Shown here: one piece after another, positions 1 through 64,000 of the stretch | How the letters are laid out: the number at the start of each line of letters is the position of its first letter | Numbering within the stretch: the first letter of the stretch is position 1 | From: Maribacter sp. 4G9 | Lineage (GTDB): Bacteria > Bacteroidota > Bacteroidia > Flavobacteriales > Flavobacteriaceae | Length of the DNA: 64,000 bases | Direction of reading: 5' to 3' | Assembly (NCBI RefSeq): GCF_002742265.1 | Contig: NZ_MDGL01000039.1 | Span: forward strand, 1 to 64,000 | Translations under genes and position numbers: made by a program | The notes under the pieces: model-generated | The model's input: only the letters and a program-made list of their open reading frames with translations | What the model was told of the DNA's origin: nothing | Database searches by the model: none

Positions 1-1
1 C

Positions 2-130
2 GATGCGGTGATGAAATCCGTATATTTGGCAACAAGGGAGGCCACCAAGAAGTGGTCCATGCCCATCAGGAACTGGGGCATAATTTTAAACCAGTTCCTT
101 ACAATCTATGAAAAAAGGGTCAGACTTTAG
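2..130 (+). CDS. IS256-family transposase, C-terminal fragment
   Basis: The last 42 codons of a transposase are visible, open from the window edge to TAG at 128-130. The translated end contains the block [11 protein letters not shown] followed by a short tail with [10 protein letters not shown]. This matches the hallmark C-terminal region of IS256-type DDE transposases (KKW..PIRNW......L...F..R). These enzymes cut and join insertion-sequence ends. The catalytic residues lie upstream of the window, so activity cannot be judged. The frame is intact in the part shown. Confidence 0.72.
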
Positions 131-160
131 ATAAAAGTCCAACCCTCGTTATTTTTAACT

Positions 161-183
161 TACACACTTGGTGGGATAGTGTC
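161..183 (+). repeat. Putative right terminal inverted repeat of the IS256-type element
   Basis: TACACACTTGGTGGGATAGTGTC lies 30 bases beyond the transposase stop, where an IS256-type terminal repeat is expected. Only one end is inside the window, so this is a position-and-similarity call. Confidence 0.5.
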
Positions 184-197
184 TTTTTTACCAAACA

Positions 198-725
198 TTA
201 TGGTCTATAACTGTTTAACAATTCTATTTTTTCTGCTGTTTCTGCCTTCGCTATTTTGATTATAAGTCGGGTCAAGTTATGTTCATCAAAATTTTTAATT
301 TGGCCTAAATAAATATTCATTTCTTGCGCACCAATAGCCTCATTGAGCTTCACCGCGCTTTTGTATAGCATACTTCTGTTTTGAGATGGTTTGAATTGCT
401 TATCAATGACGAGGCAAATGAATTTCTGGCCAGCTATTACCGTTGGATAGGCACCTTCAATCAACTCCCAAACAATATAGTTTCTATTGGCACTTCTGGC
501 GTATATACCAATTTCATTGATAATCAAATTTGGTCTGTTGTCCAATAAGTTTACGACTCCCATAATGAAACTAAAACCAAAGATTACGATTGTGCTCCAA
601 GCCAAAGTGGGTTTTTTTGCAATGAAGTAAACCCCAATTATGATAAATGGGACGCTTGTCAGCATAAGCAAGAGCGCTTTTTTCTTTGAATTGTAGAAGC
701 GTATTTCGGGCATATCGTTGGTCAT
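198..725 (-). CDS. STM3941-like membrane protein
   Basis: A 175-residue protein with two hydrophobic segments near the N-terminus (about residues 16-36 and 43-61), then a soluble domain of about 110 residues. That domain includes the block PNLIINEIGIY and a W-E-L-I-E-G strand. Two membrane spans followed by a PH-like beta domain with an L-I-I-N-E-x-G-I motif resemble the STM3941 family, which has no known function. It probably sits in the inner membrane with the domain in the cytoplasm. It lies 13 bases downstream of the next minus-strand gene, so the two are probably co-transcribed. Its 3' end is only 15 bases from the IS256-type end. Confidence 0.6.
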   Translation of the reverse strand: MTNDMPEIRFYNSKKKALLLMLTSVPFIIIGVYFIAKKPTLAWSTIVIFGFSFIMGVVNLLDNRPNLIINEIGIYARSANRNYIVWELIEGAYPTVIAGQKFICLVIDKQFKPSQNRSMLYKSAVKLNEAIGAQEMNIYLGQIKNFDEHNLTRLIIKIAKAETAEKIELLNSYRP

Positions 726-738
726 TTTTTAGGTTCGC

Positions 739-1518
739 CTATGTTGAATAGTCTTCTATCTTTATTAGTTCCCATTGCTTTTGCAGACGTTTAAATGTGT
801 ATTTTATATGCACACCATTGGCAATGCCCCTTAAAAAAAGGGGGCGATAATCTGAGTTTTCATTTTGGTTGAGTGTAAACAATTCTTTCAGTGATTTATC
901 CAAGTTGATGTATTTCCAAGTGTCAACTGAAAATGTATCCTTCAAGGTTTCGTAGTCGTTCTTGTAGTCGAGATGAAAATAGGGAAGGGGAAATCTGATG
1001 TTTTCCTTTTGAAAAATCGAATCTAGGGTAAAGTTGTTTAGAAAGACAAAAAACTCATAATCACTGTTCTCAGAGATGTAGGACTTATAGTTCTTATCTA
1101 AGTGCCAATCTTCGGGTGCAGGATTAAAAGAAAGATTTTGAATAGTTAAAGTTTCAAATGAGACAATCGATACATTTATAGGTTCTTCACCGAAATCCGT
1201 TTCAAAATAATCTAGGGTATCAGATTGAAGTAGGGAGTGAAACCCCTTTTCTTTAGAAAAGGACCGAGGTATCCAATGCTCTTTTGTTCTGCTGGTTTTT
1301 TGGTGCATCCGAGCAGGGAAACTTACATGCTCTTTTTGGAAAGCACTGTCTGACATAAAATGGATGAAAAAATCCATGAAATTCCTTTTATCTTTTTGAA
1401 CATTGATGGAAGAATCCGCATTGGAAGTTCCATTGGAAATTGTGGTTTGAATCTTTTTGGATTTCGATTGACAACCAAGTAAGAAAATTGCCATTAGAAA
1501 TATTCCTAATTTTTTCAT
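739..1518 (-). CDS. DUF4348-like lipoprotein
   Basis: I place the start at 1518 because the first residues then form a lipoprotein signal (MKKLGIFLMA..LLGC, Cys16). The longer open frame upstream reads antisense-like sequence across the neighbouring gene. The mature 243-residue protein has two copies of a motif of the form F-F-x-x-F-x-x-D-S-x-F-Q-K-E-x-[IV]-x-F-P, near residues 49-67 and 160-180. That pattern resembles DUF4348 proteins of Bacteroidota, whose function is unknown. It is predicted to be anchored in the outer or inner membrane. Its start overlaps the preceding gene by 4 bases (ATGA type), indicating translational coupling. Confidence 0.6.
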   Translation of the reverse strand: MKKLGIFLMAIFLLGCQSKSKKIQTTISNGTSNADSSINVQKDKRNFMDFFIHFMSDSAFQKEHVSFPARMHQKTSRTKEHWIPRSFSKEKGFHSLLQSDTLDYFETDFGEEPINVSIVSFETLTIQNLSFNPAPEDWHLDKNYKSYISENSDYEFFVFLNNFTLDSIFQKENIRFPLPYFHLDYKNDYETLKDTFSVDTWKYINLDKSLKELFTLNQNENSDYRPLFLRGIANGVHIKYTFKRLQKQWELIKIEDYST

Positions 1519-1790
1519 TTTTGTTTTTTTAGTTTCGACCAGTCGTTGATTACAATTACCAGGAACACTAAAAAGATAATTCCAGCAATAGGAAAGGTGA
1601 TAAACAAGTACCAAGGCATGCTCATCCAGTAACAGTTGCCCTCGTGGCAAGGTTCTCCAGTTTTGAGTTCGGATATGTAAGCTCCAATTAGCCCAATTAA
1701 AATTGGGCTTATGGCAAATAGCCCTATAATCAATAGGCCAACAGGAATTCGCCACATATGTTTTTTTTGTTTGATCAATAAAGCACTCAT
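1515..1790 (-). CDS. Small two-span membrane protein
   Basis: A 91-residue protein starting at the ATG at 1790; a TTG five codons earlier is possible but less likely. Two hydrophobic segments (about residues 15-37 and 59-82) flank a short loop with the sequence GEPCHEGNCYW. The two cysteines of that loop could form a disulfide if it is periplasmic. The C-terminus is lysine-rich (KLKKQK), placing both ends in the cytoplasm by the positive-inside rule. I do not recognise a family. It overlaps the following lipoprotein gene by 4 bases, so the pair probably works or is made together. Confidence 0.55.
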   Translation of the reverse strand: MSALLIKQKKHMWRIPVGLLIIGLFAISPILIGLIGAYISELKTGEPCHEGNCYWMSMPWYLFITFPIAGIIFLVFLVIVINDWSKLKKQK

Positions 1791-1801
1791 ATAGTTTAAA
1801 T

Positions 1802-2275
1802 TCAATTTAATTGGTCCCCAAAATCGAACGGGGTATTTCTCTTTTTTAATTGCTCCAAGCTTTTTAAAATATCATCATGGCCATTGTTCAATAGTTCACG
1901 GTAGGCTAAATCAAGGTTATCCCAGTGGTATTTTAATAGGCCTCGATATAAATAATAGGTAATGGTCAATTCTATTTTCTTAATAATATTTCTTTTTTGT
2001 AATGATTTTTTTATGTTTTTGATTAGGTCGGCTTCCTTGAAATAATCCCATTCACTTGCTATGCTTGTTAGGTTAGGATACAGTACCGGGAATACTTCAT
2101 TTCTATTGATTTCCTTTATTTCCATCAAGGTATAGGGACTCAAAACAGCATAGAAAGCAATGTCCAGATAATCGCTCTTTTGAAGTTGTGTATCCAAATA
2201 AAAAAGGGATAGAGCAACCCAAATCGGTTTTCGCTTTGCGATGTCCAGAGTATCATACATTTTGTCAAATTTCAT
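1802..2275 (-). CDS. DUF7079-like protein, copy 1
   Basis: A 157-residue soluble protein with no signal peptide. The N-terminal half contains KRKPIWVALSLFYLDTQLQ, then S-P-Y-T-L-M-E-I and the block NEVFPVLYPNLTSIASEW. It aligns closely with the next minus-strand gene (2288-2770), so the two are tandem paralogues separated by 12 bases. The W-x-A-L-S-x-x-[FY]-L-D-[TS]-[EQ]-L and E-V-x-P-V-L-x-P-N-L signatures fit DUF7079 as I remember it, a family of unknown function. The C-terminal 45 residues diverge from the paralogue. An alternative start at the internal Met6 would shorten it slightly. Confidence 0.55.
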   Translation of the reverse strand: MKFDKMYDTLDIAKRKPIWVALSLFYLDTQLQKSDYLDIAFYAVLSPYTLMEIKEINRNEVFPVLYPNLTSIASEWDYFKEADLIKNIKKSLQKRNIIKKIELTITYYLYRGLLKYHWDNLDLAYRELLNNGHDDILKSLEQLKKRNTPFDFGDQLN

Positions 2276-2287
2276 CGCAAATATTTA

Positions 2288-2770
2288 TTATTGTGAGCCG
2301 TCTCGTTTTTGTCTACTAAACCTATTTTTTACAACTTTAAAAACCCCTTTTTCTTCTTTCCAGAGTTTTAGGATGCCCATGGTTTTGATATCAGTATCGC
2401 TTGTTAAATCATTATACCTCTTCTCTAATCTTTTCCATTTGCCATTCAGCTTCCAGTGGGAAGCCCAATAGGAGGTCGTGAGCATGGTATTAATAAGTCT
2501 ATTTCTTTTCTCCTGTGATTCAATTATTCTTTTGATTAAATATTCTTCATTTAAATTGTTCCAAGACCCTATTGCTCCGAACAGGTTAGGAAAAAGTACA
2601 GGGAAGACTTCCTTTTTATTGATTTGTTGTACCTCCTCAAAGTTGTATGGGCTTACTAAAATTTGAAACGCAATATTTATATAGTCCGATTCCCTTAATT
2701 CTGAGTCCAAGTACAAATGGGACAACACTATCCAAATAGGTCTTCTAAAAGTTATGTTGAGTTGTTTCAT
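2288..2770 (-). CDS. DUF7079-like protein, copy 2
   Basis: A 160-residue soluble protein sharing with its downstream neighbour the blocks F-R-R-P-I-W-I-V-L-S-H-L-Y-L-D-S-E-L, S-P-Y-N-F-E-E-V and KKEVFPVLFPNL. The C-terminus is different and basic (SRQKRDGSQ). A duplicated pair of cytoplasmic proteins with conserved cores and divergent tails suggests related but separate partners, or an immunity-type pair; that is inference only. The start is 10 bases downstream of the stop of the 2780-3745 gene, and the run from 3745 to 739 reads as one operon. Confidence 0.55.
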   Translation of the reverse strand: MKQLNITFRRPIWIVLSHLYLDSELRESDYINIAFQILVSPYNFEEVQQINKKEVFPVLFPNLFGAIGSWNNLNEEYLIKRIIESQEKRNRLINTMLTTSYWASHWKLNGKWKRLEKRYNDLTSDTDIKTMGILKLWKEEKGVFKVVKNRFSRQKRDGSQ

Positions 2771-2779
2771 AGTATCTGG

Positions 2780-3745
2780 TTAACCAGGATCTTCACTTCG
2801 ATATTCTAGTTTTACGATCAGCTTTTGCTCATTGAAATAAATCTTTAGATAGTCTGATTCCCCGCCCCCCACAATATAGAAAATATGCATTTCCATTTGT
2901 CGATAATCGGCCATTTCATAGCGATTCCATCCTTTGGTTAATTGTTTTAGATTAAATGGAAAGTCATAGCTGCTTCGCTCTTTCCGTTCACATTCGCCCC
3001 AACCATAACCATCATTGTTTAAGGGAATTTCAATGGTCCTGTCGATTTGCTCGGATGTTACATCTTCTAGACGTCCCATAGTTATCCCTTCACAGCGGTC
3101 ATCTTTGTAATAAACTAACGTCCATGTATCATTAAAAAAGGAACTTAAATTCCCGCTGTCCCTTAGTTTTTTTAGAAATCGTTCGGCATTTTTACCATAT
3201 GGGTTTTCTCTTCTTAGTACTCCCATTGGTGAGTTAATCATTTTTTGTAGTTCATGTGCGGCTGCAAAAGACATTAGCTCTAGGGCGAGCTCCACTTTTT
3301 CATTCAATTGATTTTTCCCTTTTTCGGTCAAGCTCCACATCACGTTTTCACCATTGATTTCCTTTTGTGCTTCTGAAATGAACTCGTATAAAAAGGTGGT
3401 GCCTTGTGCACCCATACCCTTCAGTAGTTCTAGTCTACCTATTGAAAATTTCACCTCATAAGATGAAATTTCGGAACGTTCAAGATGAAGTGCTTTTTCA
3501 TAGTTGTCCCTGGCATCGATATAATGTTTATTTTTCTCGAGCTTTAAGCCCCTATACCAAAAGTCATAGTATAGGCTATCGCCTTCGCATCCATTGTTTA
3601 GGCATGCTTTGTATTGCTCTTCCACTGATTTAAAATCAAAATCAAATGCCTTTTCTAAAATTTTGGTGCTTGGGTTTACTTGCGGTAGTGCAGCAGTAGT
3701 AACAAGAAAAAATAGGCTGTATATGTTCGCAATGCCGTTTTTCAT
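2780..3745 (-). CDS. Secreted TPR-like protein
   Basis: A 321-residue protein with an N-terminal signal-like segment (about residues 1-22, ending near AALPQ). Around residues 62-100 the pattern Y-I-D-A-R-D-N-Y-E-K-A-L-H-L fits one or two tetratricopeptide helices. A pair of cysteines near residues 48 and 54 (KACLNNGCEG) could form a disulfide in the periplasm. The C-terminal 120 residues are beta-rich (F-F-N-D-T-W-T-L-V-Y-Y, then D-Y-R-Q-M-E-M-H-I-F-Y-I-V) and look like a lipocalin-like or immunity-type sheet, but I cannot name it. No other enzyme motif is visible. It is followed 9 bases later by the DUF7079-like pair. Confidence 0.5.
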   Translation of the reverse strand: MKNGIANIYSLFFLVTTAALPQVNPSTKILEKAFDFDFKSVEEQYKACLNNGCEGDSLYYDFWYRGLKLEKNKHYIDARDNYEKALHLERSEISSYEVKFSIGRLELLKGMGAQGTTFLYEFISEAQKEINGENVMWSLTEKGKNQLNEKVELALELMSFAAAHELQKMINSPMGVLRRENPYGKNAERFLKKLRDSGNLSSFFNDTWTLVYYKDDRCEGITMGRLEDVTSEQIDRTIEIPLNNDGYGWGECERKERSSYDFPFNLKQLTKGWNRYEMADYRQMEMHIFYIVGGGESDYLKIYFNEQKLIVKLEYRSEDPG

Positions 3746-3749
3746 TGTT

Positions 3750-4691
3750 TTATGATGATGAAGTTGTATTTCTATTCAGTACCAAAACAGCCTTTTCTTC
3801 TGCAAGTCCTATCTCTGCGGTAGAACCACTATTAAACTCCAAAAAATCAGATTCTATTCCATCGCTAAATATGATACCATTAGAGGGCATCAATGATTCT
3901 ATAAAAAGCTTAGTGGAATTTTGGATTTCCCCAGCTGTGATGCCTATTTTGCTGCGTATGCTTTTAAAAGGTTCTCGCACCGCAAATAGTAGCTGATTAC
4001 TTTTTATTGCAGGTCTTTTCAACTCCAAGTCCTCATGAAGCAAATGGGTTAGGCCAAAAGCCATATTAAACAGGGAACTTAACCAACCAGTGGCTCCTGC
4101 CGCTGTGGAAATTATAATACCACTGGAAGATTGTTCTTCCTTTTGGTTTTTATAGGAAATGATATAACGTGCCGAAGTATGGGATGAAGGGCCAATGAAA
4201 AGATCGCTGAAGGCCAATAGCCGTTGCCCGTCATTTAGTTTTGCTTCCGCAAATTGTAAGATGTTCGCATAAAGTTTGTCTTCAAATACGGAAAAAACAC
4301 CCTCTATGAAATTGTCAACATCAAAAGGAAGCAACACGCCATCATAGCGATTTTTATCGGGGTTTATAGCGATTATTGGTAAACCCTTTGAATACTTGGC
4401 GGTGTTGGCCACAAGACCATCCTGGCCCACGACTACAATGATGTTTTTTTCTGAAAAAATATAGGAGGGCAAAAATTCCCGCTCCACAATTTTGCACTTG
4501 ATGACTTTTGACAGATTTGTTTGTACACCATCCAAAACACGGTGAAACGTATCGTGCTCAAGCTCATAATCCCTAAAATCTCCGCTAAGGCTCTCAATGT
4601 AAAACTTTGCTTGCGCCTTTGTGTTGAAGCGGGCTATTAAACCTTCAAGACGGGTTTTGTTTTTAACGATTATGGCGTACTCGGGGTCCAT
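3750..4691 (-). CDS. NAD(+)/NADH-kinase-like protein
   Basis: A 313-residue cytoplasmic protein of the NAD kinase/diacylglycerol kinase fold. The nucleotide-binding glycine motif GGDG appears as G-Q-D-G (residues 89-92), preceded by the strand I-I-V-V-V. A second landmark, A-I-N-P-D-K-N-R-Y-D-G (about 108-118), matches the NADK strand that carries N-P-D. A third, I-I-I-S-T-A-A-G-A-T-G-W (about 192-203), replaces the family's S-T-P-T-G-S-T-A-Y. It therefore belongs to the fold but departs from the standard catalytic motifs, so the substrate may not be NAD. Its ATG overlaps the stop of the SPFH gene by one base (TAATG), which implies tight coupling with that membrane protein. Confidence 0.68.
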   Translation of the reverse strand: MDPEYAIIVKNKTRLEGLIARFNTKAQAKFYIESLSGDFRDYELEHDTFHRVLDGVQTNLSKVIKCKIVEREFLPSYIFSEKNIIVVVGQDGLVANTAKYSKGLPIIAINPDKNRYDGVLLPFDVDNFIEGVFSVFEDKLYANILQFAEAKLNDGQRLLAFSDLFIGPSSHTSARYIISYKNQKEEQSSSGIIISTAAGATGWLSSLFNMAFGLTHLLHEDLELKRPAIKSNQLLFAVREPFKSIRSKIGITAGEIQNSTKLFIESLMPSNGIIFSDGIESDFLEFNSGSTAEIGLAEEKAVLVLNRNTTSSS

Positions 4692-5710
4692 TAGCTCTTT
4701 TCTTTTGGTGTATTTAAAAGTGAATCCAACAAATCTGGACTGATGTTTAGGTTTCCAATTTTGTCCGCATTCTCTGCCAATTCCCTAAAGGCTAATGCAA
4801 TATTCATTTTAGGATCTATATTGTTTTTAATGGCCGTTAACAATTTCCAGTCAAGTTCTTGGTAGGGTTTTAATTTGGTTTCCAAAACATAGCCTTGGGT
4901 TTCGGCCTCTTTTCTGTCATTTGTTGATTTTAATGTGATAAATTCTTCACGCTGTTTTTCTACCGCTATATCTGCACCAAGGTTCATTTCCCTAAGCTTT
5001 TTATCGTTTTCGGCTTTCAAGACATCAGATTCCATTTTCTTTTGTACGATCTGCTTGTGTTTTTCTTCTACGGCTATTTCGGTATTCAGTTCAGATTCTT
5101 TGATGATGCGTTCTTGCTCTACAGCGAAATTTCGTCGTTCATAGATGGCCTGATCGGCCTCTTGTTGCAGTTTTTCCCTGGTCTCTGTTTCCAATGCTTT
5201 CCGCATGTCGGGCGTGGGCCGTACTCCAGAAACGTTGACACCTGTAATTTGAATGCCTATTTTGCCAAGGGCTTCTGCAGATTGTAATCCTGAGGCTATA
5301 GTGGTCTCAATGTCTTTGGCCGCATGAATGGCGGTTTTCATATCGGTGCTGAGTATAAAGGCCGATATCGATGACCGTGCCATATTGATGATGCGTTGGT
5401 TCAGTTTTTCCAAGTCATTTTTTTTGTGCTTGCCTTCTTTATCCACCGTAAAATCAAATATATCTGCCAGTTTCCTTGGGTCTTCAATATGATAGCTCAC
5501 TTCACCTTGTATGGATACGGTCTGATAGTCCTTTGTGGTTTCGGGGAAAATAAAGGGGAGATCATTGCTTCCCATCGGTATGGCCACAATAGAACTTTTT
5601 GGTTCGTAATAAAAGAAAGAGAGTCCTCTACCTTCTTTTCTGACCTTTCCATTTTTGTAGTGCAAAACGTAGGTCATCGCATCAAATTTTATATGTTTTA
5701 TTCCAAGCAT
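4691..5710 (-). CDS. SPFH/band 7 (flotillin/prohibitin-like) protein
   Basis: A 339-residue protein without a clear N-terminal transmembrane segment. The SPFH core spans about residues 30-185 (F-I-F-P-E-T-T-K-D-Y-Q, Q-G-E-V-S-Y-H-I-E-D-P and I-G-I-Q-I-T-G-V-N-V-S-G-V-R-P). A long charged, Ala/Glu/Lys-rich helix follows (about 170-270, with Q-E-A-D-Q-A-I-Y-E-R-R-N), typical of flotillin coiled coils. SPFH proteins oligomerise on membranes and scaffold partners. The one-base overlap with the NAD-kinase-like gene suggests that protein is its partner. Without a transmembrane helix, attachment may be peripheral. Confidence 0.78.
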   Translation of the reverse strand: MLGIKHIKFDAMTYVLHYKNGKVRKEGRGLSFFYYEPKSSIVAIPMGSNDLPFIFPETTKDYQTVSIQGEVSYHIEDPRKLADIFDFTVDKEGKHKKNDLEKLNQRIINMARSSISAFILSTDMKTAIHAAKDIETTIASGLQSAEALGKIGIQITGVNVSGVRPTPDMRKALETETREKLQQEADQAIYERRNFAVEQERIIKESELNTEIAVEEKHKQIVQKKMESDVLKAENDKKLREMNLGADIAVEKQREEFITLKSTNDRKEAETQGYVLETKLKPYQELDWKLLTAIKNNIDPKMNIALAFRELAENADKIGNLNISPDLLDSLLNTPKEKS

Positions 5711-5726
5711 TGTTTCGTTTTTTAGT

Positions 5727-6518
5727 TCAATGTGATTTCTTTAATTTGTTTCTATACCATCTGATTCCTAGTAGTAGTCCCACCACAACTAAAATGAACG
5801 GCCAAATGTTCGTCAGGAAGACAAAAAACCAAATCAGATTGTCCCAACCGTTCTTAAAACTATTTTGGAATTTTTGTCCGAATGCTGTTTTATTGGGAAT
5901 TCTTTCATAAAAGGTCGTGGTCAGGGTAGCGAACGCCACTTGGTTTTGCAAATAATTGAGTCGCCCTTCAATGGATTCTATCTCTGTCCTTAAGAGACCG
6001 ATCTGTTTTTCGATCTCTACAATTTCAATGACGTTTTTTGCTTGTTTTAAAAGAACCAAATAGCGGGTTTCCAGTTCCTTCTTTGTTTTAAGTCTCGTTT
6101 CTACGTCTAGAAACTCTTCGGTAACGTTTTTTGTGTTGATGCTTTTCCGTTCCAATTTTTCAACCCCTTTGATGGCATCGGTAAGAAAATTATCAAAATC
6201 ATCCACTGGTATGCGAATAACGAGGGTATTGCTCTTGCGATCTAAGGATTTGGATTCTTGGTCAGAGGACACATTGGCTTTGTATTGGTCAACCGTTTTA
6301 AAAATCGTTTTTCTGGCGGTGTTTATATCATCTGTTTCAAACGTGATATGGCCTTCTTTGATCAATTTTCGTTCTACAATCCCATTTATGTCTGGTTCGT
6401 CCGTAGAAGGCGCTTTTGCTTGCGCTGCCATTTCCATCATAGCGCTTTCAGGGCTTTTGGCACAGGCTATGACCGTTAATAGGATGAACAAGCCAAAATA
6501 ATACTTTACGTTTTTCAT
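5727..6518 (-). CDS. DUF4349 lipoprotein
   Basis: A 263-residue protein with a lipobox (T-V-I-A-C, Cys19). A conserved domain runs from about residue 50 to 205 with K-E-G-H-I-T-F-E-T and T-L-V-I-R-I-P-V-D-D-F-D-N-F, then a predicted coiled coil (E-L-E-T-R-Y to R-L-N-Y-L-Q-N-Q). A single transmembrane helix lies near residues 230-252, followed by the basic tail RNKLKKSH. This layout is the usual form of DUF4349 proteins. Their function is not established; they are thought to be envelope proteins. It sits 16 bases upstream of the SPFH gene on the same strand. Confidence 0.75.
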   Translation of the reverse strand: MKNVKYYFGLFILLTVIACAKSPESAMMEMAAQAKAPSTDEPDINGIVERKLIKEGHITFETDDINTARKTIFKTVDQYKANVSSDQESKSLDRKSNTLVIRIPVDDFDNFLTDAIKGVEKLERKSINTKNVTEEFLDVETRLKTKKELETRYLVLLKQAKNVIEIVEIEKQIGLLRTEIESIEGRLNYLQNQVAFATLTTTFYERIPNKTAFGQKFQNSFKNGWDNLIWFFVFLTNIWPFILVVVGLLLGIRWYRNKLKKSH

Positions 6519-6549
6519 TACTCTTTTTTATAGTTTAATCAGTACTTTT

Positions 6550-7143
6550 TTAGCTGCTACAATCCGAGGTGACTCTATCAATTATGGTTAAATACCATCT
6601 TTTACTAATTCGTGTTAGGTAAAAGATAAACTTACCTTCAGTACTGTCACACACCACAATTCTATGACTGTTCTTTTCCAGATTCTCAAAGGATTTTATT
6701 TCTTTTTCAGAAATATTCCCATCCATATATGTATTTAAGTTTTTTGCTGTTTCAGAAAGCAAGTGACTCGTTTTGGTGGTGTCACAGAACATTCCAATTT
6801 TGGTCCATTCCAAAGCCGAACAATCATAGGTCGGCAAACTCTCAAAGGATAAATTTAAATCTGTAGAGAAGTCGTAGTATGGAAAATAGTCTGGAACAGG
6901 AGTTTCAAAATCAATGGTTGAGGTCTTTTGGTATTGATCAAAAATTCCGAACCTAAATAGTACGATGACTCCCTGTTCTTTAGATACAAAACTGCTCACG
7001 GCCGATTGGTTCTTTTCCTTGAAAGCAGTAACTAATCCTATAATCGCACTTTCAAGATTATCCGGCGGTAACTGGGCAGAACAGGCCAAGAGCGAAAGTC
7101 CCATTATAAGTGATAACTGATATTTGATTTTTTGTTTTTTCAT
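6550..7143 (-). CDS. Hypothetical lipoprotein
   Basis: A 197-residue protein with a lipobox (L-S-L-L-A-C, Cys21). After a 25-residue linker the sequence has an NTF2/SnoaL-like opening (L-E-S-A-I-I-G-L-V-T-A-F-K-E-K-N-Q-S-A-V-S-S-F-V). It ends with a strand of the type G-K-F-I-F-Y-L-T-R-I-S-K-R-W-Y-L-T-I-I-D. Both resemble cone-shaped NTF2-like binding domains, but this is only a weak match. Two cysteines (about residues 104 and 119) may pair. No catalytic motif is visible. It lies 31 bases upstream of the DUF4349 gene. Confidence 0.5.
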   Translation of the reverse strand: MKKQKIKYQLSLIMGLSLLACSAQLPPDNLESAIIGLVTAFKEKNQSAVSSFVSKEQGVIVLFRFGIFDQYQKTSTIDFETPVPDYFPYYDFSTDLNLSFESLPTYDCSALEWTKIGMFCDTTKTSHLLSETAKNLNTYMDGNISEKEIKSFENLEKNSHRIVVCDSTEGKFIFYLTRISKRWYLTIIDRVTSDCSS

Positions 7144-7183
7144 TTTCGGTCACATCATATAGTCTACTTTTATACTGAAGGGA

Positions 7184-8104
7184 CTAGTCATACATATTCA
7201 TCATCCTGAAAATTTTCAGCGATCCATTGGGTTCTCTTTTCCAAAGCCTAAGGTTTTTGCTCGTACTTATTCCAGAATTGAAGTCATCCCTCCAACTTTC
7301 AATGGCCGAGCCATATTCAAGCACGTGGTTCTTCAATTCAACTATTCTATCCGTTCTAACATCCAGTTCTTCAAATAGCGGTTCTTCTTTTTGCAGTTCT
7401 ACCAAATACTCTTCAATGGCTTCGGATCCTTTTGCAATAGGGCTGAAACCCCCAATGAGCATTGCATCTTTTGAATAGAACATTGACCATCGCTTGGTAT
7501 CCCCTTCCATAATCACCTTCTCCATAAGGCAGTTTAAGGCCTCTATCTCCAAGCTTATATTATCGTTAACCAAAATATGAGGTTCTAGCGCCATTCGCAC
7601 GGAAGGCACATCTTTGAATCTAAGTTTGTCCCCAAAGTCAACCCAATTGTCATAGTTCCAGGCTTCCGTTACAAGCTCATAATCGTCTTTTTTTGTTAAC
7701 TCCCAAACCCGTTGGTATTTGCCATTTAATTGATGCTCGTCTTCATTATCAGATATACCTATTAAAAAGCTTCCGAATTCTACTAGGTGTGTTCCGAGGT
7801 CCAAAATTTCTATTTGCTCACTGCTATAGTTGTCAACATTAAATCGCTCAAAAAATGATTTATAGTAAAGGGCAGTAGGAATCAATCCTAAAACCGTTTC
7901 CTGGAACTCAGGCATTAACCGAACGTTCTCCCCATACCGGTCCTGTACAAGCCCAAAGTTCCCTTGCTGGTACATGGCCTCATAATCTTTCCGGAATTTA
8001 TCCAGGAATTCCACTAACTGTTTGCTTGGTGCGATGTCCCCTTGGGAATAACCACTGTTGCTAAATAGCAGTGAGAGCAGGGCCATGACGATTACTTTTT
8101 TCAT
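7184..8104 (-). CDS. Secreted protein with two SnoaL/NTF2-like domains
   Basis: A 306-residue protein with a Sec signal peptide (residues 1-20, ending S-G-Y-S-Q). Two NTF2-like domains follow. The first (about 27-165) contains Y-G-E-N-V-R-L-M-P and a G-T-H-L-V-E-F-G strand. The second (about 190-306) contains W-S-M-F-Y-S-K-D-A-M-L-I-G-G-F-S-P-I-A-K-G and ends L-R-L-W-K-R-E-P-N-G-S-L-K-I-F-R. The order 'helices, D-A-x-x-x, G, strand, W' is typical of DUF4440/SnoaL-like proteins, which bind or turn over small molecules or act as association domains. Here it would act in the periplasm. The ligand is unknown. Confidence 0.62.
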   Translation of the reverse strand: MKKVIVMALLSLLFSNSGYSQGDIAPSKQLVEFLDKFRKDYEAMYQQGNFGLVQDRYGENVRLMPEFQETVLGLIPTALYYKSFFERFNVDNYSSEQIEILDLGTHLVEFGSFLIGISDNEDEHQLNGKYQRVWELTKKDDYELVTEAWNYDNWVDFGDKLRFKDVPSVRMALEPHILVNDNISLEIEALNCLMEKVIMEGDTKRWSMFYSKDAMLIGGFSPIAKGSEAIEEYLVELQKEEPLFEELDVRTDRIVELKNHVLEYGSAIESWRDDFNSGISTSKNLRLWKREPNGSLKIFRMMNMYD

Positions 8105-8123
8105 AAATGCTTTTAACTGTTTT

Positions 8124-8396
8124 TTATCCTTGCAATGCTCTTTTCTTTGCTTCCTCAGAAGATATTACCGGAATCACTTCGAACTCACAGAATTCTTTCC
8201 ATTGGCTCATCCAGGCTTTGAGCTGTTCATGAGATTCACTTTCCATGACCTGATAACAAGTGCTCATCCCCTCATCTACCCAACTATTGATATAAGTTAC
8301 CCCTTCTGGAAGTTGACGGCCGCGAACCTCCAACCTCTGGTATAGTTTTTTTACCTTGTAGCGATAATATCTCTCAATAATCATATAGGTCATCAC
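8124..8396 (-). CDS. DUF3303-like small protein
   Basis: A 90-residue cytoplasmic protein with the pattern M-I-I-E-R-Y-Y at the start, R-G-R-Q-L-P-E-G-V-T-Y-I-N-S-W-V-D near the middle, and C-Y-Q-V-M-E then F-C-E-F-E-V-I-P-V-I-S-S-E-E-A near the end. This is the usual layout of DUF3303, a dimeric ferredoxin-like (alpha-beta barrel) family of unknown function. It lies between the SnoaL-like gene and the ABC permease gene, 22 bases after the permease stop. A functional link is not evident. Confidence 0.7.
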   Translation of the reverse strand: MMTYMIIERYYRYKVKKLYQRLEVRGRQLPEGVTYINSWVDEGMSTCYQVMESESHEQLKAWMSQWKEFCEFEVIPVISSEEAKKRALQG

Positions 8397-8418
8397 ATTC
8401 GTTTTAGGTTCTGTAGTA

Positions 8419-10860
8419 TCAGTTTTGTGTATTATTTCCCAATGTTTTTGATGGATTCAATACCGCAACTTTATAGGTCTGAAAGCCGATGGTAATCAGG
8501 GCCAAGGCCATGACAAGACCCAAGGCTACTAATAAGGTCCACCAAGGGAATTCAATACGATGGCTATAATTTTCCAACCATTGCTGCATGGCAAAGAACA
8601 ATAGCGGTACGCTGATCAATGTGGCCAGGGCCACTAGATAAACGAAGTCTTTGTAAAAAAGCAGTACGATCTGCCTTATAGAGGCACCAAGCACTTTTCG
8701 CATGCCAACTTCTTTGGTACGCTGGGCAGCCATAAATGCTGCTAGACCGAACAAACCGAGGATGGCAATGCAAATGGCAAAGACGGAGAAAACGCCGAAA
8801 ACCTGACCGAAACGCTGTTCCTCGGCATAGAGTTTGGCAAATCGGTCATCCAGAAAATTATATTGAAGTACTGCGGTAGGAAAAAAAGCACGCCACTTCT
8901 CATTAATATAGTCTAAGGTACTGGCCATGTTTTCAGGCCGTATTTTTACCAACATATTTCCGTATCCCCAGCCACCGCCATATCCCCAATCTGAAAAATA
9001 AGCAGTTGGTTCAATGGCACTTTTCAAAGAGGTACGATTTACATCTTTTACAATGCCGATGATTTCATAGGCAATACTGCTATGGTCATTACCGTAACGT
9101 ATGCGCTTACCAATGAGCGATTCATTGACCTGTAGCCCCAAATTTTCTATAAAGGCCTCATTCACAATAACCGCTTGGGCATCATCAGCGAAGTCTTTTT
9201 TGAAGTTACGTCCTGCCAGTAAGTCCATTTGGAGCAATGGGATTGTTTTTTCATCAATTCCAAGGCTGTAGAAGGTACCTTCGGTTACTTCCGTCAGCCC
9301 GATTAATTGCACTCCTGCACCCGATGAATTGATATCGGTACTGCCTCCACCCGGTAAATTGGTTAAAACAGCGGTTAAGAGTACATTGTTATTTTTTTTC
9401 AGTTCGTCCTCAAAATTAGTTGCCTTTTTCAGGGCCGATTTCCATGAATCTACTTCTAGCTCGGGCAGGCCAAAGCCAATAACCTGATTTATGTTCATTC
9501 CCTTGTCCTTGGAACACATATAATCCACTTGGGTGACGACCACCAAGGTGGCACTGATCAGTAGAATGGATATGGCAAATTGCAGCACCACAAGCCCCTT
9601 ACGTAGAAAAATACCTTTTTTGGAATGCCTGAACTTCCCCTTGAGAACCGTTACGGAATCGAAGCCCGACATGAGCAGGGCCGGGTAAGCTCCTGAGATA
9701 ACGGTGCCAATCAAAAAGAAGATAAAAAGGCGTTGGATAAAGAATGTATCCTTCCAAATATCCACCAATATTTCCTTGCCCACCAGATTATTGAATAACC
9801 CAGCCAATAGTACACAAAGAACATAGGCCACAAAAGCAGCAATGAAATTGATTAGAACAGATTCTAAAAAGAACTGAGTACTCAATTGCCACCGGTTCGC
9901 TCCGATTGCCTTTCGCAGCCCAATTTCTTTTGCACGGTTTATGGCCTTGGCCGTCGAGAGGTTGATATAGTTCACCCATGCAATCACTAAAATGAACAGC
10001 GAGATGATCATTAAAATTTGTACAGATCTTGCGTTGCCGTGAACTTCGGGCTCGTAGGTAAAATCAGAATATAAGTGAATACGCTCCAGAGCTTGTAAAT
10101 TAAATACCAATTTGGTGTCCGCGCCGATATATTTCTTGGCAAGTTGAGATAGTTGCGGTCTTAATCTGGTTACATCAGTACCTGGTAAAAGACGTAAATA
10201 GGTGTAATAGTTGAAGCCACTCCAGCCATCTTCTTCCAAGCGCTCCTTTATGCTGACGATAGACATCAGCATCTCAAATTTATAGTGGGTGTTGGGGGCA
10301 ATATCTTCAATAATGGCAGCTACATTGAATGATCTGTTAAAATCATTATGTATAAAAAGGGTTTCACCAACGGCATTTTCCTTGTTGAAATATTCAAGGG
10401 CCTTGGATTTCGTCAGGACCAGTTGATTGGGTTCCTGTAATTTAGCGGTACTTCCATACAGAACCCCATAGTCAAAAAAGTCAAGAAAGTTGTGGTCTAC
10501 GCCCAAGACAAGTGGCTCTTGTAATAAGTCTGAATTATTTTTAAAAACAAGGGGACCGAATTTAAAGGTGGTAGTGTGACCTACCACCTCAGGCAGTTCT
10601 TCTTCCAAGGCTTGCCCCGAAGGATAAAAAGACATTGCGTCACGAACCCTTATTTCACCGCCAACGACTTGGTCTGATGTCAATCTGTAAATATTTTCGA
10701 AACCAGTAAACTGTTTATCGTAACTTTTTTCAAAAGTAATATAAGAGGATACCATAAGATAGGCCACAAGACCAAGTGCCAATCCGAATACGTTAATGAT
10801 GGTGTAAAACTTATATTTTACAAGGTTTCTGAACGATATTTTAAAATAGTTGCGAAACAT
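8419..10860 (-). CDS. ABC transporter permease, FtsX/MacB type, two-module
   Basis: An 813-residue inner-membrane protein. It opens with the cytoplasmic amphipathic stretch F-K-I-S-F-R-N-L-V-K-Y-K and TM1 (about 20-43). A large periplasmic MacB domain (about 45-275) and three FtsX helices (about 280-405) follow. The architecture then repeats: a TM near 425-447, a second periplasmic domain to about 680, and three last helices. The motif K-E-I-G-L-R-K-A-I-G-A appears near 310 and again as K-E-V-G-M-R-K-V-L-G-A near 715. These couple FtsX modules to the ATPase. No ATPase gene adjoins it, so this is an orphan permease, as is common in Bacteroidota. Export of a lipoprotein, peptide or drug is possible. 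Confidence 0.85.
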   Translation of the reverse strand: MFRNYFKISFRNLVKYKFYTIINVFGLALGLVAYLMVSSYITFEKSYDKQFTGFENIYRLTSDQVVGGEIRVRDAMSFYPSGQALEEELPEVVGHTTTFKFGPLVFKNNSDLLQEPLVLGVDHNFLDFFDYGVLYGSTAKLQEPNQLVLTKSKALEYFNKENAVGETLFIHNDFNRSFNVAAIIEDIAPNTHYKFEMLMSIVSIKERLEEDGWSGFNYYTYLRLLPGTDVTRLRPQLSQLAKKYIGADTKLVFNLQALERIHLYSDFTYEPEVHGNARSVQILMIISLFILVIAWVNYINLSTAKAINRAKEIGLRKAIGANRWQLSTQFFLESVLINFIAAFVAYVLCVLLAGLFNNLVGKEILVDIWKDTFFIQRLFIFFLIGTVISGAYPALLMSGFDSVTVLKGKFRHSKKGIFLRKGLVVLQFAISILLISATLVVVTQVDYMCSKDKGMNINQVIGFGLPELEVDSWKSALKKATNFEDELKKNNNVLLTAVLTNLPGGGSTDINSSGAGVQLIGLTEVTEGTFYSLGIDEKTIPLLQMDLLAGRNFKKDFADDAQAVIVNEAFIENLGLQVNESLIGKRIRYGNDHSSIAYEIIGIVKDVNRTSLKSAIEPTAYFSDWGYGGGWGYGNMLVKIRPENMASTLDYINEKWRAFFPTAVLQYNFLDDRFAKLYAEEQRFGQVFGVFSVFAICIAILGLFGLAAFMAAQRTKEVGMRKVLGASIRQIVLLFYKDFVYLVALATLISVPLLFFAMQQWLENYSHRIEFPWWTLLVALGLVMALALITIGFQTYKVAVLNPSKTLGNNTQN

Positions 10861-10994
10861 ATGGATTGGTTTAAAAAATGAGATAAGGTATCAATGGCCA
10901 TTGAAGAATTGTACCAATTATAAAGCTACCTCTAAAAATACCAATTAATCCAACCATAATTTTATAACATGCTGTTATTTAATATTTTACATGC

Positions 10995-13142
10995 TTATTC
11001 TTTTAAACCTAACCATACCACAGCATTGCGGATGATTTGTCCGTAATTACCTCCGGCTACATAATTTTCTTGTCGTTCGCCGGGCTGTAAAAACACTAAT
11101 TTGCCAAAAACGCCATCGCCGTTATCATCAAAATATTTTATATGGCCCGAGGTATGTGGATTCGGTGTTCCGAATACCGTATGTGAAAAGAGGGGCATTA
11201 TCTGATTGACCTCCCTACCAAAATTTGCACTGGGTTTAAATTCCATATTGGTATAAATTTCATCGTATATGGGGATGTTAGGGTAATGGGAATAGCTCGG
11301 GTTGCCGCTCTGTGAAGGAGTCGAAGTCCAATTTATAGGGCTTTCCACGGCATTCTGAAGTGTAATGCCATAGGTTGATATGAAATGTCCTAGGTTGGTT
11401 ACTACCAGGTTATAATCGGTCAGGCTAGAACCTGACCATGTGGACGCCGCAGACGCTATTTCAAATAACTCGTCGGTAAGAATGGTCTTTCCGTTATCAT
11501 CATATAGACCATGATGAATACCCAATAGGTTGCCTCCATTGTCCACGTATTCCAAAAGTGCATTTTGTAGGTTAGTGGTTACGCCTGTGGCCCAATGCTT
11601 GTAAAAAATGACCACATCATAAACACCCAAAAAAGCTCTGATTTCATCTACCGAATCTTCGTTATAGGGAAGCTCGTCCGTGATATTGACTTCTTCAATA
11701 ACAAAATTAAAATCGTCAAAGGGTGAGCTATCCTCTAGCAAGTCTTGTAAATGGGTGTAATCTGCGGGTAGGTCATCGGGTAAGGTTCCAAAATTACAGG
11801 GAACATCATTGGTCGTTGTATTACTCACACCACAGTCTTCCGGATTAACTGGGCCACCATGAAGAATGAGGACCGAAACCGCACTTGAGAGTTCGGAAGC
11901 GTTAGGATGCGTTTCAATAATGTTCAATAGTGATCTGGCAGCATGGGCCACTGTTTGCGAATACCAATCACGGGTCGTTATAATTTTGTAATCACCAGTA
12001 TTGGAACCAAAGGAGGAATGGGGGCTGGAAATGGTCACGCGATCAGAACTGCCAAAGGCCAAATCACCGGTTTCTTCACCACGGTAGTTCACATTGAGCA
12101 ATTCTAGGTATTCGGCTGTCTCAGATTCCGGAAAACCCGTTGCATGACCCTCCTTTAGAATACTGTATCCCATAGCTTCCAAGCCTGGCCCCGAAGTGCC
12201 AGGGATACGCCAAAACGGAGCCAAGGAGGCACCATGGCATTGTGCAATGACCGGTTTTCCTTGTGACAGCGCATCCAAGGCCAAGGCATTCAATTTTTCT
12301 GCCGTGGCTTGTACCATTTCTGCAGGTATCATTCGATCTCCCGTACCTTGTGCTGCATATGTGCCATCAACGCGATAGTCTTGTGCCCCAGTACCTCCTA
12401 CAACGACCAAGGCATCGTATGCCAACATATCGTCGACCTCTAGAATACTTCCGCTCACTTCTACAAAAGGAGGGTTTGGCAGCTCATTATAACTAGGGTC
12501 CCAAGTAGCGCCAAAGGATTCCTGAAATTGGGAAAGAAATGTGTCATGGCCTACGCTGGGTAGGGTTGTAGAAACGATGTTCCCAGATAAGGTATAGACT
12601 TCTGCGGGCTGTTCATTGGCGCTACGTACATCAACCGTATAGCCGGTAATTTCCAATGCCCTGCGCATAATGATATATTCCGAATAGTAGGCATCTTCGT
12701 GTGACAGGAACAGGAGTACATTTTTATCTGTTAGGCCGGTATCCGGTTCTGGTAAGAAACCTACGGTGACTTCGTAATCTTGTGTTGAACCGTCTTCTGC
12801 GGTGACCGTATAAACTACGGGATTCATGAAATCTTGAACTCCTTTTGGTTCATAATCGGCATTGGGTGACACTTCAATGGTCGGGGTTAGGGCTGATCGG
12901 TCAGCCCTAAAAGGAACAAAAGAGGCCACACTAAAAGTGGTCTGTTCTATATCGCCCACTACATCTTCAGTAAGCTCAGTATTGTCTTCTGCCCTAAATC
13001 CAAAACCAATAAGCACTTTATCTGAAGGTAAACTAAGCTCGTTATCGGACACAGTAGTACCATTGCCATCATCGGTATTGCATGAGTATTGGACGATTGC
13101 CATCAAACTGATCAGTAGGCATGTTAACTTGGGATGTTTCAT
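10995..13142 (-). CDS. Lipoprotein with DJ-1/PfpI-like and ThuA-like domains
   Basis: A 715-residue protein with a lipobox-like start (M-A-I-V-Q-Y-S-C, about Cys21). Residues 35-130 form a beta domain like DUF5018, ending V-T-A-E-D-G-S-T-Q-D-Y-E-V-T-V. Residues 140-410 look like a DJ-1/PfpI class I amidotransferase fold: Y-D-A-L-V-V-V-G-G-T-G-A-Q-D and the nucleophile elbow K-P-V-I-A-Q-C-H-G-A, with Cys near 302. Residues 420-715 resemble ThuA: V-S-V-L-I-L-H-G-G, V-V-I-F-Y-K-H-W-A, G-G-N-L-L-G-I-H-H-G-L-Y and the C-terminal G-Q-I-I-R-N-A-V-V-W-L. ThuA-type proteins are linked to sugar metabolism. This fusion of two glutamine-amidotransferase-like modules on a lipid anchor is unusual. Confidence 0.72.
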   Translation of the reverse strand: MKHPKLTCLLISLMAIVQYSCNTDDGNGTTVSDNELSLPSDKVLIGFGFRAEDNTELTEDVVGDIEQTTFSVASFVPFRADRSALTPTIEVSPNADYEPKGVQDFMNPVVYTVTAEDGSTQDYEVTVGFLPEPDTGLTDKNVLLFLSHEDAYYSEYIIMRRALEITGYTVDVRSANEQPAEVYTLSGNIVSTTLPSVGHDTFLSQFQESFGATWDPSYNELPNPPFVEVSGSILEVDDMLAYDALVVVGGTGAQDYRVDGTYAAQGTGDRMIPAEMVQATAEKLNALALDALSQGKPVIAQCHGASLAPFWRIPGTSGPGLEAMGYSILKEGHATGFPESETAEYLELLNVNYRGEETGDLAFGSSDRVTISSPHSSFGSNTGDYKIITTRDWYSQTVAHAARSLLNIIETHPNASELSSAVSVLILHGGPVNPEDCGVSNTTTNDVPCNFGTLPDDLPADYTHLQDLLEDSSPFDDFNFVIEEVNITDELPYNEDSVDEIRAFLGVYDVVIFYKHWATGVTTNLQNALLEYVDNGGNLLGIHHGLYDDNGKTILTDELFEIASAASTWSGSSLTDYNLVVTNLGHFISTYGITLQNAVESPINWTSTPSQSGNPSYSHYPNIPIYDEIYTNMEFKPSANFGREVNQIMPLFSHTVFGTPNPHTSGHIKYFDDNGDGVFGKLVFLQPGERQENYVAGGNYGQIIRNAVVWLGLKE

Positions 13143-13168
13143 AGTTTAAGGGTTTTATAGTAGTAAAA

Positions 13169-13200
13169 CCTTCCCGATCCAGCCAAGGTAATCGGGAAGG
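13169..13200 (-). terminator. Rho-independent terminator-like hairpin after the collagen-like array
   Basis: The arms CCTTCCCGAT and ATCGGGAAGG pair perfectly around a 12-base loop. On the minus strand they are followed by TTTTACTACT. The hairpin lies 24 bases after the last collagen-like gene and 27 bases before the DJ-1/ThuA gene, so it should end or attenuate transcription of the array. Confidence 0.65.
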
Positions 13201-13223
13201 GTGGCACCAACCATCAACCAACA

Positions 13224-13790
13224 TCAATCCTTAATATTAAACAAGGTCTTTATTTCTGAGTAGGTCATTTTTGAGTAGTCTAGCTTTGCCGATTTTCCTG
13301 TGGTATCTGGGGCGCCTTCATCAATCAGTACATATCGGTAACTATCTAAAGCTGGCACAGGGGCCAATAGGGTCAAGGTCACTTGTATTGATAGTGCTCC
13401 CGGAGTATCAATTGCATAGGTATAGATTTGGCCATTACTGCTCGAAAAATAAACAGGGAGTTGATAAACCCCTCCATTATCCCTGCCGAACACTAAAATG
13501 ATGCCATTGTCCATGATACCTTGGGTCAAATCAGGAGCCTCAATGGTAAAACGAGTAACCTCTTGCGTTAACGGATTGGGAAAGTCAGAGACAATCCAAG
13601 GGGAGTAGGTTACATTTTCGGTACCTTCAGGACCTTGTTGCCCAGCTTCGCCCTGAAGCCCTTGTTCGCCTTGCGGCCCAATGACCCCATCGGTCCCATC
13701 TTCTGGAGAACAGGAAACCAAGGATAGCATCAACCCTAAAACTAAGGTGATTCCTATATGGTAATACTTAAAATATGATTGTTGTTTCAT
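13224..13790 (-). CDS. Collagen-like lipoprotein, array member 1 (promoter-distal)
   Basis: A 188-residue lipoprotein (L-S-L-V-S-C, Cys27). The Cys is followed almost directly by about eight Gly-X-Y triplets (G-T-D-G-V-I-G-P-Q-G-E-Q and so on, to about residue 56). A beta-rich C-terminal domain of about 130 residues follows. Its landmarks recur through the array: a [YF]-S-x-W-[IV] strand after the collagen tract, L-V-F-G-R, Y-R-Y-V-L-I and a tail of the form S-K-M-T-Y-S-E-I. The likely form is a short collagen triple helix projecting from the membrane and trimerising the globular heads. The natural ligand is unknown. Confidence 0.75.
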   Translation of the reverse strand: MKQQSYFKYYHIGITLVLGLMLSLVSCSPEDGTDGVIGPQGEQGLQGEAGQQGPEGTENVTYSPWIVSDFPNPLTQEVTRFTIEAPDLTQGIMDNGIILVFGRDNGGVYQLPVYFSSSNGQIYTYAIDTPGALSIQVTLTLLAPVPALDSYRYVLIDEGAPDTTGKSAKLDYSKMTYSEIKTLFNIKD

Positions 13791-13808
13791 CGTATGAATT
13801 CTTTTGGA

Positions 13809-14369
13809 TTAATCCGTAATGCCCAAATGTTGGGCTACTTCTGAATAGCTCATTTTGCTAAAATCTTGTGCAGGGGCTTTACCTGTTTCCTGTTCTGTAC
13901 CGGGGATGATGATATAGCGAACGCTTTCTATCAAAGGTGTTGCGGAGCTTATCTCCGCCCTGGTTACAAAAACACGAAGTTGATCGTCATCATTAACTGT
14001 ATAGGAATAGACCTGTCCAGCAGCAGGCACTTCCAATGGTAATGGTATTATTTCTCCAGAAGTCAACTGAACGTAGGCCAATATGGTTCCGTTATCTTTA
14101 AGATCAGAAATAAAAAGGTCAGATTCGATATTGAAACCGGAAACACCAAATGGAAGTGGGTTTGCAAACTCTGATGGAATCCAATTGGAATAGAAAAAAG
14201 CAACGGTTCCCGTTGAACCGACCTCTCCTACTTCTCCCTGTTCGCCTTGCAGGCCTTGGGGACCATCCATGCCATCTTCCCCATCAGAACAGGCAGTGAT
14301 GACCAGTAATAGCAAAATGGCGTAGAAATAGTTTTTTAAGCCATGGTATCTTTTGTGAAAATTCTTCAT
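13809..14369 (-). CDS. Collagen-like lipoprotein, array member 2
   Basis: A 186-residue member of the array with a lipobox (V-I-T-A-C, about Cys27). About eight Gly-X-Y triplets follow (G-E-D-G-M-D-G-P-Q-G-L-Q then G-E-V-G-E-V-G-S-T-G). The head domain has F-Y-S-N-W-I, Y-R-Y-I-I-I-P-G and the terminal D-F-S-K-M-S-Y-S-E-V. Unlike most members it has a tyrosine-rather-than-glycine-arginine core strand (L-A-Y-V-Q). It lies 18 bases from member 1 and 27 from member 3, consistent with one transcript. Confidence 0.75.
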   Translation of the reverse strand: MKNFHKRYHGLKNYFYAILLLLVITACSDGEDGMDGPQGLQGEQGEVGEVGSTGTVAFFYSNWIPSEFANPLPFGVSGFNIESDLFISDLKDNGTILAYVQLTSGEIIPLPLEVPAAGQVYSYTVNDDDQLRVFVTRAEISSATPLIESVRYIIIPGTEQETGKAPAQDFSKMSYSEVAQHLGITD

Positions 14370-14396
14370 TATAATTTGTTTAAATTATTTCTAAGG

Positions 14397-14972
14397 TTAG
14401 TCTTGAATGCCAAAATAGGAGGCCACCTCTTCATAGGTCATCTTGGTAAAATCTTTGACCTCCCCTTTGCCCGAGGTTTCCGTGCCCCCTGGAATCAAAA
14501 CATAACGGTATTCCTCAGCCAGTACGAAAGATGCCGTTCCTGGTGCAGGCCTATTAACGGAAATGGTCAGCTCATTGGCGGCCATTGAAAATTGATATTC
14601 TCGGACAACAAAGCCAGAGTCCAAACCAAAGGGTAATTGCCATAGGGTAAAACGTCCATCAATTTCAGTGTCCACTTTGGCAAATACCAAAACAATGCCT
14701 TCGTCAATGATGCGTGTCGTCAGCGAAGGTGCATTAACCGTAAAACTGCTGGTACCAACGGGTAAGGGGTCAGGCATCTGTGTGGGGAACCAATCCGAAT
14801 AGATAACCGTACCCACCCCAGTTTCACCAATGGGGCCTTGGAGGCCCTGTTCGCCTTGCGGGCCTTGAGTACCATCTATGCCATCTTCACCGGAACAGCC
14901 GGTTAGGGCCACTAAACAACACAAGGGCAGGAGCAACAAAAAGGATAAACTATTTTTAAAATATCGTTTCAT
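14397..14972 (-). CDS. Collagen-like lipoprotein, array member 3
   Basis: I set the start at 14972 so that the protein begins M-K-R-Y-F-K-N-S with a lipobox (V-A-L-T-G-C) about 25 residues later; 14 extra codons upstream are open but do not look like signal sequence. The collagen tract is G-E-D-G-I-D-G-T-Q-G-P-Q-G-E-Q and so on, about eight triplets. The head carries I-Y-S-D-W-F, L-V-F-A-K, Y-R-Y-V-L-I-P-G-G and D-F-T-K-M-T-Y-E-E-V. The length is 191 residues. Same family and probable surface role as its neighbours. Confidence 0.75.
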   Translation of the reverse strand: MKRYFKNSLSFLLLLPLCCLVALTGCSGEDGIDGTQGPQGEQGLQGPIGETGVGTVIYSDWFPTQMPDPLPVGTSSFTVNAPSLTTRIIDEGIVLVFAKVDTEIDGRFTLWQLPFGLDSGFVVREYQFSMAANELTISVNRPAPGTASFVLAEEYRYVLIPGGTETSGKGEVKDFTKMTYEEVASYFGIQD

Positions 14973-15038
14973 GGTATTGTTGTTTTGTAAAAAGGGGCCC
15001 ACCTCTAAAAACAATTAGAGCACGTGAGCGCCTTTGTT

Positions 15039-15635
15039 TTATAGATTAAAGTAGTCCACGACCTCTTCATAGGTCATTTTAGTAAAATCCACGTTTGTAC
15101 CGTTTTTTCCAGTTGTGTTGCCAGGGTTGGGAATGATAACATAGCGGTAATCATCGATTAGACCGCCGTTTTCATCGAGATCCATGAATTCAGTTATAGA
15201 GGACACAATAATCGTCAGCTCACCCAATCTTTGTTGAAAGCGAAAATCGAAGTTATTGTTAATGAGCGTTGGTAGTCGCTCCACAATTTGACTGCCTAAA
15301 GCGTCTTCAAGTCTACCGAAAACTAAGACTAAACCAGTATCCATTATCTGCTGGGTGATCTCAGGGGCTGTAATGACAAAACTGGCGGAAAAATCAGTTC
15401 CAAAATTTTCTTTAAGCTCCGTATTAATCCATTCTGAAACAAAATAACCTTCAGGCCCTGGCTCGCCTTGTTCTCCTTCGGGTCCTTCAGGCCCTGGGGC
15501 ACCTACCACTCCTTGTCCCCCTGCAGGACCTTCAGGTCCGATAGGGCCATCTTCAACACTGCAACCCACCAGTAGTATCAAAAACAGCGACATGCATAAT
15601 ATGATGTAATAATCTAGATTTATATATCTTTTCAT
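15039..15635 (-). CDS. Collagen-like lipoprotein, array member 4
   Basis: A 198-residue lipoprotein (I-L-L-V-G-C). Its Gly-X-Y tract is among the longest and richest in proline (G-P-I-G-P-E-G-P-A-G then G-A-P-G-P-E-G-P-E-G), about eleven triplets to residue 64. The head has F-V-S-E-W-I, L-V-L-V-F-G-R, F-R-F-Q-Q-R, I-D-D-Y-R-Y-V-I-I-P-N-P-G and V-D-F-T-K-M-T-Y-E-E-V. The head closely matches that of member 5, while the signal peptide differs from member 5. This is part of the evidence that member 5 is a mosaic. Confidence 0.76.
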   Translation of the reverse strand: MKRYINLDYYIILCMSLFLILLVGCSVEDGPIGPEGPAGGQGVVGAPGPEGPEGEQGEPGPEGYFVSEWINTELKENFGTDFSASFVITAPEITQQIMDTGLVLVFGRLEDALGSQIVERLPTLINNNFDFRFQQRLGELTIIVSSITEFMDLDENGGLIDDYRYVIIPNPGNTTGKNGTNVDFTKMTYEEVVDYFNL

Positions 15636-15718
15636 AAGTACGTTTATTTTATATTATTACCCTTTATATTTCCTTTTTTGTTTCCAGCTGAAAAGAGAAA
15701 ATCGAGTACTTCCTTTTA

Positions 15719-16306
15719 TCATTTTAAATAGGCCATAAGCTCATCATAGCTCATCTTCGTAAAATCCACGCTCTCGCTATTTTTTCCAGTAGCACTACTA
15801 CCGGGGTTAGGTATGATAACATAGCGATAATCGTCTATGATTCGGGCATTTTCAGCAATTGGGTCAGTTTCTATGACTGAGGAAACAAGAATATTTAGCT
15901 CGCCAACTCTTTGTTGAAACCGAAAGCTATAGTAGTTATTGATAAGTGCAGGTAAGCTTTCCACAATTTGATTCTCAAAAGCATCTGTACGTCTACCGAA
16001 CACTAAGACCAAACCGGATTCCATTATTTTTGCTGTAATCTCAGGGGCGTCTATAAAAAAGCCTGCATTGGTGGCCGCTGGATAATCTTCTTCAAACTCC
16101 GTTGGAATCCAACTGGAGGAAAAGTATTCCACGGGTCCAGGTTCGCCCTCCGCCCCTTGTGGTCCTTCGGGTCCGGCAACTCCTTGCTCACCTTGAGGAC
16201 CTGCAGGGCCAACGGGACCTTGATCACCGTCTTTGGAGCAGGAAAATAACAAAGCGGCAATACATACTGTTATAACAATCGTTTTGAAAAAATTCATTTG
16301 TTTCAT
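15719..16306 (-). CDS. Collagen-like lipoprotein, array member 5 (mosaic)
   Basis: A 195-residue lipoprotein (A-L-L-F-S-C, Cys23). The signal peptide, the first Gly-X-Y triplets (C-S-K-D-G-D-Q-G-P-V-G-P-A-G-P-Q) and the 5' leader are nearly identical to member 6. The head (A-P-E-I-T-A-K-I-M, F-R-F-Q-Q-R, I-D-D-Y-R-Y-V-I-I-P-N-P-G, V-D-F-T-K-M-S-Y) matches member 4 instead. The switch falls in or just after the collagen tract, which has about eleven triplets. This is best explained by recombination between repeated GGN-rich sequences. The protein itself looks intact. Confidence 0.77.
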   Translation of the reverse strand: MKQMNFFKTIVITVCIAALLFSCSKDGDQGPVGPAGPQGEQGVAGPEGPQGAEGEPGPVEYFSSSWIPTEFEEDYPAATNAGFFIDAPEITAKIMESGLVLVFGRRTDAFENQIVESLPALINNYYSFRFQQRVGELNILVSSVIETDPIAENARIIDDYRYVIIPNPGSSATGKNSESVDFTKMSYDELMAYLK

Positions 16307-16363
16307 GATAAAATAATTTTAATTAAGGATTAAGTTTACTTGTTGGGAACTTGTTTTTTTTAT
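16307..16363 (-). repeat. Leader repeat upstream of array member 5
   Basis: The 57 bases before the member 5 start (GATAAAATAATTTTAATTAA... to TTTTTTATAG) are nearly identical to those before member 6 at 16999-17056. The shared leader continues into a shared signal-peptide region, marking a recent duplication or gene conversion of the 5' end. Confidence 0.75.
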
Positions 16364-16383
16364 AGCCAAATGGCATGAGGCCA

Positions 16384-16998
16384 TCAATCTTTGATGTCAA
16401 AGAGTGCCGCAATTTCTTCATAGCTCATTTTGGTATAGTCCTCAGTAGCTGACTTTCCAGAATTGGATTGCCCACCCGGAATGAGGACGTAGCGGAAATC
16501 GTCAAAAAAGTCAAAGTCCGATACCCCGGCATAACTCGATACATCGATCCATAAAGAAGCAAAGGTGCCCCCTACCGTTAATCTTACCGAATATTCTTCC
16601 CAAATGGTAGCTGTGGTAAATGTGTGGGGTAATTGATAAATATCGTTTAAAAGGGCATTTATAGGACGACGCCCATATACCAACAGAACATCGGCATTAG
16701 GGGTAAACTCAGCAGCGTTTATACTTTCGAGTAACATGGAATCAGATTCTGAGGATTCAAAATCCTCCGGTATCCAATCGGAGTAGATGACATTGGCCGT
16801 GCCGGGTTCACCTTGGTCGCCTTGACTGCCATCTGCTCCATCTTGTCCATCTGCTCCTGCGGGGCCTACAACACCTTGTTCGCCTTGTGGGCCTGCAGGG
16901 CCAACTGGGCCTTGCTCACCGTCTTTGGAGCAGGAAAATAACAAAGCGGCAATACATACTGTTGTAACAATTGTTTTTGAAAAATTCATTCGTTTCAT
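16384..16998 (-). CDS. Collagen-like lipoprotein, array member 6
   Basis: A 204-residue lipoprotein (A-L-L-F-S-C, Cys23) with the longest Gly-X-Y tract of the array, about 14 triplets (to residue 65, including G-A-D-G-Q-D-G-A-D-G). The head has I-Y-S-D-W-I, L-L-V-Y-G-R-R, D-D-F-R-Y-V-L-I-P-G-G and D-Y-T-K-M-S-Y-E-E-I, ending F-D-I-K-D like member 1. A promoter-like region (copy A of a direct repeat, 17071-17234) lies 73 bases upstream, so it may be transcribed on its own as well as from the array's outer promoter. Confidence 0.77.
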   Translation of the reverse strand: MKRMNFSKTIVTTVCIAALLFSCSKDGEQGPVGPAGPQGEQGVVGPAGADGQDGADGSQGDQGEPGTANVIYSDWIPEDFESSESDSMLLESINAAEFTPNADVLLVYGRRPINALLNDIYQLPHTFTTATIWEEYSVRLTVGGTFASLWIDVSSYAGVSDFDFFDDFRYVLIPGGQSNSGKSATEDYTKMSYEEIAALFDIKD

Positions 16999-17056
16999 GA
17001 TAAAATAATTTTAATTAGGAATTAAGTTTACTTTTTGGGAACTTGTTTTTTATAGA
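16999..17056 (-). repeat. Leader repeat upstream of array member 6
   Basis: This is the partner of 16307-16363: about 58 bases with only a few differences. It sits between the member 6 start and copy A of the longer direct repeat. Confidence 0.75.
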
Positions 17057-17070
17057 AGATGATTATATTT

Positions 17071-17234
17071 TATTTTTGAACACCGCTCACCTCAAGTTTG
17101 TTTGGACCAAAACTATTTGATAAAACCCTGCTGCTTTGTTCAATTCCGACCAATAGTAGCATCTAATTTGTTGATGATATGTTTATCTTTATGAATGGCC
17201 AAAATGTTGTTAATGAGGTGGTTTGTGCAATCCG
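17071..17234 (-). repeat. Direct repeat copy A (duplicated promoter region of the collagen-like array)
   Basis: About 164 bases align over their full length with 17605-17767 in the same orientation (shared blocks CTCACCTCAAGTTTGTTTGG, AATTCCGACCAAT and GATATGTTTATCTTTATGA). Copy A interrupts array member 7. The last 22 codons of that reading frame are this repeat read in the coding strand. It keeps the promoter-like box CAAAACTA (TAGTTTTG on the minus strand). Confidence 0.85.
17108..17115 (-). promoter_or_regulatory. TAnnTTTG promoter -7 box upstream of array member 6
   Basis: On the minus strand this reads TAGTTTTG, an exact match to the Bacteroidota -7 consensus TAnnTTTG. It is conserved in both copies of the direct repeat. 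A well-placed -33 TTG is not obvious: the nearest is 25 bases away. It is 110 bases from the member 6 start. Confidence 0.4.
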
Positions 17235-17549
17235 ATAAAAGGGAACCAAAAAAACGGATTCATTACCACTATTAATTCGACCATATGTCAGAACCAGATC
17301 GGTAAAGGCATCAAATTCTTCTATTGAAATCTCATCTAAAAATTGAGAATGGAAACTTCCAACATTACTTAAATTTTCATCAATCCATTCAGAATAAATT
17401 ACATTGGCAGTGCCGTCTTCACCAGGATCTCCTTGTTCCCCTTGTGGACCCATGGGTCCTTCATTCCCATCTTTGGAGCATGACAACACCATTATTGTCA
17501 CAATTAGAATCAAGCCAAGTTGTCGTACTATTTTTGTTGTTAAAATCAT
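17163..17549 (-). pseudogene. Collagen-like lipoprotein, array member 7, 3'-truncated
   Basis: A 128-codon frame with a lipobox (M-V-L-S-C) and about seven Gly-X-Y triplets (G-N-E-G-P-M-G-P-Q-G-E-Q and so on). The first part of the head follows (I-Y-S-E-W-I, L-V-L-T-Y-G-R), like member 6. After about residue 106 the sequence is no longer homologous. From position 17234 the frame runs into direct repeat copy A and stops after 22 foreign codons. The Y-R-Y-V and K-M-[ST]-Y-E-E signatures are missing. It may still be made as a short lipoprotein, but the head cannot fold normally. Confidence 0.75.
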
Positions 17550-17604
17550 TGCTTACAGTTAATAGGTTGTTGAGTAGAAAATTGTTGTTTGTTTATCTGA
17601 TTTT

Positions 17605-17767
17605 TATTTTGAACAACGCTCACCTCAAGTTTGTTTGGATCAAAACTATTTGATAAACCCCTACTTTTTTGTCCAATTCCGACCAATGGTAGTATCTATT
17701 TTGCCAATGATATGTTTATCTTTATGAGTGGTCAACTTGCTGTTATTTAGGTGGGTTGTGTAATCCG
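17605..17767 (-). repeat. Direct repeat copy B (outer promoter region of the array)
   Basis: This is the outer copy of the 17071-17234 repeat, directly upstream of truncated member 7 and in the divergent interval with the LytTR regulator gene. The 303-base gap 17550-17851 consists mainly of this copy, with no gene visible. The final 84 bases next to the regulator are unique. Confidence 0.85.
17641..17648 (-). promoter_or_regulatory. TAnnTTTG promoter -7 box for the collagen-like array
   Basis: The minus strand reads TAGTTTTG, a match to TAnnTTTG, 92 bases before the start of member 7. It is identical in the two repeat copies, while nearby bases differ. The divergent LytTR regulator is the likely controller, but I could not identify a confident LytTR direct repeat. 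Confidence 0.42.
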
Positions 17768-17851
17768 TACAGCTATACGGCCATTCATACAATAGTTACT
17801 GCAATTGGTCATATTAGTGGTAATTAGACGCAACCTAGGCCGTAATTTGAG

Positions 17852-18610
17852 ATGAAACTGAACCAAAACATGATTCGAGCCATTATAATAGACGACGAAC
17901 TGGCGGCCGTAAACAATTTGAACTGGGAGCTGCAAAAGTTTTCTAACGACATCAAAGTCGTTGAAACGTTCACGTCGCCTGTTGAGGCCATATCCGGCAT
18001 CAACTATCTAAAGCCCGACTGTGTTTTTTTGGATATCGAAATGCCCGAAATGAACGGTTTTGCGCTGCTTAAAAAATTGGACTTCCGCAATTTTGCCGTA
18101 ATCATCACCACCGCCTATAACCAATATGCCATTCAGGCCATTAAGGAAAATGCGTTGGATTATCTTTTAAAGCCCATTGATGGCGATGAGATCAAGGAAA
18201 TCATTCAAAAGCTCAAAAATCATAGTAGCCCACAGCAGTTGCAGCAACAGTTTCAAGAAACCATAAAGGCCCTATCTACAGTGAACACCGTAAAAATGAT
18301 TCAGATTCCCGTGAATGGAAAGATTGTGTTTATCAAAGTGGATGAAATCATTTATTGCCAGTCCGATGGTAACTATACCCGTATATTTCTGGATTCGGGG
18401 AAAAACAAGTACGTTTCTAAAAAGTTGAAGGAAGTGGAGGAACTGCTTCCGGAAAGTCTTTTCTTCAGAATACATAATTCGTATATCATCAACACTCTCA
18501 AAGTAATGGAATACTTCAAGGGAGACGGGTATGTAGTGTTGAGCAATGAGGAGAAAATTCCCGTATCCCGGATCAAGAAAGATGCCTTTCTGGAAAAGAT
18601 GTCATTTTAA
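17852..18610 (+). CDS. LytTR-family response regulator
   Basis: A 252-residue two-component regulator. The receiver domain (about 8-125) has the acidic pair I-I-I-D-D-E, the phospho-acceptor Asp61 in V-F-L-D-I-E-M-P and the conserved lysine in L-L-K-P-I-D. The LytTR DNA-binding domain (about 150-252) has Y-C-Q-S-D-G-N-Y-T, F-F-R-I-H-N-S-Y-I-I-N and P-V-S-R-I-K-K. The start could be Met1 or Met7 (17870), the latter giving the usual M-I-R-A-I-I-I-D-D start. It is followed 5 bases later by its kinase and is divergent from the collagen-like array, its probable target. Confidence 0.9.
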   Translation: MKLNQNMIRAIIIDDELAAVNNLNWELQKFSNDIKVVETFTSPVEAISGINYLKPDCVFLDIEMPEMNGFALLKKLDFRNFAVIITTAYNQYAIQAIKENALDYLLKPIDGDEIKEIIQKLKNHSSPQQLQQQFQETIKALSTVNTVKMIQIPVNGKIVFIKVDEIIYCQSDGNYTRIFLDSGKNKYVSKKLKEVEELLPESLFFRIHNSYIINTLKVMEYFKGDGYVVLSNEEKIPVSRIKKDAFLEKMSF

Positions 18611-18615
18611 GCAGC

Positions 18616-20181
18616 ATGGAAGGCAAATCGCATATTTTGGAGTTCTTGGAGAACAGCAGTCAAAATGGTCTCGGTTTTTTTGTTGTGGCCGTACTGTTTT
18701 ATCTTTTTGTATTTTTTCTGATTCAGTATTTTCAACATCAAAAACGTTTTTATTTGTGGTACAGTCTATATGCCTTGGTCAATGGGGTAAGCCTTATGCG
18801 CCATGTCAAAGGCGTATTCTTCTCTGATTTTTTTCAATCTTCTGAAGGGCTTCGATTTTCCATAGATTTTCACTATCCCGCTCAATATCTAGGTACTTTT
18901 TTATTTACCTATTTCGTAGTGGAGATTATGCGGCTACGCGAGAATTTTCCAAGGGCTCTCAAAATCATAGATTACTATTATGGGGCGAGTGCGGCTCTTT
19001 ACCTGATGTTATCAACGCTGTTCATTTTTGACCAACAAAACATGATGATACGCTATTATCATGCTTTTGTTCACATTCCTTTGGGATACGTGGTATTTTT
19101 TTGGACCCTTTATATGGTTTCTAAAAAGCGTATGATAATCAAGCCTTACATTCTTTCCGGGATGCTGGTTTTGGGTATTTCCTATCTATTACTCTTTCTG
19201 ACCACCATCAAAGGGGTTACCGTTGATGATAATTACCTGTATATTTTTTATATCGGTATTCTGGTTGAAAGCCTCTTGTTTGCCCTTGCCATTGGTCTGG
19301 AGCAAAAAATGGTTTATATAGAAAATGTTGCCATTCAAAAAAAATTGGTATCCCAACTCGAGGAAAACCAGATTATAAAGAATGGTATCAATCGTGCGCT
19401 TTCTGAGAAGTTGGAGCTCACCAAGACCAACGTTCTAGAACTTTCGGAAGAGGCACAACGAGAGCGTACCGAAAAGTTGACCCTAAAATTTGAAAATAAG
19501 TTTTCACAATTGCGCTTGGATGCCTTGCGTAGCCAAATGAATCCCCATTTTATTTTCAATGCGCTTAATTCCATAAAAAGTTACCTCATAGAGAACGACC
19601 AAGAAAATGCAATTTACTACTTAGGCAGGTTCTCTAAACTTATTCGAAGTCTTTTAGAGAATTCAAGGAAAGAGGAAATTTCTTTGGCCGAGGAGCTTGA
19701 TACATTAGAAGTGTACATGGAAATTGAAAGTGATCGCTTTAAAAATAATATAGATGTCACCATTGACGTCGACGAATCTTTGGACATAAGTGAAGTAAAG
19801 GTTCCGGTCATGTTTTTACAGCCTTTTGTTGAAAACGCCATTTGGCACGGATTGACCACAAAAAGAGGCAAAAAAGAGTTGAGTATTCTGGTCAACAAGT
19901 CGGAAGACTATCTTAACAGCATCATTATACGTATTAAGGACAATGGTATTGGCAGACAGGCCACATTGAAAAGAAATGCCCAAAACCCCCTAAAAAAGCA
20001 ATCTTTAGGCCTAAAACTCATTGCGGATCGTTTGGAACTTTTTTCTAAAAAAAGCAATAGAAAGTATTCCTTCCAAATCAAAGATTTGGTCGATACCAAC
20101 GGCAAGCCCGTGGGTACGGTTGTCAGTATTATAATCCCTATCACGAGCTTTGCTGTACTACAGAACACTAATAAAGACTAA
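18616..20181 (+). CDS. LytS-type sensor histidine kinase with 7TM domain
   Basis: A 521-residue membrane kinase. The first 230 residues hold about seven transmembrane helices of the 7TMR-DISM type, without an obvious extracellular 7TMR-DISMED2 domain ahead of them. A coiled-coil linker follows (about 235-295). The LytS-type kinase core has L-R-S-Q-M-N-P-H-F-I-F-N-A-L-N-S-I with the phospho-accepting His near 311, the N-box F-V-E-N-A-I-W-H-G near 406 and the G-box D-N-G-I-G near 441. It forms an operon with the LytTR regulator, which comes first here; the reverse order is more common. The signal is unknown. Confidence 0.88.
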   Translation: MEGKSHILEFLENSSQNGLGFFVVAVLFYLFVFFLIQYFQHQKRFYLWYSLYALVNGVSLMRHVKGVFFSDFFQSSEGLRFSIDFHYPAQYLGTFLFTYFVVEIMRLRENFPRALKIIDYYYGASAALYLMLSTLFIFDQQNMMIRYYHAFVHIPLGYVVFFWTLYMVSKKRMIIKPYILSGMLVLGISYLLLFLTTIKGVTVDDNYLYIFYIGILVESLLFALAIGLEQKMVYIENVAIQKKLVSQLEENQIIKNGINRALSEKLELTKTNVLELSEEAQRERTEKLTLKFENKFSQLRLDALRSQMNPHFIFNALNSIKSYLIENDQENAIYYLGRFSKLIRSLLENSRKEEISLAEELDTLEVYMEIESDRFKNNIDVTIDVDESLDISEVKVPVMFLQPFVENAIWHGLTTKRGKKELSILVNKSEDYLNSIIIRIKDNGIGRQATLKRNAQNPLKKQSLGLKLIADRLELFSKKSNRKYSFQIKDLVDTNGKPVGTVVSIIIPITSFAVLQNTNKD

Positions 20182-20193
20182 AAATTAAAACAG

Positions 20194-20895
20194 ATGAAAA
20201 TAAATTGGTTACATGTATTGATGGTTTCCCTTTCAATTGCAATTGCAGGATATTTTATGGGTAATATGCATAAGACAGCCAAGCAATATGACCGTTTTGT
20301 CCAGGTCAAAGGCTTGTCTGAAAGAGAGGTGAATGCTGATTTAGCGGTTTGGCCCATAAATATTACCTTAACAGCAAATGATTTGATGTCGCTAAAAAAT
20401 GATATAGAAAACCAAAACAAGGAACTCTATAATTTTTTTCTAGCACAGGGCTTTAAAAAAGTGGACCTAACCCAAGGAAGCACTACCATTAAAGACACTT
20501 GGTCAGATATATATGCCCCTAAGAATACTCAGTTCAGATATTTGGCAAAGTCAGAGTTTACAGTAAGGACCAAGAATATTGGTCAGCTACAGAAAGCACT
20601 TTCCGAATCTACCGAACTTATGACCAAAGGTATTTTAATTAGCTCTAAAAATGACTGGAGGCCCATTGAATATATTTTTGATGGTCTGAACGATATCAAG
20701 CCTTCCATGATAGAGGAGGCCACAAAGAACGCCCGAGAGGTCGCTGACAAGTTTGCCCTTGACTCAGAAGCCAAAGTAGGTAAAATACGAGTGGCCAAGC
20801 AAGGACTTTTTACGATAAGCGATAGAGATGAGAACACCCCACAGATAAAAGTGGTGAGGGTGGTCTCCACAATCGACTTTCAGTTGAAGGACTAG
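20194..20895 (+). CDS. SIMPL domain (DUF541) protein
   Basis: A 233-residue protein anchored or exported by a hydrophobic N-terminus (about residues 6-23). It then has the SIMPL opening F-V-Q-V-K-G-L-S-E-R-E-V-N-A-D-L-A-V-W-P and the closing V-R-V-V-S-T-I-D-F-Q. These DUF541 proteins are periplasmic or membrane-bound and named for an IRAK1-binding mouse protein; bacterial roles are linked to oxidative stress. It starts 12 bases after the kinase stop and could be in the same transcript. Confidence 0.82.
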   Translation: MKINWLHVLMVSLSIAIAGYFMGNMHKTAKQYDRFVQVKGLSEREVNADLAVWPINITLTANDLMSLKNDIENQNKELYNFFLAQGFKKVDLTQGSTTIKDTWSDIYAPKNTQFRYLAKSEFTVRTKNIGQLQKALSESTELMTKGILISSKNDWRPIEYIFDGLNDIKPSMIEEATKNAREVADKFALDSEAKVGKIRVAKQGLFTISDRDENTPQIKVVRVVSTIDFQLKD

Positions 20896-20944
20896 CTATC
20901 ATAACAAAGGAGTTTTTGAACCCAAGAACATTTTACAGATACTA

Positions 20945-21268
20945 ATGACGGATTTGCGTATACATTTTCGAGAATCAGAATGGGAATATCCTAAAAAAGG
21001 CGTTGCCCAAAAAGTCTATTCCTATGGTAACAGACAACTACGTTTGGTACGATTTGAAGATTGTTTTAGAGGGGAAGATTGGTGTCAAAAAGGTCATATA
21101 GGGTATGTTTTGGATGGTGAAATGGTTATAGACTTTGAGGATAGACTTGAGCACTATAAAAAGGGCGACGGAGTATGGATAGAGGAAGGTTCAGGTAGAA
21201 GCCACTCCGTTTTTATTGAAAAGAACAAGTTCGTTGAGCTAATTCTTTTTGAAGCTAAAAGCAAATGA
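20945..21268 (+). CDS. Cupin-fold protein
   Basis: A 107-residue protein with a single cupin barrel: G-H-I-G-Y-V-L-D-G-E-M-V-I-D-F matches cupin motif 1 with one histidine, and the D-G-V-W-I-E-E-G-S-G-R-S-H region gives motif 2 with a second histidine. Both motifs are less histidine-rich than in metal enzymes, so it may be a binding protein. It sits before an acetyltransferase gene, 49 bases from the SIMPL gene. Confidence 0.65.
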   Translation: MTDLRIHFRESEWEYPKKGVAQKVYSYGNRQLRLVRFEDCFRGEDWCQKGHIGYVLDGEMVIDFEDRLEHYKKGDGVWIEEGSGRSHSVFIEKNKFVELILFEAKSK

Positions 21269-21324
21269 AGGTCATTAGGAAATCAAAGAGAATGTGGCCT
21301 AGAATTGAAAAATAGTACAGAACT

Positions 21325-21819
21325 ATGATAAAGTTAAGAATGGCAACAATAACCGACCTTGATTTGTTAACCCATTGGGATACAAAACAACACGTTATGG
21401 ACTGTGATCCTAATGACGATGATTGGAGTTGGGAAATAGAACTTAACAGGAATCCTGAGTGGAGGGAACAGTTGATTGCGGAGGTAAATGGTAAGCCTGT
21501 TGGAGTGGTACAGATTATCGACCCCTATAAAGAAGAAACACGGTATTGGGGAACGGTAGGACAAAATAAAAGAGCGATAGATATTTGGATTGGTGAAGAT
21601 GAAGACCTAAACAGGGGATATGGTACCCAAATGATGAAGTTGGCTATAGCAAGATGTTATGAAAACCGAATGGTAAATGGGGTTCTTGTAGATCCACTTA
21701 AAAGTAATAGAAAGGCACATAGGTTCTACGAAAGACTTGGGTTTGAATTTATTGGTGAACGCAAATTTGACGATAGTATTTGTTGCGTGTACGAACTAAA
21801 AAGAAAATCTAAGACATGA
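21325..21819 (+). CDS. GNAT acetyltransferase, AAC(6')-like
   Basis: A 164-residue cytoplasmic enzyme with the GNAT acetyl-CoA pattern: D-I-W-I-G-E-D-E-D-L-N-R-G-Y-G-T-Q-M-M (motif A) and S-N-R-K-A-H-R-F-Y-E-R-L-G-F (motif B). The N-terminal layout (L-T-H-W, then W-E) resembles Acetyltransf_8 enzymes such as AAC(6')-type aminoglycoside N-acetyltransferases. The true substrate is uncertain; many chromosomal relatives do not confer resistance. Its stop overlaps the start of the next gene by 4 bases. Confidence 0.75.
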   Translation: MIKLRMATITDLDLLTHWDTKQHVMDCDPNDDDWSWEIELNRNPEWREQLIAEVNGKPVGVVQIIDPYKEETRYWGTVGQNKRAIDIWIGEDEDLNRGYGTQMMKLAIARCYENRMVNGVLVDPLKSNRKAHRFYERLGFEFIGERKFDDSICCVYELKRKSKT

Positions 21820-22913
21820 TTAAAATATCCCTGTCGTCTCTTATGCTGCTGCTAGGAATTTTAGCCTATCCTCAGGATGAAGAAACATGGATGGCATTCA
21901 AGAATGAAAATTCACAGTTGATAGGTTTTCAGGATTCAAAGGGTCAAATTAAAATTGAGCCGAGATTCATGGGGTTAACAAGTGCCATAAAATTTGAAGA
22001 TATCATTGCCGTAATGGAAGAAAACGAGCGTGGTTATGAGACCTACTATTTGACCAAAACAGGAAAAAAAGTTGGGAAGGACAGTCTATTCATCTATGAT
22101 AATAGTGCTGATTGTGAGAGTGAAGGCTTTATACGGTTTAGGGATAAGAAAACGGATAAGGTCGGACTATTCAATAAGGATGGTCATATAGTTGTTCCTG
22201 CGGCATATGATTGGCTTTCAAGGGCGCAGAATGGATTCGTTTGGGGTCTGATGGGGGCAGAAAAGAAGTGTTTGGACAGCCATACTGAAATGGGTTGTGA
22301 GCACTATAGTTGGGAAGGCGGGGAGGAATTTCTAATGACAACGGAAAACAAGATTACTATAGTTGGTTTTAAGCATAGCAGAAGACTTGATATGTATTCT
22401 ATGGCCATTGAAGATGAACCAACCGTGGCCACCACAAAAAAAAGCTTTAAGGGACTGAATGGCAAATACTACACCTTTCTTGATTTTGAGAAACACTTTG
22501 ATGACTGGATGAAGAATAAATTAATTCCGCAGCTCAGGGTCAGGAGGGCACCTTACTTTATGTGCGATAGCATTACCTCATGGAGCAGGTCAAGCGGTTG
22601 GGTAACGGAACCTAGGAAGGAGTTTGGTTCCAAGCATTTTAAAAAACTGAAAAATCGCTTACTTCAAATAACAAAAAAAGGTACGGATTACTTCATAACC
22701 ATAAACGGTCTGAATCCTTTTATCTATGATTTAACCAGCTTTGAGAAGTATTTTACAAATTGTGGAGAAGCTCGAATTGAAAGGTATCCAGTATTGACCC
22801 TGGTCATTAACGATAGTCCCGATGGTGGAAAGGGACAGGATCATTTTGATTTTTTAAAAACGGGAAATGGGTATCGTTTGATAGGTATTTCCCTTCAAAA
22901 TGCCACGGAATGA
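21816..22913 (+). CDS. Secreted WG-repeat-like protein
   Basis: A 365-residue protein with a signal peptide (about residues 1-19, ending L-A-Y-P-Q). At least two WG-type beta repeats follow, one near 28-50 (I-G-F-Q-D-S-K-G-Q-I-K-I-E-P-R-F) and one near 115-135 (V-G-L-F-N-K-D-G-H-I-V-V-P-A-A-Y-D). The C-terminal 180 residues are not of a family I recognise and end with I-T-I-N-G-L-N-P-F and V-L-T-L-V-I-N-D-S-P. Two to four cysteines suggest disulfides. Its start overlaps the acetyltransferase stop, and its stop overlaps the start of the next small gene by 4 bases. Confidence 0.55.
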   Translation: MIKISLSSLMLLLGILAYPQDEETWMAFKNENSQLIGFQDSKGQIKIEPRFMGLTSAIKFEDIIAVMEENERGYETYYLTKTGKKVGKDSLFIYDNSADCESEGFIRFRDKKTDKVGLFNKDGHIVVPAAYDWLSRAQNGFVWGLMGAEKKCLDSHTEMGCEHYSWEGGEEFLMTTENKITIVGFKHSRRLDMYSMAIEDEPTVATTKKSFKGLNGKYYTFLDFEKHFDDWMKNKLIPQLRVRRAPYFMCDSITSWSRSSGWVTEPRKEFGSKHFKKLKNRLLQITKKGTDYFITINGLNPFIYDLTSFEKYFTNCGEARIERYPVLTLVINDSPDGGKGQDHFDFLKTGNGYRLIGISLQNATE

Positions 22914-23239
22914 ACCTAAAGGTCAAACGCTTGATACTGCTTGCCAACCTTTTGGGCTTGCTCTTTCTATCTCGGACAGAGTTTGGACCTAACTGTTGGC
23001 GGTTATTGACGAGTAACGACTATGACATACCCATTGAAAGCTCAATGTTTCAATTTAAGGTTACCCAGATGAACACGGGGAGCGGTGAATATTGGCTTTA
23101 CGGTGAAGACAATGAGAATTATTATACGATGATGGAAAAAGGGGATAATGCGCCATATAGGGCCATATCCAAAAGTGTGGCATCCAATATTCAAGGTTTT
23201 GAAGCCTTGGACTATACCACATGGAATTTAACCGAATAA
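22910..23239 (+). CDS. Small secreted or membrane protein
   Basis: A 109-residue protein with a basic start and hydrophobic stretch (R-L-I-L-L-A-N-L-L-G-L-L-F-L), followed by a beta-like domain with S-G-E-Y-W-L-Y-G-E-D-N-E-N-Y-Y. I do not recognise it. It overlaps the preceding WG-repeat gene by 4 bases, so the two are made together and may interact. Confidence 0.5.
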   Translation: MNLKVKRLILLANLLGLLFLSRTEFGPNCWRLLTSNDYDIPIESSMFQFKVTQMNTGSGEYWLYGEDNENYYTMMEKGDNAPYRAISKSVASNIQGFEALDYTTWNLTE

Positions 23240-23258
23240 TAATTTCAAATCAAAAGTT

Positions 23259-25157
23259 ATGAAATCAAATGTCAGATTAGTATTTGTTTCATTTTTTTTC
23301 TCATTTAGTCTTTTACAAACCAGATGTTCATCAGATAGGATTGAACCTATAGACTCTGAAAACCCAGCAGCCGAAGGAGATCAACCCCTAGCTCTAGAAG
23401 AACCCATTGATGATGTTGAAGAAGTCGGACTAGGGATAGCGGACATATCAGTTGTCGATTTTAATTTGCCCCCACAAGATGCGGATGGCTTCACCATCTT
23501 GACGCCTAATGAAAACAGTCGATTGGTTTATGTGCACGCCAGTGAAGGTAATGATGACACTGGCCAGGTTTATGAATCCGGTGATGCGGTTATTGGCGAT
23601 GATCCAACAAACCCAAATGGTGAAGTGGCAGCCTTTGCCAGTGTAGCGGAGGCCTTTGCTCAAATGAGGGACGGAGAACCCGATTGGATGCTCTTGGCCT
23701 CTGGGGAGCATTGGGAAGAATCGCTTGATTTGAATAGAGGACGGTCTGCATCGGAAAGAGCTGTGATTACGGCCTATGGTGAAGGTGGGCGACCACAACT
23801 AAGGACAGGTACGAATAGGGGCATAAGATCCGGACAGCCAAGATTTGTCATAGTATCGGGGATAAATTTCTGGGCGCATTCGCGTGATGACGAAAGTGAA
23901 TTTTTTAGTTCTTTCGCTGGAGAAATCGATACCAAGAGCTTTAGGATATTTACGTTTGCGAATGAGGCGGCAAAAATAGAGGATGTACTCATCGAAGACT
24001 GTGTGTTTAGATCTTATGTAACCGCCGAAATATTGGGTTCGACCGCACCGGACTTTCCTATGGAACGTGTGGCATTTAGAAGAAATATTTTTTCTAGAAA
24101 CTATTCTTCAGGTATTGGGATTGTCCATTCACAAGGCATTTATCATGATGGGGCCGATGATAACGGCCAAGCTGTACTATTGTTGGAGGAAAATACCTTT
24201 GACCATAATGGATGGAGAATACAAGCAGCGTCCGGTCTTGATAATAATCCAGCAGAGGGTCAAGCAACAGGATTTAATCACAACATATATTTTTCGTCCG
24301 CAAAAAATGTAGTGGTTCAGGGTAATTTCTTTTTAAGAGGTTCTTCAGCAGGAAATAAATGGAGGTCGGATACCGAGGGGAACTCACACAATGTGTTGAT
24401 CAACAATAATTTGTTCTTTGATAATGAAGTTTCCCTTAGCATTGGGGGAAATGCCAGTGATAGCTATAGGTTTCAAAATTTTGAAGTCATCAATAATGTA
24501 ATCACGGACATGGGGCTATCAAGACCTACGAATAGAGAATTGGGTTGGGGCATTGATTTTAATGATGTATTAAATGGTATTGTCGATAACAACATCATCA
24601 CTCGACAGGAAAACCCAGAAGTTACCACGGTTTATGCGATGGCTGTTTATGCTACGGCGGGATCTGAAGCAAGTGCACTGCAAATCAATAATAATATTGT
24701 ACACAATATTAGTGCAAATCCTGCCACGACCCCAAATTGGGGCTCAGGCATGGTAAGAATGGGCGGTGATTTAATTGACGTTCAATTTGAGGATAATCAA
24801 TTTTATTTTAACCGAGAGCGGTCCGGTACGCTTATAACCTATTTCTCGACGGATGTTAATTTTGGTGGCAATCAATATTTCAGTGTTTTAGAGGACGATA
24901 GATGGTTTGCCTTTAATGACGCATTTATGAGTCTTGAAGCATGGCAAAATGAGGTGGAAATGGGTGCTGCACTGCTAGATGTTTCCCAATGGCCAAACCC
25001 TGATCGAAATATTGATAGCTATAGTAGCGCTATTGGTCTAGGTTCGACCAATGAGGATTTCATTGATGCACTGTACCAACAGTCAAGAAATAACTGGGAC
25101 TCCCGCTTATCGGCACCAGTTGTAAATGCTTGGATACGGGCAGGTTTCGGCAAATAA
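23259..25157 (+). CDS. Right-handed parallel beta-helix lipoprotein
   Basis: A 632-residue protein with a lipobox-like signal (L-L-Q-T-R-C, about Cys23). After an acidic linker, residues 90-600 show the periodic pattern of parallel beta-helix proteins: many short strands with repeated N-N motifs (I-N-N-N-L-F-F, V-I-N-N-V-I, D-N-N-I-I, I-N-N-N-I-V). It resembles polysaccharide lyases or epimerases of the PbH1 type, or a chondroitinase-B-like fold, but I cannot identify a catalytic triad. It lies alone, 19 bases after the small secreted protein. Confidence 0.72.
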   Translation: MKSNVRLVFVSFFFSFSLLQTRCSSDRIEPIDSENPAAEGDQPLALEEPIDDVEEVGLGIADISVVDFNLPPQDADGFTILTPNENSRLVYVHASEGNDDTGQVYESGDAVIGDDPTNPNGEVAAFASVAEAFAQMRDGEPDWMLLASGEHWEESLDLNRGRSASERAVITAYGEGGRPQLRTGTNRGIRSGQPRFVIVSGINFWAHSRDDESEFFSSFAGEIDTKSFRIFTFANEAAKIEDVLIEDCVFRSYVTAEILGSTAPDFPMERVAFRRNIFSRNYSSGIGIVHSQGIYHDGADDNGQAVLLLEENTFDHNGWRIQAASGLDNNPAEGQATGFNHNIYFSSAKNVVVQGNFFLRGSSAGNKWRSDTEGNSHNVLINNNLFFDNEVSLSIGGNASDSYRFQNFEVINNVITDMGLSRPTNRELGWGIDFNDVLNGIVDNNIITRQENPEVTTVYAMAVYATAGSEASALQINNNIVHNISANPATTPNWGSGMVRMGGDLIDVQFEDNQFYFNRERSGTLITYFSTDVNFGGNQYFSVLEDDRWFAFNDAFMSLEAWQNEVEMGAALLDVSQWPNPDRNIDSYSSAIGLGSTNEDFIDALYQQSRNNWDSRLSAPVVNAWIRAGFGK

Positions 25158-25288
25158 TTATCGTATTTGATTTAGCTACTTTCACATCAGTCATTACTAC
25201 TGTTCTAACATCTGACAACAAGAATGGTCATAGTTTTAAGGGTGTAATCTTATTTATGTTTAGAAACAATTAAAACAACTTATTAGGA

Positions 25289-25702
25289 ATGAAAAAGCGA
25301 ATAGAGGCTGGAATGATTCTGATAGCCTTATTTTCTTGCCAATACCATAACCAATTGAGTTCGGACAATGCCTTAACCAAAAGGATTGAAACTGAGTTTA
25401 AAACCGAATCGGAGGTAATTGATTTGACCCAATTGAATAGTTTCGAATGGAACGAATTGTTAATTCTTGGTCCATATTGTGTTATTGAACATATTGAAAA
25501 AGATTTGGACTTGGATTTGGACAATATTAGAGGAAATAGAATTGAATATAGTGATGATATCAACCTTTTGATTTTTCTAAATAATGGGAATTCGGTTAAA
25601 ATCTCGGAGATTTCAAGAGGAATCGGGGATTTTACGGATTTGCAACGGATTATAGAAAGGGATAGGGGGCAAATTCGTAAAAACAGCACTTGGCCAGAAT
25701 AA
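25289..25702 (+). CDS. Small hypothetical lipoprotein
   Basis: A 137-residue protein with a lipobox (I-A-L-F-S-C, about Cys17). The mature part is strongly charged (E-K-D-L-D-L-D-L-D and N-N-G-N-S-V-K-I-S-E-I) and has the look of an immunity- or inhibitor-like beta protein. I recognise no family. It is separated from the beta-helix gene by 131 bases and from marR by 214 bases, so it is probably a single-gene unit. Confidence 0.5.
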   Translation: MKKRIEAGMILIALFSCQYHNQLSSDNALTKRIETEFKTESEVIDLTQLNSFEWNELLILGPYCVIEHIEKDLDLDLDNIRGNRIEYSDDINLLIFLNNGNSVKISEISRGIGDFTDLQRIIERDRGQIRKNSTWPE

Positions 25703-25883
25703 ATTGGTGAAGTAAAGCACAGTTCGTATCCAATAGTTTTAGTCAACAATGTTGCTATTTTATAAAAAATATTTCATTGCTTTTTCACAAAGGATTTGTT
25801 GTAAATCAAATCTTACTGTCGAGAAATTCTACTGGTAAACCATTAAGGTAAAAATGCATTGGTTATATTTTTGATGTCAATAG

Positions 25884-25912
25884 TTGATATATCAATAAAA
25901 TTTGTATATTTG
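25884..25912 (+). promoter_or_regulatory. marR promoter overlapped by a MarR-type operator
   Basis: The perfect palindrome TTGATATATCAA (25884-25895) supplies the -33 TTG, and TATATTTG (25905-25912) is an exact TAnnTTTG -7 box 18 bases further on. The marR start at 25917 is only 4 bases beyond the box, which suggests a leaderless transcript. A related half-palindrome TTGATGTCAA lies just upstream at 25871. Confidence 0.7.
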
Positions 25913-25916
25913 ACTA

Positions 25917-26345
25917 ATGCAACGTATAGAAGATGTTATATTATTTCAGATAGACTGGACGAGTAAAGTTTCAAAGCAATACTCCCAAAGCGAATTTGAC
26001 AGGTTAGGCCTCGGCATTACTGTGGAGCAATGGATTATATTGAAAATTGTTTCTGAGACTGCCACAATATCCCAAAGGGAATTGGCAAACAAATCCCATC
26101 GAGATCCAGCTTCCATTACCCGTACACTGGATATTCTTGAAAAGAAAGGATTACTTATAAGGCAGGCTATTCCAGATAATAGGAGGACCTATAATATTGA
26201 TTTAACAAAAGAAGGGGAAAAGTTCATTAAAGCCAATATGGAATTGATAAATACACATAGAGCCAATAGCATTAAAGGTCTATCCAAAAAGGAGATAGGT
26301 TCGCTAAGCGAGATACTAAAAAAAATAAGAAAGAATATGAGTTGA
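25917..26345 (+). CDS. MarR-family transcriptional regulator
   Basis: A 142-residue winged-helix regulator. The core has I-T-V-E-Q-W-I-I-L-K-I-V, then T-I-S-Q-R-E-L-A-N-K-S-H-R-D-P-A-S-I-T-R-T-L-D-I-L-E-K-K-G-L-L as the recognition helix region, and R-R-T-Y-N-I-D-L-T-K-E-G as the wing. Dimerisation helices form both ends. The same palindrome TTGATATATCAA stands immediately before and after the gene, so it very likely represses itself and the downstream DOMON gene. The inducer is unknown. Confidence 0.88.
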   Translation: MQRIEDVILFQIDWTSKVSKQYSQSEFDRLGLGITVEQWIILKIVSETATISQRELANKSHRDPASITRTLDILEKKGLLIRQAIPDNRRTYNIDLTKEGEKFIKANMELINTHRANSIKGLSKKEIGSLSEILKKIRKNMS

Positions 26346-26364
26346 TATTTTTTTATGCATATAA

Positions 26365-26376
26365 TTGATATATCAA
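26365..26376 (+). promoter_or_regulatory. Second MarR-type operator, upstream of the DOMON gene
   Basis: TTGATATATCAA is identical to the palindrome overlapping the marR promoter. It lies 31 bases before the DOMON gene start. A shared operator on both sides of the regulator gene points to one regulon. Confidence 0.68.
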
Positions 26377-26406
26377 TAATTGATGAACTATGATAAGTAT
26401 AATTCT

Positions 26407-26910
26407 ATGAAGAAACTAGTTTTTATTTGGTTATTATCCATTACTTCAGAACAGTGTAGGGCACAAGACATTCCAAAGAAGGTAGTTTCCAAAAATAGAA
26501 TGGAAGTGAGATGGTATTTTGAAAAAGACATAGTTCATTTTGAAATGACCGCACCAACTAAAGGTTGGGTGGCTATTGGATTCAATACGCATTCGGGTAC
26601 TCAAGGAACTTATCTATTAATGGGAAATGTTATCAAAGGACAAGCTCAAGTTGTTGAATACTACACTTTAGCTCCGGGTAATTATAAAACTGTAGAATCA
26701 TTAAGTGGAGTTCCACAGCTGAAAAATATTTCAGGTATTGAAATAAATAATAGCACAATGCTTCAATTTTCATTGCCGAAAGACTTCACGAGTACCTATC
26801 AAAGAAAACTATCTGAGAACATTGAATATACTATGTTGATGGCATATAGCCAGCAGGATGATTTCCAACACCATTCTATCATGAGAACTTCAATAAATGT
26901 CAAACTCTAA
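26407..26910 (+). CDS. DOMON-domain secreted protein
   Basis: I start the gene at 26407 so that it begins M-K-K-L-V-F with a signal peptide (to about residue 21, Q-C-R-A-Q); an ATG 27 bases earlier is also open. The mature 147-residue protein has the DOMON pattern: E-V-R-W-Y-F-E-K-D-I-V-H-F-E-M-T-A-P-T-K-G-W-V-A-I-G-F and the closing Y-T-M-L-M-A-Y-S-Q-Q-D-D-F-Q-H-H. DOMON domains bind haem or sugars. The H-H near the C-terminus fits a ligand position. It would act in the periplasm under MarR control. Confidence 0.75.
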   Translation: MKKLVFIWLLSITSEQCRAQDIPKKVVSKNRMEVRWYFEKDIVHFEMTAPTKGWVAIGFNTHSGTQGTYLLMGNVIKGQAQVVEYYTLAPGNYKTVESLSGVPQLKNISGIEINNSTMLQFSLPKDFTSTYQRKLSENIEYTMLMAYSQQDDFQHHSIMRTSINVKL

Positions 26911-26982
26911 TTATAGGCCAATGAAATAAAGTAAACATAGTTATTCCACAATCTAAAAGACGTAAACAATAAAACAAAAAAT

Positions 26983-27411
26983 ATGAAAAAAAACAATCTA
27001 ATACTACTAGTATTTACACTATTGATAATTACAAGTTGTACTGCTCAAAACGATGATAAATCACAAATTCAAGAAGTTTTAACGAAGTTTTGCAAAGCTG
27101 GAGATGAGAATGATACCAAGGAATTGGCCACCTGTTTGGATGATAATTACAGAATTGTGATGAATCGTTTATTTGGTAGTACCGAGGTCAGTATTATGGA
27201 CAAAGCCGTTTATCTAGATAAAATAAAAGCTAAGGAATTCGGCGGGGATTCAAGGACATTGACCATAGAAAATATTATCCTAAATGGAACAACCGCAAGT
27301 GCTAAAGTAGTGCTTAAAGGAACAAAATCGTCTTTTATATCCTTGATTACTCTGGTCCAGGATGCACAGGGGTATTGGAAACTTATAGGTGATATGCCCA
27401 TAGTGCAGTAG
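26983..27411 (+). CDS. NTF2/lumazine-binding-like lipoprotein
   Basis: A 142-residue lipoprotein (I-I-T-S-C, Cys19). The mature domain has the NTF2-like order: helix (I-Q-E-V-L-T-K-F-C-K-A-G-D-E-N-D), the variable region L-D-D-N-Y-R-I-V, V-S-I-M-D-K-A-V-Y-L-D-K-I-K, and a last strand L-V-Q-D-A-Q-G-Y-W-K-L-I-G. This resembles the putative lumazine-binding family (PF12893) seen in Bacteroidota. It sits 72 bases after the DOMON gene and may belong to the same MarR-controlled unit. Confidence 0.65.
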   Translation: MKKNNLILLVFTLLIITSCTAQNDDKSQIQEVLTKFCKAGDENDTKELATCLDDNYRIVMNRLFGSTEVSIMDKAVYLDKIKAKEFGGDSRTLTIENIILNGTTASAKVVLKGTKSSFISLITLVQDAQGYWKLIGDMPIVQ

Positions 27412-27443
27412 ATAAGACTGCTTCTGTTAATTTTGAGAAGATA

Positions 27444-27475
27444 GGTCCGTGATGATAACTCCATGGGCCTTTTTT
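27444..27475 (+). terminator. Rho-independent terminator-like hairpin
   Basis: GGTCCGTG and CATGGGCC pair, with G-U pairs, around a 10-base loop and are followed by TTTTTT. It stands 33 bases after the NTF2-like lipoprotein gene and separates that unit from the resolvase island. Confidence 0.6.
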
Positions 27476-27539
27476 GACTAAGTTTTGAACATTTCAGATT
27501 TCTAGATTTCATGATAGCACTACAGTAAATTAGTAACTA

Positions 27540-27754
27540 TAAATTTGTGATTTTTATATTAAACCTTATACGGTACCGTACACGGTTTCTCTAAAATCAA
27601 ACATGTAGAATTGGGTGTAAATAGGAAAAATCAGTTCATTTAATCTACCGTTTTATTAAACTTATGAACTTATCCGTGTTCACTAATTCTAAAAAGTTTA
27701 TTTCATCGTACTAATTAATTAGTTTAATTTTTAACATTTAATTAAACTATTTCT
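27540..27754 (+). promoter_or_regulatory. Upstream region of the serine resolvase, with inverted repeats
   Basis: The 344-base gap before the resolvase contains a TAAATTTG box at 27540-27547, the palindrome-rich stretch ACGGTACCGT at 27570-27579, and a perfect 8-base inverted repeat GTTTAATT/AATTAAAC (27722-27747). The last ends 7 bases before the resolvase start. The nested repeats fit a resolvase binding (res-type) or autoregulation site, but no classic three-subsite res could be confirmed. No gene is visible. Confidence 0.4.
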
Positions 27755-28363
27755 ATGGTTTTTGGATACGCAAGGGTTAGCACTGCAGTGCAGAGTCTCG
27801 ATTTACAATTGGATGCTCTTCTCAAAGAGGGAATAACCCGTAAGAATATTTATACCGACAAGGTATCCAGTACCAAAGAAGAACGAAATAGTTTGAACAA
27901 GTTGCTCAACTATGTTCGTGAGGGTGATACCATTGTGGTCTGGAAACTTGACCGCTTGGCCCGAAGTCTTATTCACTTCACCAAGTTGATGCAAGAGCTG
28001 GACGAAAAAGGGGTTAAGTTTCGAAGTATTACCGAATCTTTTATCGACACTACCAAAAAGTCCTCCCAATCGGAATTCATCATCAACATTTTTGCCGCTC
28101 TCGCTCAACTGGAACGAGATATTATTATAGAACGAACAAAAGCTGGTTTGGAATCTGCAAGACGCCGTGGGAAGGTTTTGGGAGCGCCAAAAGGAATTAG
28201 TAAGAAAAATCAACAGAAAGCTGTACTTTGCGAAGAGTACTTCAAAGAAGGAAAATTGACGGTGTCAGAAATTTGTGAACGATTGGCTATTTCTAGAGCT
28301 ACTTATTATAAGTATCTCAGATTTAGAGGGCTAAATAACAGTTTAAGACCATATTCAAAATAA
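27755..28363 (+). CDS. Tn3/Hin-type serine resolvase/invertase
   Basis: A 202-residue site-specific recombinase. The catalytic domain (about 1-135) shows the active Ser9 in G-Y-A-R-V-S, the conserved arginine strand D-T-I-V-V-W-K-L-D-R-L-A-R-S, and E-R-D-I-I-I-E-R-T on the long helix. A Hin-type HTH follows (about 155-195, L-T-V-S-E-I-C-E-R-L-A-I-S-R-A-T-Y-Y-K-Y). It looks intact. The OLD-like gene starts 7 bases after its stop, so the recombinase and the cassette are probably co-transcribed and could be exchanged together. Confidence 0.85.
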   Translation: MVFGYARVSTAVQSLDLQLDALLKEGITRKNIYTDKVSSTKEERNSLNKLLNYVREGDTIVVWKLDRLARSLIHFTKLMQELDEKGVKFRSITESFIDTTKKSSQSEFIINIFAALAQLERDIIIERTKAGLESARRRGKVLGAPKGISKKNQQKAVLCEEYFKEGKLTVSEICERLAISRATYYKYLRFRGLNNSLRPYSK

Positions 28364-28369
28364 TTTGCA

Positions 28370-29884
28370 TTGATAGAAAGTTTAAAATTACAGAGCGGGC
28401 TCAGCATAGACCTCAAACCGACTAATTTATTTATCGGACCTAATAATTCAGGCAAAAGTACCCTTCTCCTGGAAATACAAAACTTAATTACAACTGAATC
28501 TTTACTGAAGTCTTACACTCCCAATAGTCTTAAACTTAGCGAGGTTAGAGACTTTATTGAAAAGAGAGGCAAAAAGATACCCGCTCCAAGCGGCGGTTCA
28601 TGGAATTACAAAACATGGGATGAATCAAAAAGTCTTATTGAGAGTAACTTTGATTTTATATCCAAACGCTTACATCGAAATAAATGGATTGATTCTACAA
28701 CCATTTTAGACGGAAAGGCTCGATTGAGCATTATTGAGGATATGAATTATCAAGGAGTGGCCCCAAAAAATCCACTCAATGTGTTTGAAGTTTTGAGACA
28801 TGATGATTCTTTACGTTCTAAGCTTCAATCCTATCTACAAAAGGTAATGCCAGAAAAATATTTTGCTCTTTGGAATCCTAATCTAAACAAGCTCTGTGCC
28901 TACTTATGTGATAGTGAGCCCAAAAATGATATTGAATACTATGATTCAATTAAAGCACATGATTTTTTTGAAAAAGACGCGGCCCCACTATTATCATACA
29001 GCGATGGCATTAAAGCTTACATTGGAATATTAATTAATTTAATCGCTAGTGGTAAAAGATATTTTCTTATTGATGAACCAGAAGCCTTTTTGCATCCGAA
29101 TCTTTGTTTTCAATTAGGCAAAACTGTGAGTCAAATAGCAAGAGAAAATAATTATCTATGTTTTTGCGCCACACATTCTCCATTTTTTTTGAAGGGTTGT
29201 CTATCTCAATCGCCAAATAACGTGACTGTCACAAGACTTGGATATGAGAGTGGAGTTGGAAAAGCTAAAACTATAAAGCCTAAAGATATAAAGGCTATTA
29301 TCCATGACCCTTTGTTAAATAACATTGGGGTGATTGAGGGTTTATTTCATTCTCGTGTTGTTATGACTGAAGGTGATTCTGACCGTGCATTCTATACTGA
29401 AATCAACAACCGGATGCTGGCTGAAACAGAGGATGGAATTAGGGATTGCATATTTATAAATGCTCAGAACAAGCAAACCATAGCTAAGGTAGTTTCATTA
29501 TTCAGAAATATTGAGATTCCGTGCGCGGCAATATCTGATATTGATACTTTTAAGGAGGGAGGTACAAATTTTACCAATATTTTAAAAGCCTTGTCGATTA
29601 AAGGAGGCACAGCGGAAGCACTATCCATACTACGAAGTAGAACAAACGAAAACTTAAAGGTTGCTGCCAGAGGAGAATCAACTGATGAGAGGTCATTTGA
29701 AACTATCGAAAAAAGATTAACAGAATTCAAAAACAAAGGTAAATCCCCCTCCCTTTTTCTGGCAGCTCTACAGAAGTTGAATAGACCACCCGACTATAAG
29801 AGATTGGGTGGAGTTACGTTGTTGGAAGGCCAAGATTTTGATGATGCCTTGAATCTAATCGGACAACTTGCAAATAATGGATAG
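28370..29884 (+). CDS. OLD-like nuclease: AAA ATPase fused to TOPRIM
   Basis: A 504-residue protein that needs a TTG start at 28370. Walker A is G-P-N-N-S-G-K-S-T (residues 23-31); a signature-like Y-S-D-G-I-K lies near 210. Walker B is F-L-I-D-E-P-E-A-F near 229-237, and the H-loop C-A-T-H-S is near 268. A TOPRIM domain follows: V-V-M-T-E-G-D-S-D-R near 330-340 with the key Glu, and S-D-I-D near 388-391 for the DxD pair. This layout matches OLD-family enzymes such as GajA of the Gabija defence system or the retron-linked OLD nucleases. No UvrD-type helicase lies nearby, so it is not Gabija. It probably cuts nucleic acid in an ATP-gated manner. Confidence 0.8.
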   Translation: MIESLKLQSGLSIDLKPTNLFIGPNNSGKSTLLLEIQNLITTESLLKSYTPNSLKLSEVRDFIEKRGKKIPAPSGGSWNYKTWDESKSLIESNFDFISKRLHRNKWIDSTTILDGKARLSIIEDMNYQGVAPKNPLNVFEVLRHDDSLRSKLQSYLQKVMPEKYFALWNPNLNKLCAYLCDSEPKNDIEYYDSIKAHDFFEKDAAPLLSYSDGIKAYIGILINLIASGKRYFLIDEPEAFLHPNLCFQLGKTVSQIARENNYLCFCATHSPFFLKGCLSQSPNNVTVTRLGYESGVGKAKTIKPKDIKAIIHDPLLNNIGVIEGLFHSRVVMTEGDSDRAFYTEINNRMLAETEDGIRDCIFINAQNKQTIAKVVSLFRNIEIPCAAISDIDTFKEGGTNFTNILKALSIKGGTAEALSILRSRTNENLKVAARGESTDERSFETIEKRLTEFKNKGKSPSLFLAALQKLNRPPDYKRLGGVTLLEGQDFDDALNLIGQLANNG

Positions 29885-29887
29885 TTT

Positions 29888-30088
29888 GTGATTCCTGATG
29901 GCGAAGTCGAAAAATGGTTATTAAACTTGGATGCAGGAATTTCAAAAAATGGTTGGTTGCTAAGGATTTTCGATAAAATGGGATCAGACCCTAAATCAAA
30001 AGGATATGTAAAACCACCATCAACACTTGATGATGTGTGGTTGTTTATTGCGAAAATAAATCAATGGTTTCTAGAAAAGGTTAATTAA
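29888..30088 (+). CDS. Small hypothetical protein between the OLD-like and MltR-like genes
   Basis: A 66-residue frame with a GTG start, 3 bases after the OLD-like stop. It has W-L-L-N-L-D-A-G-I-S-K-N-G-W-L-L-R-I-F and ends N-Q-W-F-L-E-K-V-N. The tryptophan-rich helical character and tight spacing (9 bases to the next gene) argue that it is real and translated with its neighbours. No family is recognised. It could be an inhibitor or specificity subunit. Confidence 0.5.
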   Translation: MIPDGEVEKWLLNLDAGISKNGWLLRIFDKMGSDPKSKGYVKPPSTLDDVWLFIAKINQWFLEKVN

Positions 30089-30097
30089 TAGATTAAA

Positions 30098-30673
30098 TTG
30101 GATAAAAAGCAGAAGGAACTTTTATTGAAGGAATTTCCCATTTTACTTGAAAAATTTAAATTGGAAAGTGATCGGGGCGTGGTCCTGGTTGTTACAGCAA
30201 TGGTTGAAAATGAGTTGAAAGCACAATTGACTAAAAGACTCCTTGCTAAAGCAGAAGCACAAGATGAATTACTTTCTAATTCTGCAACATCTCCAATTTC
30301 TACCTTTAGTTCAAAGATCAATTTAGCATTTCGAATAGGACTAATTACTAATCCTGAAAGGACGGTTTTTCATCAGCTTAGAAAAATAAGAAATCGCTGT
30401 GCTCACGAAATTGATTCTCAACACTTTGGACAAAATCATTTTAAAGATCATATGAGGAACATTATAAATGCCCATCCTGATATTTGGGATATTATGAGCA
30501 AGAGATTAGTTCCATCTCAAATTGCAAAAGAGTATGAAGATGTTGAGCATTATTTAAACGAGTTAGGGTGGCGTGTTGCATTTGAAGCTTTCTTTGGTTT
30601 AATCATAGCACATAAACGCATCTCAAAACACAGGATTTTGCCAATAATAGCTCTTAGTAAAATACATAATTAA
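30098..30673 (+). CDS. MltR/DUF4145-like helical protein with HEPN-type motif
   Basis: A 191-residue all-helical protein with a TTG start. Residues 20-95 fit the MltR-like pattern (E-S-D-R-G-V-V-L-V-V-T-A-M-V-E-N-E-L and F-S-S-K-I-N-L-A-F-R-I-G-L-I). Near residues 96-103 is I-R-N-R-C-A-H-E, a match to the HEPN motif R-[NHD]-x(3)-H found in RNase toxins and defence effectors. HEPN nucleases dimerise with the R..H pairs as active sites. Here it would be the effector or regulator partner of the OLD-like protein. The call to MltR is by layout; the HEPN reading is inference. Confidence 0.55.
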   Translation: MDKKQKELLLKEFPILLEKFKLESDRGVVLVVTAMVENELKAQLTKRLLAKAEAQDELLSNSATSPISTFSSKINLAFRIGLITNPERTVFHQLRKIRNRCAHEIDSQHFGQNHFKDHMRNIINAHPDIWDIMSKRLVPSQIAKEYEDVEHYLNELGWRVAFEAFFGLIIAHKRISKHRILPIIALSKIHN

Positions 30674-30696
30674 ATAATCAAAAGTTCAATAAAACG

Positions 30697-31164
30697 ATGA
30701 GTATAGCAAAACAAAAATTCAAACTTCCTAGGAAAAAGAAGAAGTTCTTGAAAAAGGGAATATGGTTATACCCAGCGGATGAAAATGGGGATTCACTTTC
30801 CGCTAAGCCGGCTATATACGAAAAGGACTATCTGGCTTTTAAAGAAGGAAGTCTTAGGAATCTATTGAACAGAAGCAAAAAGAAGACCAAAGAATTTCGC
30901 AAGAACTTGGATAAGGAGGTTTTTGTTTCTGATGAAATGTTGCTGACCTTTGTAAATGAAATTTTTTCTGATCGCTATGAACAGGATTCCTATAAAAGTT
31001 TGATTCGTGCAAAAAATAGTAAAAAAGCTGTAGTGGCATATTTTAATTTCTTGAACGCGTTTGAAATCTACAAGAATGGGAATGACTCCTACGCAAACAT
31101 TTGTTGCATGTCAGTTGACTTGGCCATTGACCTACTGAGCTCAAAAAAGAAAAGTAAGTTGTAA
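30697..31164 (+). CDS. Basic hypothetical protein
   Basis: A 155-residue protein whose first 60 residues hold four lysine-rich patches (P-R-K-K-K-K-F-L-K-K, N-R-S-K-K-K-T-K-E-F). This is followed by a helical middle (V-F-V-S-D-E-M-L-L-T-F-V-N-E-I-F) and a C-terminus with C-C. The basic character suggests nucleic-acid binding. No family is recognised. It lies 23 bases after the HEPN-like gene and 88 bases before the toxin-antitoxin pair, on the same strand. Confidence 0.5.
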   Translation: MSIAKQKFKLPRKKKKFLKKGIWLYPADENGDSLSAKPAIYEKDYLAFKEGSLRNLLNRSKKKTKEFRKNLDKEVFVSDEMLLTFVNEIFSDRYEQDSYKSLIRAKNSKKAVVAYFNFLNAFEIYKNGNDSYANICCMSVDLAIDLLSSKKKSKL

Positions 31165-31252
31165 TATTATTATCGAACCCAGCTTTAAAATAGTGATAAA
31201 TTCTAATATTTTAAGTATATTGGTCTAATTATATAATATAATTTATATCTAA

Positions 31253-31564
31253 ATGTTAGACATTGTATACAAATATCAAGGTTTACTTGAAAATATTGAT
31301 AGCTATATTGATGATAGTAAATTCAAAAAGGAGTATCTGATAGAACGACTTGGCGTTTCTCGTGCAACATTTTACAACAAAGTCAAGAAGAAAAATTTCA
31401 CAGTTGACGAAATGGTTATCCTAAGCAACATTCTTTTTCCTGAAGAAGCTAAGGCTTTCGAAATTAAGGAGGCTCTAAGGGCAAGTCGGGAGGACAGTAA
31501 GAATGGAAGAATAAGAGATCATAAGGATGTTATGGGTGATGTACGTAAAAAATTGCGTGCATGA
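31253..31564 (+). CDS. Antitoxin with helix-turn-helix
   Basis: A 103-residue protein. The middle forms a helix-turn-helix (Y-L-I-E-R-L-G-V-S-R-A-T-F-Y-N-K-V), and the C-terminus is charged (A-L-R-A-S-R-E-D-S-K-N-G-R, then V-R-K-K-L-R-A). A DNA-binding N-terminus plus a toxin-neutralising tail is the expected antitoxin layout. Its stop overlaps the toxin ATG by 4 bases (ATGA). AT-rich sequence directly upstream holds no clear TAnnTTTG box. Confidence 0.65.
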   Translation: MLDIVYKYQGLLENIDSYIDDSKFKKEYLIERLGVSRATFYNKVKKKNFTVDEMVILSNILFPEEAKAFEIKEALRASREDSKNGRIRDHKDVMGDVRKKLRA

Positions 31565-31866
31565 AGGTGATTTGGACTAGAAAAGCTGACAATTCATTCA
31601 ACGGAATTGTAGACTACCTATTGGATATTTGGAACATGGAGATAGCGACTAGTTTTGTCGATACCGTTGATCATACTATCGAGCTTATTGTTAAAAACCC
31701 TGAGATGTTCAAGGTCTCCGAATATGATCAAATAAGTAGAGCGGCATTTATTACGAAGCATACTACAATGTTCTATAGAATATTGGATAATACAATAGAA
31801 ATTGAATACTTCTGGGGGAATTTCGATAATCCGGAGAAAATAAATGAATTGCTAAAGTTTAAATAA
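31561..31866 (+). CDS. RelE/ParE-type toxin
   Basis: A 101-residue protein of the ParE/RelE fold: it opens W-T-R-K-A-D-N-S-F-N-G-I-V-D-Y-L, has F-V-D-T-V-D-H-T-I-E-L-I-V-K-N-P-E near the middle and closes F-Y-R-I-L-D-N-T-I-E-I-E-Y-F-W. RelE-family toxins cut mRNA on the ribosome; ParE inhibits gyrase. The sequence does not separate the two. Stability of the neighbouring island is a plausible role. Confidence 0.78.
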   Translation: MKVIWTRKADNSFNGIVDYLLDIWNMEIATSFVDTVDHTIELIVKNPEMFKVSEYDQISRAAFITKHTTMFYRILDNTIEIEYFWGNFDNPEKINELLKFK

Positions 31867-31884
31867 TGGATTATCAATCATATC

Positions 31885-31932
31885 GATTTTATGCTGTTTT
31901 CATTATGGGAGCGGTTTTGAAAGCATAAAATC
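31885..31932. repeat. Perfect 11-base inverted repeat downstream of the toxin gene
   Basis: GATTTTATGCT and AGCATAAAATC pair perfectly around a 26-base loop. It stands 19 bases after the toxin stop. No clean T-tract follows, so it may be a weak terminator or an RNA-processing element. Confidence 0.45.
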
Positions 31933-31982
31933 AAAATTTTGGGAGTATCGCTCCTAAGAATCTTTTACCTTACACTAAAAAA

Positions 31983-33038
31983 ATGAAACATATAGCTCTT
32001 AAGTTGTTAATTGCTTTAGTGATATTTTCTTCAGAAATACTAAGTGCACAACATTTTAATATCCACAATCCTATCATCCTCCCTGATAAGAGTCAACAAT
32101 CCATGATAACACAACGTATCGGATATACGGACATCACTATACGTTATCATAGTCCAGGTTCTAGGGGAAGGGTGGTTTGGGGAGAATTAATTCCCTACGG
32201 TAAGGTTTGGCGAGCGGGAGCCAATGAGAATACCGTATTTACAATTACCAATGATGTAGAAATTAATGGGCAGAAGTTGCCCGCAGGTAGTTATGGCCTT
32301 CACCTTTTACCTGAAGAGAACCAATGGACATTTATTTTTTCAAAGAATCACACCTCATGGGGAAGCTATTTTTACGAGGAGGAAGAAGATGCATTGCGCA
32401 TAACAGTTCCAGTTCAAAACAACTTGGATGAAAGAGAGTGGTTAAGTTATGATTTCAAGAAGAGAGAGCGTGATACGGCTTCGGTAGTCCTGAGCTGGGC
32501 TAGTAAAAAAGTGGAATTCAACATAAGTTTGAATGTTGATGAAATTGCCCTTGAAAACATTCGAAAACAACTTCGCTCAGATGCATATTGGGAATGGTTC
32601 AGCTGGTGCCAGGCTGCAGATTATTGTGCTGAATACAAAATAAACACGAAAGAGGCGCTTGAGTGGATTGATAAGTCCATTGAACTCCAGGAAAATTTCT
32701 CCAACTGGGATGTAAAAGCAAAGTTATTGAAACAATCAGGTAATCCAAAAGCTGCTGAAGCGGCGATACAACGAGCCATTGAAGTTGGCAGTGATATCTA
32801 TCTGGAACGTTATGGGCGTAGACTTTTAAGGGAAGAAGACTTTGAAGGTGCAGCATATGTTTTTGGAAAGGCCATAAAGAAAAATGAAACTTACTGGAGG
32901 GCGCATTTTAATCAAGGAAATGCATTTAAAGCGCTGAAAAAAAACAAGGATGCCAAAAAATCTTATGAACTCGCCCTCAAATATGCCCCGATAGACAGGA
33001 AAGACCTAATGACCAAAAGCATAGAATCCCTAAAATAG
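31983..33038 (+). CDS. DUF2911 protein with C-terminal TPR
   Basis: A 351-residue protein with a signal peptide (about residues 1-22, ending I-L-S-A-Q). The DUF2911 domain (about 38-180) shows G-Y-T-D-I-T-I-R-Y-H-S-P-G-S-R-G-R, W-R-A-G-A-N-E-N-T, and L-P-A-G-S-Y-G-L-H. Residues about 205-345 carry TPR motifs (A-L-E-W-I-D-K-S-I-E-L, A-A-I-Q-R-A-I-E-V-G, and Y-W-R-A-H-F-N-Q-G-N). It is a periplasmic protein common in Bacteroidota, with unknown function. It converges with the RpiR gene, leaving about 100 bases between the stops. Confidence 0.75.
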   Translation: MKHIALKLLIALVIFSSEILSAQHFNIHNPIILPDKSQQSMITQRIGYTDITIRYHSPGSRGRVVWGELIPYGKVWRAGANENTVFTITNDVEINGQKLPAGSYGLHLLPEENQWTFIFSKNHTSWGSYFYEEEEDALRITVPVQNNLDEREWLSYDFKKRERDTASVVLSWASKKVEFNISLNVDEIALENIRKQLRSDAYWEWFSWCQAADYCAEYKINTKEALEWIDKSIELQENFSNWDVKAKLLKQSGNPKAAEAAIQRAIEVGSDIYLERYGRRLLREEDFEGAAYVFGKAIKKNETYWRAHFNQGNAFKALKKNKDAKKSYELALKYAPIDRKDLMTKSIESLK

Positions 33039-33140
33039 TTTGATTATTACTTAAGAAGGCTACATAATCATAATGCTATAGCGAAAATTGGATATCAAAA
33101 TTGGTCAAAACAATAAATCGTAGAGGTAACTTTTAAGTGG

Positions 33141-33992
33141 TTATATTTTGTACACGTTATCTTTTTCTGACATCGTTCTAAAAAATTTGAACCGCGAAAC
33201 CGTCTCGGGCTTAAGAATATTGGCAATGCTATAAAAAATAGCGTTTACAATACAATACGCCCCTACCATACTGCCAAAGTAAAAACTATTTGAACTGTTA
33301 ATGGTAATATGGTAGTCGCTATATTCAATTAAAGGAGATAAATCACTGTCCACTATTGAAATAGTTGTTGATTTTTTCTCCATTTTGGCAAGTTTAAGCG
33401 CCTTAATAGTCTGGTTTTGGCATTTGTCGAGGCAAATTGCCAAGACAACATCGCCTTTGGAGAAATGGGCCATGTTCAAGAATAGTTCGCCGTGGTATTC
33501 AGTGCTGGCATGTATTTGGGGAACTGCCGATCTGCATATCCGCTCCATATAATTGGCTACCAAGCCAATATGGCCCAACCCGATAATGTAAGTCTGTTTT
33601 GAGGCGATTATTGCGTTGGCTATTTTTTCAATCACCTCAAAATTAATAGTATCGTAAGTTTTCTGGAGCATCATTATGTCTCCCAGTATCGCATCTTGGG
33701 CAACCTTTTGTGGGTTAGAGTGAGCGCGTACCTCTTTGATCATTCCACTAAAAACTGAATCTACCCTAGTTAGCTGTACCTCATCCTTTAAAAGCTCCTT
33801 CAATTCATAAAAACCATTTAGGCCTATAGCCTTGCAAGCTTTTACTATGGTTGCTGGATTAACGCCCAGCTTATCTCCCAGCTCCTCCATTCGCATCAAT
33901 ACAACCTTATCTGGATAATCCAAAGCGTATTGGATAACCAACCTTCTCTTTTTTGAAAGTTTGGATAAGTCAATACGGTTTATTGTTTTCAT
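33141..33992 (-). CDS. MurR/RpiR-family regulator with SIS domain
   Basis: A 283-residue regulator. The N-terminal HTH_6 domain (about 1-77) has D-K-L-G-V-N-P-A-T-I-V-K-A-C-K-A-I-G-L-N-G-F as the recognition helix region. The SIS sugar-isomerase domain (about 125-255) has I-I-G-L-G-H-I-G-L-V-A-N-Y-M and G-D-V-V-L-A-I-C-L-D-K-C. RpiR proteins sense phosphorylated sugars such as N-acetyl-hexosamine phosphates. It is divergent from the glycan-locus genes starting at 34228. Two GAAGT/ACTTC inverted repeats in the shared 235-base interval are candidate operators. Confidence 0.88.
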   Translation of the reverse strand: MKTINRIDLSKLSKKRRLVIQYALDYPDKVVLMRMEELGDKLGVNPATIVKACKAIGLNGFYELKELLKDEVQLTRVDSVFSGMIKEVRAHSNPQKVAQDAILGDIMMLQKTYDTINFEVIEKIANAIIASKQTYIIGLGHIGLVANYMERICRSAVPQIHASTEYHGELFLNMAHFSKGDVVLAICLDKCQNQTIKALKLAKMEKKSTTISIVDSDLSPLIEYSDYHITINSSNSFYFGSMVGAYCIVNAIFYSIANILKPETVSRFKFFRTMSEKDNVYKI

Positions 33993-34147
33993 AGGCTATG
34001 AGGACAAAAATATACAAAATACATTACCAAGAACTGTGTTATATAATAATTATTAATATTGCTTTTTTTTAAATTACCACATTAATATTGCATTTATTAT
34101 ATTTTTTCTTAAATTGTGTTAAATCCCATCTTATCATACCTAATACC

Positions 34148-34158
34148 ACTTCAGAAGT
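34148..34158. promoter_or_regulatory. Candidate RpiR operator 1
   Basis: ACTTCAGAAGT is a perfect inverted repeat (ACTTC/GAAGT) 70 bases before the symporter gene, in the divergent interval with rpiR. It shares its half-site with the second repeat. Confidence 0.45.
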
Positions 34159-34195
34159 TTTGAGGTTCCTACCAAGCAACTTGATTTATTATAAC

Positions 34196-34209
34196 GAAGT
34201 ATAAACTTC
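34196..34209. promoter_or_regulatory. Candidate RpiR operator 2
   Basis: GAAGTATAAACTTC is a perfect inverted repeat with the same GAAGT/ACTTC half-sites in the opposite order, 18 bases before the symporter start. Two such sites 37 bases apart suggest cooperative binding. Confidence 0.45.
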
Positions 34210-34227
34210 TAAAGCGTCCTTTATAAA

Positions 34228-35562
34228 ATGTCTAAAAATAGGTGGAGCAACAAGTTTTCTTTTATCATCACAACCTCAGCGTTTGCGATAGGGTTGGGGA
34301 ATATTTGGCGCTTTCCTTATGTGGCTGGTGAAGGAGGGGGCGCTGCATTCATATTGGTCTATCTTGTTTTAATGTTTTTAATTGGCATTCCTATTTTGAC
34401 CATAGAAATTGCCTTGGGCCGTATGTCCGATACCACAATACTAATTGGTTTCGGAAAGATGGCCAAGAAATCCCAATGGAATGGAGTCGGTTGGTTAGGA
34501 ACAATCGCTTGTATTTTAATAATGGGATTCTATATCATGATCATGGCGTGGATAGCAATTTATCTATGGGAATGCTTATCGGGCAAAATCTCTGAACTAC
34601 CGATCAATAAAATTTCTGGACATTTTGATATCGTGGCTTCAAACTTACTAACTGTCATTGCGGTTATTCTTATCATTATGTTCATCGTATTCTTTGTTGT
34701 ACGTCAAGGTTTAAAAGCTGGTTTGGAACGCTATTCCAAAGGAATGATGTTCGGATTGATTGTTCTTATGGTAGGTTTGTGTATTTGGGCCGCTACTTTA
34801 AATGGTGCTTCTGAAGGGTATCATTGGCTTTTGTCCCCCGATTTCTCCAAAATCAATTTTCCGATAGTTATGAGTGCTTTGGGGCAACTTTTCTTTTCGG
34901 TAGGAGTTGGTATGGCGGTAGCATTTGTTTTTGGAAGTTATACCCATAAAAATGAGAATCTTGTAAAAAGCACTACATGGATAGTTTTAGCGGATACATT
35001 TTTCGCACTTCTTGCGGGACTCATGCTGTTTCCAGCCATTTTTAGTTTTAATCTTGAACCTGATTCAGGACCAAATCTAATTTTTGTTACAATGGCCACT
35101 GTTTTCAATCAATTGGAACACGGCTGGGCAGTTGGCGCATTATTCTTTCTACTGTTGTTTTTGGCTGGATTTACCTCACTTATCTCATGCATACAAGGCT
35201 TAAAGGATACGTTCAAGGATAAATATTCCTTATCCGATACGATTGCTTTGTTATTTGTGATCGGTTGCATCACAGTGATAGCAATCTTGGCAGTTTTTTC
35301 TTATGCGGATAATCCATTGCTGCTATTCGGGAAAACGGTTTTTGAAACCTTGGATTATACAACGAGTAGCCTATTGTTGCCATTAAGCGGATTACTCATA
35401 GTGGTATTCGCAGGACACATTATTGGCTTTACTAAACTGAGGTCACATCTTACTGCCGAATCAAAAACGCTAAAGATCGGGGCGTATTGGAAAATCATTC
35501 TGCTATGGATATTGCCTCTGGCACTGCTTATCATTTTAATAAATGGTCTTTTGAATACTTAA
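34228..35562 (+). CDS. Sodium-dependent neurotransmitter-symporter (SNF/NSS) family transporter
   Basis: A 444-residue inner-membrane protein with about 11-12 helices. The family signature G-L-G-N-I-W-R-F-P-Y lies near residues 21-30, with the following G-E-G-G-G-A-A-F. NSS proteins import amino acids or amines with sodium. Co-location with an M20 deacylase and an FAD oxidoreductase suggests uptake of an amino-acid-like compound released from, or coupled to, a glycan. The first gene of the plus-strand locus, it has an 18-base gap to operator 2. Confidence 0.85.
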   Translation: MSKNRWSNKFSFIITTSAFAIGLGNIWRFPYVAGEGGGAAFILVYLVLMFLIGIPILTIEIALGRMSDTTILIGFGKMAKKSQWNGVGWLGTIACILIMGFYIMIMAWIAIYLWECLSGKISELPINKISGHFDIVASNLLTVIAVILIIMFIVFFVVRQGLKAGLERYSKGMMFGLIVLMVGLCIWAATLNGASEGYHWLLSPDFSKINFPIVMSALGQLFFSVGVGMAVAFVFGSYTHKNENLVKSTTWIVLADTFFALLAGLMLFPAIFSFNLEPDSGPNLIFVTMATVFNQLEHGWAVGALFFLLLFLAGFTSLISCIQGLKDTFKDKYSLSDTIALLFVIGCITVIAILAVFSYADNPLLLFGKTVFETLDYTTSSLLLPLSGLLIVVFAGHIIGFTKLRSHLTAESKTLKIGAYWKIILLWILPLALLIILINGLLNT

Positions 35563-35569
35563 AAATATA

Positions 35570-36781
35570 ATGAGAGAAGAAACAAACGATAAAGTAAAAA
35601 GTACCATTTCAATTCTTAAAGATTTGATTTCGTTTTCAATCATTGGTGGCGAAAGCAACCTATCGATTGCAAGATATATAACGGGTATATTAAAGGAAAA
35701 CGATATTGAATATTATGAGGTACGCGACACCGCTGAAAACAAAATGAGCATTCATTGTCGCATAGGACCAGAAGTGGATGGAGGAATCATTTTATCGGGA
35801 CATATGGATGTAGTACCTATTGATGCCCAACCTTGGACAAAACCTGGTTTTTCGTTGACCCAAATCGGAGATAAACTCTATGGTAGGGGCACTTCGGATA
35901 TGAAAGGTTTTTTGGCATGCTGCCTAGCCATAATTCCCCATTTTAAAAGGACAGTATTAAAAAAACCTATCTATCTGGCCTTTTCATACGATGAAGAAGT
36001 TGGCTGTTTGGCCACTAGTGAACTACTTCAATCTGTTAAATCAAAGTACAAGGAAAAACCACGTTTTGCCATTATTGGGGAGCCTACATCCATGCAGACG
36101 GTAAATGCAGAAAAAGGGGCAGCTTTTTTTAAGACAACAGTTTTTAGTAGTGCCGCACACAGTTCCGAAGTAAGAAAAAGTGTTAGTGCCATAGAAGAAG
36201 CTACCTATTTGGTCCAGTGGCTTTTGGCAAAAATGGATGGATTTATTGAACAACGAAATTTTGATGAACGTTTTAAACCTCCACATACAACTCTTCATAT
36301 TGGTACAATCAAAGGGGGTTCTTCAGTCAATATTGTTGCCGACAAATGTGAGTTTGAGTGGGACGTTCGGAATGTTCCATCTGACGCAGTGGAAGATATT
36401 TTGGGTTCTTTTGAAGCGTTCTGTAAAAAGCGTATTGACCAAAAGCAAGAAGAATTTCCTGATTTTAATATTAACACCAGTGCTCAATTTTCAATAGTGC
36501 CAGGGCTTGATACTTCAAAAAATTCGGAAATCGTAAAGCTCGTGAATTCTTTTAGCGGAAATACCTCAATCAATGCGGTTTCTTTTGCTTCCGAAGCAGG
36601 TTATTTCTCCCAGTCAGGTTTTGAAACAGTGGTTTGTGGACCAGGAAGCATGGAACAAGGTCATAGAGCGGATGAATATATTGAAGTGGGCCAATTACGA
36701 AGTTGTATCGTCTTTTTGGAAAAAATTGCTGACTGGAGCAAAACAGATAACAAAGTAAAAAAGAACTATGAAAAAGTATGA
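35570..36781 (+). CDS. M20-family deacylase, acetylornithine deacetylase (ArgE)-like
   Basis: A 403-residue metallohydrolase. Metal ligands are visible in order: S-G-H-M-D-V-V-P near residue 83 (His), G-R-G-T-S-D-M-K-G near 112 (Asp), Y-D-E-E-V-G near 143 (Glu-Glu, base), and the C-terminal G-H-R-A-D-E near 364. The dimerisation lid lies between about 180 and 295. The length and G-T-S-D-M-K-G motif fit ArgE/DapE-type enzymes. The substrate here may be an N-acyl amino acid rather than acetylornithine. It overlaps the next gene by 14 bases. Confidence 0.82.
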   Translation: MREETNDKVKSTISILKDLISFSIIGGESNLSIARYITGILKENDIEYYEVRDTAENKMSIHCRIGPEVDGGIILSGHMDVVPIDAQPWTKPGFSLTQIGDKLYGRGTSDMKGFLACCLAIIPHFKRTVLKKPIYLAFSYDEEVGCLATSELLQSVKSKYKEKPRFAIIGEPTSMQTVNAEKGAAFFKTTVFSSAAHSSEVRKSVSAIEEATYLVQWLLAKMDGFIEQRNFDERFKPPHTTLHIGTIKGGSSVNIVADKCEFEWDVRNVPSDAVEDILGSFEAFCKKRIDQKQEEFPDFNINTSAQFSIVPGLDTSKNSEIVKLVNSFSGNTSINAVSFASEAGYFSQSGFETVVCGPGSMEQGHRADEYIEVGQLRSCIVFLEKIADWSKTDNKVKKNYEKV

Positions 36782-37967
36782 TGTCCTTATTGTAGGAGGT
36801 GGAATCTATGGAATTACCGCAGCAGTTGAATTAGCAAAGCGAAAATACAGCGTGGGTTTGATCAATCCAGATACCATTCCACACCACTTGGCAGCGTCTA
36901 CTGATGTGACCAAAGCGGTCCGAATGGAATATGGTTCCGATATGGAATACTTTAAGATGGTTGAGATGTCAATAGACATTTGGCATGAATGGAACGATTT
37001 TTTTAATGAAAAACTATATCATGAAGTCGGTTTTTTAATGCTTTGCAAGGATAGCATTGAAAGTGAAAAACACACTTTTGAAAAGCATAGTTATCAAAAT
37101 TTACTGGACGCCGGATACGAGCCAGATCGTTTGGATGCAGAAAGTATCAAAAAGCGTTTTCCAGCAGTAAACACATCGGAATATATTGATGCAAACTTCA
37201 ATAGAAAAGCAGGATATGCCGAATCGGCATTAACGGTGCAAACATTGGCTGATTATGCACGATCGTTGGGAGTTGAAATTCATGAAGGACAAACCGCAGA
37301 TAGCTTTCAGATTAAAAACAGCGTACTTACAGCGGTAAAGACAAAAGAGGGCCATACTTTTAAGTGTGGTCATGCCCTTGTTGCTGCTGGGGCACAAACA
37401 CCATTGCTGCTCCCGGAACTTCATCCCTATATGAAATCCACAGGGCATCCAGTATTCTGGCTCAGACCTAAAAACCGAAATAATTTCATTCCCCCAAAAT
37501 TCTCCGTATTCACCGCTGATATTTCAAATTCGGGATGGTACGGTTTTCCATTTTTGGAAAAACAAGGCATTGTAAAAATTGCAAAACATTCTAACGGTAC
37601 CCCGGTTCATCCCGAAAAGGATGATCGACAAATTACCGATTCAGAAGTATCGGATATGCGCTCTTTTGTTAAAATGACATTCCCCGAATTGATCGATGCA
37701 CCATTGGTCTTCACAAGAAGATGTCTTTACATAGATACCTTGGATGGGCATTTTTGGATTGATAATCACCCTGAAATAAAAGGATTGTCGGTCAGTACAG
37801 GAGGGAGTGGGCATGGACTGAAAATGGCCCCGATATTAGGTGCTATGGCCGCAGATATAGTTGAAGGTAAATCCCACGAGTTTTCCAAACGCTATAGATG
37901 GAGGGATTTGTCGGGTGATACAAGTCAGGTAGAGGAGGCGAGGTATGTAATTGACAGAAAATTGTAA
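36768..37967 (+). CDS. FAD-dependent oxidoreductase, DAO family
   Basis: A 399-residue flavoprotein with the Rossmann motif V-L-I-V-G-G-G-I-Y-G-I-T at the N-terminus (residues 5-16). The C-terminal family signature S-T-G-G-S-G-H-G-L-K-M-A lies near 345-356. The layout fits monomeric sarcosine oxidase, N-methyltryptophan oxidase or D-amino acid oxidase relatives, which oxidise amines. Its start lies inside the end of the M20 gene, so the two are translationally coupled. The substrate remains open. Confidence 0.8.
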   Translation: MKKYDVLIVGGGIYGITAAVELAKRKYSVGLINPDTIPHHLAASTDVTKAVRMEYGSDMEYFKMVEMSIDIWHEWNDFFNEKLYHEVGFLMLCKDSIESEKHTFEKHSYQNLLDAGYEPDRLDAESIKKRFPAVNTSEYIDANFNRKAGYAESALTVQTLADYARSLGVEIHEGQTADSFQIKNSVLTAVKTKEGHTFKCGHALVAAGAQTPLLLPELHPYMKSTGHPVFWLRPKNRNNFIPPKFSVFTADISNSGWYGFPFLEKQGIVKIAKHSNGTPVHPEKDDRQITDSEVSDMRSFVKMTFPELIDAPLVFTRRCLYIDTLDGHFWIDNHPEIKGLSVSTGGSGHGLKMAPILGAMAADIVEGKSHEFSKRYRWRDLSGDTSQVEEARYVIDRKL

Positions 37968-37972
37968 GGTAA

Positions 37973-38347
37973 ATGAAAGCAGGTAAAATTATACATAGGT
38001 TCATGGCTGCATATAATGAGAGGGATTTGGAAAAGTTCATTGGGTTCATGCATCCCGAGTTTACATCTTACTTATTTGAATCACAGCACTGTTTATGTTC
38101 TGGAATTGAAGATGCCAGAGCAGTATACCGTAAAAGATTTAGTGAAAACAAAGAACTTTTTGTGACCACTTTCAATAGAATGGTCAATGATAACATAGTT
38201 GTTGAATCACAGGTTATTGAAGGTTTTGACAATGGTAAAACCATCCACGCAATTGCAATTTTTGAACTTCAGAATGACAAAGTAAAGCGCGCATCCTTTG
38301 TAAGGAGGGAAATTCTTGCTGCCGATAAACTTTCAGTTTTGGTATAA
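37973..38347 (+). CDS. NTF2-like small protein
   Basis: A 124-residue cytoplasmic protein with the NTF2/SnoaL-like opening M-A-A-Y-N-E-R-D-L-E-K-F-I-G-F-M-H-P-E-F and the closing A-I-A-I-F-E-L-Q-N-D-K-V-K-R-A-S-F. It follows the oxidoreductase by 5 bases and probably completes this branch. Proteins of this type bind small ligands or act as isomerases or hydrolases. Confidence 0.65.
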   Translation: MKAGKIIHRFMAAYNERDLEKFIGFMHPEFTSYLFESQHCLCSGIEDARAVYRKRFSENKELFVTTFNRMVNDNIVVESQVIEGFDNGKTIHAIAIFELQNDKVKRASFVRREILAADKLSVLV

Positions 38348-38364
38348 CCGCAAAGAACAAAAAA

Positions 38365-38910
38365 ATGGAAAAGAACAAGTACTGCAACAAAGAAATACTT
38401 TTAGGGGATTTAAAAGAGGGTGTTATGCCAGCTTTTACACATGTTTTTAACTGTTACTTCGATGAATTGAACAGTTACATCTCAGTTATCTGCGGCAACC
38501 AGAATCTGGCACAAGAAATTGTACAGCAAACCTTTATCAAGTTTTGGGACAGGCGTAAAAAATTGGTTATTAAGGATAATATTAAGCGATACTTGTTCAA
38601 AATGGCATACAATCTCTACAAGGATTTACAGAAAAGGAATGTAAAGGAGCTCGGCTTAATGAAAGACTTGCAATATACCGCAATGATGAATCTTATGGAA
38701 AAAGACCCCGAAGAGACCGAAAGGAGATTGAAACTACTCAACCGAGAAATTGAAAGGCTGCCCAAAAAGTGCAAAACAGTCTTTTTATTGGCAAAAAAAG
38801 GGGGACTGGAATACAAAGAAATTGCCTTGCAGTTGAATATTTCCGTGAAGACAGTAGAGGTCCACATATCGAAAGCAATGCTACGATTAAAGAATACCCT
38901 TAATCAATAA
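38365..38910 (+). CDS. ECF RNA polymerase sigma factor (sigma-70 family)
   Basis: A 181-residue extracytoplasmic-function sigma factor. Region 2 (about 20-90) contains A-Q-E-I-V-Q-Q-T-F-I-K-F-W and Y-L-F-K-M-A-Y-N; region 4 (about 125-178) contains L-P-K-K-C-K-T-V-F, Y-K-E-I-A-L-Q-L-N-I-S-V-K-T-V-E-V-H-I-S-K-A. This is the Bacteroidota FecI-like type that pairs with a FecR anti-sigma. The FecR gene follows at 39034, and the STN-bearing SusC gene at 40239 completes the chain. Confidence 0.87.
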   Translation: MEKNKYCNKEILLGDLKEGVMPAFTHVFNCYFDELNSYISVICGNQNLAQEIVQQTFIKFWDRRKKLVIKDNIKRYLFKMAYNLYKDLQKRNVKELGLMKDLQYTAMMNLMEKDPEETERRLKLLNREIERLPKKCKTVFLLAKKGGLEYKEIALQLNISVKTVEVHISKAMLRLKNTLNQ

Positions 38911-39033
38911 TAATATTTTTCCTTCATTTTACTAAAATTTTACGATTAATTCAAGGTTTCTTCAAAAAAGAAGAAAAAAAAGTAGGGGTTATCATTTTTT
39001 TTTAAGTCTAATCTATAAGAAAATCTTAATTAA

Positions 39034-40173
39034 TTGAAGAATCACAGCAACATAGATGTCATCATTTCAAAATTTCTTGATGACCAAGCAACTGAAGATG
39101 AGAAGACCTTTCTTATTGAATGGATAAAGGATTCGGAAAACAGGGCTTATTTAGAGGGTTACTTGAAAACTGAAGTCTGGGTCAAGTATAGTTTCAATTC
39201 ATCAGTTATTGAGAAACAGCTTTCCGTCTTATCAATAGTCACAAAGCCAAAAAGAAAAAAAGCGTACTCCAGTTTCTTAAAATATGCAGCCATTTTTATT
39301 GGAATCTTGGCTTCAACGGCCTTTGTTTATTTGTTTAAAGGTCAATCAGGCAATTATGTACTGGAGAATTCCATTTTAACGCTTGAAATAAATGATGGTG
39401 CATCAAGGTTTCTTTCTCTCGAAAATCAAGAGAACTTCACTTATGACAATAACTCAATCTTTTTAAAAGATAACGGATCATTGCAGTACGGAACCGGTAA
39501 GGAGTCGAGAATTCCAGAATATCATACCATACATGTACCGAACGGCAAAACTTTTCAAGTTCAATTGGCCGACGGATCGCAAGTATATATGAACTCAGGG
39601 TCAAAACTCACATATCCCAATGCTTTTAATGGTTTCAAATCAAGACAGGTATCACTAGTGGGTGAAGCATACTTCAAGGTTGCCAAATCCAATGTTCCAT
39701 TTATTGTGAATGCAGATGGCTTGTCAACCAAAGTGTTGGGAACAGAATTCAACGTTTCGGCATACAAAAATGAGACATTCGAAGAGGTTACACTCGTTGA
39801 GGGATCGGTTGAGGTATTTGATAACAATCCAAAAGACACCCATACGTCATCAAGAATTATAGTTCCAAATCAAAGAGCAATAAAGGAAAAAGCAGGCAAT
39901 GATTTGGCAGTTGATGAAGTGGATGTGAAAAATCGTATCGCTTGGATAGACGGTATCATTGTATTTGAGAAAGAGAATATCAATATCATATTAAGAAAAT
40001 TGGAACGAAGGTTCAATATCAGCATCAAAAACAACTATGAAAAGTTGGATGAATTGAGGTATAGTGGACGATTCAAAGATGAGAATATTGATGATATATT
40101 AAAGACCATGCAAGCGCATACCAGCTTTTCATATTCAATGGAAGGAAACACACTAACAATTGATAACCCTTAA
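39034..40173 (+). CDS. FecR-family anti-sigma factor
   Basis: A 379-residue inner-membrane protein that needs a TTG start. The N-terminal part (1-75) should hold the sigma factor. A transmembrane helix lies near residues 80-98, then the FecR domain (about 125-235, with H-V-P-N-G-K-T-F-Q-V-Q-L-A-D-G-S-Q-V-Y-M-N) and the DUF4974 domain at the C-terminus (about 305-375, with R-Y-S-G-R-F). It relays the signal from the SusC STN domain across the membrane. It forms an operon with the sigma factor. Confidence 0.85.
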   Translation: MKNHSNIDVIISKFLDDQATEDEKTFLIEWIKDSENRAYLEGYLKTEVWVKYSFNSSVIEKQLSVLSIVTKPKRKKAYSSFLKYAAIFIGILASTAFVYLFKGQSGNYVLENSILTLEINDGASRFLSLENQENFTYDNNSIFLKDNGSLQYGTGKESRIPEYHTIHVPNGKTFQVQLADGSQVYMNSGSKLTYPNAFNGFKSRQVSLVGEAYFKVAKSNVPFIVNADGLSTKVLGTEFNVSAYKNETFEEVTLVEGSVEVFDNNPKDTHTSSRIIVPNQRAIKEKAGNDLAVDEVDVKNRIAWIDGIIVFEKENINIILRKLERRFNISIKNNYEKLDELRYSGRFKDENIDDILKTMQAHTSFSYSMEGNTLTIDNP

Positions 40174-40238
40174 TGATACAAGGCCTATGGAAACAAAATA
40201 GAGAGATTTAAACAAATACTAACTTAAACTGGGTATAA

Positions 40239-43200
40239 ATGAAAAATTATTTATCAATTACCAAAATCAACTGGCCGATCAAAGTTTGCCTACTTTGTAT
40301 CGTCATGCTTTGTTTTGCAGGTGCCCAAGCAGCTACTTGCGAGCAAAATGACACGGTCACTGTAAGTTTTAAGAATGTTGAATTGAAAAAAGTCTTTGAT
40401 GAAATAGCCAAAAAAAGCGGTTATAACTTCTTCTATGAGGCTTCGGAAATCAATATCAACAAAAAGATTTCCATAGATGTGGCCAACACCTGTATCGATG
40501 ATTTCCTTCAAGAATTGTTTGCAGATATGGATGTAAACCACCAAATCGTGGCCAAACAAATCGTAATTAAACATAGGGAGGTCAAAAAAGAAATTCCGAA
40601 AGTCAATAAGACAAAGAATGATGAGATTGAGATATTACAAACCACAATTGCGGGTACCATTCTAGATAATAATGGGGTTCCATTGTTGGGTGCCACCATT
40701 TGGGTCAAAGGTACCAATGTTGGTACCATCACTGATTTTGACGGAAACTTTGGACTAGTCGTTCCCGAAGGAGGAACAACCTTGGTGGCCTCTTACATAG
40801 GCTTTCGAACACAGGAAATCACAATAGGAAGCGAAACTTCTTTTACCATAACCTTAGAACCCGATGCGGCCCAGTTGGATGAAGTCATTGTGGTCGGTTA
40901 TGGTACTTTGGCAAAAAAGAGGGTCACGGGATCCGTTATATCAATTGATTCGGAATCTATTGTTGAAGTACCGGCATTATCACCTGAGGCCGCTATAATT
41001 GGTCAAGTTGCCGGTGTTCAGGTTCAAGAAGTATCCGGGGAACCCGGGGCAGCTCCAAATATCAGGGTTAGGGGTTCAGGTTCCATCTCAGCAGGTAACG
41101 ACCCATTGTTCGTTATCGATGGAATCCCTATATCTAGGAATCTCACCACATCAGTTATAGGAGGCGTTTCAAGAAGGCGTGCAAGTTTTCAACCCCCACC
41201 AGTAAACCCGTTGGCTACATTAAATCCAAACGATATAGAATCCATACAAGTGCTGAAAGATGCATCTGCAGCTGCGATTTATGGGTCACGGGGTGGAAAC
41301 GGAGTGCTATTGATCACAACAAAAAAAGGCTCAACTACTGATAAGGGAAAATTTTCCTTCGACTCTTTTTTTAGTATTCAAACCGTAGCAAATAAAATCG
41401 ATTTAATGAACTCGCAAGAACTCATCGATTTTACTAGGGACGCTAGGAATAACAATTACCTTTCTTCAGTGGAAGGGGCTTCAATCAACGACCCTATTGG
41501 TGAGGGTGACAGAGGTAATGTGAACTTTGAAATGCCCGAATCTTTTCTTAATTGGGACGGTACGGATACCGATTGGCAAGATCTGATTTTCAAAACAGGT
41601 ATAACCCAGAGCTATAATTTTTCATACGCTTCGCCGATACAAAACAAGACAAGTTTTTTTGCTTCGGCCAGCTATTTTACCCAAGAAGGGATTTTGGAGA
41701 AATCGAATTTTGACAGATATAACTTGCTATTGAATCTAAATTCTCAATTAACGGAGAAATTGAATCTTGATTTAAGAGTTGCTCCAACAATTACGGAAAA
41801 CCAAAGGGTACCTGCTTCGGCACCTTATTTTGCAAGGCCTCCAGGTATTGTATATTCTGCAATTGTACAGTCTCCCACAGTAGCTCCCTTTAATCCAGAT
41901 GGTACGATCAACCAATTGAACAATCAGTCCTATCTGGGTGGCGGTACGACCACAGCCAGTAATCCATTGGCAATTACAGAAGCCATCGATGATGAAATAT
42001 TTCAATTTCAAACTAGGGCATCGTTAGCACTGTCCTACGACATTTTACCAGAGCTTACGTTCAGGACATTCGGTGGTACCTATGTAAATCTGTTCAATCA
42101 AGATTTTTTTAGGGGAAATACTTTACTGTACAGAAATGCAACTGAAGGTGAATCCTATGCACAAGCCACATCATCTACCGAAGTAAACTGGGTATGGGAA
42201 AATACCTTGAATTGGGAAAAAGAAATCGGAAACCATTTCTTTAATGCAGTACTTGGTTACACAGCTCAAAAAGATAACATCACCATCAAGGAAGTCTTGG
42301 CGGATAACTTTCCAGATGATTTGGTGCCAACTATAAGTGGGGGGCAGGTTTTTGCGGGTAACGCAATTAAAGAACAATGGAGTCTGGCCTCTGCGTTATT
42401 TAGAATGAATTACAGTTTTAAGGATAAGTATCTTTTTACCGGAACGATTCGTTCAGATAAATCCTCACGTTTTGGCTCCAATAATCAAACAGGTTATTTC
42501 CCATCTTTTTCTGCAGGGTGGCGTTTAAACGAAGAAGACTTCCTCCAATCGATAGAAGCAATTTCTGAGCTTAAGCTAAGATTTAGTTGGGGAGAAACCG
42601 GAAACTTTGAAATACCGAATTACGGGGCCATTGGATTGTTATCACCAGACAATTATAATCTTGGTGGAAATGAAATCAACGGATTGATACAGTCCACGAT
42701 TCCCAATCCAGAGTTGACATGGGAAAGATCCCAGCAAACGAACATTGGTCTTGAACTGGGGTTATTGGACAATAGAATATTTCTGTTGGCAGACTACTAT
42801 ACCACAAAAACGTCAGACTTGTTGTTGAATGTGAGTATTTCTTCTGTTTCAGGTTTTCAAACCACATTACAGAATTTAGGTGAAGTTGAGAATAGTGGTT
42901 TTGAGATAGCATTGCGAACTAAAAACTTTGTGGGTGATTTTTCATGGGATACGGACTTTAATCTTTCGACCAATAAAAATGAAGTATTATCACTCAACGA
43001 AAATAACGAGCCAATTTTCTCGGCCGGTAGTGCAGGGGTAAGACATGTTACCCGCGTTGGGGATCCCATTGGAAGCTATTTTGGTTACGTGGTAGATGGT
43101 ATCTACCAGAATCAAGCAGAGATTGATGCTGCTCCAGTGGATACGCAAGCACCTGACCCTTCTCCTGGAGATTTCAGGTTTAAAGATGTAGATGGCGATG

Positions 43201-43757
43201 GTCAAATAACCCCGGATGATAGAACCGTAATCGGTAGTTACTTTCCCGATATTACTTGGGGGATAAACAATAGGCTAAGTTTTAAAGGAATCGACTTTAG
43301 CTTTTTGATTCAAGGTGTAGAAGGCAATGAGATATTGAACCTTACCGCAAGACACCTAAAGAATGGAGAGGCAAACTTTAATTCGTATGCCGTATTCAAC
43401 AATAGATGGAGGTCAGAATCTGAGCCGGGTAATGGAAGCATTCCAAGAGCGGACAGGCAAACAGGAAACCATGGTAACAATAACAGGCCTTCTTCCTTTC
43501 AAGTAGAGGACGGTTCTTTTATTCGATTACGAAATGTTACGTTGGGTTATTCAATACCAACTGATAAACTTTTTGGAAATAGTATAGATAGATTAAGGTT
43601 CTATATAACAGGTACCAACCTATTCACAATTACGGACTATTTGGGATATAACCCAGAGGTCAGCAATATTTCTACCAATAGTTTAACTCCAGGGGAAGAT
43701 TATGGGGCTTATCCTTTGACCAAGTCAATCACTATGGGTGTCAACTTAACCTTTTAA
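40239..43757 (+). CDS. SusC/RagA TonB-linked outer-membrane protein with STN domain
   Basis: A 1172-residue transporter. A signal peptide (about 1-32, ending A-Q-A-A) is followed by an STN signalling domain (about 45-110, V-S-F-K-N-V-E-L-K-K-V-F-D-E). Next come a carboxypeptidase-regulatory-like domain (about 130-210, G-T-I-L-D-N-N-G-V-P-L-L-G-A-T) and the TonB-box-to-plug region (L-D-E-V-I-V-V-G-Y-G-T near 212-222). The plug includes G-S-I-S-A-G-N-D-P-L-F-V-I-D-G, and a barrel ends in T-M-G-V-N-L-T-F. It imports a large glycan ligand together with SusD. The STN domain links uptake to FecR and the sigma factor, giving positive feedback. Confidence 0.92.
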   Translation: MKNYLSITKINWPIKVCLLCIVMLCFAGAQAATCEQNDTVTVSFKNVELKKVFDEIAKKSGYNFFYEASEININKKISIDVANTCIDDFLQELFADMDVNHQIVAKQIVIKHREVKKEIPKVNKTKNDEIEILQTTIAGTILDNNGVPLLGATIWVKGTNVGTITDFDGNFGLVVPEGGTTLVASYIGFRTQEITIGSETSFTITLEPDAAQLDEVIVVGYGTLAKKRVTGSVISIDSESIVEVPALSPEAAIIGQVAGVQVQEVSGEPGAAPNIRVRGSGSISAGNDPLFVIDGIPISRNLTTSVIGGVSRRRASFQPPPVNPLATLNPNDIESIQVLKDASAAAIYGSRGGNGVLLITTKKGSTTDKGKFSFDSFFSIQTVANKIDLMNSQELIDFTRDARNNNYLSSVEGASINDPIGEGDRGNVNFEMPESFLNWDGTDTDWQDLIFKTGITQSYNFSYASPIQNKTSFFASASYFTQEGILEKSNFDRYNLLLNLNSQLTEKLNLDLRVAPTITENQRVPASAPYFARPPGIVYSAIVQSPTVAPFNPDGTINQLNNQSYLGGGTTTASNPLAITEAIDDEIFQFQTRASLALSYDILPELTFRTFGGTYVNLFNQDFFRGNTLLYRNATEGESYAQATSSTEVNWVWENTLNWEKEIGNHFFNAVLGYTAQKDNITIKEVLADNFPDDLVPTISGGQVFAGNAIKEQWSLASALFRMNYSFKDKYLFTGTIRSDKSSRFGSNNQTGYFPSFSAGWRLNEEDFLQSIEAISELKLRFSWGETGNFEIPNYGAIGLLSPDNYNLGGNEINGLIQSTIPNPELTWERSQQTNIGLELGLLDNRIFLLADYYTTKTSDLLLNVSISSVSGFQTTLQNLGEVENSGFEIALRTKNFVGDFSWDTDFNLSTNKNEVLSLNENNEPIFSAGSAGVRHVTRVGDPIGSYFGYVVDGIYQNQAEIDAAPVDTQAPDPSPGDFRFKDVDGDGQITPDDRTVIGSYFPDITWGINNRLSFKGIDFSFLIQGVEGNEILNLTARHLKNGEANFNSYAVFNNRWRSESEPGNGSIPRADRQTGNHGNNNRPSSFQVEDGSFIRLRNVTLGYSIPTDKLFGNSIDRLRFYITGTNLFTITDYLGYNPEVSNISTNSLTPGEDYGAYPLTKSITMGVNLTF

Positions 43758-43773
43758 TTAAAAACTGTAGAAG

Positions 43774-45171
43774 ATGAAAAAAATAATCATATTACTAGTA
43801 ACGCTGAGCGTAATTTCAGCCTGCAGCGAAGGTTTTACGGAGTTAGCTCCGATCTCGAACAGAAATGAAGCCGATTTTTTCAATACGGCCGATGATTTTG
43901 CTGCATCCCTTAATTCGAGCTATGCTGGGCTACAAGATGATGGAGTCTACGGAAGAGCGTATTGGACCATGTTCGAAATGCGCTCGGACAATACCGATCA
44001 GGGACCTGATGCCACGGGACTGGCAAGACAGTTCACCGAAATAAATGCATTTACCGAAGATCCTTTGAATGAGCAAATAGATGCAGGATGGAGTGGTTCT
44101 TATAGGGTCATTGCCAATTGTAACTTTATTTTGGACAGAATAGAACCCATAGAAATAGAAGCGACATTGAAGAACCAGATTATTGGTGAGGCACTCTTTT
44201 TAAGGTCTCTTATGTATTACCATTTGGCAGTTGCCTTCGGGAACATTCCCTTGCAACTCACTCCTTTTATTCCAGGAGATGAATTGGTTCAGGTAGATGC
44301 AAGTACGGTGTATGAACAATTGGTCTTGGATTTGGCAATTGCTGAATCAAATTTGCCTGTTTCCTACCCTGCAAGTGATGTAGGTAGGGCCACGAAGGGG
44401 GCTGCGGCCACTTTATTGGCAAAAGTATTGCTTACCATAGGTCAAGACTCTGATGCTGAAACTGTTTTACGCAGAATAATCAGCGATTATAATTATGAAT
44501 TGGTTCCCAACTATGCAGATTTATGGGGTGCAGCAAATGAGAACAATGCCGAATCCATATTTGAAGTACAATTTATAAGTGGAGGTATTGGACAGGGGAG
44601 TGCATTTACAAATGATTTTTCACCAAGTTCAGATTTACAAACCGGTCAAGGTTTTGGAAGAAATAGGCCTACTGCAACTTTGGAAAATGCTTACGAGGTG
44701 GGCGACCTAAGATTCGAAATCTCCATGGGAACTGAATGGATCAATGTGGATGATGAAGTTATTGTTCAGAATTATGTAAGAAAGTATGAAAGCGATCCAC
44801 CCACTGAAAATGATTCAGATATAAACTTTGTGGTATTTAGGTATGCAGATGTGCTGTTTATGCTGGCCGAAGCCTTAGGAGAATCAACGGAAAGCTATGG
44901 TTTGATAAATCAAGTCAGAAATAGAGCAGGTCTTGACCCGATCGATGCCAGCACGCCAGGTTCATTTGAAGAGAAACTTCTTGATGAGAGGCAAGTTGAA
45001 TTGGCCTTTGAAAATCATCGATGGCCAGATTTGAAAAGATTCGGTGTGGTGGTCGAAAAATTGATTGAAGCAGAATCAGGGGTTATTGAAGCAGGCGACA
45101 TCAGAAACCTGTTTTTTATACCACAACGAGAGATGGATATAAACCCAGATTTTATTCAAAACGATAATTAG
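43774..45171 (+). CDS. SusD/RagB-family glycan-binding lipoprotein
   Basis: A 465-residue lipoprotein (S-V-I-S-A-C, Cys17). The SusD helical TPR-like scaffold is present: the N-terminal half has A-S-L-N-S-S-Y-A-G-L-Q-D-D and G-W-S-G-S-Y-R-V-I-A-N-C-N-F-I, and the C-terminal RagB/SusD domain has V-V-F-R-Y-A-D-V-L-F-M-L-A-E-A and L-D-E-R-Q-V-E-L-A-F-E. It caps the SusC barrel on the cell surface and binds the glycan. It follows SusC by 16 bases. Confidence 0.92.
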   Translation: MKKIIILLVTLSVISACSEGFTELAPISNRNEADFFNTADDFAASLNSSYAGLQDDGVYGRAYWTMFEMRSDNTDQGPDATGLARQFTEINAFTEDPLNEQIDAGWSGSYRVIANCNFILDRIEPIEIEATLKNQIIGEALFLRSLMYYHLAVAFGNIPLQLTPFIPGDELVQVDASTVYEQLVLDLAIAESNLPVSYPASDVGRATKGAAATLLAKVLLTIGQDSDAETVLRRIISDYNYELVPNYADLWGAANENNAESIFEVQFISGGIGQGSAFTNDFSPSSDLQTGQGFGRNRPTATLENAYEVGDLRFEISMGTEWINVDDEVIVQNYVRKYESDPPTENDSDINFVVFRYADVLFMLAEALGESTESYGLINQVRNRAGLDPIDASTPGSFEEKLLDERQVELAFENHRWPDLKRFGVVVEKLIEAESGVIEAGDIRNLFFIPQREMDINPDFIQNDN

Positions 45172-45286
45172 TTGTAGTTAATTGAATTTGATTAGTCACC
45201 CTTTACTAAGATTTTGCCTGCTTATGCTTTCATAAAAGATGATAGTCAACAACTAAAATCAAATTCGTAAATAAAAGAATCAAACA

Positions 45287-46171
45287 ATGAAAAAACTTTT
45301 AATAATTGTATGTATGTGTACTGGATTTTTGATACAGGCACAGGAGAAGAAAGTATTGAACATTATTGCCATTGGGGCGCATCCCGATGATTGTGACTCT
45401 AAATTTGGAGGTACTGCTGCCCTGTTCGCAAAAATGGGTCATAAAGTAAAATTCGTTTCTTTGACCAATGGTGATGCGGGTCATCAATCGCAAGGAGGCG
45501 GTGCGCTGGGTAAAAGAAGACGTGCCGAAGCCAAAAAAGCAGGTGAAATTCTTGGAGTTGAATATGATGTTCTGGATAACCATGATGGAGAATTGATTCC
45601 TACGTTGAACGTTAGACATCAAGTAATCCGTAAAATTCGCGAGTGGGATGCGGACATTGTTTTGGGGCTTCGTCCTAATGACTATCACCCAGATCATAGA
45701 AATGCAGGCATTGCAGTTCAAGATGCAGCGTACCTTGTTATTGTACCAAATGTTACACCTGACACGCCACCATTAAAAAAGAATCCGGTTTTCTTATATA
45801 TGAACGACCGTTTTCAGAAGCCCTATCCATTTTCAAAAGATATTGCCGTAGTAGTGGATGAAGTTATCGATACAAAGGTCGAAGCGTTGGCAGCACATGA
45901 CTCCCAAATGTTCGAATGGCTGCCCTGGGTGAGCGGTGCGGATATGAGTACAATCCCAGAAGGCAAAACTGAACGTTTCAACTGGTTGAAAAATAGATGG
46001 GCAAAAGAAAGAACATGGAACGAAATTGATACAAAAGCAATAAAGAAGTGGTATCCCGAAGCTGACATGTCAGACGTAAAGCATGTGGAATTTTTTGAAG
46101 TGTGCGAATATGGAAAGCAACCAACAGATGAGGAAATAAAACAATTATTTCCAATGGTCGGTAAAAAATAA
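45287..46171 (+). CDS. Secreted PIG-L-family deacetylase
   Basis: A 294-residue protein with a signal peptide (about 1-18, ending L-I-Q-A-Q). The zinc-binding motif A-H-P-D-D is at residues 31-35 and the later H-P-D-H-R near 137-141. PIG-L (LmbE) enzymes remove N-acetyl groups from N-acetylglucosaminyl derivatives or related N-acyl sugars. In this locus it probably deacetylates the imported or surface-held amino sugar. It stands 115 bases after SusD. Confidence 0.85.
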   Translation: MKKLLIIVCMCTGFLIQAQEKKVLNIIAIGAHPDDCDSKFGGTAALFAKMGHKVKFVSLTNGDAGHQSQGGGALGKRRRAEAKKAGEILGVEYDVLDNHDGELIPTLNVRHQVIRKIREWDADIVLGLRPNDYHPDHRNAGIAVQDAAYLVIVPNVTPDTPPLKKNPVFLYMNDRFQKPYPFSKDIAVVVDEVIDTKVEALAAHDSQMFEWLPWVSGADMSTIPEGKTERFNWLKNRWAKERTWNEIDTKAIKKWYPEADMSDVKHVEFFEVCEYGKQPTDEEIKQLFPMVGKK

Positions 46172-46202
46172 CTTCCAAAGCCAATAAACAGCCAAACGAA
46201 TA

Positions 46203-47477
46203 ATGGATAGCAAAAAAAAAAAAACAACTTCAAAAAAGTACTACCGTATCATAGCCTTGGTCATGTTGGTATTCTTTGTCATCTCTTTTATTACCAATAT
46301 ACTCAATTCAATAATTGTAGATGTAAAGAACAGTTTTGATCTTAGTTTAACAATGACCGGTCTTCTCCCTTTCGCCTTTTTTATAGCGTATGGGGTAATG
46401 TCCATTCCAGCTGGTTTTTTATCTGAAAAATATAGCGACAGAACCCTATTGTCACTGTCATTTTTATTTATGGCCTTGGCCTCCTTGGGTTTTGCATTTT
46501 TTCCGGGTTATGTGGTTTTCAGTATCACGTTGTTTTCTTTGGGAAGTTGTATGGCAGTATTGCAGGTAATAATTAACCCAATGCTAAGGGTTGCGGGTGG
46601 TGAGGAACATTTTGCCTTTAACTCTGTTTTGGCACAATTGGTATTTGGGCTGGCTTCTTTCTTGAGTCCATTTTTGTACAAATACGTAATAGATACGAAT
46701 TCCAATGAAACGGGTTTGGCAAGTTTTATAAGGAGTCTGGTCCCTGAAAATTTACCTTGGGTAGGGCTCTATATGATTTTTTCAGTGATTACCATATTTC
46801 TTTTGGCCGTGGTCTTTTTTACTAAATACCCGAAATATGAAAAGAAAGAAGATGAGGTTGCAGGAGATAAAGAGTCGTATTTCAGCCTTCTTAAGAACAA
46901 ATGGACTATTCTGTTCTTTTTTGGCATATTCTGCTATGTGGGAACCGAACAAGGTGTAGGTAATTGGATTTCCCAGTTTCTTAGTCAATACCATGGTTTG
47001 GATGCCCAAACTGTTGGCGCAGATACGGTGGCCTATTTTTGGGCTATGCTTACCGTAGGCTGTCTACTAGGTTTACTATTGTTGAAGATCATGGATAGCA
47101 GAAAACTTTTGATAGGTGCCACTGCTATCACAATGATTTTTTTGATTTTGGCACTTACCGGTGGTACCGAGGTTGCGCTTTTTGCCTTTCCCGCAATAGG
47201 TTTCTTTATCTCGGTAATGTGGTCCATCATATTCTCCTTGGCACTTAACTCAGTCAAGGAAAATCACGGATCCCTTTCAGGAATTTTATGTACCGGAATT
47301 GCCGGTGGAGCGGTTATTCCATTTTTAGTAGGCGCTTTGGGAGAGATTACAAGTCTTAAAACGGGGATGTTCTTTTTGCTCATTCCTTTGGCATTTATTT
47401 TGTCCATTGGCTTTTTTGCAAATCCACTGGTAAAAAACAAGACCATTCAGTTAAAAATTAAGCAGGGCAATCAATAA
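46203..47477 (+). CDS. MFS transporter, FucP/NagP-like sugar importer
   Basis: A 424-residue inner-membrane protein with about 12 helices. The start is preceded by a lysine-rich tract (K-K-K-K-T-T-S-K-K). The FHS-type opening L-S-L-T-M-T-G-L-L-P-F-A-F-F-I-A-Y-G and the charged loop Y-S-D-R-T-L-L are typical of FucP/NagP sugar-proton symporters. It probably brings the monosaccharide or disaccharide released in the periplasm into the cytoplasm. It overlaps nothing but ends one base before the ROK gene. Confidence 0.8.
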   Translation: MDSKKKKTTSKKYYRIIALVMLVFFVISFITNILNSIIVDVKNSFDLSLTMTGLLPFAFFIAYGVMSIPAGFLSEKYSDRTLLSLSFLFMALASLGFAFFPGYVVFSITLFSLGSCMAVLQVIINPMLRVAGGEEHFAFNSVLAQLVFGLASFLSPFLYKYVIDTNSNETGLASFIRSLVPENLPWVGLYMIFSVITIFLLAVVFFTKYPKYEKKEDEVAGDKESYFSLLKNKWTILFFFGIFCYVGTEQGVGNWISQFLSQYHGLDAQTVGADTVAYFWAMLTVGCLLGLLLLKIMDSRKLLIGATAITMIFLILALTGGTEVALFAFPAIGFFISVMWSIIFSLALNSVKENHGSLSGILCTGIAGGAVIPFLVGALGEITSLKTGMFFLLIPLAFILSIGFFANPLVKNKTIQLKIKQGNQ

Positions 47478-47478
47478 T

Positions 47479-48339
47479 ATGGAAGTGCTTGGTGTGGACA
47501 TAGGAGGAACCAAAATCAATGCTGGTGTAGTAAAAGAGGGATTGACTACAAACCAGTTTTATATTGGGGTCGACAAAGAAGATTCTGAAAAACAGACTCT
47601 TGACCGTCTATTTGAATGTGTAGACAGCCTGATTTCTGATAATACAGAGGCAATAGGTGTTGGAGTGCCTGCCGTGGTTGATTCATTAAGGGGAATCGTT
47701 TATGATGTTCAGAATATCCCGGCTTGGAAAGAAGTATACCTTAAGAAAATTCTGGAAGAGCATTATGGCATTCCGGTTTATATAAACAACGATGCCAATT
47801 GCTTTGTTATGGGTGAAAGACTTTTTGGAAAGGGAAAGCAACACAAAAACTATGTTGGTCTCTCTATTGGTACAGGGTTGGGTATGGGAATTATTATTGA
47901 TGGAAAAATTTATAACGGTGTTCTTTCCGGTGCGGGGGAAATAGGCATGGTACCTTATAAGGGCAGTATTTTAGAGCATTACTCAAGCAGCTTTTTTTTC
48001 ACCGAAAACTATGGGTTGAGTGCTAAAGAAATTCATGATTTGGCAAAACAAGATAATGATGTTGCCTTGAAGGCTTTTTCTGAATTTGGTAAACATTTAG
48101 GTCAGGCTGTTAATACCATTTTATATCTATTGGCACCCGAAGCCATCATTTTAGGGGGCTCTATAAGCAAGGCTTATTCTTTTTTCCAAGAATGCATGCA
48201 TAAGACAATAGATTCATTTGCCTATCCCGAACAAATAAAGGACTTAAAAATTGAGCTATCGGAATTAGCCGAATCTGCAATTTTAGGGGCAGCAAGTTTA
48301 TGTTTTCAAAACATAGAAAAAATAAAACAAGAACAATAA
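47479..48339 (+). CDS. ROK-family sugar kinase
   Basis: A 286-residue cytoplasmic kinase. The phosphate-1 motif is V-D-I-G-G-T-K-I-N (residues 5-13), and the catalytic Asp lies in I-N-N-D-A-N-C-F (about 100-107). The glycine-rich I-G-T-G-L-G-M-G-I and G-A-G-E-I-G-M follow. The C-x-C-G-x-x-G-C-x-E zinc cluster expected after G-E-I-G is absent: the site reads Y-K-G-S-I-L-E-H-Y. It is therefore a ROK kinase without the usual zinc loop. A hexose or N-acyl-hexosamine substrate is likely. Confidence 0.82.
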   Translation: MEVLGVDIGGTKINAGVVKEGLTTNQFYIGVDKEDSEKQTLDRLFECVDSLISDNTEAIGVGVPAVVDSLRGIVYDVQNIPAWKEVYLKKILEEHYGIPVYINNDANCFVMGERLFGKGKQHKNYVGLSIGTGLGMGIIIDGKIYNGVLSGAGEIGMVPYKGSILEHYSSSFFFTENYGLSAKEIHDLAKQDNDVALKAFSEFGKHLGQAVNTILYLLAPEAIILGGSISKAYSFFQECMHKTIDSFAYPEQIKDLKIELSELAESAILGAASLCFQNIEKIKQEQ

Positions 48340-48345
48340 TTTTAT

Positions 48346-48380
48346 AACACCGTATTCCTTATATGGAAATACGTAGTGTT
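48346..48380. repeat. Hairpin in the ROK-to-RIFT-barrel gap
   Basis: AACACCGTATTCC pairs with GGAAATACGTAGTGTT, with two bulged positions. No T-tract follows. It may slow or process the transcript between the kinase gene and the large enzyme gene. Confidence 0.35.
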
Positions 48381-48398
48381 GATCAAAAGATACTATAA

Positions 48399-51050
48399 AT
48401 GAAGAACACAATACTGTTGATATTGATTTGTGCGTTTTTAAACGGATTTGCTTCGGAAACGAAAAAACTCGAAATCACGATTGAAAACAATGTGGAAGGT
48501 GCGCCCATAACACTGGGAATTCCTTTTCCAAAAGGAGAACTGTATTCTATAGATAATGTTCGCCTATTAAATTCAAATGGTAATGAGATACTTTGCCAAA
48601 CTACAGAAGTATCAACTTGGGAACCAGCTGATGAAAGTATAAAATGGATATGGGTGTTTTTCTTTTCAGAAACAGAATCCGATTATATACTGGAGTACGG
48701 TGCAGATATTGTGGCTATGATGCCAAAAGAGCGGATAATTTCCACGAACAACATGCGCCCCCGTGGTGGTATCAAAGTAAATACAGGACCATTATCGTTT
48801 TCCTTGAACAAATTGGGAAATGGATTTTTGGACGAGGTTTATTTGGATTCCAATCAAAATGGAAAATTCGAGGACAATGAACTCATAGCTTCTTCTCCGA
48901 AGGACAATAGAGGAACCTTTCTTGATATATTGGACGATTCTGGTATCGATATTTCAAAAGCTGTCATAAACGAGGTGTTCAGGGAGAAAGGTTCAGGTCC
49001 CATGCACAAGATATTTAGGGTTGAAGGCACCTATGTTTATGGAAGGGCGGACAACAATCTGTCCCCGTTTACAATTAGGTTGCATACTTATGTAGGAAAA
49101 TCATTTGTAAAAGTTTTACATACAATGACTTATACCGGTATTCCAGATAAGCACAAGAGACAAAAAGGCGAACACGCCAATATTGCGACGCAAAACAAGG
49201 AAATTTTATCCGAAGATACCGCAGATGATCCTGGGTGGACACAGCCGAACGACCAAATTGCAGCTTGCGGCTTACAATTAAAATACCATTTAGATGAAAA
49301 GACTGAAGTTTCGATGCCTTTGTTTGAAGGAAATTGGGATGCGCCATCATTCACGGAAAAAATAGAAAAACTCAATACCAATAAAAAAATAAGCTTGTTA
49401 CAAAAAGGCCCAAAGAGAAATAAAGGAGAAAGTGCAAGAAGTTTGTTTACGGGAAAATCAAAAAAAAGAAATAATGCAAATGAAACTTCCACGGATAAAA
49501 ATGCGTTCAGGGCAACGGTCTCCCAAGGCAAGGAGGTTATGACCGAATCACAAAGGGCCAAAGGATGGATCAATGTTTCTGATGGGACCAAGGGAATAAG
49601 TATAGGAATCAAGAATTTCTTGAAGGAATATCCCAAGGGAATCGAAGTGGACCCAAGCTCAAAAATACTGAAAGGAAATATCTGGCCCCTAGAAAATGGG
49701 CCTATGAACTTTGCTAGAAAAGATACCGAATTGGACGGTCAAATGCTCGGTAATTTTGCACAGGGCATTACAAAGACAACAGAGTTCCTTTACTATTTTC
49801 ACACGAATCAAACTGATGGAGCTATTAACCAAAAGATGGATTACGTTATCAATAGTCCAGTAGCCCGTGTTTCACCTGAATGGTATACAGCATCAAAGGT
49901 CTATGGCAACATGGCGCCCTATTCTGATAAACATTTAGAATTTGAAAACAGTCTACAATACAAATACGAGTGGTGGGCATTCAATCAAAGAAAACAACCT
50001 TGGTATGGAATGTTTGACTATGGTGATGGAAAAACGTATTTCTTCAAAAACAAATGGGTTCAATGGACAAATAATGAACCTACTGTCGACTTTATGCTTT
50101 GGACCAACTTTATGAGAACTGGAAAAGCCGAATTCTATCACATGGCCGAAGCCATGAGTAAGCATACGATGGATGTTGATAATGTTCATTGGCCAAAAAA
50201 AAGATACTATCTAGGTGAGATAAACGATGCTATAGATTTTTGGGATTTTGAAGATGAACCTGAATCCACCCCTTATTTGGGAATTGGTCGAAGGCATGCA
50301 AACGAACATTGGCATGCCCTTTTGAGTGCCCATGTTTGGATTCAGGGATGGATTGCATCCTACTACATTTCTGGGGATCATCGCGCTTTAGAAGTTGCAA
50401 AGATGACCGGTGACAGCTATTTAAAACGTATATGGGGAGAACACGACTTAAGGGGACGAAGATTGTACCTGTCCGTGCTCAATCTTGTCGAGTTGTACGA
50501 TGCCACCAAGCTGGACAAATATAAAAAGGAGCTGGACGAAAGGGTAGATTTGATGTTGACATTGCAAAAGGAACAGGGAGGAAACTTACTCTTGGATAGG
50601 TACGGATATAGTCAAACCTATGTTGTACAGGGTTTATACAAATATTATCAACTTACAGGTGAAGAACGTATTAAAAAAGCGCTTCTTAAACATGCCAGTT
50701 GGGTAAGGGACGTACCGCCTTTAAACCATGAAATGGAATCATATCTTGCCACTATCCATCCTCTATTGATAGGTTATGAATTTAGTGGTCACCAAGTATT
50801 TTTGGATGAAGCATTGGCAAGGGCCGAAATGCTTAAGGTAAAAAAGCTTCCAAAAGAAAGCAGCGAGTTCGATAGTGTGGAATCCTACAATGAAGAATTA
50901 TTGAAAGTTTCCAACCTTCCCAAAAGCAATAAGGGTTTTACCAATTGGGAAATTAACCAGGGATTGAGAGTATTTGGATGGACCCATGCCTTTAACGTTC
51001 CCTATCTTTTATATTGGTTGGATAAAGCTCCATCACCTTTAACCAAGTAG
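48399..51050 (+). CDS. YetA/PcRGLX-like (PL26-related) RIFT-barrel enzyme
   Basis: An 883-residue secreted protein (signal peptide about 1-19, ending G-F-A-S-E). The N-terminal RIFT-barrel domain is recognised by G-I-P-F-P-K-G-E-L and W-E-P-A-D-E-S-I-K-W-I-W-V. The C-terminal part (about 500-870) is helical and tryptophan/histidine rich (Y-E-W-W-A-F-N-Q-R, H-A-N-E-H-W-H, G-W-T-H-A-F-N-V-P), fitting an (alpha/alpha) barrel. Relatives include YetA of Bacillus and exo-rhamnogalacturonan lyase of PL26. The substrate in this locus is likely a uronic-acid-containing glycan. It closes the plus-strand locus. Confidence 0.72.
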   Translation: MKNTILLILICAFLNGFASETKKLEITIENNVEGAPITLGIPFPKGELYSIDNVRLLNSNGNEILCQTTEVSTWEPADESIKWIWVFFFSETESDYILEYGADIVAMMPKERIISTNNMRPRGGIKVNTGPLSFSLNKLGNGFLDEVYLDSNQNGKFEDNELIASSPKDNRGTFLDILDDSGIDISKAVINEVFREKGSGPMHKIFRVEGTYVYGRADNNLSPFTIRLHTYVGKSFVKVLHTMTYTGIPDKHKRQKGEHANIATQNKEILSEDTADDPGWTQPNDQIAACGLQLKYHLDEKTEVSMPLFEGNWDAPSFTEKIEKLNTNKKISLLQKGPKRNKGESARSLFTGKSKKRNNANETSTDKNAFRATVSQGKEVMTESQRAKGWINVSDGTKGISIGIKNFLKEYPKGIEVDPSSKILKGNIWPLENGPMNFARKDTELDGQMLGNFAQGITKTTEFLYYFHTNQTDGAINQKMDYVINSPVARVSPEWYTASKVYGNMAPYSDKHLEFENSLQYKYEWWAFNQRKQPWYGMFDYGDGKTYFFKNKWVQWTNNEPTVDFMLWTNFMRTGKAEFYHMAEAMSKHTMDVDNVHWPKKRYYLGEINDAIDFWDFEDEPESTPYLGIGRRHANEHWHALLSAHVWIQGWIASYYISGDHRALEVAKMTGDSYLKRIWGEHDLRGRRLYLSVLNLVELYDATKLDKYKKELDERVDLMLTLQKEQGGNLLLDRYGYSQTYVVQGLYKYYQLTGEERIKKALLKHASWVRDVPPLNHEMESYLATIHPLLIGYEFSGHQVFLDEALARAEMLKVKKLPKESSEFDSVESYNEELLKVSNLPKSNKGFTNWEINQGLRVFGWTHAFNVPYLLYWLDKAPSPLTK

Positions 51051-51054
51051 AGTA

Positions 51055-51375
51055 TGATTAAAAGAAGATTAGAAAACAATGTTAGCCGCTTTTTTGTTTC
51101 GGGAAGTTATAGCTGGGTGAGCAGAAAAGATAATGTCCCTCGGATAACTTTCAAATCCCTTGATATACGTGTCTGGTGAATTAATAACTGGCGGAGAGAC
51201 TTTTACATCAACAATTAGCGGTAAACCAAAAGGAACTATTGTTATAGCGATTGGCATTAATGCTAACCCTGTTTTTAGTGATCAAAAGACGCGGGATGAG
51301 GATAATGATGATTATGACGAGAAATTAGCCAAAAAAGTAGATGATATTTACAAAAAAAAACAGTTGTACTATTGA
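51055..51375 (+). pseudogene. Remnant of an unidentified gene downstream of the glycan locus
   Basis: The 390-base gap after the RIFT-barrel gene holds two overlapping reading frames. The first, 51055-51180, reads 41 codons starting M-I-K-R-R-L-E-N-N-V and ends near L-D-I-R-V-W. The second, from a TTG at 51160, reads 71 codons with G-T-I-V-I-A-I-G-I-N-A-N-P and ends Y-K-K-K-Q-L-Y-Y. The natural-looking protein sequence passes from one frame to the other near 51165, suggesting a frameshifted 3' portion. I recognise no family. Confidence 0.4.
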
Positions 51376-51438
51376 AAATTTAAACCAAGTACATTTATAA
51401 CTATTGGGGCAGATTAAAGTTGTGCAAGGCAGAAAGAA

Positions 51439-52435
51439 CTATGGCGAAAAACTGTTCCCCAAGTCAAAAAAATGGGAATCAATATTATTGGTATGGGAAT
51501 CATCTGAATATTCAGAAGAAATGGAGAATTGATGACGTTCATAGAACGTAAAGTCCACACCATCGCCAAATCTCAATACATCACCATCAAGCACATAGAG
51601 CGAGGAGATATTTTCCCGGGTATCATCCAACAAAAAATCTCGCTCAATGTCCTGAAAGCCCAGTTTTCTAGCCGAATTGTAAGAGCTGTTCCATCTAAAA
51701 TTGAAGTTGTTAAAAGCATAGTTCCCATTTACAGTTGCACCATACCGCCGAGTACCAACCGAGGTTTCCGCATTTAGGTTAAGTCCCGCGTTTCTGTTCT
51801 TCAACAATACAACATTAATGATTCCTGAAATACCTTCACTCCTGTATTTTGCAGAAGGAGAGGTAATAATCTCGACCTTTGCTATTCGAGACGCCGGCAA
51901 CTGCTGAATTGCCTCGTATGGAGTAAGCGCGGTTGGCTGTCCGTTTAAACCGAGACGTTATCACTGCCTCGTAGGGATATTGCACCATTAGAAAAATTCG
52001 TCTGAACCTCGGGAACCAGCTCAAAAACTTCGATACCGCTCATCCCTGACTTTTGCAAGTCGGCACCTAGATTGAAGACTTTTTTGGTGTTGGAAAAAGT
52101 AGTACGGTTTTTATCTTCAACAAGGACTACTTCCTCTAAAAGTTGAATTTCTGGCGACAACTCTATTTGGACAAAGTCTTTGTCGCGGAATTCATCAAAA
52201 TCAACCTTCATGGTTTTAAAACCCACCGCTGAAACTTCCAAAAAGTCAAACTCCTCCTCTGAAAATTCGAATTTTCCCCTCCTCATCTGCGTTTAAGCCC
52301 AATATCAAAAGGTTGGACTGACGGATGGTAATAGTCGCAAACGCTATTGGCCTCTAAAATTATGCCCCTGTACCTCTGCTGTGCGCAAATCTGGATTGTT
52401 GTTACCATCGAGATTAAAAGAAACAATGCTTTCAT
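51439..52435 (-). pseudogene. Outer-membrane beta-barrel TonB-dependent receptor, frameshifted and 3'-truncated
   Basis: The first codons from 52435 give a signal peptide (M-K-A-L-F-L-L-I-S-M, ending I-C-A-Q-Q). A carboxypeptidase-regulatory-like end (F-L-E-V-S-A-V-G-F-K-T-M-K-V) and the linker Q-L-L-E-E-V-V-L-V-E-D-K follow. The plug with G-I-E-V-F-E-L-V-P-E-V-Q and I-S-L-R-G-S-D-N-V comes next, then I-E-I-I-T-S-P-S-A-K-Y-R-S-E-G-type residues and the start of the barrel. At least two frameshifts are needed (one near 52290, one near 51945), and most of the barrel is missing. It matches the OMP_b-brl_3 type. Confidence 0.75.
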
Positions 52436-52616
52436 GACGAATTAATTAGGAAAGCAAATTTTTATGTTCCTTTATAGGATTGCAATTTTAATCTGTTGAT
52501 GTGGTAACTACATCTGTGAACGAAACCAACTCATATGTTTTTTAAATAATTTGTACCGAATATCCAGAAGGATAACAAGGAAATGCATTAATTGGGTTCC
52601 GCGACAACCGTTACAG

Positions 52617-52740
52617 TTAGTGAAGTTCTTTTAAACCAACCTTTTCCAAGACTATACTGAATTTTTGAAATGGTTCGAATAACTCGCCGGTTTTAAAAAC
52701 TATACTACTGTCTTCAAAAACTTGATATTGTAAAAAAGGA
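52617..52740 (-). pseudogene. Possible C-terminal remnant of an unknown gene
   Basis: The 350-base gap 52436-52784 holds one other coding-like stretch. The minus strand reads V-F-E-D-S-S-I-V-F-K-T-G-E-L-F, then S-I-V-L-E-K-V-G-L-K-E-L-H and a stop. No start or upstream body is left; the hairpin at 52740 precedes it. The rest of the gap shows nothing. Confidence 0.3.
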
Positions 52741-52765
52741 AGCCTCTATTTTAAAATAGAGGCTT
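52740..52765 (-). terminator. Rho-independent terminator-like hairpin of the HMA gene
   Basis: AAGCCTCTATTTT pairs perfectly with AAAATAGAGGCTT. On the minus strand the hairpin is 20 bases after the stop of the HMA gene and is followed by a T-rich run (CCTTTTTT). Confidence 0.7.
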
Positions 52766-52784
52766 AATTTAATTTGAGTAAAAT

Positions 52785-52991
52785 CTAATTTTCTTGTAAA
52801 GGCTCTGCCTTAAAACCTATTTTACCTAAAGTCTCGATCACTTTGTTTTCACTTGTACTCGTCAATATCTTATCAGGCTTTTCGGTGTCTACTTCCCAGT
52901 TTTTTATACCTTCTTGCTTGTCAAGGAATGGGGTCACTTTTGATACACATCCACCACAATTAATATTTGTTTTAAATTTCATTTTTTCCAT
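52785..52991 (-). CDS. Heavy-metal-associated (HMA) domain protein
   Basis: A 68-residue protein with the ferredoxin-like HMA fold. The metal-binding pair is C-G-G-C (residues 12-15) in I-N-C-G-G-C-V-S-K-V. The closing I-G-F-K-A-E-P-L matches the usual G-[FY]-x-[AV]. It probably acts as a small copper chaperone or in metal trafficking. It is divergent from the ParD gene, and the two share an upstream inverted repeat. Confidence 0.82.
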   Translation of the reverse strand: MEKMKFKTNINCGGCVSKVTPFLDKQEGIKNWEVDTEKPDKILTSTSENKVIETLGKIGFKAEPLQEN

Positions 52992-53007
52992 TAAATAATT
53001 ATCAAGT

Positions 53008-53033
53008 GGTGCAAATATTTGCTATATTGCACC
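53008..53033. promoter_or_regulatory. Perfect inverted repeat between the HMA and ParD genes
   Basis: GGTGCAA and TTGCACC flank 12 AT-rich bases. The repeat ends 13 bases before the antitoxin start, where ParD-type antitoxins usually bind and repress their own operon. It might also affect the divergent HMA gene. Confidence 0.6.
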
Positions 53034-53046
53034 ATTTATTTTATTT

Positions 53047-53289
53047 ATGCAAACCACTAGGAAGTCAATAACGTTTACGGACCAACAGGATAGTTGGATT
53101 AAGCTCAGAGTTGAAAACGGGGATTTTACAAACGATAGTGAATACATCCGTGAACTGGTCAGAAAGGACCAGGCAGAGAACATGAAACTCATGGAACTCA
53201 AACAAGCTATAGATGAAGGTATGCAAAGTGGCCGAAGCCCTTTGAAAATAAGCGATATTATCAAGAAGGTGGATAATGGGGAGCTATAA
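53047..53289 (+). CDS. ParD/CopG-like antitoxin
   Basis: An 80-residue protein with the ribbon-helix-helix start (S-I-T-F-T-D-Q-Q-D-S-W-I), then N-G-D-F-T-N-D-S-E-Y-I-R-E-L-V-R as the DNA-binding helices. A flexible C-terminus (about 50-80) with G-R-S-P-L-K should bind the toxin. Its stop overlaps the toxin start by 14 bases. This is a type II antitoxin of the ParD group. Confidence 0.85.
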   Translation: MQTTRKSITFTDQQDSWIKLRVENGDFTNDSEYIRELVRKDQAENMKLMELKQAIDEGMQSGRSPLKISDIIKKVDNGEL

Positions 53290-53569
53290 TCTTTCCACTA
53301 GGGCTCAATTTGATGTCGTTGGAATTTATAAGTACGGAATAAAGTATTTCGGTATCGAACAGGCTGCTTCTTATTTGACCGAGCTAGAAGATTTCTTGGA
53401 AGAACTGGCAACACGTGGTGAACTGGCCAGAGATGCTTCGCCAATTGCCCACGGATTAAAGTTCTATAATTTCAAAGGCCATGTAATTTATTATTCATTT
53501 GATAATGTTGGTGAAATATACGTAGTAAGAATTTTAGGTAAAAGAATGAATTTCGAAGAACATTTGTAA
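53276..53569 (+). CDS. ParE-type toxin
   Basis: A 97-residue protein of the ParE/RelE fold: L-S-T-R-A-Q-F-D-V-V-G-I-Y-K-Y, then A-A-S-Y-L-T-E-L-E-D-F, and the strand end H-V-I-Y-Y-S-F-D-N-V-G-E-I-Y-V-V-R-I-L. ParE toxins inhibit DNA gyrase. The pair overlaps its antitoxin gene and could stabilise the adjacent mobile region. Confidence 0.85.
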   Translation: MGSYNLSTRAQFDVVGIYKYGIKYFGIEQAASYLTELEDFLEELATRGELARDASPIAHGLKFYNFKGHVIYYSFDNVGEIYVVRILGKRMNFEEHL

Positions 53570-53586
53570 GTTCAAAAAAACGATCA

Positions 53587-54156
53587 ATGAAAAACACCAT
53601 TCTCATACTATTTCTTTTGTACTTCTTAATAGGGTGTAGCGAACAAAAACCGAATCACAAAGATACGGTCAGTAAATATTACAATTCTTTTGATTCAGGC
53701 AAATACGATGAAATAAGAGGTATCCTAAATGATAGTGTCACGCAAATTAGCGGAGATTTCGTCACACCTTATACCCATCAAAGTTTTTATGAATTTTTTA
53801 AGTGGGATTCCATATTTAAATCGTCCTATGAAATTGTTGAATTGAAAGAAAAGAATAATGATATTATTGTAACCGTTGCCCAGGAGAATTTGAGAAATGA
53901 ATTTTTAAGGAACAACCCTCTAGTGTACAGGGTCAGAGTTTCCTTTATTTCAGATAAAATCTCAAGGCTTGAGGACTTTGATTATATAGATGTTAATTGG
54001 GAGGTTTGGAATCAAAACAAAGATTCGTTAGTTAATTGGATAAAGAATAATCATCGAGACTTAGATGGCTTCGTAAATGATATGACTATGAAAGGATCTA
54101 TGAATTATTTAAAGGCTATTGAATTATACACTTCTAATAAGGATAGTCTTCATTAA
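53587..54156 (+). CDS. Hypothetical lipoprotein, NTF2-like
   Basis: A 189-residue lipoprotein (F-L-I-G-C, Cys17). The first part (about 22-130) resembles an NTF2-like domain: V-S-K-Y-Y-N-S-F-D-S-G-K-Y-D-E-I-R and R-V-S-F-I-S-D-K-I-S. The remaining 60 residues are helical. It is 17 bases after the ParE gene and may be only a passenger. Confidence 0.55.
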   Translation: MKNTILILFLLYFLIGCSEQKPNHKDTVSKYYNSFDSGKYDEIRGILNDSVTQISGDFVTPYTHQSFYEFFKWDSIFKSSYEIVELKEKNNDIIVTVAQENLRNEFLRNNPLVYRVRVSFISDKISRLEDFDYIDVNWEVWNQNKDSLVNWIKNNHRDLDGFVNDMTMKGSMNYLKAIELYTSNKDSLH

Positions 54157-54179
54157 AGTATAAATAAACGATTGATTTT

Positions 54180-54340
54180 TTTCATCGATTGTTTTGGAAA
54201 CAAAATATTTACCCCTTGCGGAAGTTGGTAAGTTGCCCTTCCAAGGTCGCAGGCAATCACCAACCTCCTCGGTTGGTATGCAAGAGCTTGTCTTTCGGGC
54301 ATTCGAGCCCTTTAAGCCAAGCACTTGCGAGTTGCATTTT
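54180..54340. other. Non-coding stretch with a small hairpin at the probable left edge of the mobilizable element
   Basis: Inside the 520-base gap 54157-54676 this part holds the hairpin CCAACC/GGTTGG (54260-54276) and no gene that looks natural. The open frames here are short and composition-driven. The element's left boundary could lie here or at the repeat cluster just after it; neither shows a copy of the tRNA 3' end. Confidence 0.35.
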
Positions 54341-54368
54341 TATTTCAAAGTGAATACCATCATATGCT

Positions 54369-54438
54369 CACATGACCACATGACCATTGCTATATATGAT
54401 TATATGAATATAGCATTGATTATAGGGGTATATGATTA
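54369..54438. repeat. Short direct repeats (iteron-like)
   Basis: CACATGAC occurs twice in tandem (54369-54384), followed by TATATGATTA at 54393-54402 and again at 54429-54438. The setting is AT-rich and lies upstream of the mobilization genes. An origin or a regulator-binding cluster is possible. No function is proved. Confidence 0.4.
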
Positions 54439-54555
54439 AATATTGCTAGGACAATAGCTATATCGAATTGGTTATTTTCTCCGGTCGCTTCTTTTTTCGA
54501 TACCCCCAAAACCATAGCATTAAATGTCTTGATTTCCTTTTTTTCTTCTCCCTCC

Positions 54556-54617
54556 CCACAAACACCGAAGCACCATTTTTCATGTAAAGCCCAAAGCAGG
54601 GCTTTGGGTCTTTGTGG
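54556..54617. other. Nested hairpin upstream of the first mobile-element gene
   Basis: CCACAAA (54556) pairs with TTTGTGG (54611), and between them CCCAAAGC (54590) pairs with GCTTTGGG (54601) over a 3-base loop. This is a strong structured region 84 bases before the 54701 start. It may be an RNA control element or a transfer or replication structure. Confidence 0.45.
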
Positions 54618-54700
54618 TTAGGGGAAGAAAAAGACGTTTGTTAACTACCTTCGATTATTCTGAACATTGAAAATAAATGTTCTTAACTTTAAGTCAAAAA

Positions 54701-55093
54701 ATGGACGAGAACCTTTTTTTGACACGGAAAGTAATAGGCTTCCGACGGGCCTTTCCTAAGCTGATTGCCCAGTGGGAGCGGCAAATAGGAAACGGTAACC
54801 ATCATCCCGACCTTCATTTTTGTTTGGTCTTGCTGGATGATTTTCAATGGCTGAGCGCTTATTTACGTTATTTGGATTATCGCATTGATTTTGTCCTGAA
54901 CGCCTATATTGTTCATTCCAATTTACGGAGAGATTTTGTCGATGTGGGTTATGACCAGTCCCTCGCCTTGGAATTGGCCAACCATGAACTTCAATTGATG
55001 TATGCGGCCCTGGATGATTCCGACACCGTAAGGCAAAATCCGAAGGCCAAGGTGTATTTTGATATTTGTGCGACCGGTCCGGGAATTGGCTAA
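54701..55093 (+). CDS. Mobile-element hypothetical protein
   Basis: A 130-residue protein starting at 54701 (M-D-E-N-L-F); a TTG or ATG 24 bases earlier is open but follows no signal. It is rich in Trp/His/Asp and contains I-A-Q-W-E-R-Q-I-G-N-G and L-A-N-H-E-L-Q-L-M-Y. I recognise no family. The last third of the gene has a degenerate second copy directly after the stop (55083-55184), with the same L-A-N-H-E and K-V-Y-x-D-I features. The gene may have been shortened by that duplication. Confidence 0.5.
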   Translation: MDENLFLTRKVIGFRRAFPKLIAQWERQIGNGNHHPDLHFCLVLLDDFQWLSAYLRYLDYRIDFVLNAYIVHSNLRRDFVDVGYDQSLALELANHELQLMYAALDDSDTVRQNPKAKVYFDICATGPGIG

Positions 55094-55184
55094 TCATGAA
55101 ATAAAGTTGATTTAGAGATCCCTAAAGGATTCGGGAGGTGATTGTAGAAGACTCCAAAGTGAAGGTTTATCGTGATATTTTTAT
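54971..55184 (+). repeat. Degenerate tandem duplication of the 3' end of the hypothetical gene
   Basis: The 100-base stretch at 54971 (GAATTGGCCAACCATGAA) recurs in changed form at 55083 (GAATTGGCTAATCATGAA). The second copy has an early stop and a frameshift, then reads V-I-V-E-D-S-K-V-K-V-Y-R-D-I, matching V-R-Q-N-P-K-A-K-V-Y-F-D-I of the first. Alignment is clear at the protein level. Confidence 0.65.
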
Positions 55185-55434
55185 AGGCTTACACTTAAAT
55201 GATATTCTAGGTATTATGGCAATATATTGATTTGGATATCAAATGATTCTTATCCCAAACTTTTCCAGTCGAAAATTCCAAAAGCACATATAGCTTATAG
55301 ATGCTTCCCATTCCCTAGAAATTCCCTTACGAATTTTTTTCTTAGCAACCTGCTTTTGGTGTACATGATTTCATGTACACTACTCCCATTTTTATTTTCC
55401 AATCATCGATAGTTTAGCCAAAAATTAATCGGAG

Positions 55435-55500
55435 GTCACGAAGCAAGTTGTGTTTTTGCTAACAAAAACCCTACGCACTTCGTTTGAAGGTTGCTTTGTG
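55435..55500. other. Candidate origin of transfer (oriT) upstream of MobC
   Basis: TCACGAAGCAA (55435) pairs with TTGCTTTGTGA (55490), with one mismatch. Inside them is the perfect repeat GTTTTTG/CAAAAAC around CTAA, followed by CCCTACGCACTTCG. Nested repeats directly before the mobC start (55523) are the usual setting of an oriT and nic site. The rest of the 430-base gap 55094-55522 shows only the duplicated gene remnant. Confidence 0.6.
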
Positions 55501-55522
55501 ATGCTCACAAAAAACATAAAAA

Positions 55523-55870
55523 ATGGGAAGGCCAAAAAAAGAACCGACGTCGTTGAAAATAATACAGGTCAATATCAGAATGACCGTTGACGACTATATC
55601 AAGGTTTCCGATAATGCCAAGACCATTGGGCTATCAATTGCCGAATTTATCCGAAGAAAGGTCACTGAAAAGTCCCTTCCAAAGAAAAAGGTAAGTCCAA
55701 CTGACCGAAAGCTTTTTGTCGAGCTGAGCCAGGTGGGCAACAACCTGAACCAACTGGCCAAGTTCGTCAACTCCGGTATCCGCGACCCGTACAACATCGA
55801 TAAACAATTGGAAGAGGTAAAAAGGCTGTTGCAATTCCTTAAATCGAATATTTCGGGGAATGATAGGTAA
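55523..55870 (+). CDS. MobC-like relaxosome protein
   Basis: A 115-residue basic protein. A ribbon-helix-helix-like N-terminus (V-N-I-R-M-T-V-D-D-Y, then G-L-S-I-A-E-F-I-R-R-K-V) is followed by the MobC signature L-S-Q-V-G-N-N-L-N-Q-L-A-K-F-V-N. It binds near oriT and helps the relaxase open the DNA. Its end overlaps the relaxase start by 11 bases. Confidence 0.87.
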   Translation: MGRPKKEPTSLKIIQVNIRMTVDDYIKVSDNAKTIGLSIAEFIRRKVTEKSLPKKKVSPTDRKLFVELSQVGNNLNQLAKFVNSGIRDPYNIDKQLEEVKRLLQFLKSNISGNDR

Positions 55871-56909
55871 GATAACCATAGGGAAGGATTTTTACGGGGT
55901 CTTGGCCTACAATGAAAAGAAGGTGAACGAAGGGGTCGGGTATGTCATCGATTCCAATATCGAATATTCCACGGCGGTCAATATGACCCAGGAATTCAAT
56001 TTGATCAGGGAACTGCGCCCAGGACTAGGGAAGGCGGTCCTTCATGTTTCCTTGAACCTGCCCCATTCGGACAGTTTGAACGATAGGGACTTTGCTTCCA
56101 TTGGGAATGACTATCTGGAGAAAATGGGTTTTGACAACAACCAGTTCATAATGTACCGACATACGGACACGGAACATGAACATATCCATATCATAGCCAA
56201 CAGGGTAAGGTATTCCGGCAGACTAACAAGTGACAGCAACATCAAAAGAAGAAGCCGTGAGATACTCAACGGACTGGAGAGGAAATACGGGCTTACCCAA
56301 ATCGCAGGTAACAAGAACGCAAAAAAACCACTTACCCAAAAAGAAATAGAGAAGACCCTAAGAACGGGAGATTTACCTATAAAACTTGTCCTTCAGGACA
56401 AAATAGGTTCGGCTATTTCAAGTGCGAAGGATACCACGGAATTTATCAAATTACTTGAACGGCAACATATATTCCCAAGATTCAACATAAGCAAGACCAC
56501 GGGAAGGGTCTCGGGCATATCGTTCAATTATCGGGATGTAATATATAAAGGCAGTACGCTCGGTAAAAAATTCTCATGGAACAGTATAACCAAACACATC
56601 GATTATGAGCAAGACAGAGACCGTAGAACTGTACTATCGGCTAATGAAAAAGAACGAGGAACTCATCCTACTGGTGAAAGAGACCATGGAACGTCAATCG
56701 GGCCTAAACCAAGAAATAATGGAAGTACAGAAGGCACTGAAAATACTGCTCAACAATCAAAAGATAATCTGGAACAAATTAAAGGAACTGGAGTAGTCGA
56801 ACCTTTGGTACAAGCTACGGATTGGAACCCATTTAAATTGGAACTTCTAGAAGGGAACAACAGGAAAAGGTCCAAAAGGAAGAAGAAAAGAAGAGGCCTA
56901 GGTCTATAG
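55860..56909 (+). CDS. MobA/VirD2-type relaxase
   Basis: A 349-residue mobilization nuclease. It opens with I-T-I-G-K-D-F-Y-G-V-L-A-Y-N-E-K-K, carrying the tyrosine side of the active site. The histidine triad E-H-E-H-I-H-I is near residues 105-110, and N-R-V-R-Y-S-G-R follows. This fits the relaxases of Bacteroidota mobilizable elements, which nick oriT and stay attached to the DNA. The last 100 residues are polar and low in complexity, and end R-S-K-R-K-K-K-R-R. That region overlaps a second plausible frame at 56605-56796. Confidence 0.87.
   Translation: MIGKITIGKDFYGVLAYNEKKVNEGVGYVIDSNIEYSTAVNMTQEFNLIRELRPGLGKAVLHVSLNLPHSDSLNDRDFASIGNDYLEKMGFDNNQFIMYRHTDTEHEHIHIIANRVRYSGRLTSDSNIKRRSREILNGLERKYGLTQIAGNKNAKKPLTQKEIEKTLRTGDLPIKLVLQDKIGSAISSAKDTTEFIKLLERQHIFPRFNISKTTGRVSGISFNYRDVIYKGSTLGKKFSWNSITKHIDYEQDRDRRTVLSANEKERGTHPTGERDHGTSIGPKPRNNGSTEGTENTAQQSKDNLEQIKGTGVVEPLVQATDWNPFKLELLEGNNRKRSKRKKKRRGLGL
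56605..56796 (+). CDS. Possible nested coiled-coil protein inside the relaxase gene
   Basis: A 63-residue frame within the relaxase 3' region in another phase. Its product looks natural: an amphipathic helix with L-M-K-K-N-E-E-L-I-L-L-V-K-E-T-M-E and I-M-E-V-Q-K-A-L-K-I-L-L. The relaxase frame here is low-complexity. Either the nested frame is the real gene and the relaxase tail its shadow, or both are used. No clear ribosome site precedes it. Confidence 0.35.
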   Translation: MSKTETVELYYRLMKKNEELILLVKETMERQSGLNQEIMEVQKALKILLNNQKIIWNKLKELE

Positions 56910-56931
56910 GAAACACCCTAAATGCAAACAC

Positions 56932-57204
56932 ATGAAAAAAAACGATAAGCTAAAATCCTTGAGACTGTCCTGCGCCGAAATCCAAGTGCTGGAAATGATA
57001 CGGAACAAAAGGTTCCTGTCCATTAAGTTGATCATCAAAAATGGGGAGGTAGATGTAATCGAAGGTCTGGAAAGACTACAAACGGGCGAACGTATTATCG
57101 ATATGTTGAAACAACACGATTTTCAAAATCTGGAAATCAAACAAAGCAATGGTAGGATTGTCTGCGTAAACAGGATTTTTAGAAAAAAGGTAGGTCATTC
57201 TTAA
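56932..57204 (+). CDS. Hypothetical protein of the mobilizable element
   Basis: A 90-residue basic protein with a predicted helix (C-A-E-I-Q-V-L-E-M-I-R-N-K-R) and beta strands near the end (G-R-I-V-C-V-N-R-I-F-R-K-K). It lies 22 bases after the relaxase. It resembles small proteins carried between relaxase and recombinase in related elements, but I cannot assign a function. DNA binding is possible. Confidence 0.5.
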   Translation: MKKNDKLKSLRLSCAEIQVLEMIRNKRFLSIKLIIKNGEVDVIEGLERLQTGERIIDMLKQHDFQNLEIKQSNGRIVCVNRIFRKKVGHS

Positions 57205-57247
57205 AAACCGAGGGTTGTTAACCGATGATTGATAAGTATGGGATAAA

Positions 57248-57376
57248 ATGGTGTTCCCGCAAGGGATTCACAAGATTAAAAAAGGTAAATTAAAGCCTGC
57301 TATTACAAATACGGAAGTAACCTTCAGGACACAGGAGCTGCCGAGATGTATAGGTAATGTCAAATTCAGTACTTGA
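57248..57376 (+). CDS. Possible 42-residue peptide
   Basis: A short open frame, M-V-F-P-Q-G-I-H-K-I then a lysine-rich stretch and L-P-R-C-I-G-N-V. It overlaps the next small frame by 20 bases. The sequence looks peptide-like rather than random, but supporting signals are weak. Confidence 0.25.
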   Translation: MVFPQGIHKIKKGKLKPAITNTEVTFRTQELPRCIGNVKFST

Positions 57377-57530
57377 ACCAAAGCAGAAAAAAGGAACATT
57401 CAATAGTACATGGCTCAAAACTTTTAATGGTTTTGAGGATTATTCGGAGGAAGAAGCTGAAAGAATTTTGGAGCAGCTCCGGGAACTCGCCAACATAGTT
57501 TGTCGCCATGTACAAAAAACGGGCACATGA
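57357..57530 (+). CDS. Small protein preceding the serine recombinase
   Basis: A 57-residue frame reading M-S-N-S-V-L-E-P-K-Q-K and the acidic helix E-D-Y-S-E-E-E-A-E-R-I-L-E-Q-L. Its TGA overlaps the ATG of the recombinase (ATGA, 57527-57530), which argues strongly for translation and for coupling. It may be a regulator or accessory factor of the recombinase. Confidence 0.55.
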   Translation: MSNSVLEPKQKKGTFNSTWLKTFNGFEDYSEEEAERILEQLRELANIVCRHVQKTGT

Positions 57531-59143
57531 ATTTAGAGGTATTCGGTCAATTTGCGAAAAAGGAAAAGGGAAGGATTATCGGAAGGAACCAGACGGCGGT
57601 CATCTACACCCGTGTGTCCAGTAAGGAGCAATTCGACAACAATGCCAGTCTGTCCACCCAACTTAAATATTGCCAGGAATACGCACTCAGAAAGGAATTG
57701 GACGTATTGGAATATTTTGGGGGAACCTACGAATCCGCTAAGAGCGATGAGCGTAGGGAATTCCAAAGGATGCTGAACTATGTCAAAAGGAGAAAGAACA
57801 TTGGCTACATCATCGTCTATTCCTACGACAGGTTTTCCCGTACTGGCGCCAACGGTGCCTATATCAGCGAGCAGTTGAAAAAGCAAGGGGTCGCCTTAAT
57901 ATCGGCCACACAGGAAATCGATGTGACCACAAGTGCCGGTACCTTTCAGGAAAACCTGTACCATATGTTCTCCCATTTTGATAACCAGGTCCGACGGGAC
58001 AAGTCCATTACTGGAATGCAGGAAAAGCTTCGAAGGGGCCATTGGACCGGAGCTTACCCATTCGGGTATACCAATACCAATCCCGGTAAAGGAAAGACCC
58101 CAAATTTCGTGATCACAGAGGAAGGAAAGCTTTTAAAACAGGCCTTTTTGTGGAAGGCCAATGCCAATATGTCCCATGTTTAGATCGCAAAAAGGCTTAA
58201 AGAGAAGGGCCTTTGCATAAATGCAAAAAAGCTCACCGATCTTTTCAGGAACCCTTTTTATTGTGGACTTATTGTCAATCGGCTGATTCCGGGAGAGGTA
58301 GTCCAAGGAAAACACGAGGCCCTGATTCCAAAAGAGGTTTTTTTGAAGATACACGATCTGCTACATACTGGGGATTCGCCCAAAAAATATTCGTATGACG
58401 ACGAAAACCTGCCTCTGAAACAGTTCGTTAGGTCTTCGGTTTGCGGTACGCCATACACAGGCTTTATAGTGCGGCAAAAGGGCCTTTACTATTACAAGAA
58501 CCGACGAAAGGGAAGTAGGGAGAACAGAAGTGCCAAAAAGCTCCATCAGGAGTTCCTGAACGTTCTGGGCGAATATACGATTGTGGATAAAAAGTATATC
58601 GAACCCTTGACCGAAATCATTCACGATACTCTGATGGATAAAAATCAGGAAGCATTGGAAGACCAAAAAAGGTTGACAAAAGAACTGGATCAGGTAAAGG
58701 AGCGGAAAGGTACATTGGAAAGAAGGTTCGTTCTATTGAACGAAATTTCAAGGTCACAGTATGACCTTTTCATGCCCGAGCTAAAGGCCAAACAAAGGGA
58801 ACTGGAAATGAAATTGGAGAAGGGCGGTATAAATAGTTCAAACCTCAAAAAGTCGGTAAAGATGGCACTCAATTATGCTTGTAACCTCCCTAAAATATGG
58901 GAGTTAGGTGATTTGGAAACTAAAAGGGCCATTCAATATATGGTATTCCCGGACGGGATCGGGTATGACTTTAAAAACAAGGCAGTTCAAACTTTTCGAG
59001 TCAATGAAATTTTCAGCGCAATCTCCTCATTTTCAGGTGACTCAAGGAAAATAAAAAACGGGAATTTCCACTCATTTCGTGAAAAATCCCGTTTAGTGAC
59101 CGCGGAGGGATTCAAACCCCCAACCCTCAGAGCCGAAATCTGA
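57527..59143 (+). pseudogene. Large serine recombinase with in-frame amber codon
   Basis: I place the start at 57527, coupled to the preceding small gene. The catalytic domain (about 1-175) has Y-T-R-V-S-S with the active Ser near 31, then Y-D-R-F-S-R and the long helix. The frame continues into a recombinase domain but is broken by TAG at 58181-58183 (codon 219); coding resumes at once in the same phase (I-A-K-R-L-K-E-K-G). The C-terminal part has lost most expected zinc-ribbon cysteines (V-C-G-T-P-Y-T-G-F remains, the others read R, S or N). The last 35 codons run into the host tRNA terminator and tRNA gene. Probably inactive, or read through at low level. Confidence 0.82.
59047..59092 (-). 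terminator. Terminator of the tRNA-Arg gene
   Basis: On the minus strand, CGGGATTTTTCAC and GTGGAAATTCCCG pair around a short loop and are followed by TTTTTTATTTT. It starts a few bases after the tRNA. It overlaps the 3' end of the recombinase frame on the other strand. Confidence 0.72.
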
Positions 59144-59170
59144 TGCGCTATTCAGTTGCGCCACGCGGCC
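59097..59170 (-). tRNA. tRNA-Arg (anticodon UCG)
   Basis: On the minus strand the cloverleaf is complete: acceptor GGCCGCG/CGCGGTC (one G-U), D-arm GCGC/GCGC, anticodon arm TCAGA/TCTGA with the 7-base loop TTTCGGC, and T-arm GGGGG/CCCTC with loop TTTGAAT. The loop places TCG at positions 34-36, reading CGA (Arg). No CCA is encoded. The mobilizable element ends at or near this gene; its recombinase frame reads into it. Confidence 0.9.
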
Positions 59171-59231
59171 ATTTATCAATATATGAGCAAAAAACTCAAA
59201 TATGCCATTAAGACTATAAAACTAAAACCAA

Positions 59232-59281
59232 CACTCAGATGCGCTTTTCTCCCGATAGCTATTGGGAGCGCCACCCAGCCT
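59232..59281 (-). pseudogene. tRNA 5'-half-like remnant with an inserted palindrome
   Basis: Minus strand GGCTGGGTGGCGC, then CTCCCAATAGCTATCGGGAG, then GCGCATCTGAG resembles the acceptor/D-arm/anticodon start of the neighbouring tRNA (GGCCGCGTGGCGC...GCGCATCAGA). A 20-base palindrome lies inside the D-loop. No 3' half follows. The gap 59171-59291 contains nothing else. Confidence 0.35.
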
Positions 59282-59291
59282 TTATCTTAAT

Positions 59292-59741
59292 CTAGGAACT
59301 TAATTTTTGCTTTACAATCGTGGAAATTAACTTCCCATCCGCTTGCCCTGCCAATTCCTTGGAAACGATACCCATGACCTTTCCCATATCCTTCATACCC
59401 GAAGCACCCGTGGCATCGATGGTTTGTATAACTACTTTTTCGACTTCCTCCTCAGTAAGTTGTTCCGGTAAAAATTGTTCTATCACTGCAACTTGTGCCA
59501 ATTCCGGATCTGCTAAATCCTTTCTTCCTTGTTCTATAAAAATCGTAGCACTATCCTTTCGCTGTTTTACCAATTTCTGAACCAACCTGATCTCATCCTC
59601 TTCACTAATATCCTTACCGGAACCACTAGTGCTCTCCAACAAAAGAGCGGATTTGATGGCTCTCAAAGATTCCAAGGCCACCGTATCCTTGGCTTTCATA
59701 GCCACCTTCATCTGTTCCATTACCTTTGCCTGTAAACTCAT
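59292..59741 (-). CDS. GatB/YqeY-domain protein
   Basis: A 149-residue cytoplasmic protein of the YqeY family. It has the typical opening M-K-A-K-D-T-V-A-L-E-S-L-R-A-I-K-S-A-L, then R-K-D-S-A, and the end G-K-V-M-G-I-V-S-K-E-L-A-G-Q-A-D-G. The domain is related to the tail of the amidotransferase subunit GatB, which binds tRNA. Its free-standing role is not clear. It lies after ftsZ on the same strand, but a strong hairpin separates the two. Confidence 0.88.
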   Translation of the reverse strand: MSLQAKVMEQMKVAMKAKDTVALESLRAIKSALLLESTSGSGKDISEEDEIRLVQKLVKQRKDSATIFIEQGRKDLADPELAQVAVIEQFLPEQLTEEEVEKVVIQTIDATGASGMKDMGKVMGIVSKELAGQADGKLISTIVKQKLSS

Positions 59742-59776
59742 CTATTGTGGTTTTTGGTCTGCAAAGATAAATAATA

Positions 59777-59805
59777 AACCCGAAAACAATGTTTGTTTTC
59801 GGGTT
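59777..59805 (-). terminator. Rho-independent terminator-like hairpin downstream of ftsZ
   Basis: AACCCGAAAACA pairs perfectly with TGTTTTCGGGTT around a 5-base loop. On the minus strand a T-rich run (TTATTTATTATTTATC) follows. It stands 23 bases after the ftsZ stop and should end the division operon. Confidence 0.75.
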
Positions 59806-59827
59806 CAAAAGTTTATTAGGCTCAATA

Positions 59828-61735
59828 CTAGTCCACGTTATCGTGTAAAAACGAATTGTTGGACCTTAATTGAATCTCATCATTGCTATCATCACTGAGG
59901 GTCGTTCTGGAAATTTTTTTTTCTCGTGGATTGTCGTTCAAATTGACGCCCTGTCTTTTATAAGCGGGTTCCTTTTCAATTTCATCAATATTGCTCAAAC
60001 TATTTTTAAACTTATAATTATAGTTTTTCAGCGTTCTTTTTCTTTCATCTAACCGCTCCCTTAGCAATTCCTCAATAGGGGTTTCCATAGGGTCTACAGA
60101 GGTATCATGGTTCCTGTTTTCCCTAGATACCACGGTTCTTTTCTCAAAAACCAATTCATCTTCGATAATTTTGGGTTCGAACTCTTCAGCTTTGGATTTG
60201 GCGCCTGTCAGCCTATTCTCCAACTCCATATAGTCGTCCAAACTGTATCTGGTCTCGCCCTTTTTATTATACTCCAAAACAGGAATTACCTCTACGCTAT
60301 CGTTCACGTCTAAATCCTTAATTTCATCATCAAAATTAAAAACCACAACGTTCTCTATTTCTTCCTCCTCCATTTGCTTACCAAAACTCATGGCGACTTG
60401 ATCTTTTTCTTCCCTGCTATACTTCAAAACTTCCGGTTCCACCACTTCAATATCCCTAATTTTAGCCGTGGCATCAATGATAACAAAGTCGTCATCGGAA
60501 ATAGCATCGGCAATTACTTCCTCATAAAAGACATTAAAGTTTTTTATATAATTGGTTGTAGGAATCAGATCAAAATCTCCTGGATCTAAAAATTGATATC
60601 GCTCCAGTTCCTTGTCCGTTTCTTCCTCCTCCTCTACTTCCAACGTGTGAATTGTACGCGAATCGGAAAGCAATTCCGCCTCTGCTTTTTGATTATCCTC
60701 CAGTGTATGGATTATTTTTTTTGCCTCGGTATTTACTATGTCATCCTGTTGTTCCACATTAAACCCCGTAGCAATAACCGTAACCGCTATAGCCTCTCCT
60801 AAGGATTCATCCTCACCTACACCCATGATGATATTGGCTCCGTATCCAGCTTCAATTTGAATGTGATCATTGATTTCTCCTATTTCATCGATGGTGATTT
60901 CTTGAGCTCCGGATACGATCAACAGCAATACATTCTTCGCGCCCGTAATTTTATTGTCGTTCAAAAGCGGTGAATCCAATGCTTTCATTATTGCTTCGTT
61001 GGCCCTTGCAGAACCTGAAGCAATGGCGGAACCCATTATGGCCGTACCACTATTGGAAAGAACGGTCTTGGCATCGCGTAAGTCAATATTTTGTGTGTAG
61101 TGGTGGGTAATCACTTCTGCTATACCCCTAGCGGCAGTTGCCAAAACCTCGTCGGCTTTGGAAAAACCTGCCTTAAACCCAAGGTTTCCATATACTTCCC
61201 TTAACTTATTATTGTTGATTACAATTAAGGAATCGACATTTTTTCGTAATTTTTCTATACCCAGTTGGGCTTGATCACAACGCATTTTACCCTCGAATTG
61301 AAAGGGCATGGTAACGATTCCAACCGTTAAGATATCCATTTCCTTGGCAAACTTGGCAATAACGGGAGCAGCACCAGTTCCTGTTCCCCCGCCCATTCCG
61401 GCAGTAATGAAAATCATTTTTGTGGTACGGTCCAACATGCCTTTGATATCCTCCATGCTCTCCATCGCAGCCTGTTCACCTACTTCAGGATTGGCACCAG
61501 CTCCCAATCCCTCCGTCAGCGATACACCCAATTGAATCTTTATGGGAACAGGACTGTTGTCCAAGGCCTGCGCATCCGTATTGCAGATAACAAAATCAAC
61601 CCCATTGATACCGGCCTGGAACATGTGGTTTATGGCATTGCTACCCCCACCACCTACACCAATGACCTTAATGACATTGCTTTGATTTTTTGGAAGATCA
61701 AAAGAGATACTGTCAAATTCGTTGTGATTACTCAT
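59828..61735 (-). CDS. ftsZ: Cell division GTPase FtsZ, long Bacteroidota form
   Basis: A 635-residue tubulin-like GTPase. The core (about 15-330) has [10 protein letters not shown] near the start, the tubulin signature [10 protein letters not shown] near 115-124, and T-V-I-A-T-G-F near the end of the core. A long acidic C-terminal extension of about 300 residues follows, with the conserved peptide E-P-A-Y-K-R-Q-G-V near residue 595. The length is much above the usual 380-400 but typical of this phylum. It polymerises into the division ring; FtsA recruits it to the membrane and its gene lies 43 bases upstream. Confidence 0.97.
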
Positions 61736-61778
61736 ACTTATTTATATTACTGGTTATTATGTGCTTATTCTATTTTTT

Positions 61779-63104
61779 CTACTCGGCGTTATCCAAAAAA
61801 TCCTTTAGTTTTTCGGACCACTTGTCAAAAACGGATTTTCGTTCCTTTTTTCTGGGGTTCGCCGTGGACTCCTCTTCAAAACCTGCCATTACAGGTTCTG
61901 CTTCTTTCCTTATAGTGTTAACATGCATGGCCGACTTCCTTTCTTGGTTCCTAATAGCATTCATTAGCAAACCTACTGCCGTAGCATATAATGGACTAGC
62001 CACTTCCTCATCAGAATCCCCTGCCAAATGCTCATTGGGATAGCCAATTCGCGTATCCATTCCCGTGATATATTCCACCAATTGCTTTAAGTGCTTCAAT
62101 TGACTGCCACCCCCAGTTAGTACAATCCCCGCGATCAGTTTCTTTTTCTGTTCATCATGACCGTAATTCTTGATCTCTACATATACCTGCTCAATAATTT
62201 CCACTACCCTGGCATGTATAATTTTGGAAAGGTTCTTAAGGGTTATCTCCTTCGGCTCACGCCCTCTTAAACCTTGTATGGATACAATTTCATTGTCCTT
62301 GTTCTCCCCGGGCCAAGCAGAGCCAAACCGCACCTTAAGACTTTCGGCCTGTTTTTCTATAATGGAGCAACCTTCCTTAATATCCTCGGTTATAACTCCG
62401 CCACCAAAAGGAATTACGGCCGTATGTCGAATAATCCCATCTTTAAAAATGGCCAAATCCGTAGTACCGCCCCCTATATCGATCAAAGCGACACCAGCTT
62501 CCTTCTCCTCCATGCTCAATACGGCATCGGCCGAGGCTAATGGTTCCAACGTAATATTTCCCAAATCCAGACCGGCACTTTTTATACACCTGCCCACATT
62601 CTTGATCGAGGAAACCTGACCAACAACTACATGGAAATTCGCCTCCAATCGACCCCCGTACATACCAATGGGCTCTTTTATTTCAGCCTGGCCATCAACC
62701 TTATATTCCTGGGGCAGCACGTGAATTATTTCTTCCCCGGGAAGCATGATGAGTTTATACACCTGGTTACACAAAGAATCCAGATCATCCTCATTGATGA
62801 CTTCCTCTGAATCCTTTCTGGTAATGTAATCACTATGCTGAAGGCTTCGGATATGTTGCCCAGCTATACCCACTACTACCGAACCAATTTTAAGCCCAGA
62901 ATTGGTCTCTGCCTGTTCCACGGCCTGCTGTATGGATTTTATGGTCTGTGTGATATTATTAACAACTCCCCTATGCACCCCAAGACTCTTGGATTTACCA
63001 ATCCCTAAAATCTCGATTTTGCTATACTCATTCTTTTTCCCGATGATGGCCACAATTTTAGTGGTCCCAATGTCTAAACCGACCGAATAATTTCCTTGTT
63101 CCAT
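61779..63104 (-). CDS. ftsA: Cell division protein FtsA
   Basis: A 441-residue actin-like protein. It opens G-L-D-I-G-T-T-K-I-V-A-I-I-G (phosphate 1), and has L-I-D-I-G-G-G-T-T-D-L-A-I-F near 205-218 (phosphate 2) and V-L-T-G-G-G-S-Q-L near 325-335 (adenosine). The C-terminus S-V-F-D-K-W-S-E-K-L-K-D-F-L is the amphipathic membrane-binding helix. It anchors FtsZ filaments. It is 4 bases downstream of ftsQ, in the operon murC-ftsQ-ftsA-ftsZ. Confidence 0.96.
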   Translation of the reverse strand: MEQGNYSVGLDIGTTKIVAIIGKKNEYSKIEILGIGKSKSLGVHRGVVNNITQTIKSIQQAVEQAETNSGLKIGSVVVGIAGQHIRSLQHSDYITRKDSEEVINEDDLDSLCNQVYKLIMLPGEEIIHVLPQEYKVDGQAEIKEPIGMYGGRLEANFHVVVGQVSSIKNVGRCIKSAGLDLGNITLEPLASADAVLSMEEKEAGVALIDIGGGTTDLAIFKDGIIRHTAVIPFGGGVITEDIKEGCSIIEKQAESLKVRFGSAWPGENKDNEIVSIQGLRGREPKEITLKNLSKIIHARVVEIIEQVYVEIKNYGHDEQKKKLIAGIVLTGGGSQLKHLKQLVEYITGMDTRIGYPNEHLAGDSDEEVASPLYATAVGLLMNAIRNQERKSAMHVNTIRKEAEPVMAGFEEESTANPRKKERKSVFDKWSEKLKDFLDNAE

Positions 63105-63108
63105 GTTG

Positions 63109-63828
63109 TTATATTTTAGTGCACACTACCTGGTTATTGAATTCCAAACTTACTTCCGCAAAGTCCTCCAAAGTGTTATCCTTGTTCGCCTTGGCATAAA
63201 AGGCCTTAAAGTTGCTGAACTTTGTTTCCAAATTTTCAATATCCCCTAAATTCACCACAAATTGATTCAGCCTGAACTTTAATTGATAATCATCCTCTGC
63301 CTTTACATGAATACCTATTACGTTCTTTCGTAAAAAATCGTCCTTGTTTATAAACTCCAAAATTTTGTATACATCCTCTAGGCTCTTACCCGTTATATTA
63401 CCTGTTATAATAGGCACCCTAGCCGAATAATTTGATGAAAACGGCATACGTTTCCCTTCATCATCCAGATAGAACTTTGAATTCCCCTCAATGCGTCCGA
63501 TGGGTTTGCGTTGAACAATTTTAGACCTTAGCTCACCGTCTATTGTGATATAGACCTGGGCACTTTTCACCATTTCATTGGCCTCAATGGCCTTTTCTAT
63601 AGTATTCAAAACTATATTTTCTTTAGGCACATTTTCGAGCCGTCCATAATTTTGTATTAACAATTTATTAACCGCTCCCTCAGTGATATACAAATTTTGA
63701 TCACCCAAAAATTCTACCTTGGAAACGACCACGTTCTTATCGCGGTTTCTCTTATTAGAAAATGCATAAAGCCCCATGATTACTGACACCAACGCAACTA
63801 TTTTTAAATAATTCCAATTAATGCGCAT
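63109..63828 (-). CDS. ftsQ: Cell division protein FtsQ/DivIB
   Basis: A 239-residue bitopic membrane protein. An N-terminal helix (about 8-24) is followed by a POTRA domain with V-V-V-S-K-V-E-F-L-G and by the beta domain. The conserved W-x-L type region reads L-R-S-K-I-V-Q-R-K-P-I-G-R. It connects the early and late divisome proteins in the periplasm. Its start lies inside the murC stop region (11-base overlap), so expression is coupled. Confidence 0.88.
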   Translation of the reverse strand: MRINWNYLKIVALVSVIMGLYAFSNKRNRDKNVVVSKVEFLGDQNLYITEGAVNKLLIQNYGRLENVPKENIVLNTIEKAIEANEMVKSAQVYITIDGELRSKIVQRKPIGRIEGNSKFYLDDEGKRMPFSSNYSARVPIITGNITGKSLEDVYKILEFINKDDFLRKNVIGIHVKAEDDYQLKFRLNQFVVNLGDIENLETKFSNFKAFYAKANKDNTLEDFAEVSLEFNNQVVCTKI

Positions 63829-64000
63829 ACTCCAATTCCTTTTTTATTCTTATTATTTCCAACCCAATATCACCGGCGCCCATCATTACAAGCACTTCAG
63901 GATTTTGGGCCTTTATTTCCGATACCAGTTCTCCCTTTTCCACGATTTTCTTTTGGGGATTGGTCATCTTTTCCATAAGCCAAGCGGAGTCTATTCCCTC
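63818..64000 (-). CDS. murC: UDP-N-acetylmuramate-L-alanine ligase MurC, C-terminal fragment
   Basis: The last 60 codons run in from the window edge to the TAA at 63818-63820. The visible end contains L-V-M-M-G-A-G-D-I-G near its tail, the usual closing glycine-rich block of MurC, and ends K-E-L-E-Y-A-H. MurC adds L-alanine to UDP-MurNAc in peptidoglycan synthesis. Its position before ftsQ fits the conserved cell-wall and division cluster. The ATP-binding and central domains lie outside the window. Confidence 0.9.
   Translation of the reverse strand, partial: EGIDSAWLMEKMTNPQKKIVEKGELVSEIKAQNPEVLVMMGAGDIGLEIIRIKKELEYAH

Follow-up and report, generated by a model that had tools for sequence, protein, structure and literature searches.

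The four tightly spaced genes at positions 27755 to 30673 of the window, a 64,000-nucleotide stretch of Maribacter sp. 4G9, were initially taken for a defence cluster; judging from their sequence, they are apparently a resolvase and the first cassette of a gene-cassette array. This array is quite probably an integron analogue that relies on a small serine recombinase in place of the tyrosine integrase IntI. More generally, it seems likely that the family Flavobacteriaceae harbors a second, independently evolved integron-like capture system: a small serine recombinase, whose palindromic head site has a 2-bp core, takes up gene cassettes, stacks them, and exchanges them, the site of the cassettes being 17 bp long and one-sided, and the position adjacent to the recombinase is often given to phage defence. 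We infer the recombination itself: the resolvase would cut at the dinucleotide that follows the half-site and release circles, either of cassettes or of the resolvase-plus-cassette unit, which would rejoin 3' of existing sites. The first cassette in the window carries phage-defence-type cargo, namely an OLD-like nuclease whose frame is now broken by a TAG codon and an MltR/HEPN protein.

The head site of the window consists of a degenerate left half with four mismatches to AAGTTYAAWWAAASG (27632..27646, plus strand) and a central dinucleotide AC (27647..27648), both identified by head-site comparison, followed by the inverted half-site CGTTTTATTAAACTT (27649..27663, minus strand), an inverted-repeat arm that precedes the resolvase start by about 107 bp and delimits the proposed mobile unit on the left. 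The resolvase gene (27755..28363, plus strand) encodes a small serine recombinase of the resolvase/invertase type (202 aa, C-terminal HTH), the proposed cassette recombinase; the initial assignment is borne out by a PF00239 catalytic domain at residues 2-140 (1.5e-41). The first cassette (28364..30698, plus strand) contains the interrupted OLD-like nuclease gene and the MltR/HEPN-like gene, with a site at its end; inspection by eye revealed no site between it and the resolvase. This terminal site, AAGTTCAATAAAACGAT (30682..30698, plus strand, exact match), is composed of the 15-bp half-site and AT, is the right boundary of the resolvase-plus-cassette unit, and supplies with its AT the first two bases of the ATG of the next gene. 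The 15-bp half-sites at 27649-27663 and 30682-30696 form an inverted repeat that exactly encloses the resolvase and its cargo. The earlier suggestion that the recombinase may mobilise the set is strongly supported. These half-sites had been missed by the initial annotation.

The second cassette (30697..31871, plus strand) has three genes and carries a toxin-antitoxin-like pair. Its first gene (30697-31164) encodes a 155-aa protein of unknown function, the second (31253-31564) an HTH antitoxin-like protein with Pfam matches under the cut-off, and the third (31561-31866) a ParE-type toxin (PF05016, 1.7e-6), the stop codon of which is overlapped by the cassette site (31855..31871, plus strand, two mismatches). 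Further downstream, an exact site (53568..53584, plus strand) closes a stretch that appears toxin-antitoxin-like from its ORFs (53047-53289 and 53276-53569), and the segment 52994-53584 has a counterpart of 91.7% identity in genome G014. A site with one mismatch (54156..54172, plus strand) closes a further cassette (gene 53587-54156), and in G351 the homologue of this cassette also has sites on both sides. As for the flanks, one upstream gene (26380-26910) has no relative outside G000, and the downstream gene (31983-33038) belongs to a family with many distant members, the best match outside the window being 33% identical.

The resolvase has orthologues of 82-92% identity in two species of the genus and of 68-89% in other genera. 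The half-site boundary at 27649-27663 is common to 10 of 11 aligned resolvase loci, the window included, and in most loci an inverted copy of the site lies upstream of the resolvase at a short, almost constant distance. At most orthologue loci the head site is shared and the cargo differs (Gabija, several restriction types); in L098, the head cassette consists of a true GajA/GajB pair. The two half-sites of the head are separated by 2 bp, which is the geometry of serine recombinases: among 20 head sites, a left half with at most four mismatches was found in 10 at a spacer of 2 and in none at any other spacer from 0 to 12. The central dinucleotide is AC at the heads (GC once) and AT in the arrays. 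The head site is lacking in 4 of 24 resolvase loci, even when three mismatches are allowed.

Known small serine resolvases and invertases perform cointegrate resolution or segment inversion. The enzyme of the window shares with this group (PF00239) the catalytic domain, the C-terminal HTH, and a palindromic site with a 2-bp core, and it scores far below the cut-offs of two of its named families (82.7 bits against 272 for Mpi, NF009949; 100.6 against 375 for recomb_XisF, NF041201). The IS607-type serine transposases (NF033518) are similar in that a small serine recombinase moves DNA, in their case via a circular intermediate. However, the resolvase scores only 32.9 bits against a cut-off of 110 for this family, and its HTH is C-terminal, whereas that of IS607 enzymes is N-terminal; to our knowledge, no cassette arrays are associated with IS607.

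In many relatives, the head cargo is followed by arrays of genes that mostly stand singly and run in the same direction, each closed by AAGTTYAAWWAAASGAT. The 209 array segments have a median length of 667 bp, and their longest ORF is in the sense orientation in 179, antisense in 13, and lacking in 17. Of the 44 loci analyzed for array segments and shared stretches, 20 had been selected for the sites that they contain. In 24 loci that were chosen by their resolvase, independently of the site, AAGTTYAAWWAAACGAT was found with at most two mismatches 93 times in the sense of the resolvase (7 of them upstream of it) and 19 times in antisense, 16 of which are the head site; mononucleotide shuffles gave 2.0 matches per strand. 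Array sites have one conserved half-site only, which is atypical of serine recombinases, and for 229 sites no second conserved box was detected in the 30 bp that precede them. Similarly, no attC-type hairpin was found: 87-bp bottom-strand stretches at 80 sampled sites out of 230 had a mean fold z of -0.05, compared with -0.17 for random stretches from the top strand of the same loci.

Segments are shared between genomes, and the breakpoints often coincide with the site, as in an exchange of whole cassettes. Eighteen of 50 stretches shared between genomes end within 3 bp of a site end in both genomes, against a null mean of 0.11 and maximum of 2 at a looser limit of 20 bp; these 50 stretches are not independent, some cassettes recurring in several pairs. 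For thirty of them, the end does not lie within 20 bp of a site in both genomes at once. In eight full-length pairs, identity begins after the 5' site and ceases after the 3' site.

In a survey of 397 genomes of the family, 272 exact sites were counted versus 34 for the reversed pattern, and in 395 genomes of the class more than one exact site was found in G000 only. Three or more sites were present in 13 of the 17 genomes with a resolvase (1e-45) and in 6 of the 380 others (p=7.6e-17), a test that is partly circular because 15 of these 17 genomes supplied loci for the definition of the site pattern. Among those six others, G469 (30 sites), G461, and G315 have no resolvase relative at 1e-10. 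Of the two outside the definition, G488 has four sites, directly behind a broken resolvase copy and on the same strand, and G189 has none; the exact site is likewise lacking in three further resolvase genomes (G051, G363, and G465). In viral contigs, at least 120 stretches fit the site pattern, and none of the matches listed has two exact sites; therefore, no arrays were seen among them.

The second protein of the unit is an OLD-type ATPase-TOPRIM protein (OLD-like_TOPRIM, 1.4e-8; PADLOC Old, 5.4e-27), in which the Walker A/B, TOPRIM E, and DxD motifs are present in the alignment with its relatives. However, only its N-terminal 504 aa (28370..29884, plus strand) are encoded before an in-frame TAG (29882-29884), which is codon 505 of 572 and precedes the nearly invariant residues G511, E512, E514, and W516; the TOPRIM domain is thus incomplete in its C-terminal part. 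The remainder of the frame (29885..30088, plus strand) contains what had been described as a small ORF. The ORFs and start codons of the initial annotation (ATG 27755, TTG 28370, GTG 29888, and TTG 30098, with gaps of 3-9 bases) are all found as reported, but the small ORF (29888-30088) is not an independent gene: it is in frame with the ATPase, from which it is separated by just the TAG and one codon, and by phmmer it aligns with the C-terminal region of the homologue in 30 of 32 OLD relatives (two of them, L034 and L035, partial ORFs). Since the TAG position is read through in 29 of 30 aligned relatives (the exception, L004, stops earlier, at a contig end) and the C-terminus matches, the GTG at 29888 is most likely an internal codon. 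A role of the small ORF as an antitoxin or adaptor was rejected on the same grounds. The best fold match is the class 1 OLD of Thermus scotoductus (PDB 6p74, E 4.4e-11), with the same Walker A/B, TOPRIM E, and DxD residues; however, overall TM is low (0.33-0.36) and the window protein is interrupted. It also resembles GajA of Gabija, yet its cassette lacks the GajB helicase: in agreement with the initial annotation, no ORF for a UvrD-type helicase was seen within 24500-34500.

The last protein (30098..30673, plus strand, 191 aa) is MltR-like and contains the annotated R-N-R-C-A-H. DRG and R-x-IRN-x-x-AH are common to six aligned MltR-like proteins, among which R98, N99, and H103 are invariant and conform to the R-x4-6-H motif (here R-x4-H, RNRCAH). 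A profile of the six relatives matches the MltR structure 6kcr (8.2e-6), which, with the shared motifs, relates it to the MltR/mannitol operon repressor family (PF05068; PDB 6kcr, 3brj), although the window protein sits in a cassette and not in a mannitol operon; Pfam MtlR at 0.01 did not report the window protein itself. A structure model made without an alignment is all-helical (pLDDT 55.8, too poor for a fold search). Plasmids yielded nine weak records for the protein, three of them annotated as MltR family, and among 31 pattern-matching stretches in viral contigs none encodes a relative. An OLD-type nuclease with an MltR protein bearing a HEPN motif remains plausible defence cargo.

Several other explanations were weighed. 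The initial proposal, that the OLD-like nuclease, the small ORF, and the HEPN-like protein are subunits of a single new anti-phage system, is very improbable. OLD and HEPN proteins do occur in defence systems, the genes are tightly spaced within one shared cassette, and in G014 an MltR-like relative lies near genes that appear defence-type from their ORFs. However, the small ORF is the C-terminus of a nuclease whose frame is interrupted, and the co-occurrence check that the initial annotation had suggested gave an MltR-like gene at none of the 32 loci of OLD relatives, so that the homologues never co-occurred in the sampled loci. Similarly, the two other genomes of the genus with an MltR relative (G014 and G033) have no OLD match at 0.001 anywhere, and a conserved OLD-MltR pair was rejected in this sample. 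No consistent neighbor of the OLD relatives was found within 3.5 kb on either side (32 loci, some on short contigs). We consider it even more remote that the 17-mer, which supplies TAA and ATG, is a regulatory or translation-coupling signal in ordinary operons. Of 230 sites, 54 have the start of an ATG-started ORF of at least 50 aa at positions 11-25 (position 16 in 33 cases), and 26 contain the stop of such an ORF (position 10 in 22 cases), compared with 8 and 7, respectively, at 230 random places, as such a signal would have it; against it, the site is where homology between genomes breaks off, exact sites are absent from 337 of the 397 family genomes, and array content is unrelated between arrays (242 clusters from 297 proteins).

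The possibility that a composite transposon-like element moves resolvase and cargo as a whole, the arrays being piled insertions that later lost the resolvase without single-cassette capture, appears unlikely, though it is the alternative to which we give most weight. It would account for the inverted ends in the window, for the resolvase remnants in G213, G231, G310, and G072, and for the presence at two places in G173 of a unit of inverted half-site, resolvase, cassette, and half-site (97.7% identity over 1,864 columns, with different flanks). However, 229 array sites showed no conserved left half-site or other conserved sequence 3' of them, and the median array segment is barely longer than the resolvase gene. 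We regard as rather improbable that true cassette arrays are moved by another enzyme, such as a tyrosine recombinase, the resolvase being only a mobile passenger with the same site or an imitation of it. Tyrosine-recombinase matches were present in 20 of 20 tested genomes, all under the IntI cut-off; G000 has several site clusters on contigs other than that of the resolvase; and G469 has 30 sites without a resolvase relative at 1e-10. IntI itself (TIGR02249) exceeded its cut-off in none of 20 array-bearing genomes, a search without a positive control because none of the 14 control genomes gave IntI either. The partly circular co-occurrence of sites and resolvase argues against another enzyme, as do the inverted site a short way upstream of the resolvase and the 2-bp spacer of the head, the core sites of tyrosine recombinases having spacers of 6-8 bp.

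The textbook gene-capture platform is the integron, whose defining features are a tyrosine integrase and folded attC sites. Integrons comprise the tyrosine integrase IntI, attI, and attC cassettes (PMC8618304). Tandem arrays of mostly one-gene cassettes with a single recombination site at each 3' end are common to integrons and the arrays described here, as are toxin-antitoxin cassettes among genes of mostly unknown function; some arrays are headed by a recombinase and the recombinase-less ones resemble CALINs. The differences are that the recombinase here is of the serine resolvase type, with no IntI over the cut-off; that the site is 17 bp long and lacks a hairpin or second box; that the head site forms a palindrome around a 2-bp core; and that the recombinase gene points in the same direction as the array and is placed between the head site and the first cassette. 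Among the papers listed in literature searches on cassette arrays, integrons, and defence cassettes, preprints excluded, none described such a system.

If this reading is correct, bacteria would have a second, independent route to gather and swap genes, anti-phage genes included, and cassette arrays would have arisen more than once, here with a serine recombinase and short double-stranded sites. It would account for the unrelated defence systems (Gabija, several restriction types, OLD-like nucleases) that occupy one slot behind the recombinase, and the site could be used directly to search genomes for cassette reservoirs, which integron tools were not designed to find. Related resolvases (50-55%) are also present on Aureispira and Runella plasmids, for each of which the gene table of one region was inspected.

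All four ORFs that the initial annotation had read as a candidate defence cassette are present in the window. The identity of the small serine recombinase (resolvase P0003, 27755..28363, +) was borne out (PF00239, 1.5e-41), as was that of the ATPase-TOPRIM protein (28370..29884, +), which matches AAA_15, AAA_21, the OLD-like TOPRIM and PADLOC Old (5.4e-27). A fold search groups the latter with OLD nucleases, with 6p74 at the top and retron Eco8 next; Gabija GajA ranks lower, amid SMC-type ATPases. The small ORF behind it does not stand as a separate gene, since it shares the ATPase frame with one TAG (29882-29884) between them. As a phmmer query, this 66-aa ORF hits the C-terminal region in 30 of the 32 OLD relatives from public genomes (L034 and L035 being partial ORFs); those missed are L004, cut by a contig end, and L033. 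In an alignment of 30 relatives, which excludes L034 and L035, the frame is uninterrupted at the TAG position in 29, L004 stopping upstream of it, and the stretch behind the TAG carries nearly invariant G511, E512, E514 and W516. The in-frame TAG, the relatives that read through it and these residues together indicate that the OLD-like nuclease is interrupted, through mutation or assembly error, and that its leftover tail is still recognisable. The protein model has a strand at 505-507 (mean pLDDT 86.5). A second, more distant OLD-like match in the same genome (C43:47376-47933, L041) lies in a 630-aa open frame.

The last ORF (P0002, 30098..30673, +) matches no Pfam family above its own cut-off (DUF4145 at 0.0026). 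Nevertheless, the MltR/HEPN reading is reasonable, because three of nine plasmid relatives carry an MltR family annotation, Pfam MtlR matches four of six aligned family members (the window protein not among them), a profile of these six matches the mannitol operon repressor structures 6kcr (8.2e-6) and 3brj (9.6e-4), and R98, N99 and H103 of the RNRCAH motif are invariant in all six. A fold model of the protein has a pLDDT of 55.8. One MltR-like relative (L037, G014:C4) lies near large ORFs that read as SIR2-like, HerA-like and NACHT-like, resembling a defence island.

The initial annotation had proposed searching for co-occurrence of the OLD-like and MltR-like proteins, and this search went against a joint system: none of the 32 OLD-relative loci has a P0002-like neighbour (phmmer, E ≤ 1), although several contigs are short and pairs could be missed. 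The only P0003 match in these loci is weak and is the L004 ATPase itself. In an all-against-all blastp covering 3.5 kb on each side, just three clusters were common to at least three loci: one of OLD proteins, one made up of the MltR-like proteins from L001-L003, and a four-locus cluster of inconsistent position. MltR-like relatives were found in three of 149 genomes, the window's own included; in the other two (G014 and G033), nothing matches the OLD-like protein at 0.001 and no OLD-like gene was seen adjoining the MltR-like gene. The sampled genomes thus speak against a conserved OLD-MltR system.

Within the genus, two further species carry resolvase orthologues of 82-92% identity; those in other genera are 68-89% identical, and a separate group stands at 52-58%. 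Two resolvase loci, L083 and L084, are homologous to the window at the nucleotide level from 27647 and 27640, respectively (some 108-115 bp ahead of the resolvase gene), up to 28315 and 28321, just short of its 3' end. In 10 of 11 aligned resolvase loci, the inverted half-site CGTTTTATTRAACTT forms the upstream boundary, and the window has an inverted copy of it immediately 3' of the MltR-like gene. The four ORFs are accordingly bounded by the half-sites 27649-27663 and 30682-30696. In the head site, the degenerate left half matches the half-site consensus (≤4 mismatches, chance rate 0.44%) only at a 2-bp spacer, in 10 of 20 cases; none of the 20 does so at any other spacer from 0 to 12 bp. 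Cores of 2 bp mark serine recombinases, and cores of 6-8 bp mark tyrosine recombinases. With three mismatches allowed, the head site was not found in four of 24 resolvase loci. In one genome (G173), a unit of inverted half-site, resolvase, PDC-S02 gene and degenerate right site occurs twice; the copies are 97.7% identical across 1,864 columns and their flanks differ. A second resolvase subgroup (L085, L101-L109; mostly about 220-233 aa) has an extra C-terminal Cys-rich tail (CKECG...) and likewise heads arrays carrying the same site.

Across the window and 23 further loci, picked by resolvase rather than site, AAGTTYAAWWAAACGAT occurs with ≤2 mismatches 93 times in the resolvase sense (seven of them upstream of the resolvase) and 19 times antisense, 16 of the latter being the head site; mononucleotide shuffles predict 2.0 per strand. 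Locus L105 has eight consecutive genes and eight sites, and at the same limit no site lies downstream of the resolvase in L101, L111 and L112. A total of 44 loci, 20 of them fetched for holding sites and each oriented to its majority strand, contain 282 sense versus 20 antisense sites (≤2 mismatches). The site logo (n = 229) has a sharp A-AAGTTCAAATAAASGAT and weak flanking preferences. Site-to-site segments of 150-3,000 bp (n = 209) have a median length of 667 bp, and their longest ORF is sense in 179 and antisense in 13, with 17 lacking a qualifying ORF. In addition, the site provides the ATG of the next gene in 33/230 cases (position 16) and a TAA stop in 22/230 (position 10), as against 8/230 and 7/230 for random places at any position. 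The array proteins are highly diverse: 297 fall into 242 clusters, PADLOC on 150 of the 242 representatives gave 60 families at 1e-8 with at most two members each, and the 25 of 95 Pfam families listed include HTH, ParE, Abi, peptidase and hydrolase families of 1-4 members.

The sites go with this resolvase. At 1e-45, the resolvase is present in 17 of 397 family genomes; 19 of the 397 have at least three exact sites, and 13 have both; only 6/380 genomes with no resolvase match have at least three sites (Fisher p = 7.6e-17, a test limited by the definition of the site pattern on loci from 15 of the 17 resolvase genomes). Exact sites number 272, as against 34 hits to the reversed pattern (at most two per genome); among 395 class genomes, only that of the window has more than one exact site. 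Two resolvase genomes lay outside the pattern definition: G189, which lacks the exact site, and G488, whose four sites lie directly 3' of its broken copy of the resolvase and share its strand. The exact site is likewise absent from the resolvase genomes G051, G363 and G465. As for the six site genomes lacking a 1e-45 match, G213 and G310 hold resolvase fragments, G381 has relatives of 41-43%, and G315, G461 and G469 have no relative at 1e-10. These last three, with 3, 8 and 30 exact sites, respectively, may use another recombinase or have lost the resolvase. Outside the six, G231 (two sites) has a resolvase fragment about 2 kb upstream of its sites, on the same strand.

Sharing of cassettes between genomes was traced by blastn between arrays, the resolvase left out, which gave 50 non-independent shared stretches of at least 100 bp. 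The end lies ≤3 bp from a site end in both genomes in 18/50, and the start lies ≤20 bp from one in both in 10/50; null counts at 20 bp average 0.11 (ends) and 0.13 (starts), with a maximum of 2. At the 20-bp limit, 30/50 stretches lack a site at their end in at least one of the two genomes. In eight full-length cassette pairs, identity runs from just past the 5' site to just past the 3' site, and agreement at site position 6 is 0.88 at the 3' site versus 0.38 at the 5' site; from these two observations, the site seems to travel as the cassette 3' end, like attC. The window itself takes part, in a mini-array without resolvase (52994-54172) whose two parts both end in a site: 52994-53584 shares 91.7% identity with a stretch of G014, the site being the end in both, and cassette 53587-54156 has sites on both sides here and in G351. 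By reading, it holds a toxin-antitoxin-like ORF pair and a lipoprotein-like gene. More site clusters without a close resolvase match occur on contigs C43, C91, C122, C155 and C159 of this 196-contig assembly (L113-L118); such clusters are comparable to CALINs.

Behind the resolvase, at least 12 of the 19 loci with a head site have a PADLOC match (1e-8), in a scan of 20 selected proteins with L093, L095, L096, L099 and L105 outside it. The matches are Old (window), Old-like (L108), type I (L084, L101), type IIG (L085, L103), Gabija (L098), type III with PDC-S08 (L102), PDC-S73 (L104; with PDC-M68B in L094), a partial PDC-M71B (L097, 7.9e-10) and a type II methyltransferase downstream of a PDC-S02 gene (L109, the latter scanned as its copy L106). 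The single proteins from L083 and L107 gave none. This count, which covers head cargo only, suggests that the head slot may favour defence.

The sequences directly display the site, the array, the exchange boundaries, the head geometry, the co-occurrence and one within-genome unit duplication. In the proposed mechanism, which has the resolvase as the enzyme, cleavage would take place at the dinucleotide following the half-site, a circular intermediate would form, and insertion would occur 3' of sites already present. The weak points are that array sites have a single conserved half-site, that the central dinucleotide is AC at heads (once GC) and AT in arrays, and that inspection by eye revealed no site between the resolvase and the first cassette. 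The final resolvase codons and the downstream sequence vary among loci, and an attI-like site may lie at the resolvase 3' end. A functional integron, as described in PMC8618304, combines a tyrosine-recombinase integrase with attC sites bound as a folded bottom strand. Both traits were tested in the arrays and neither was found, IntI scoring above cut-off in 0/20 array genomes and also in none of 14 control genomes, which leaves this search without a positive control. For this reason the system, which by its sequences appears to resemble an integron in working, is not classed as one. Among the papers listed by searches of the open-licence literature, none describes serine-recombinase cassette arrays; preprints and most subscription papers lie outside that scope, and an earlier description is possible.

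Even between close relatives among the 24 loci, the last resolvase codons vary, as if cargo joined within the gene end. Elsewhere in the window, 55523-59170 resembles a remnant integrative mobilizable element. It reads as MobC-like and relaxase-like ORFs, with a large serine recombinase split between ORFs 57500-58183 and 58343-59143, and a tRNA-Arg at 59096.
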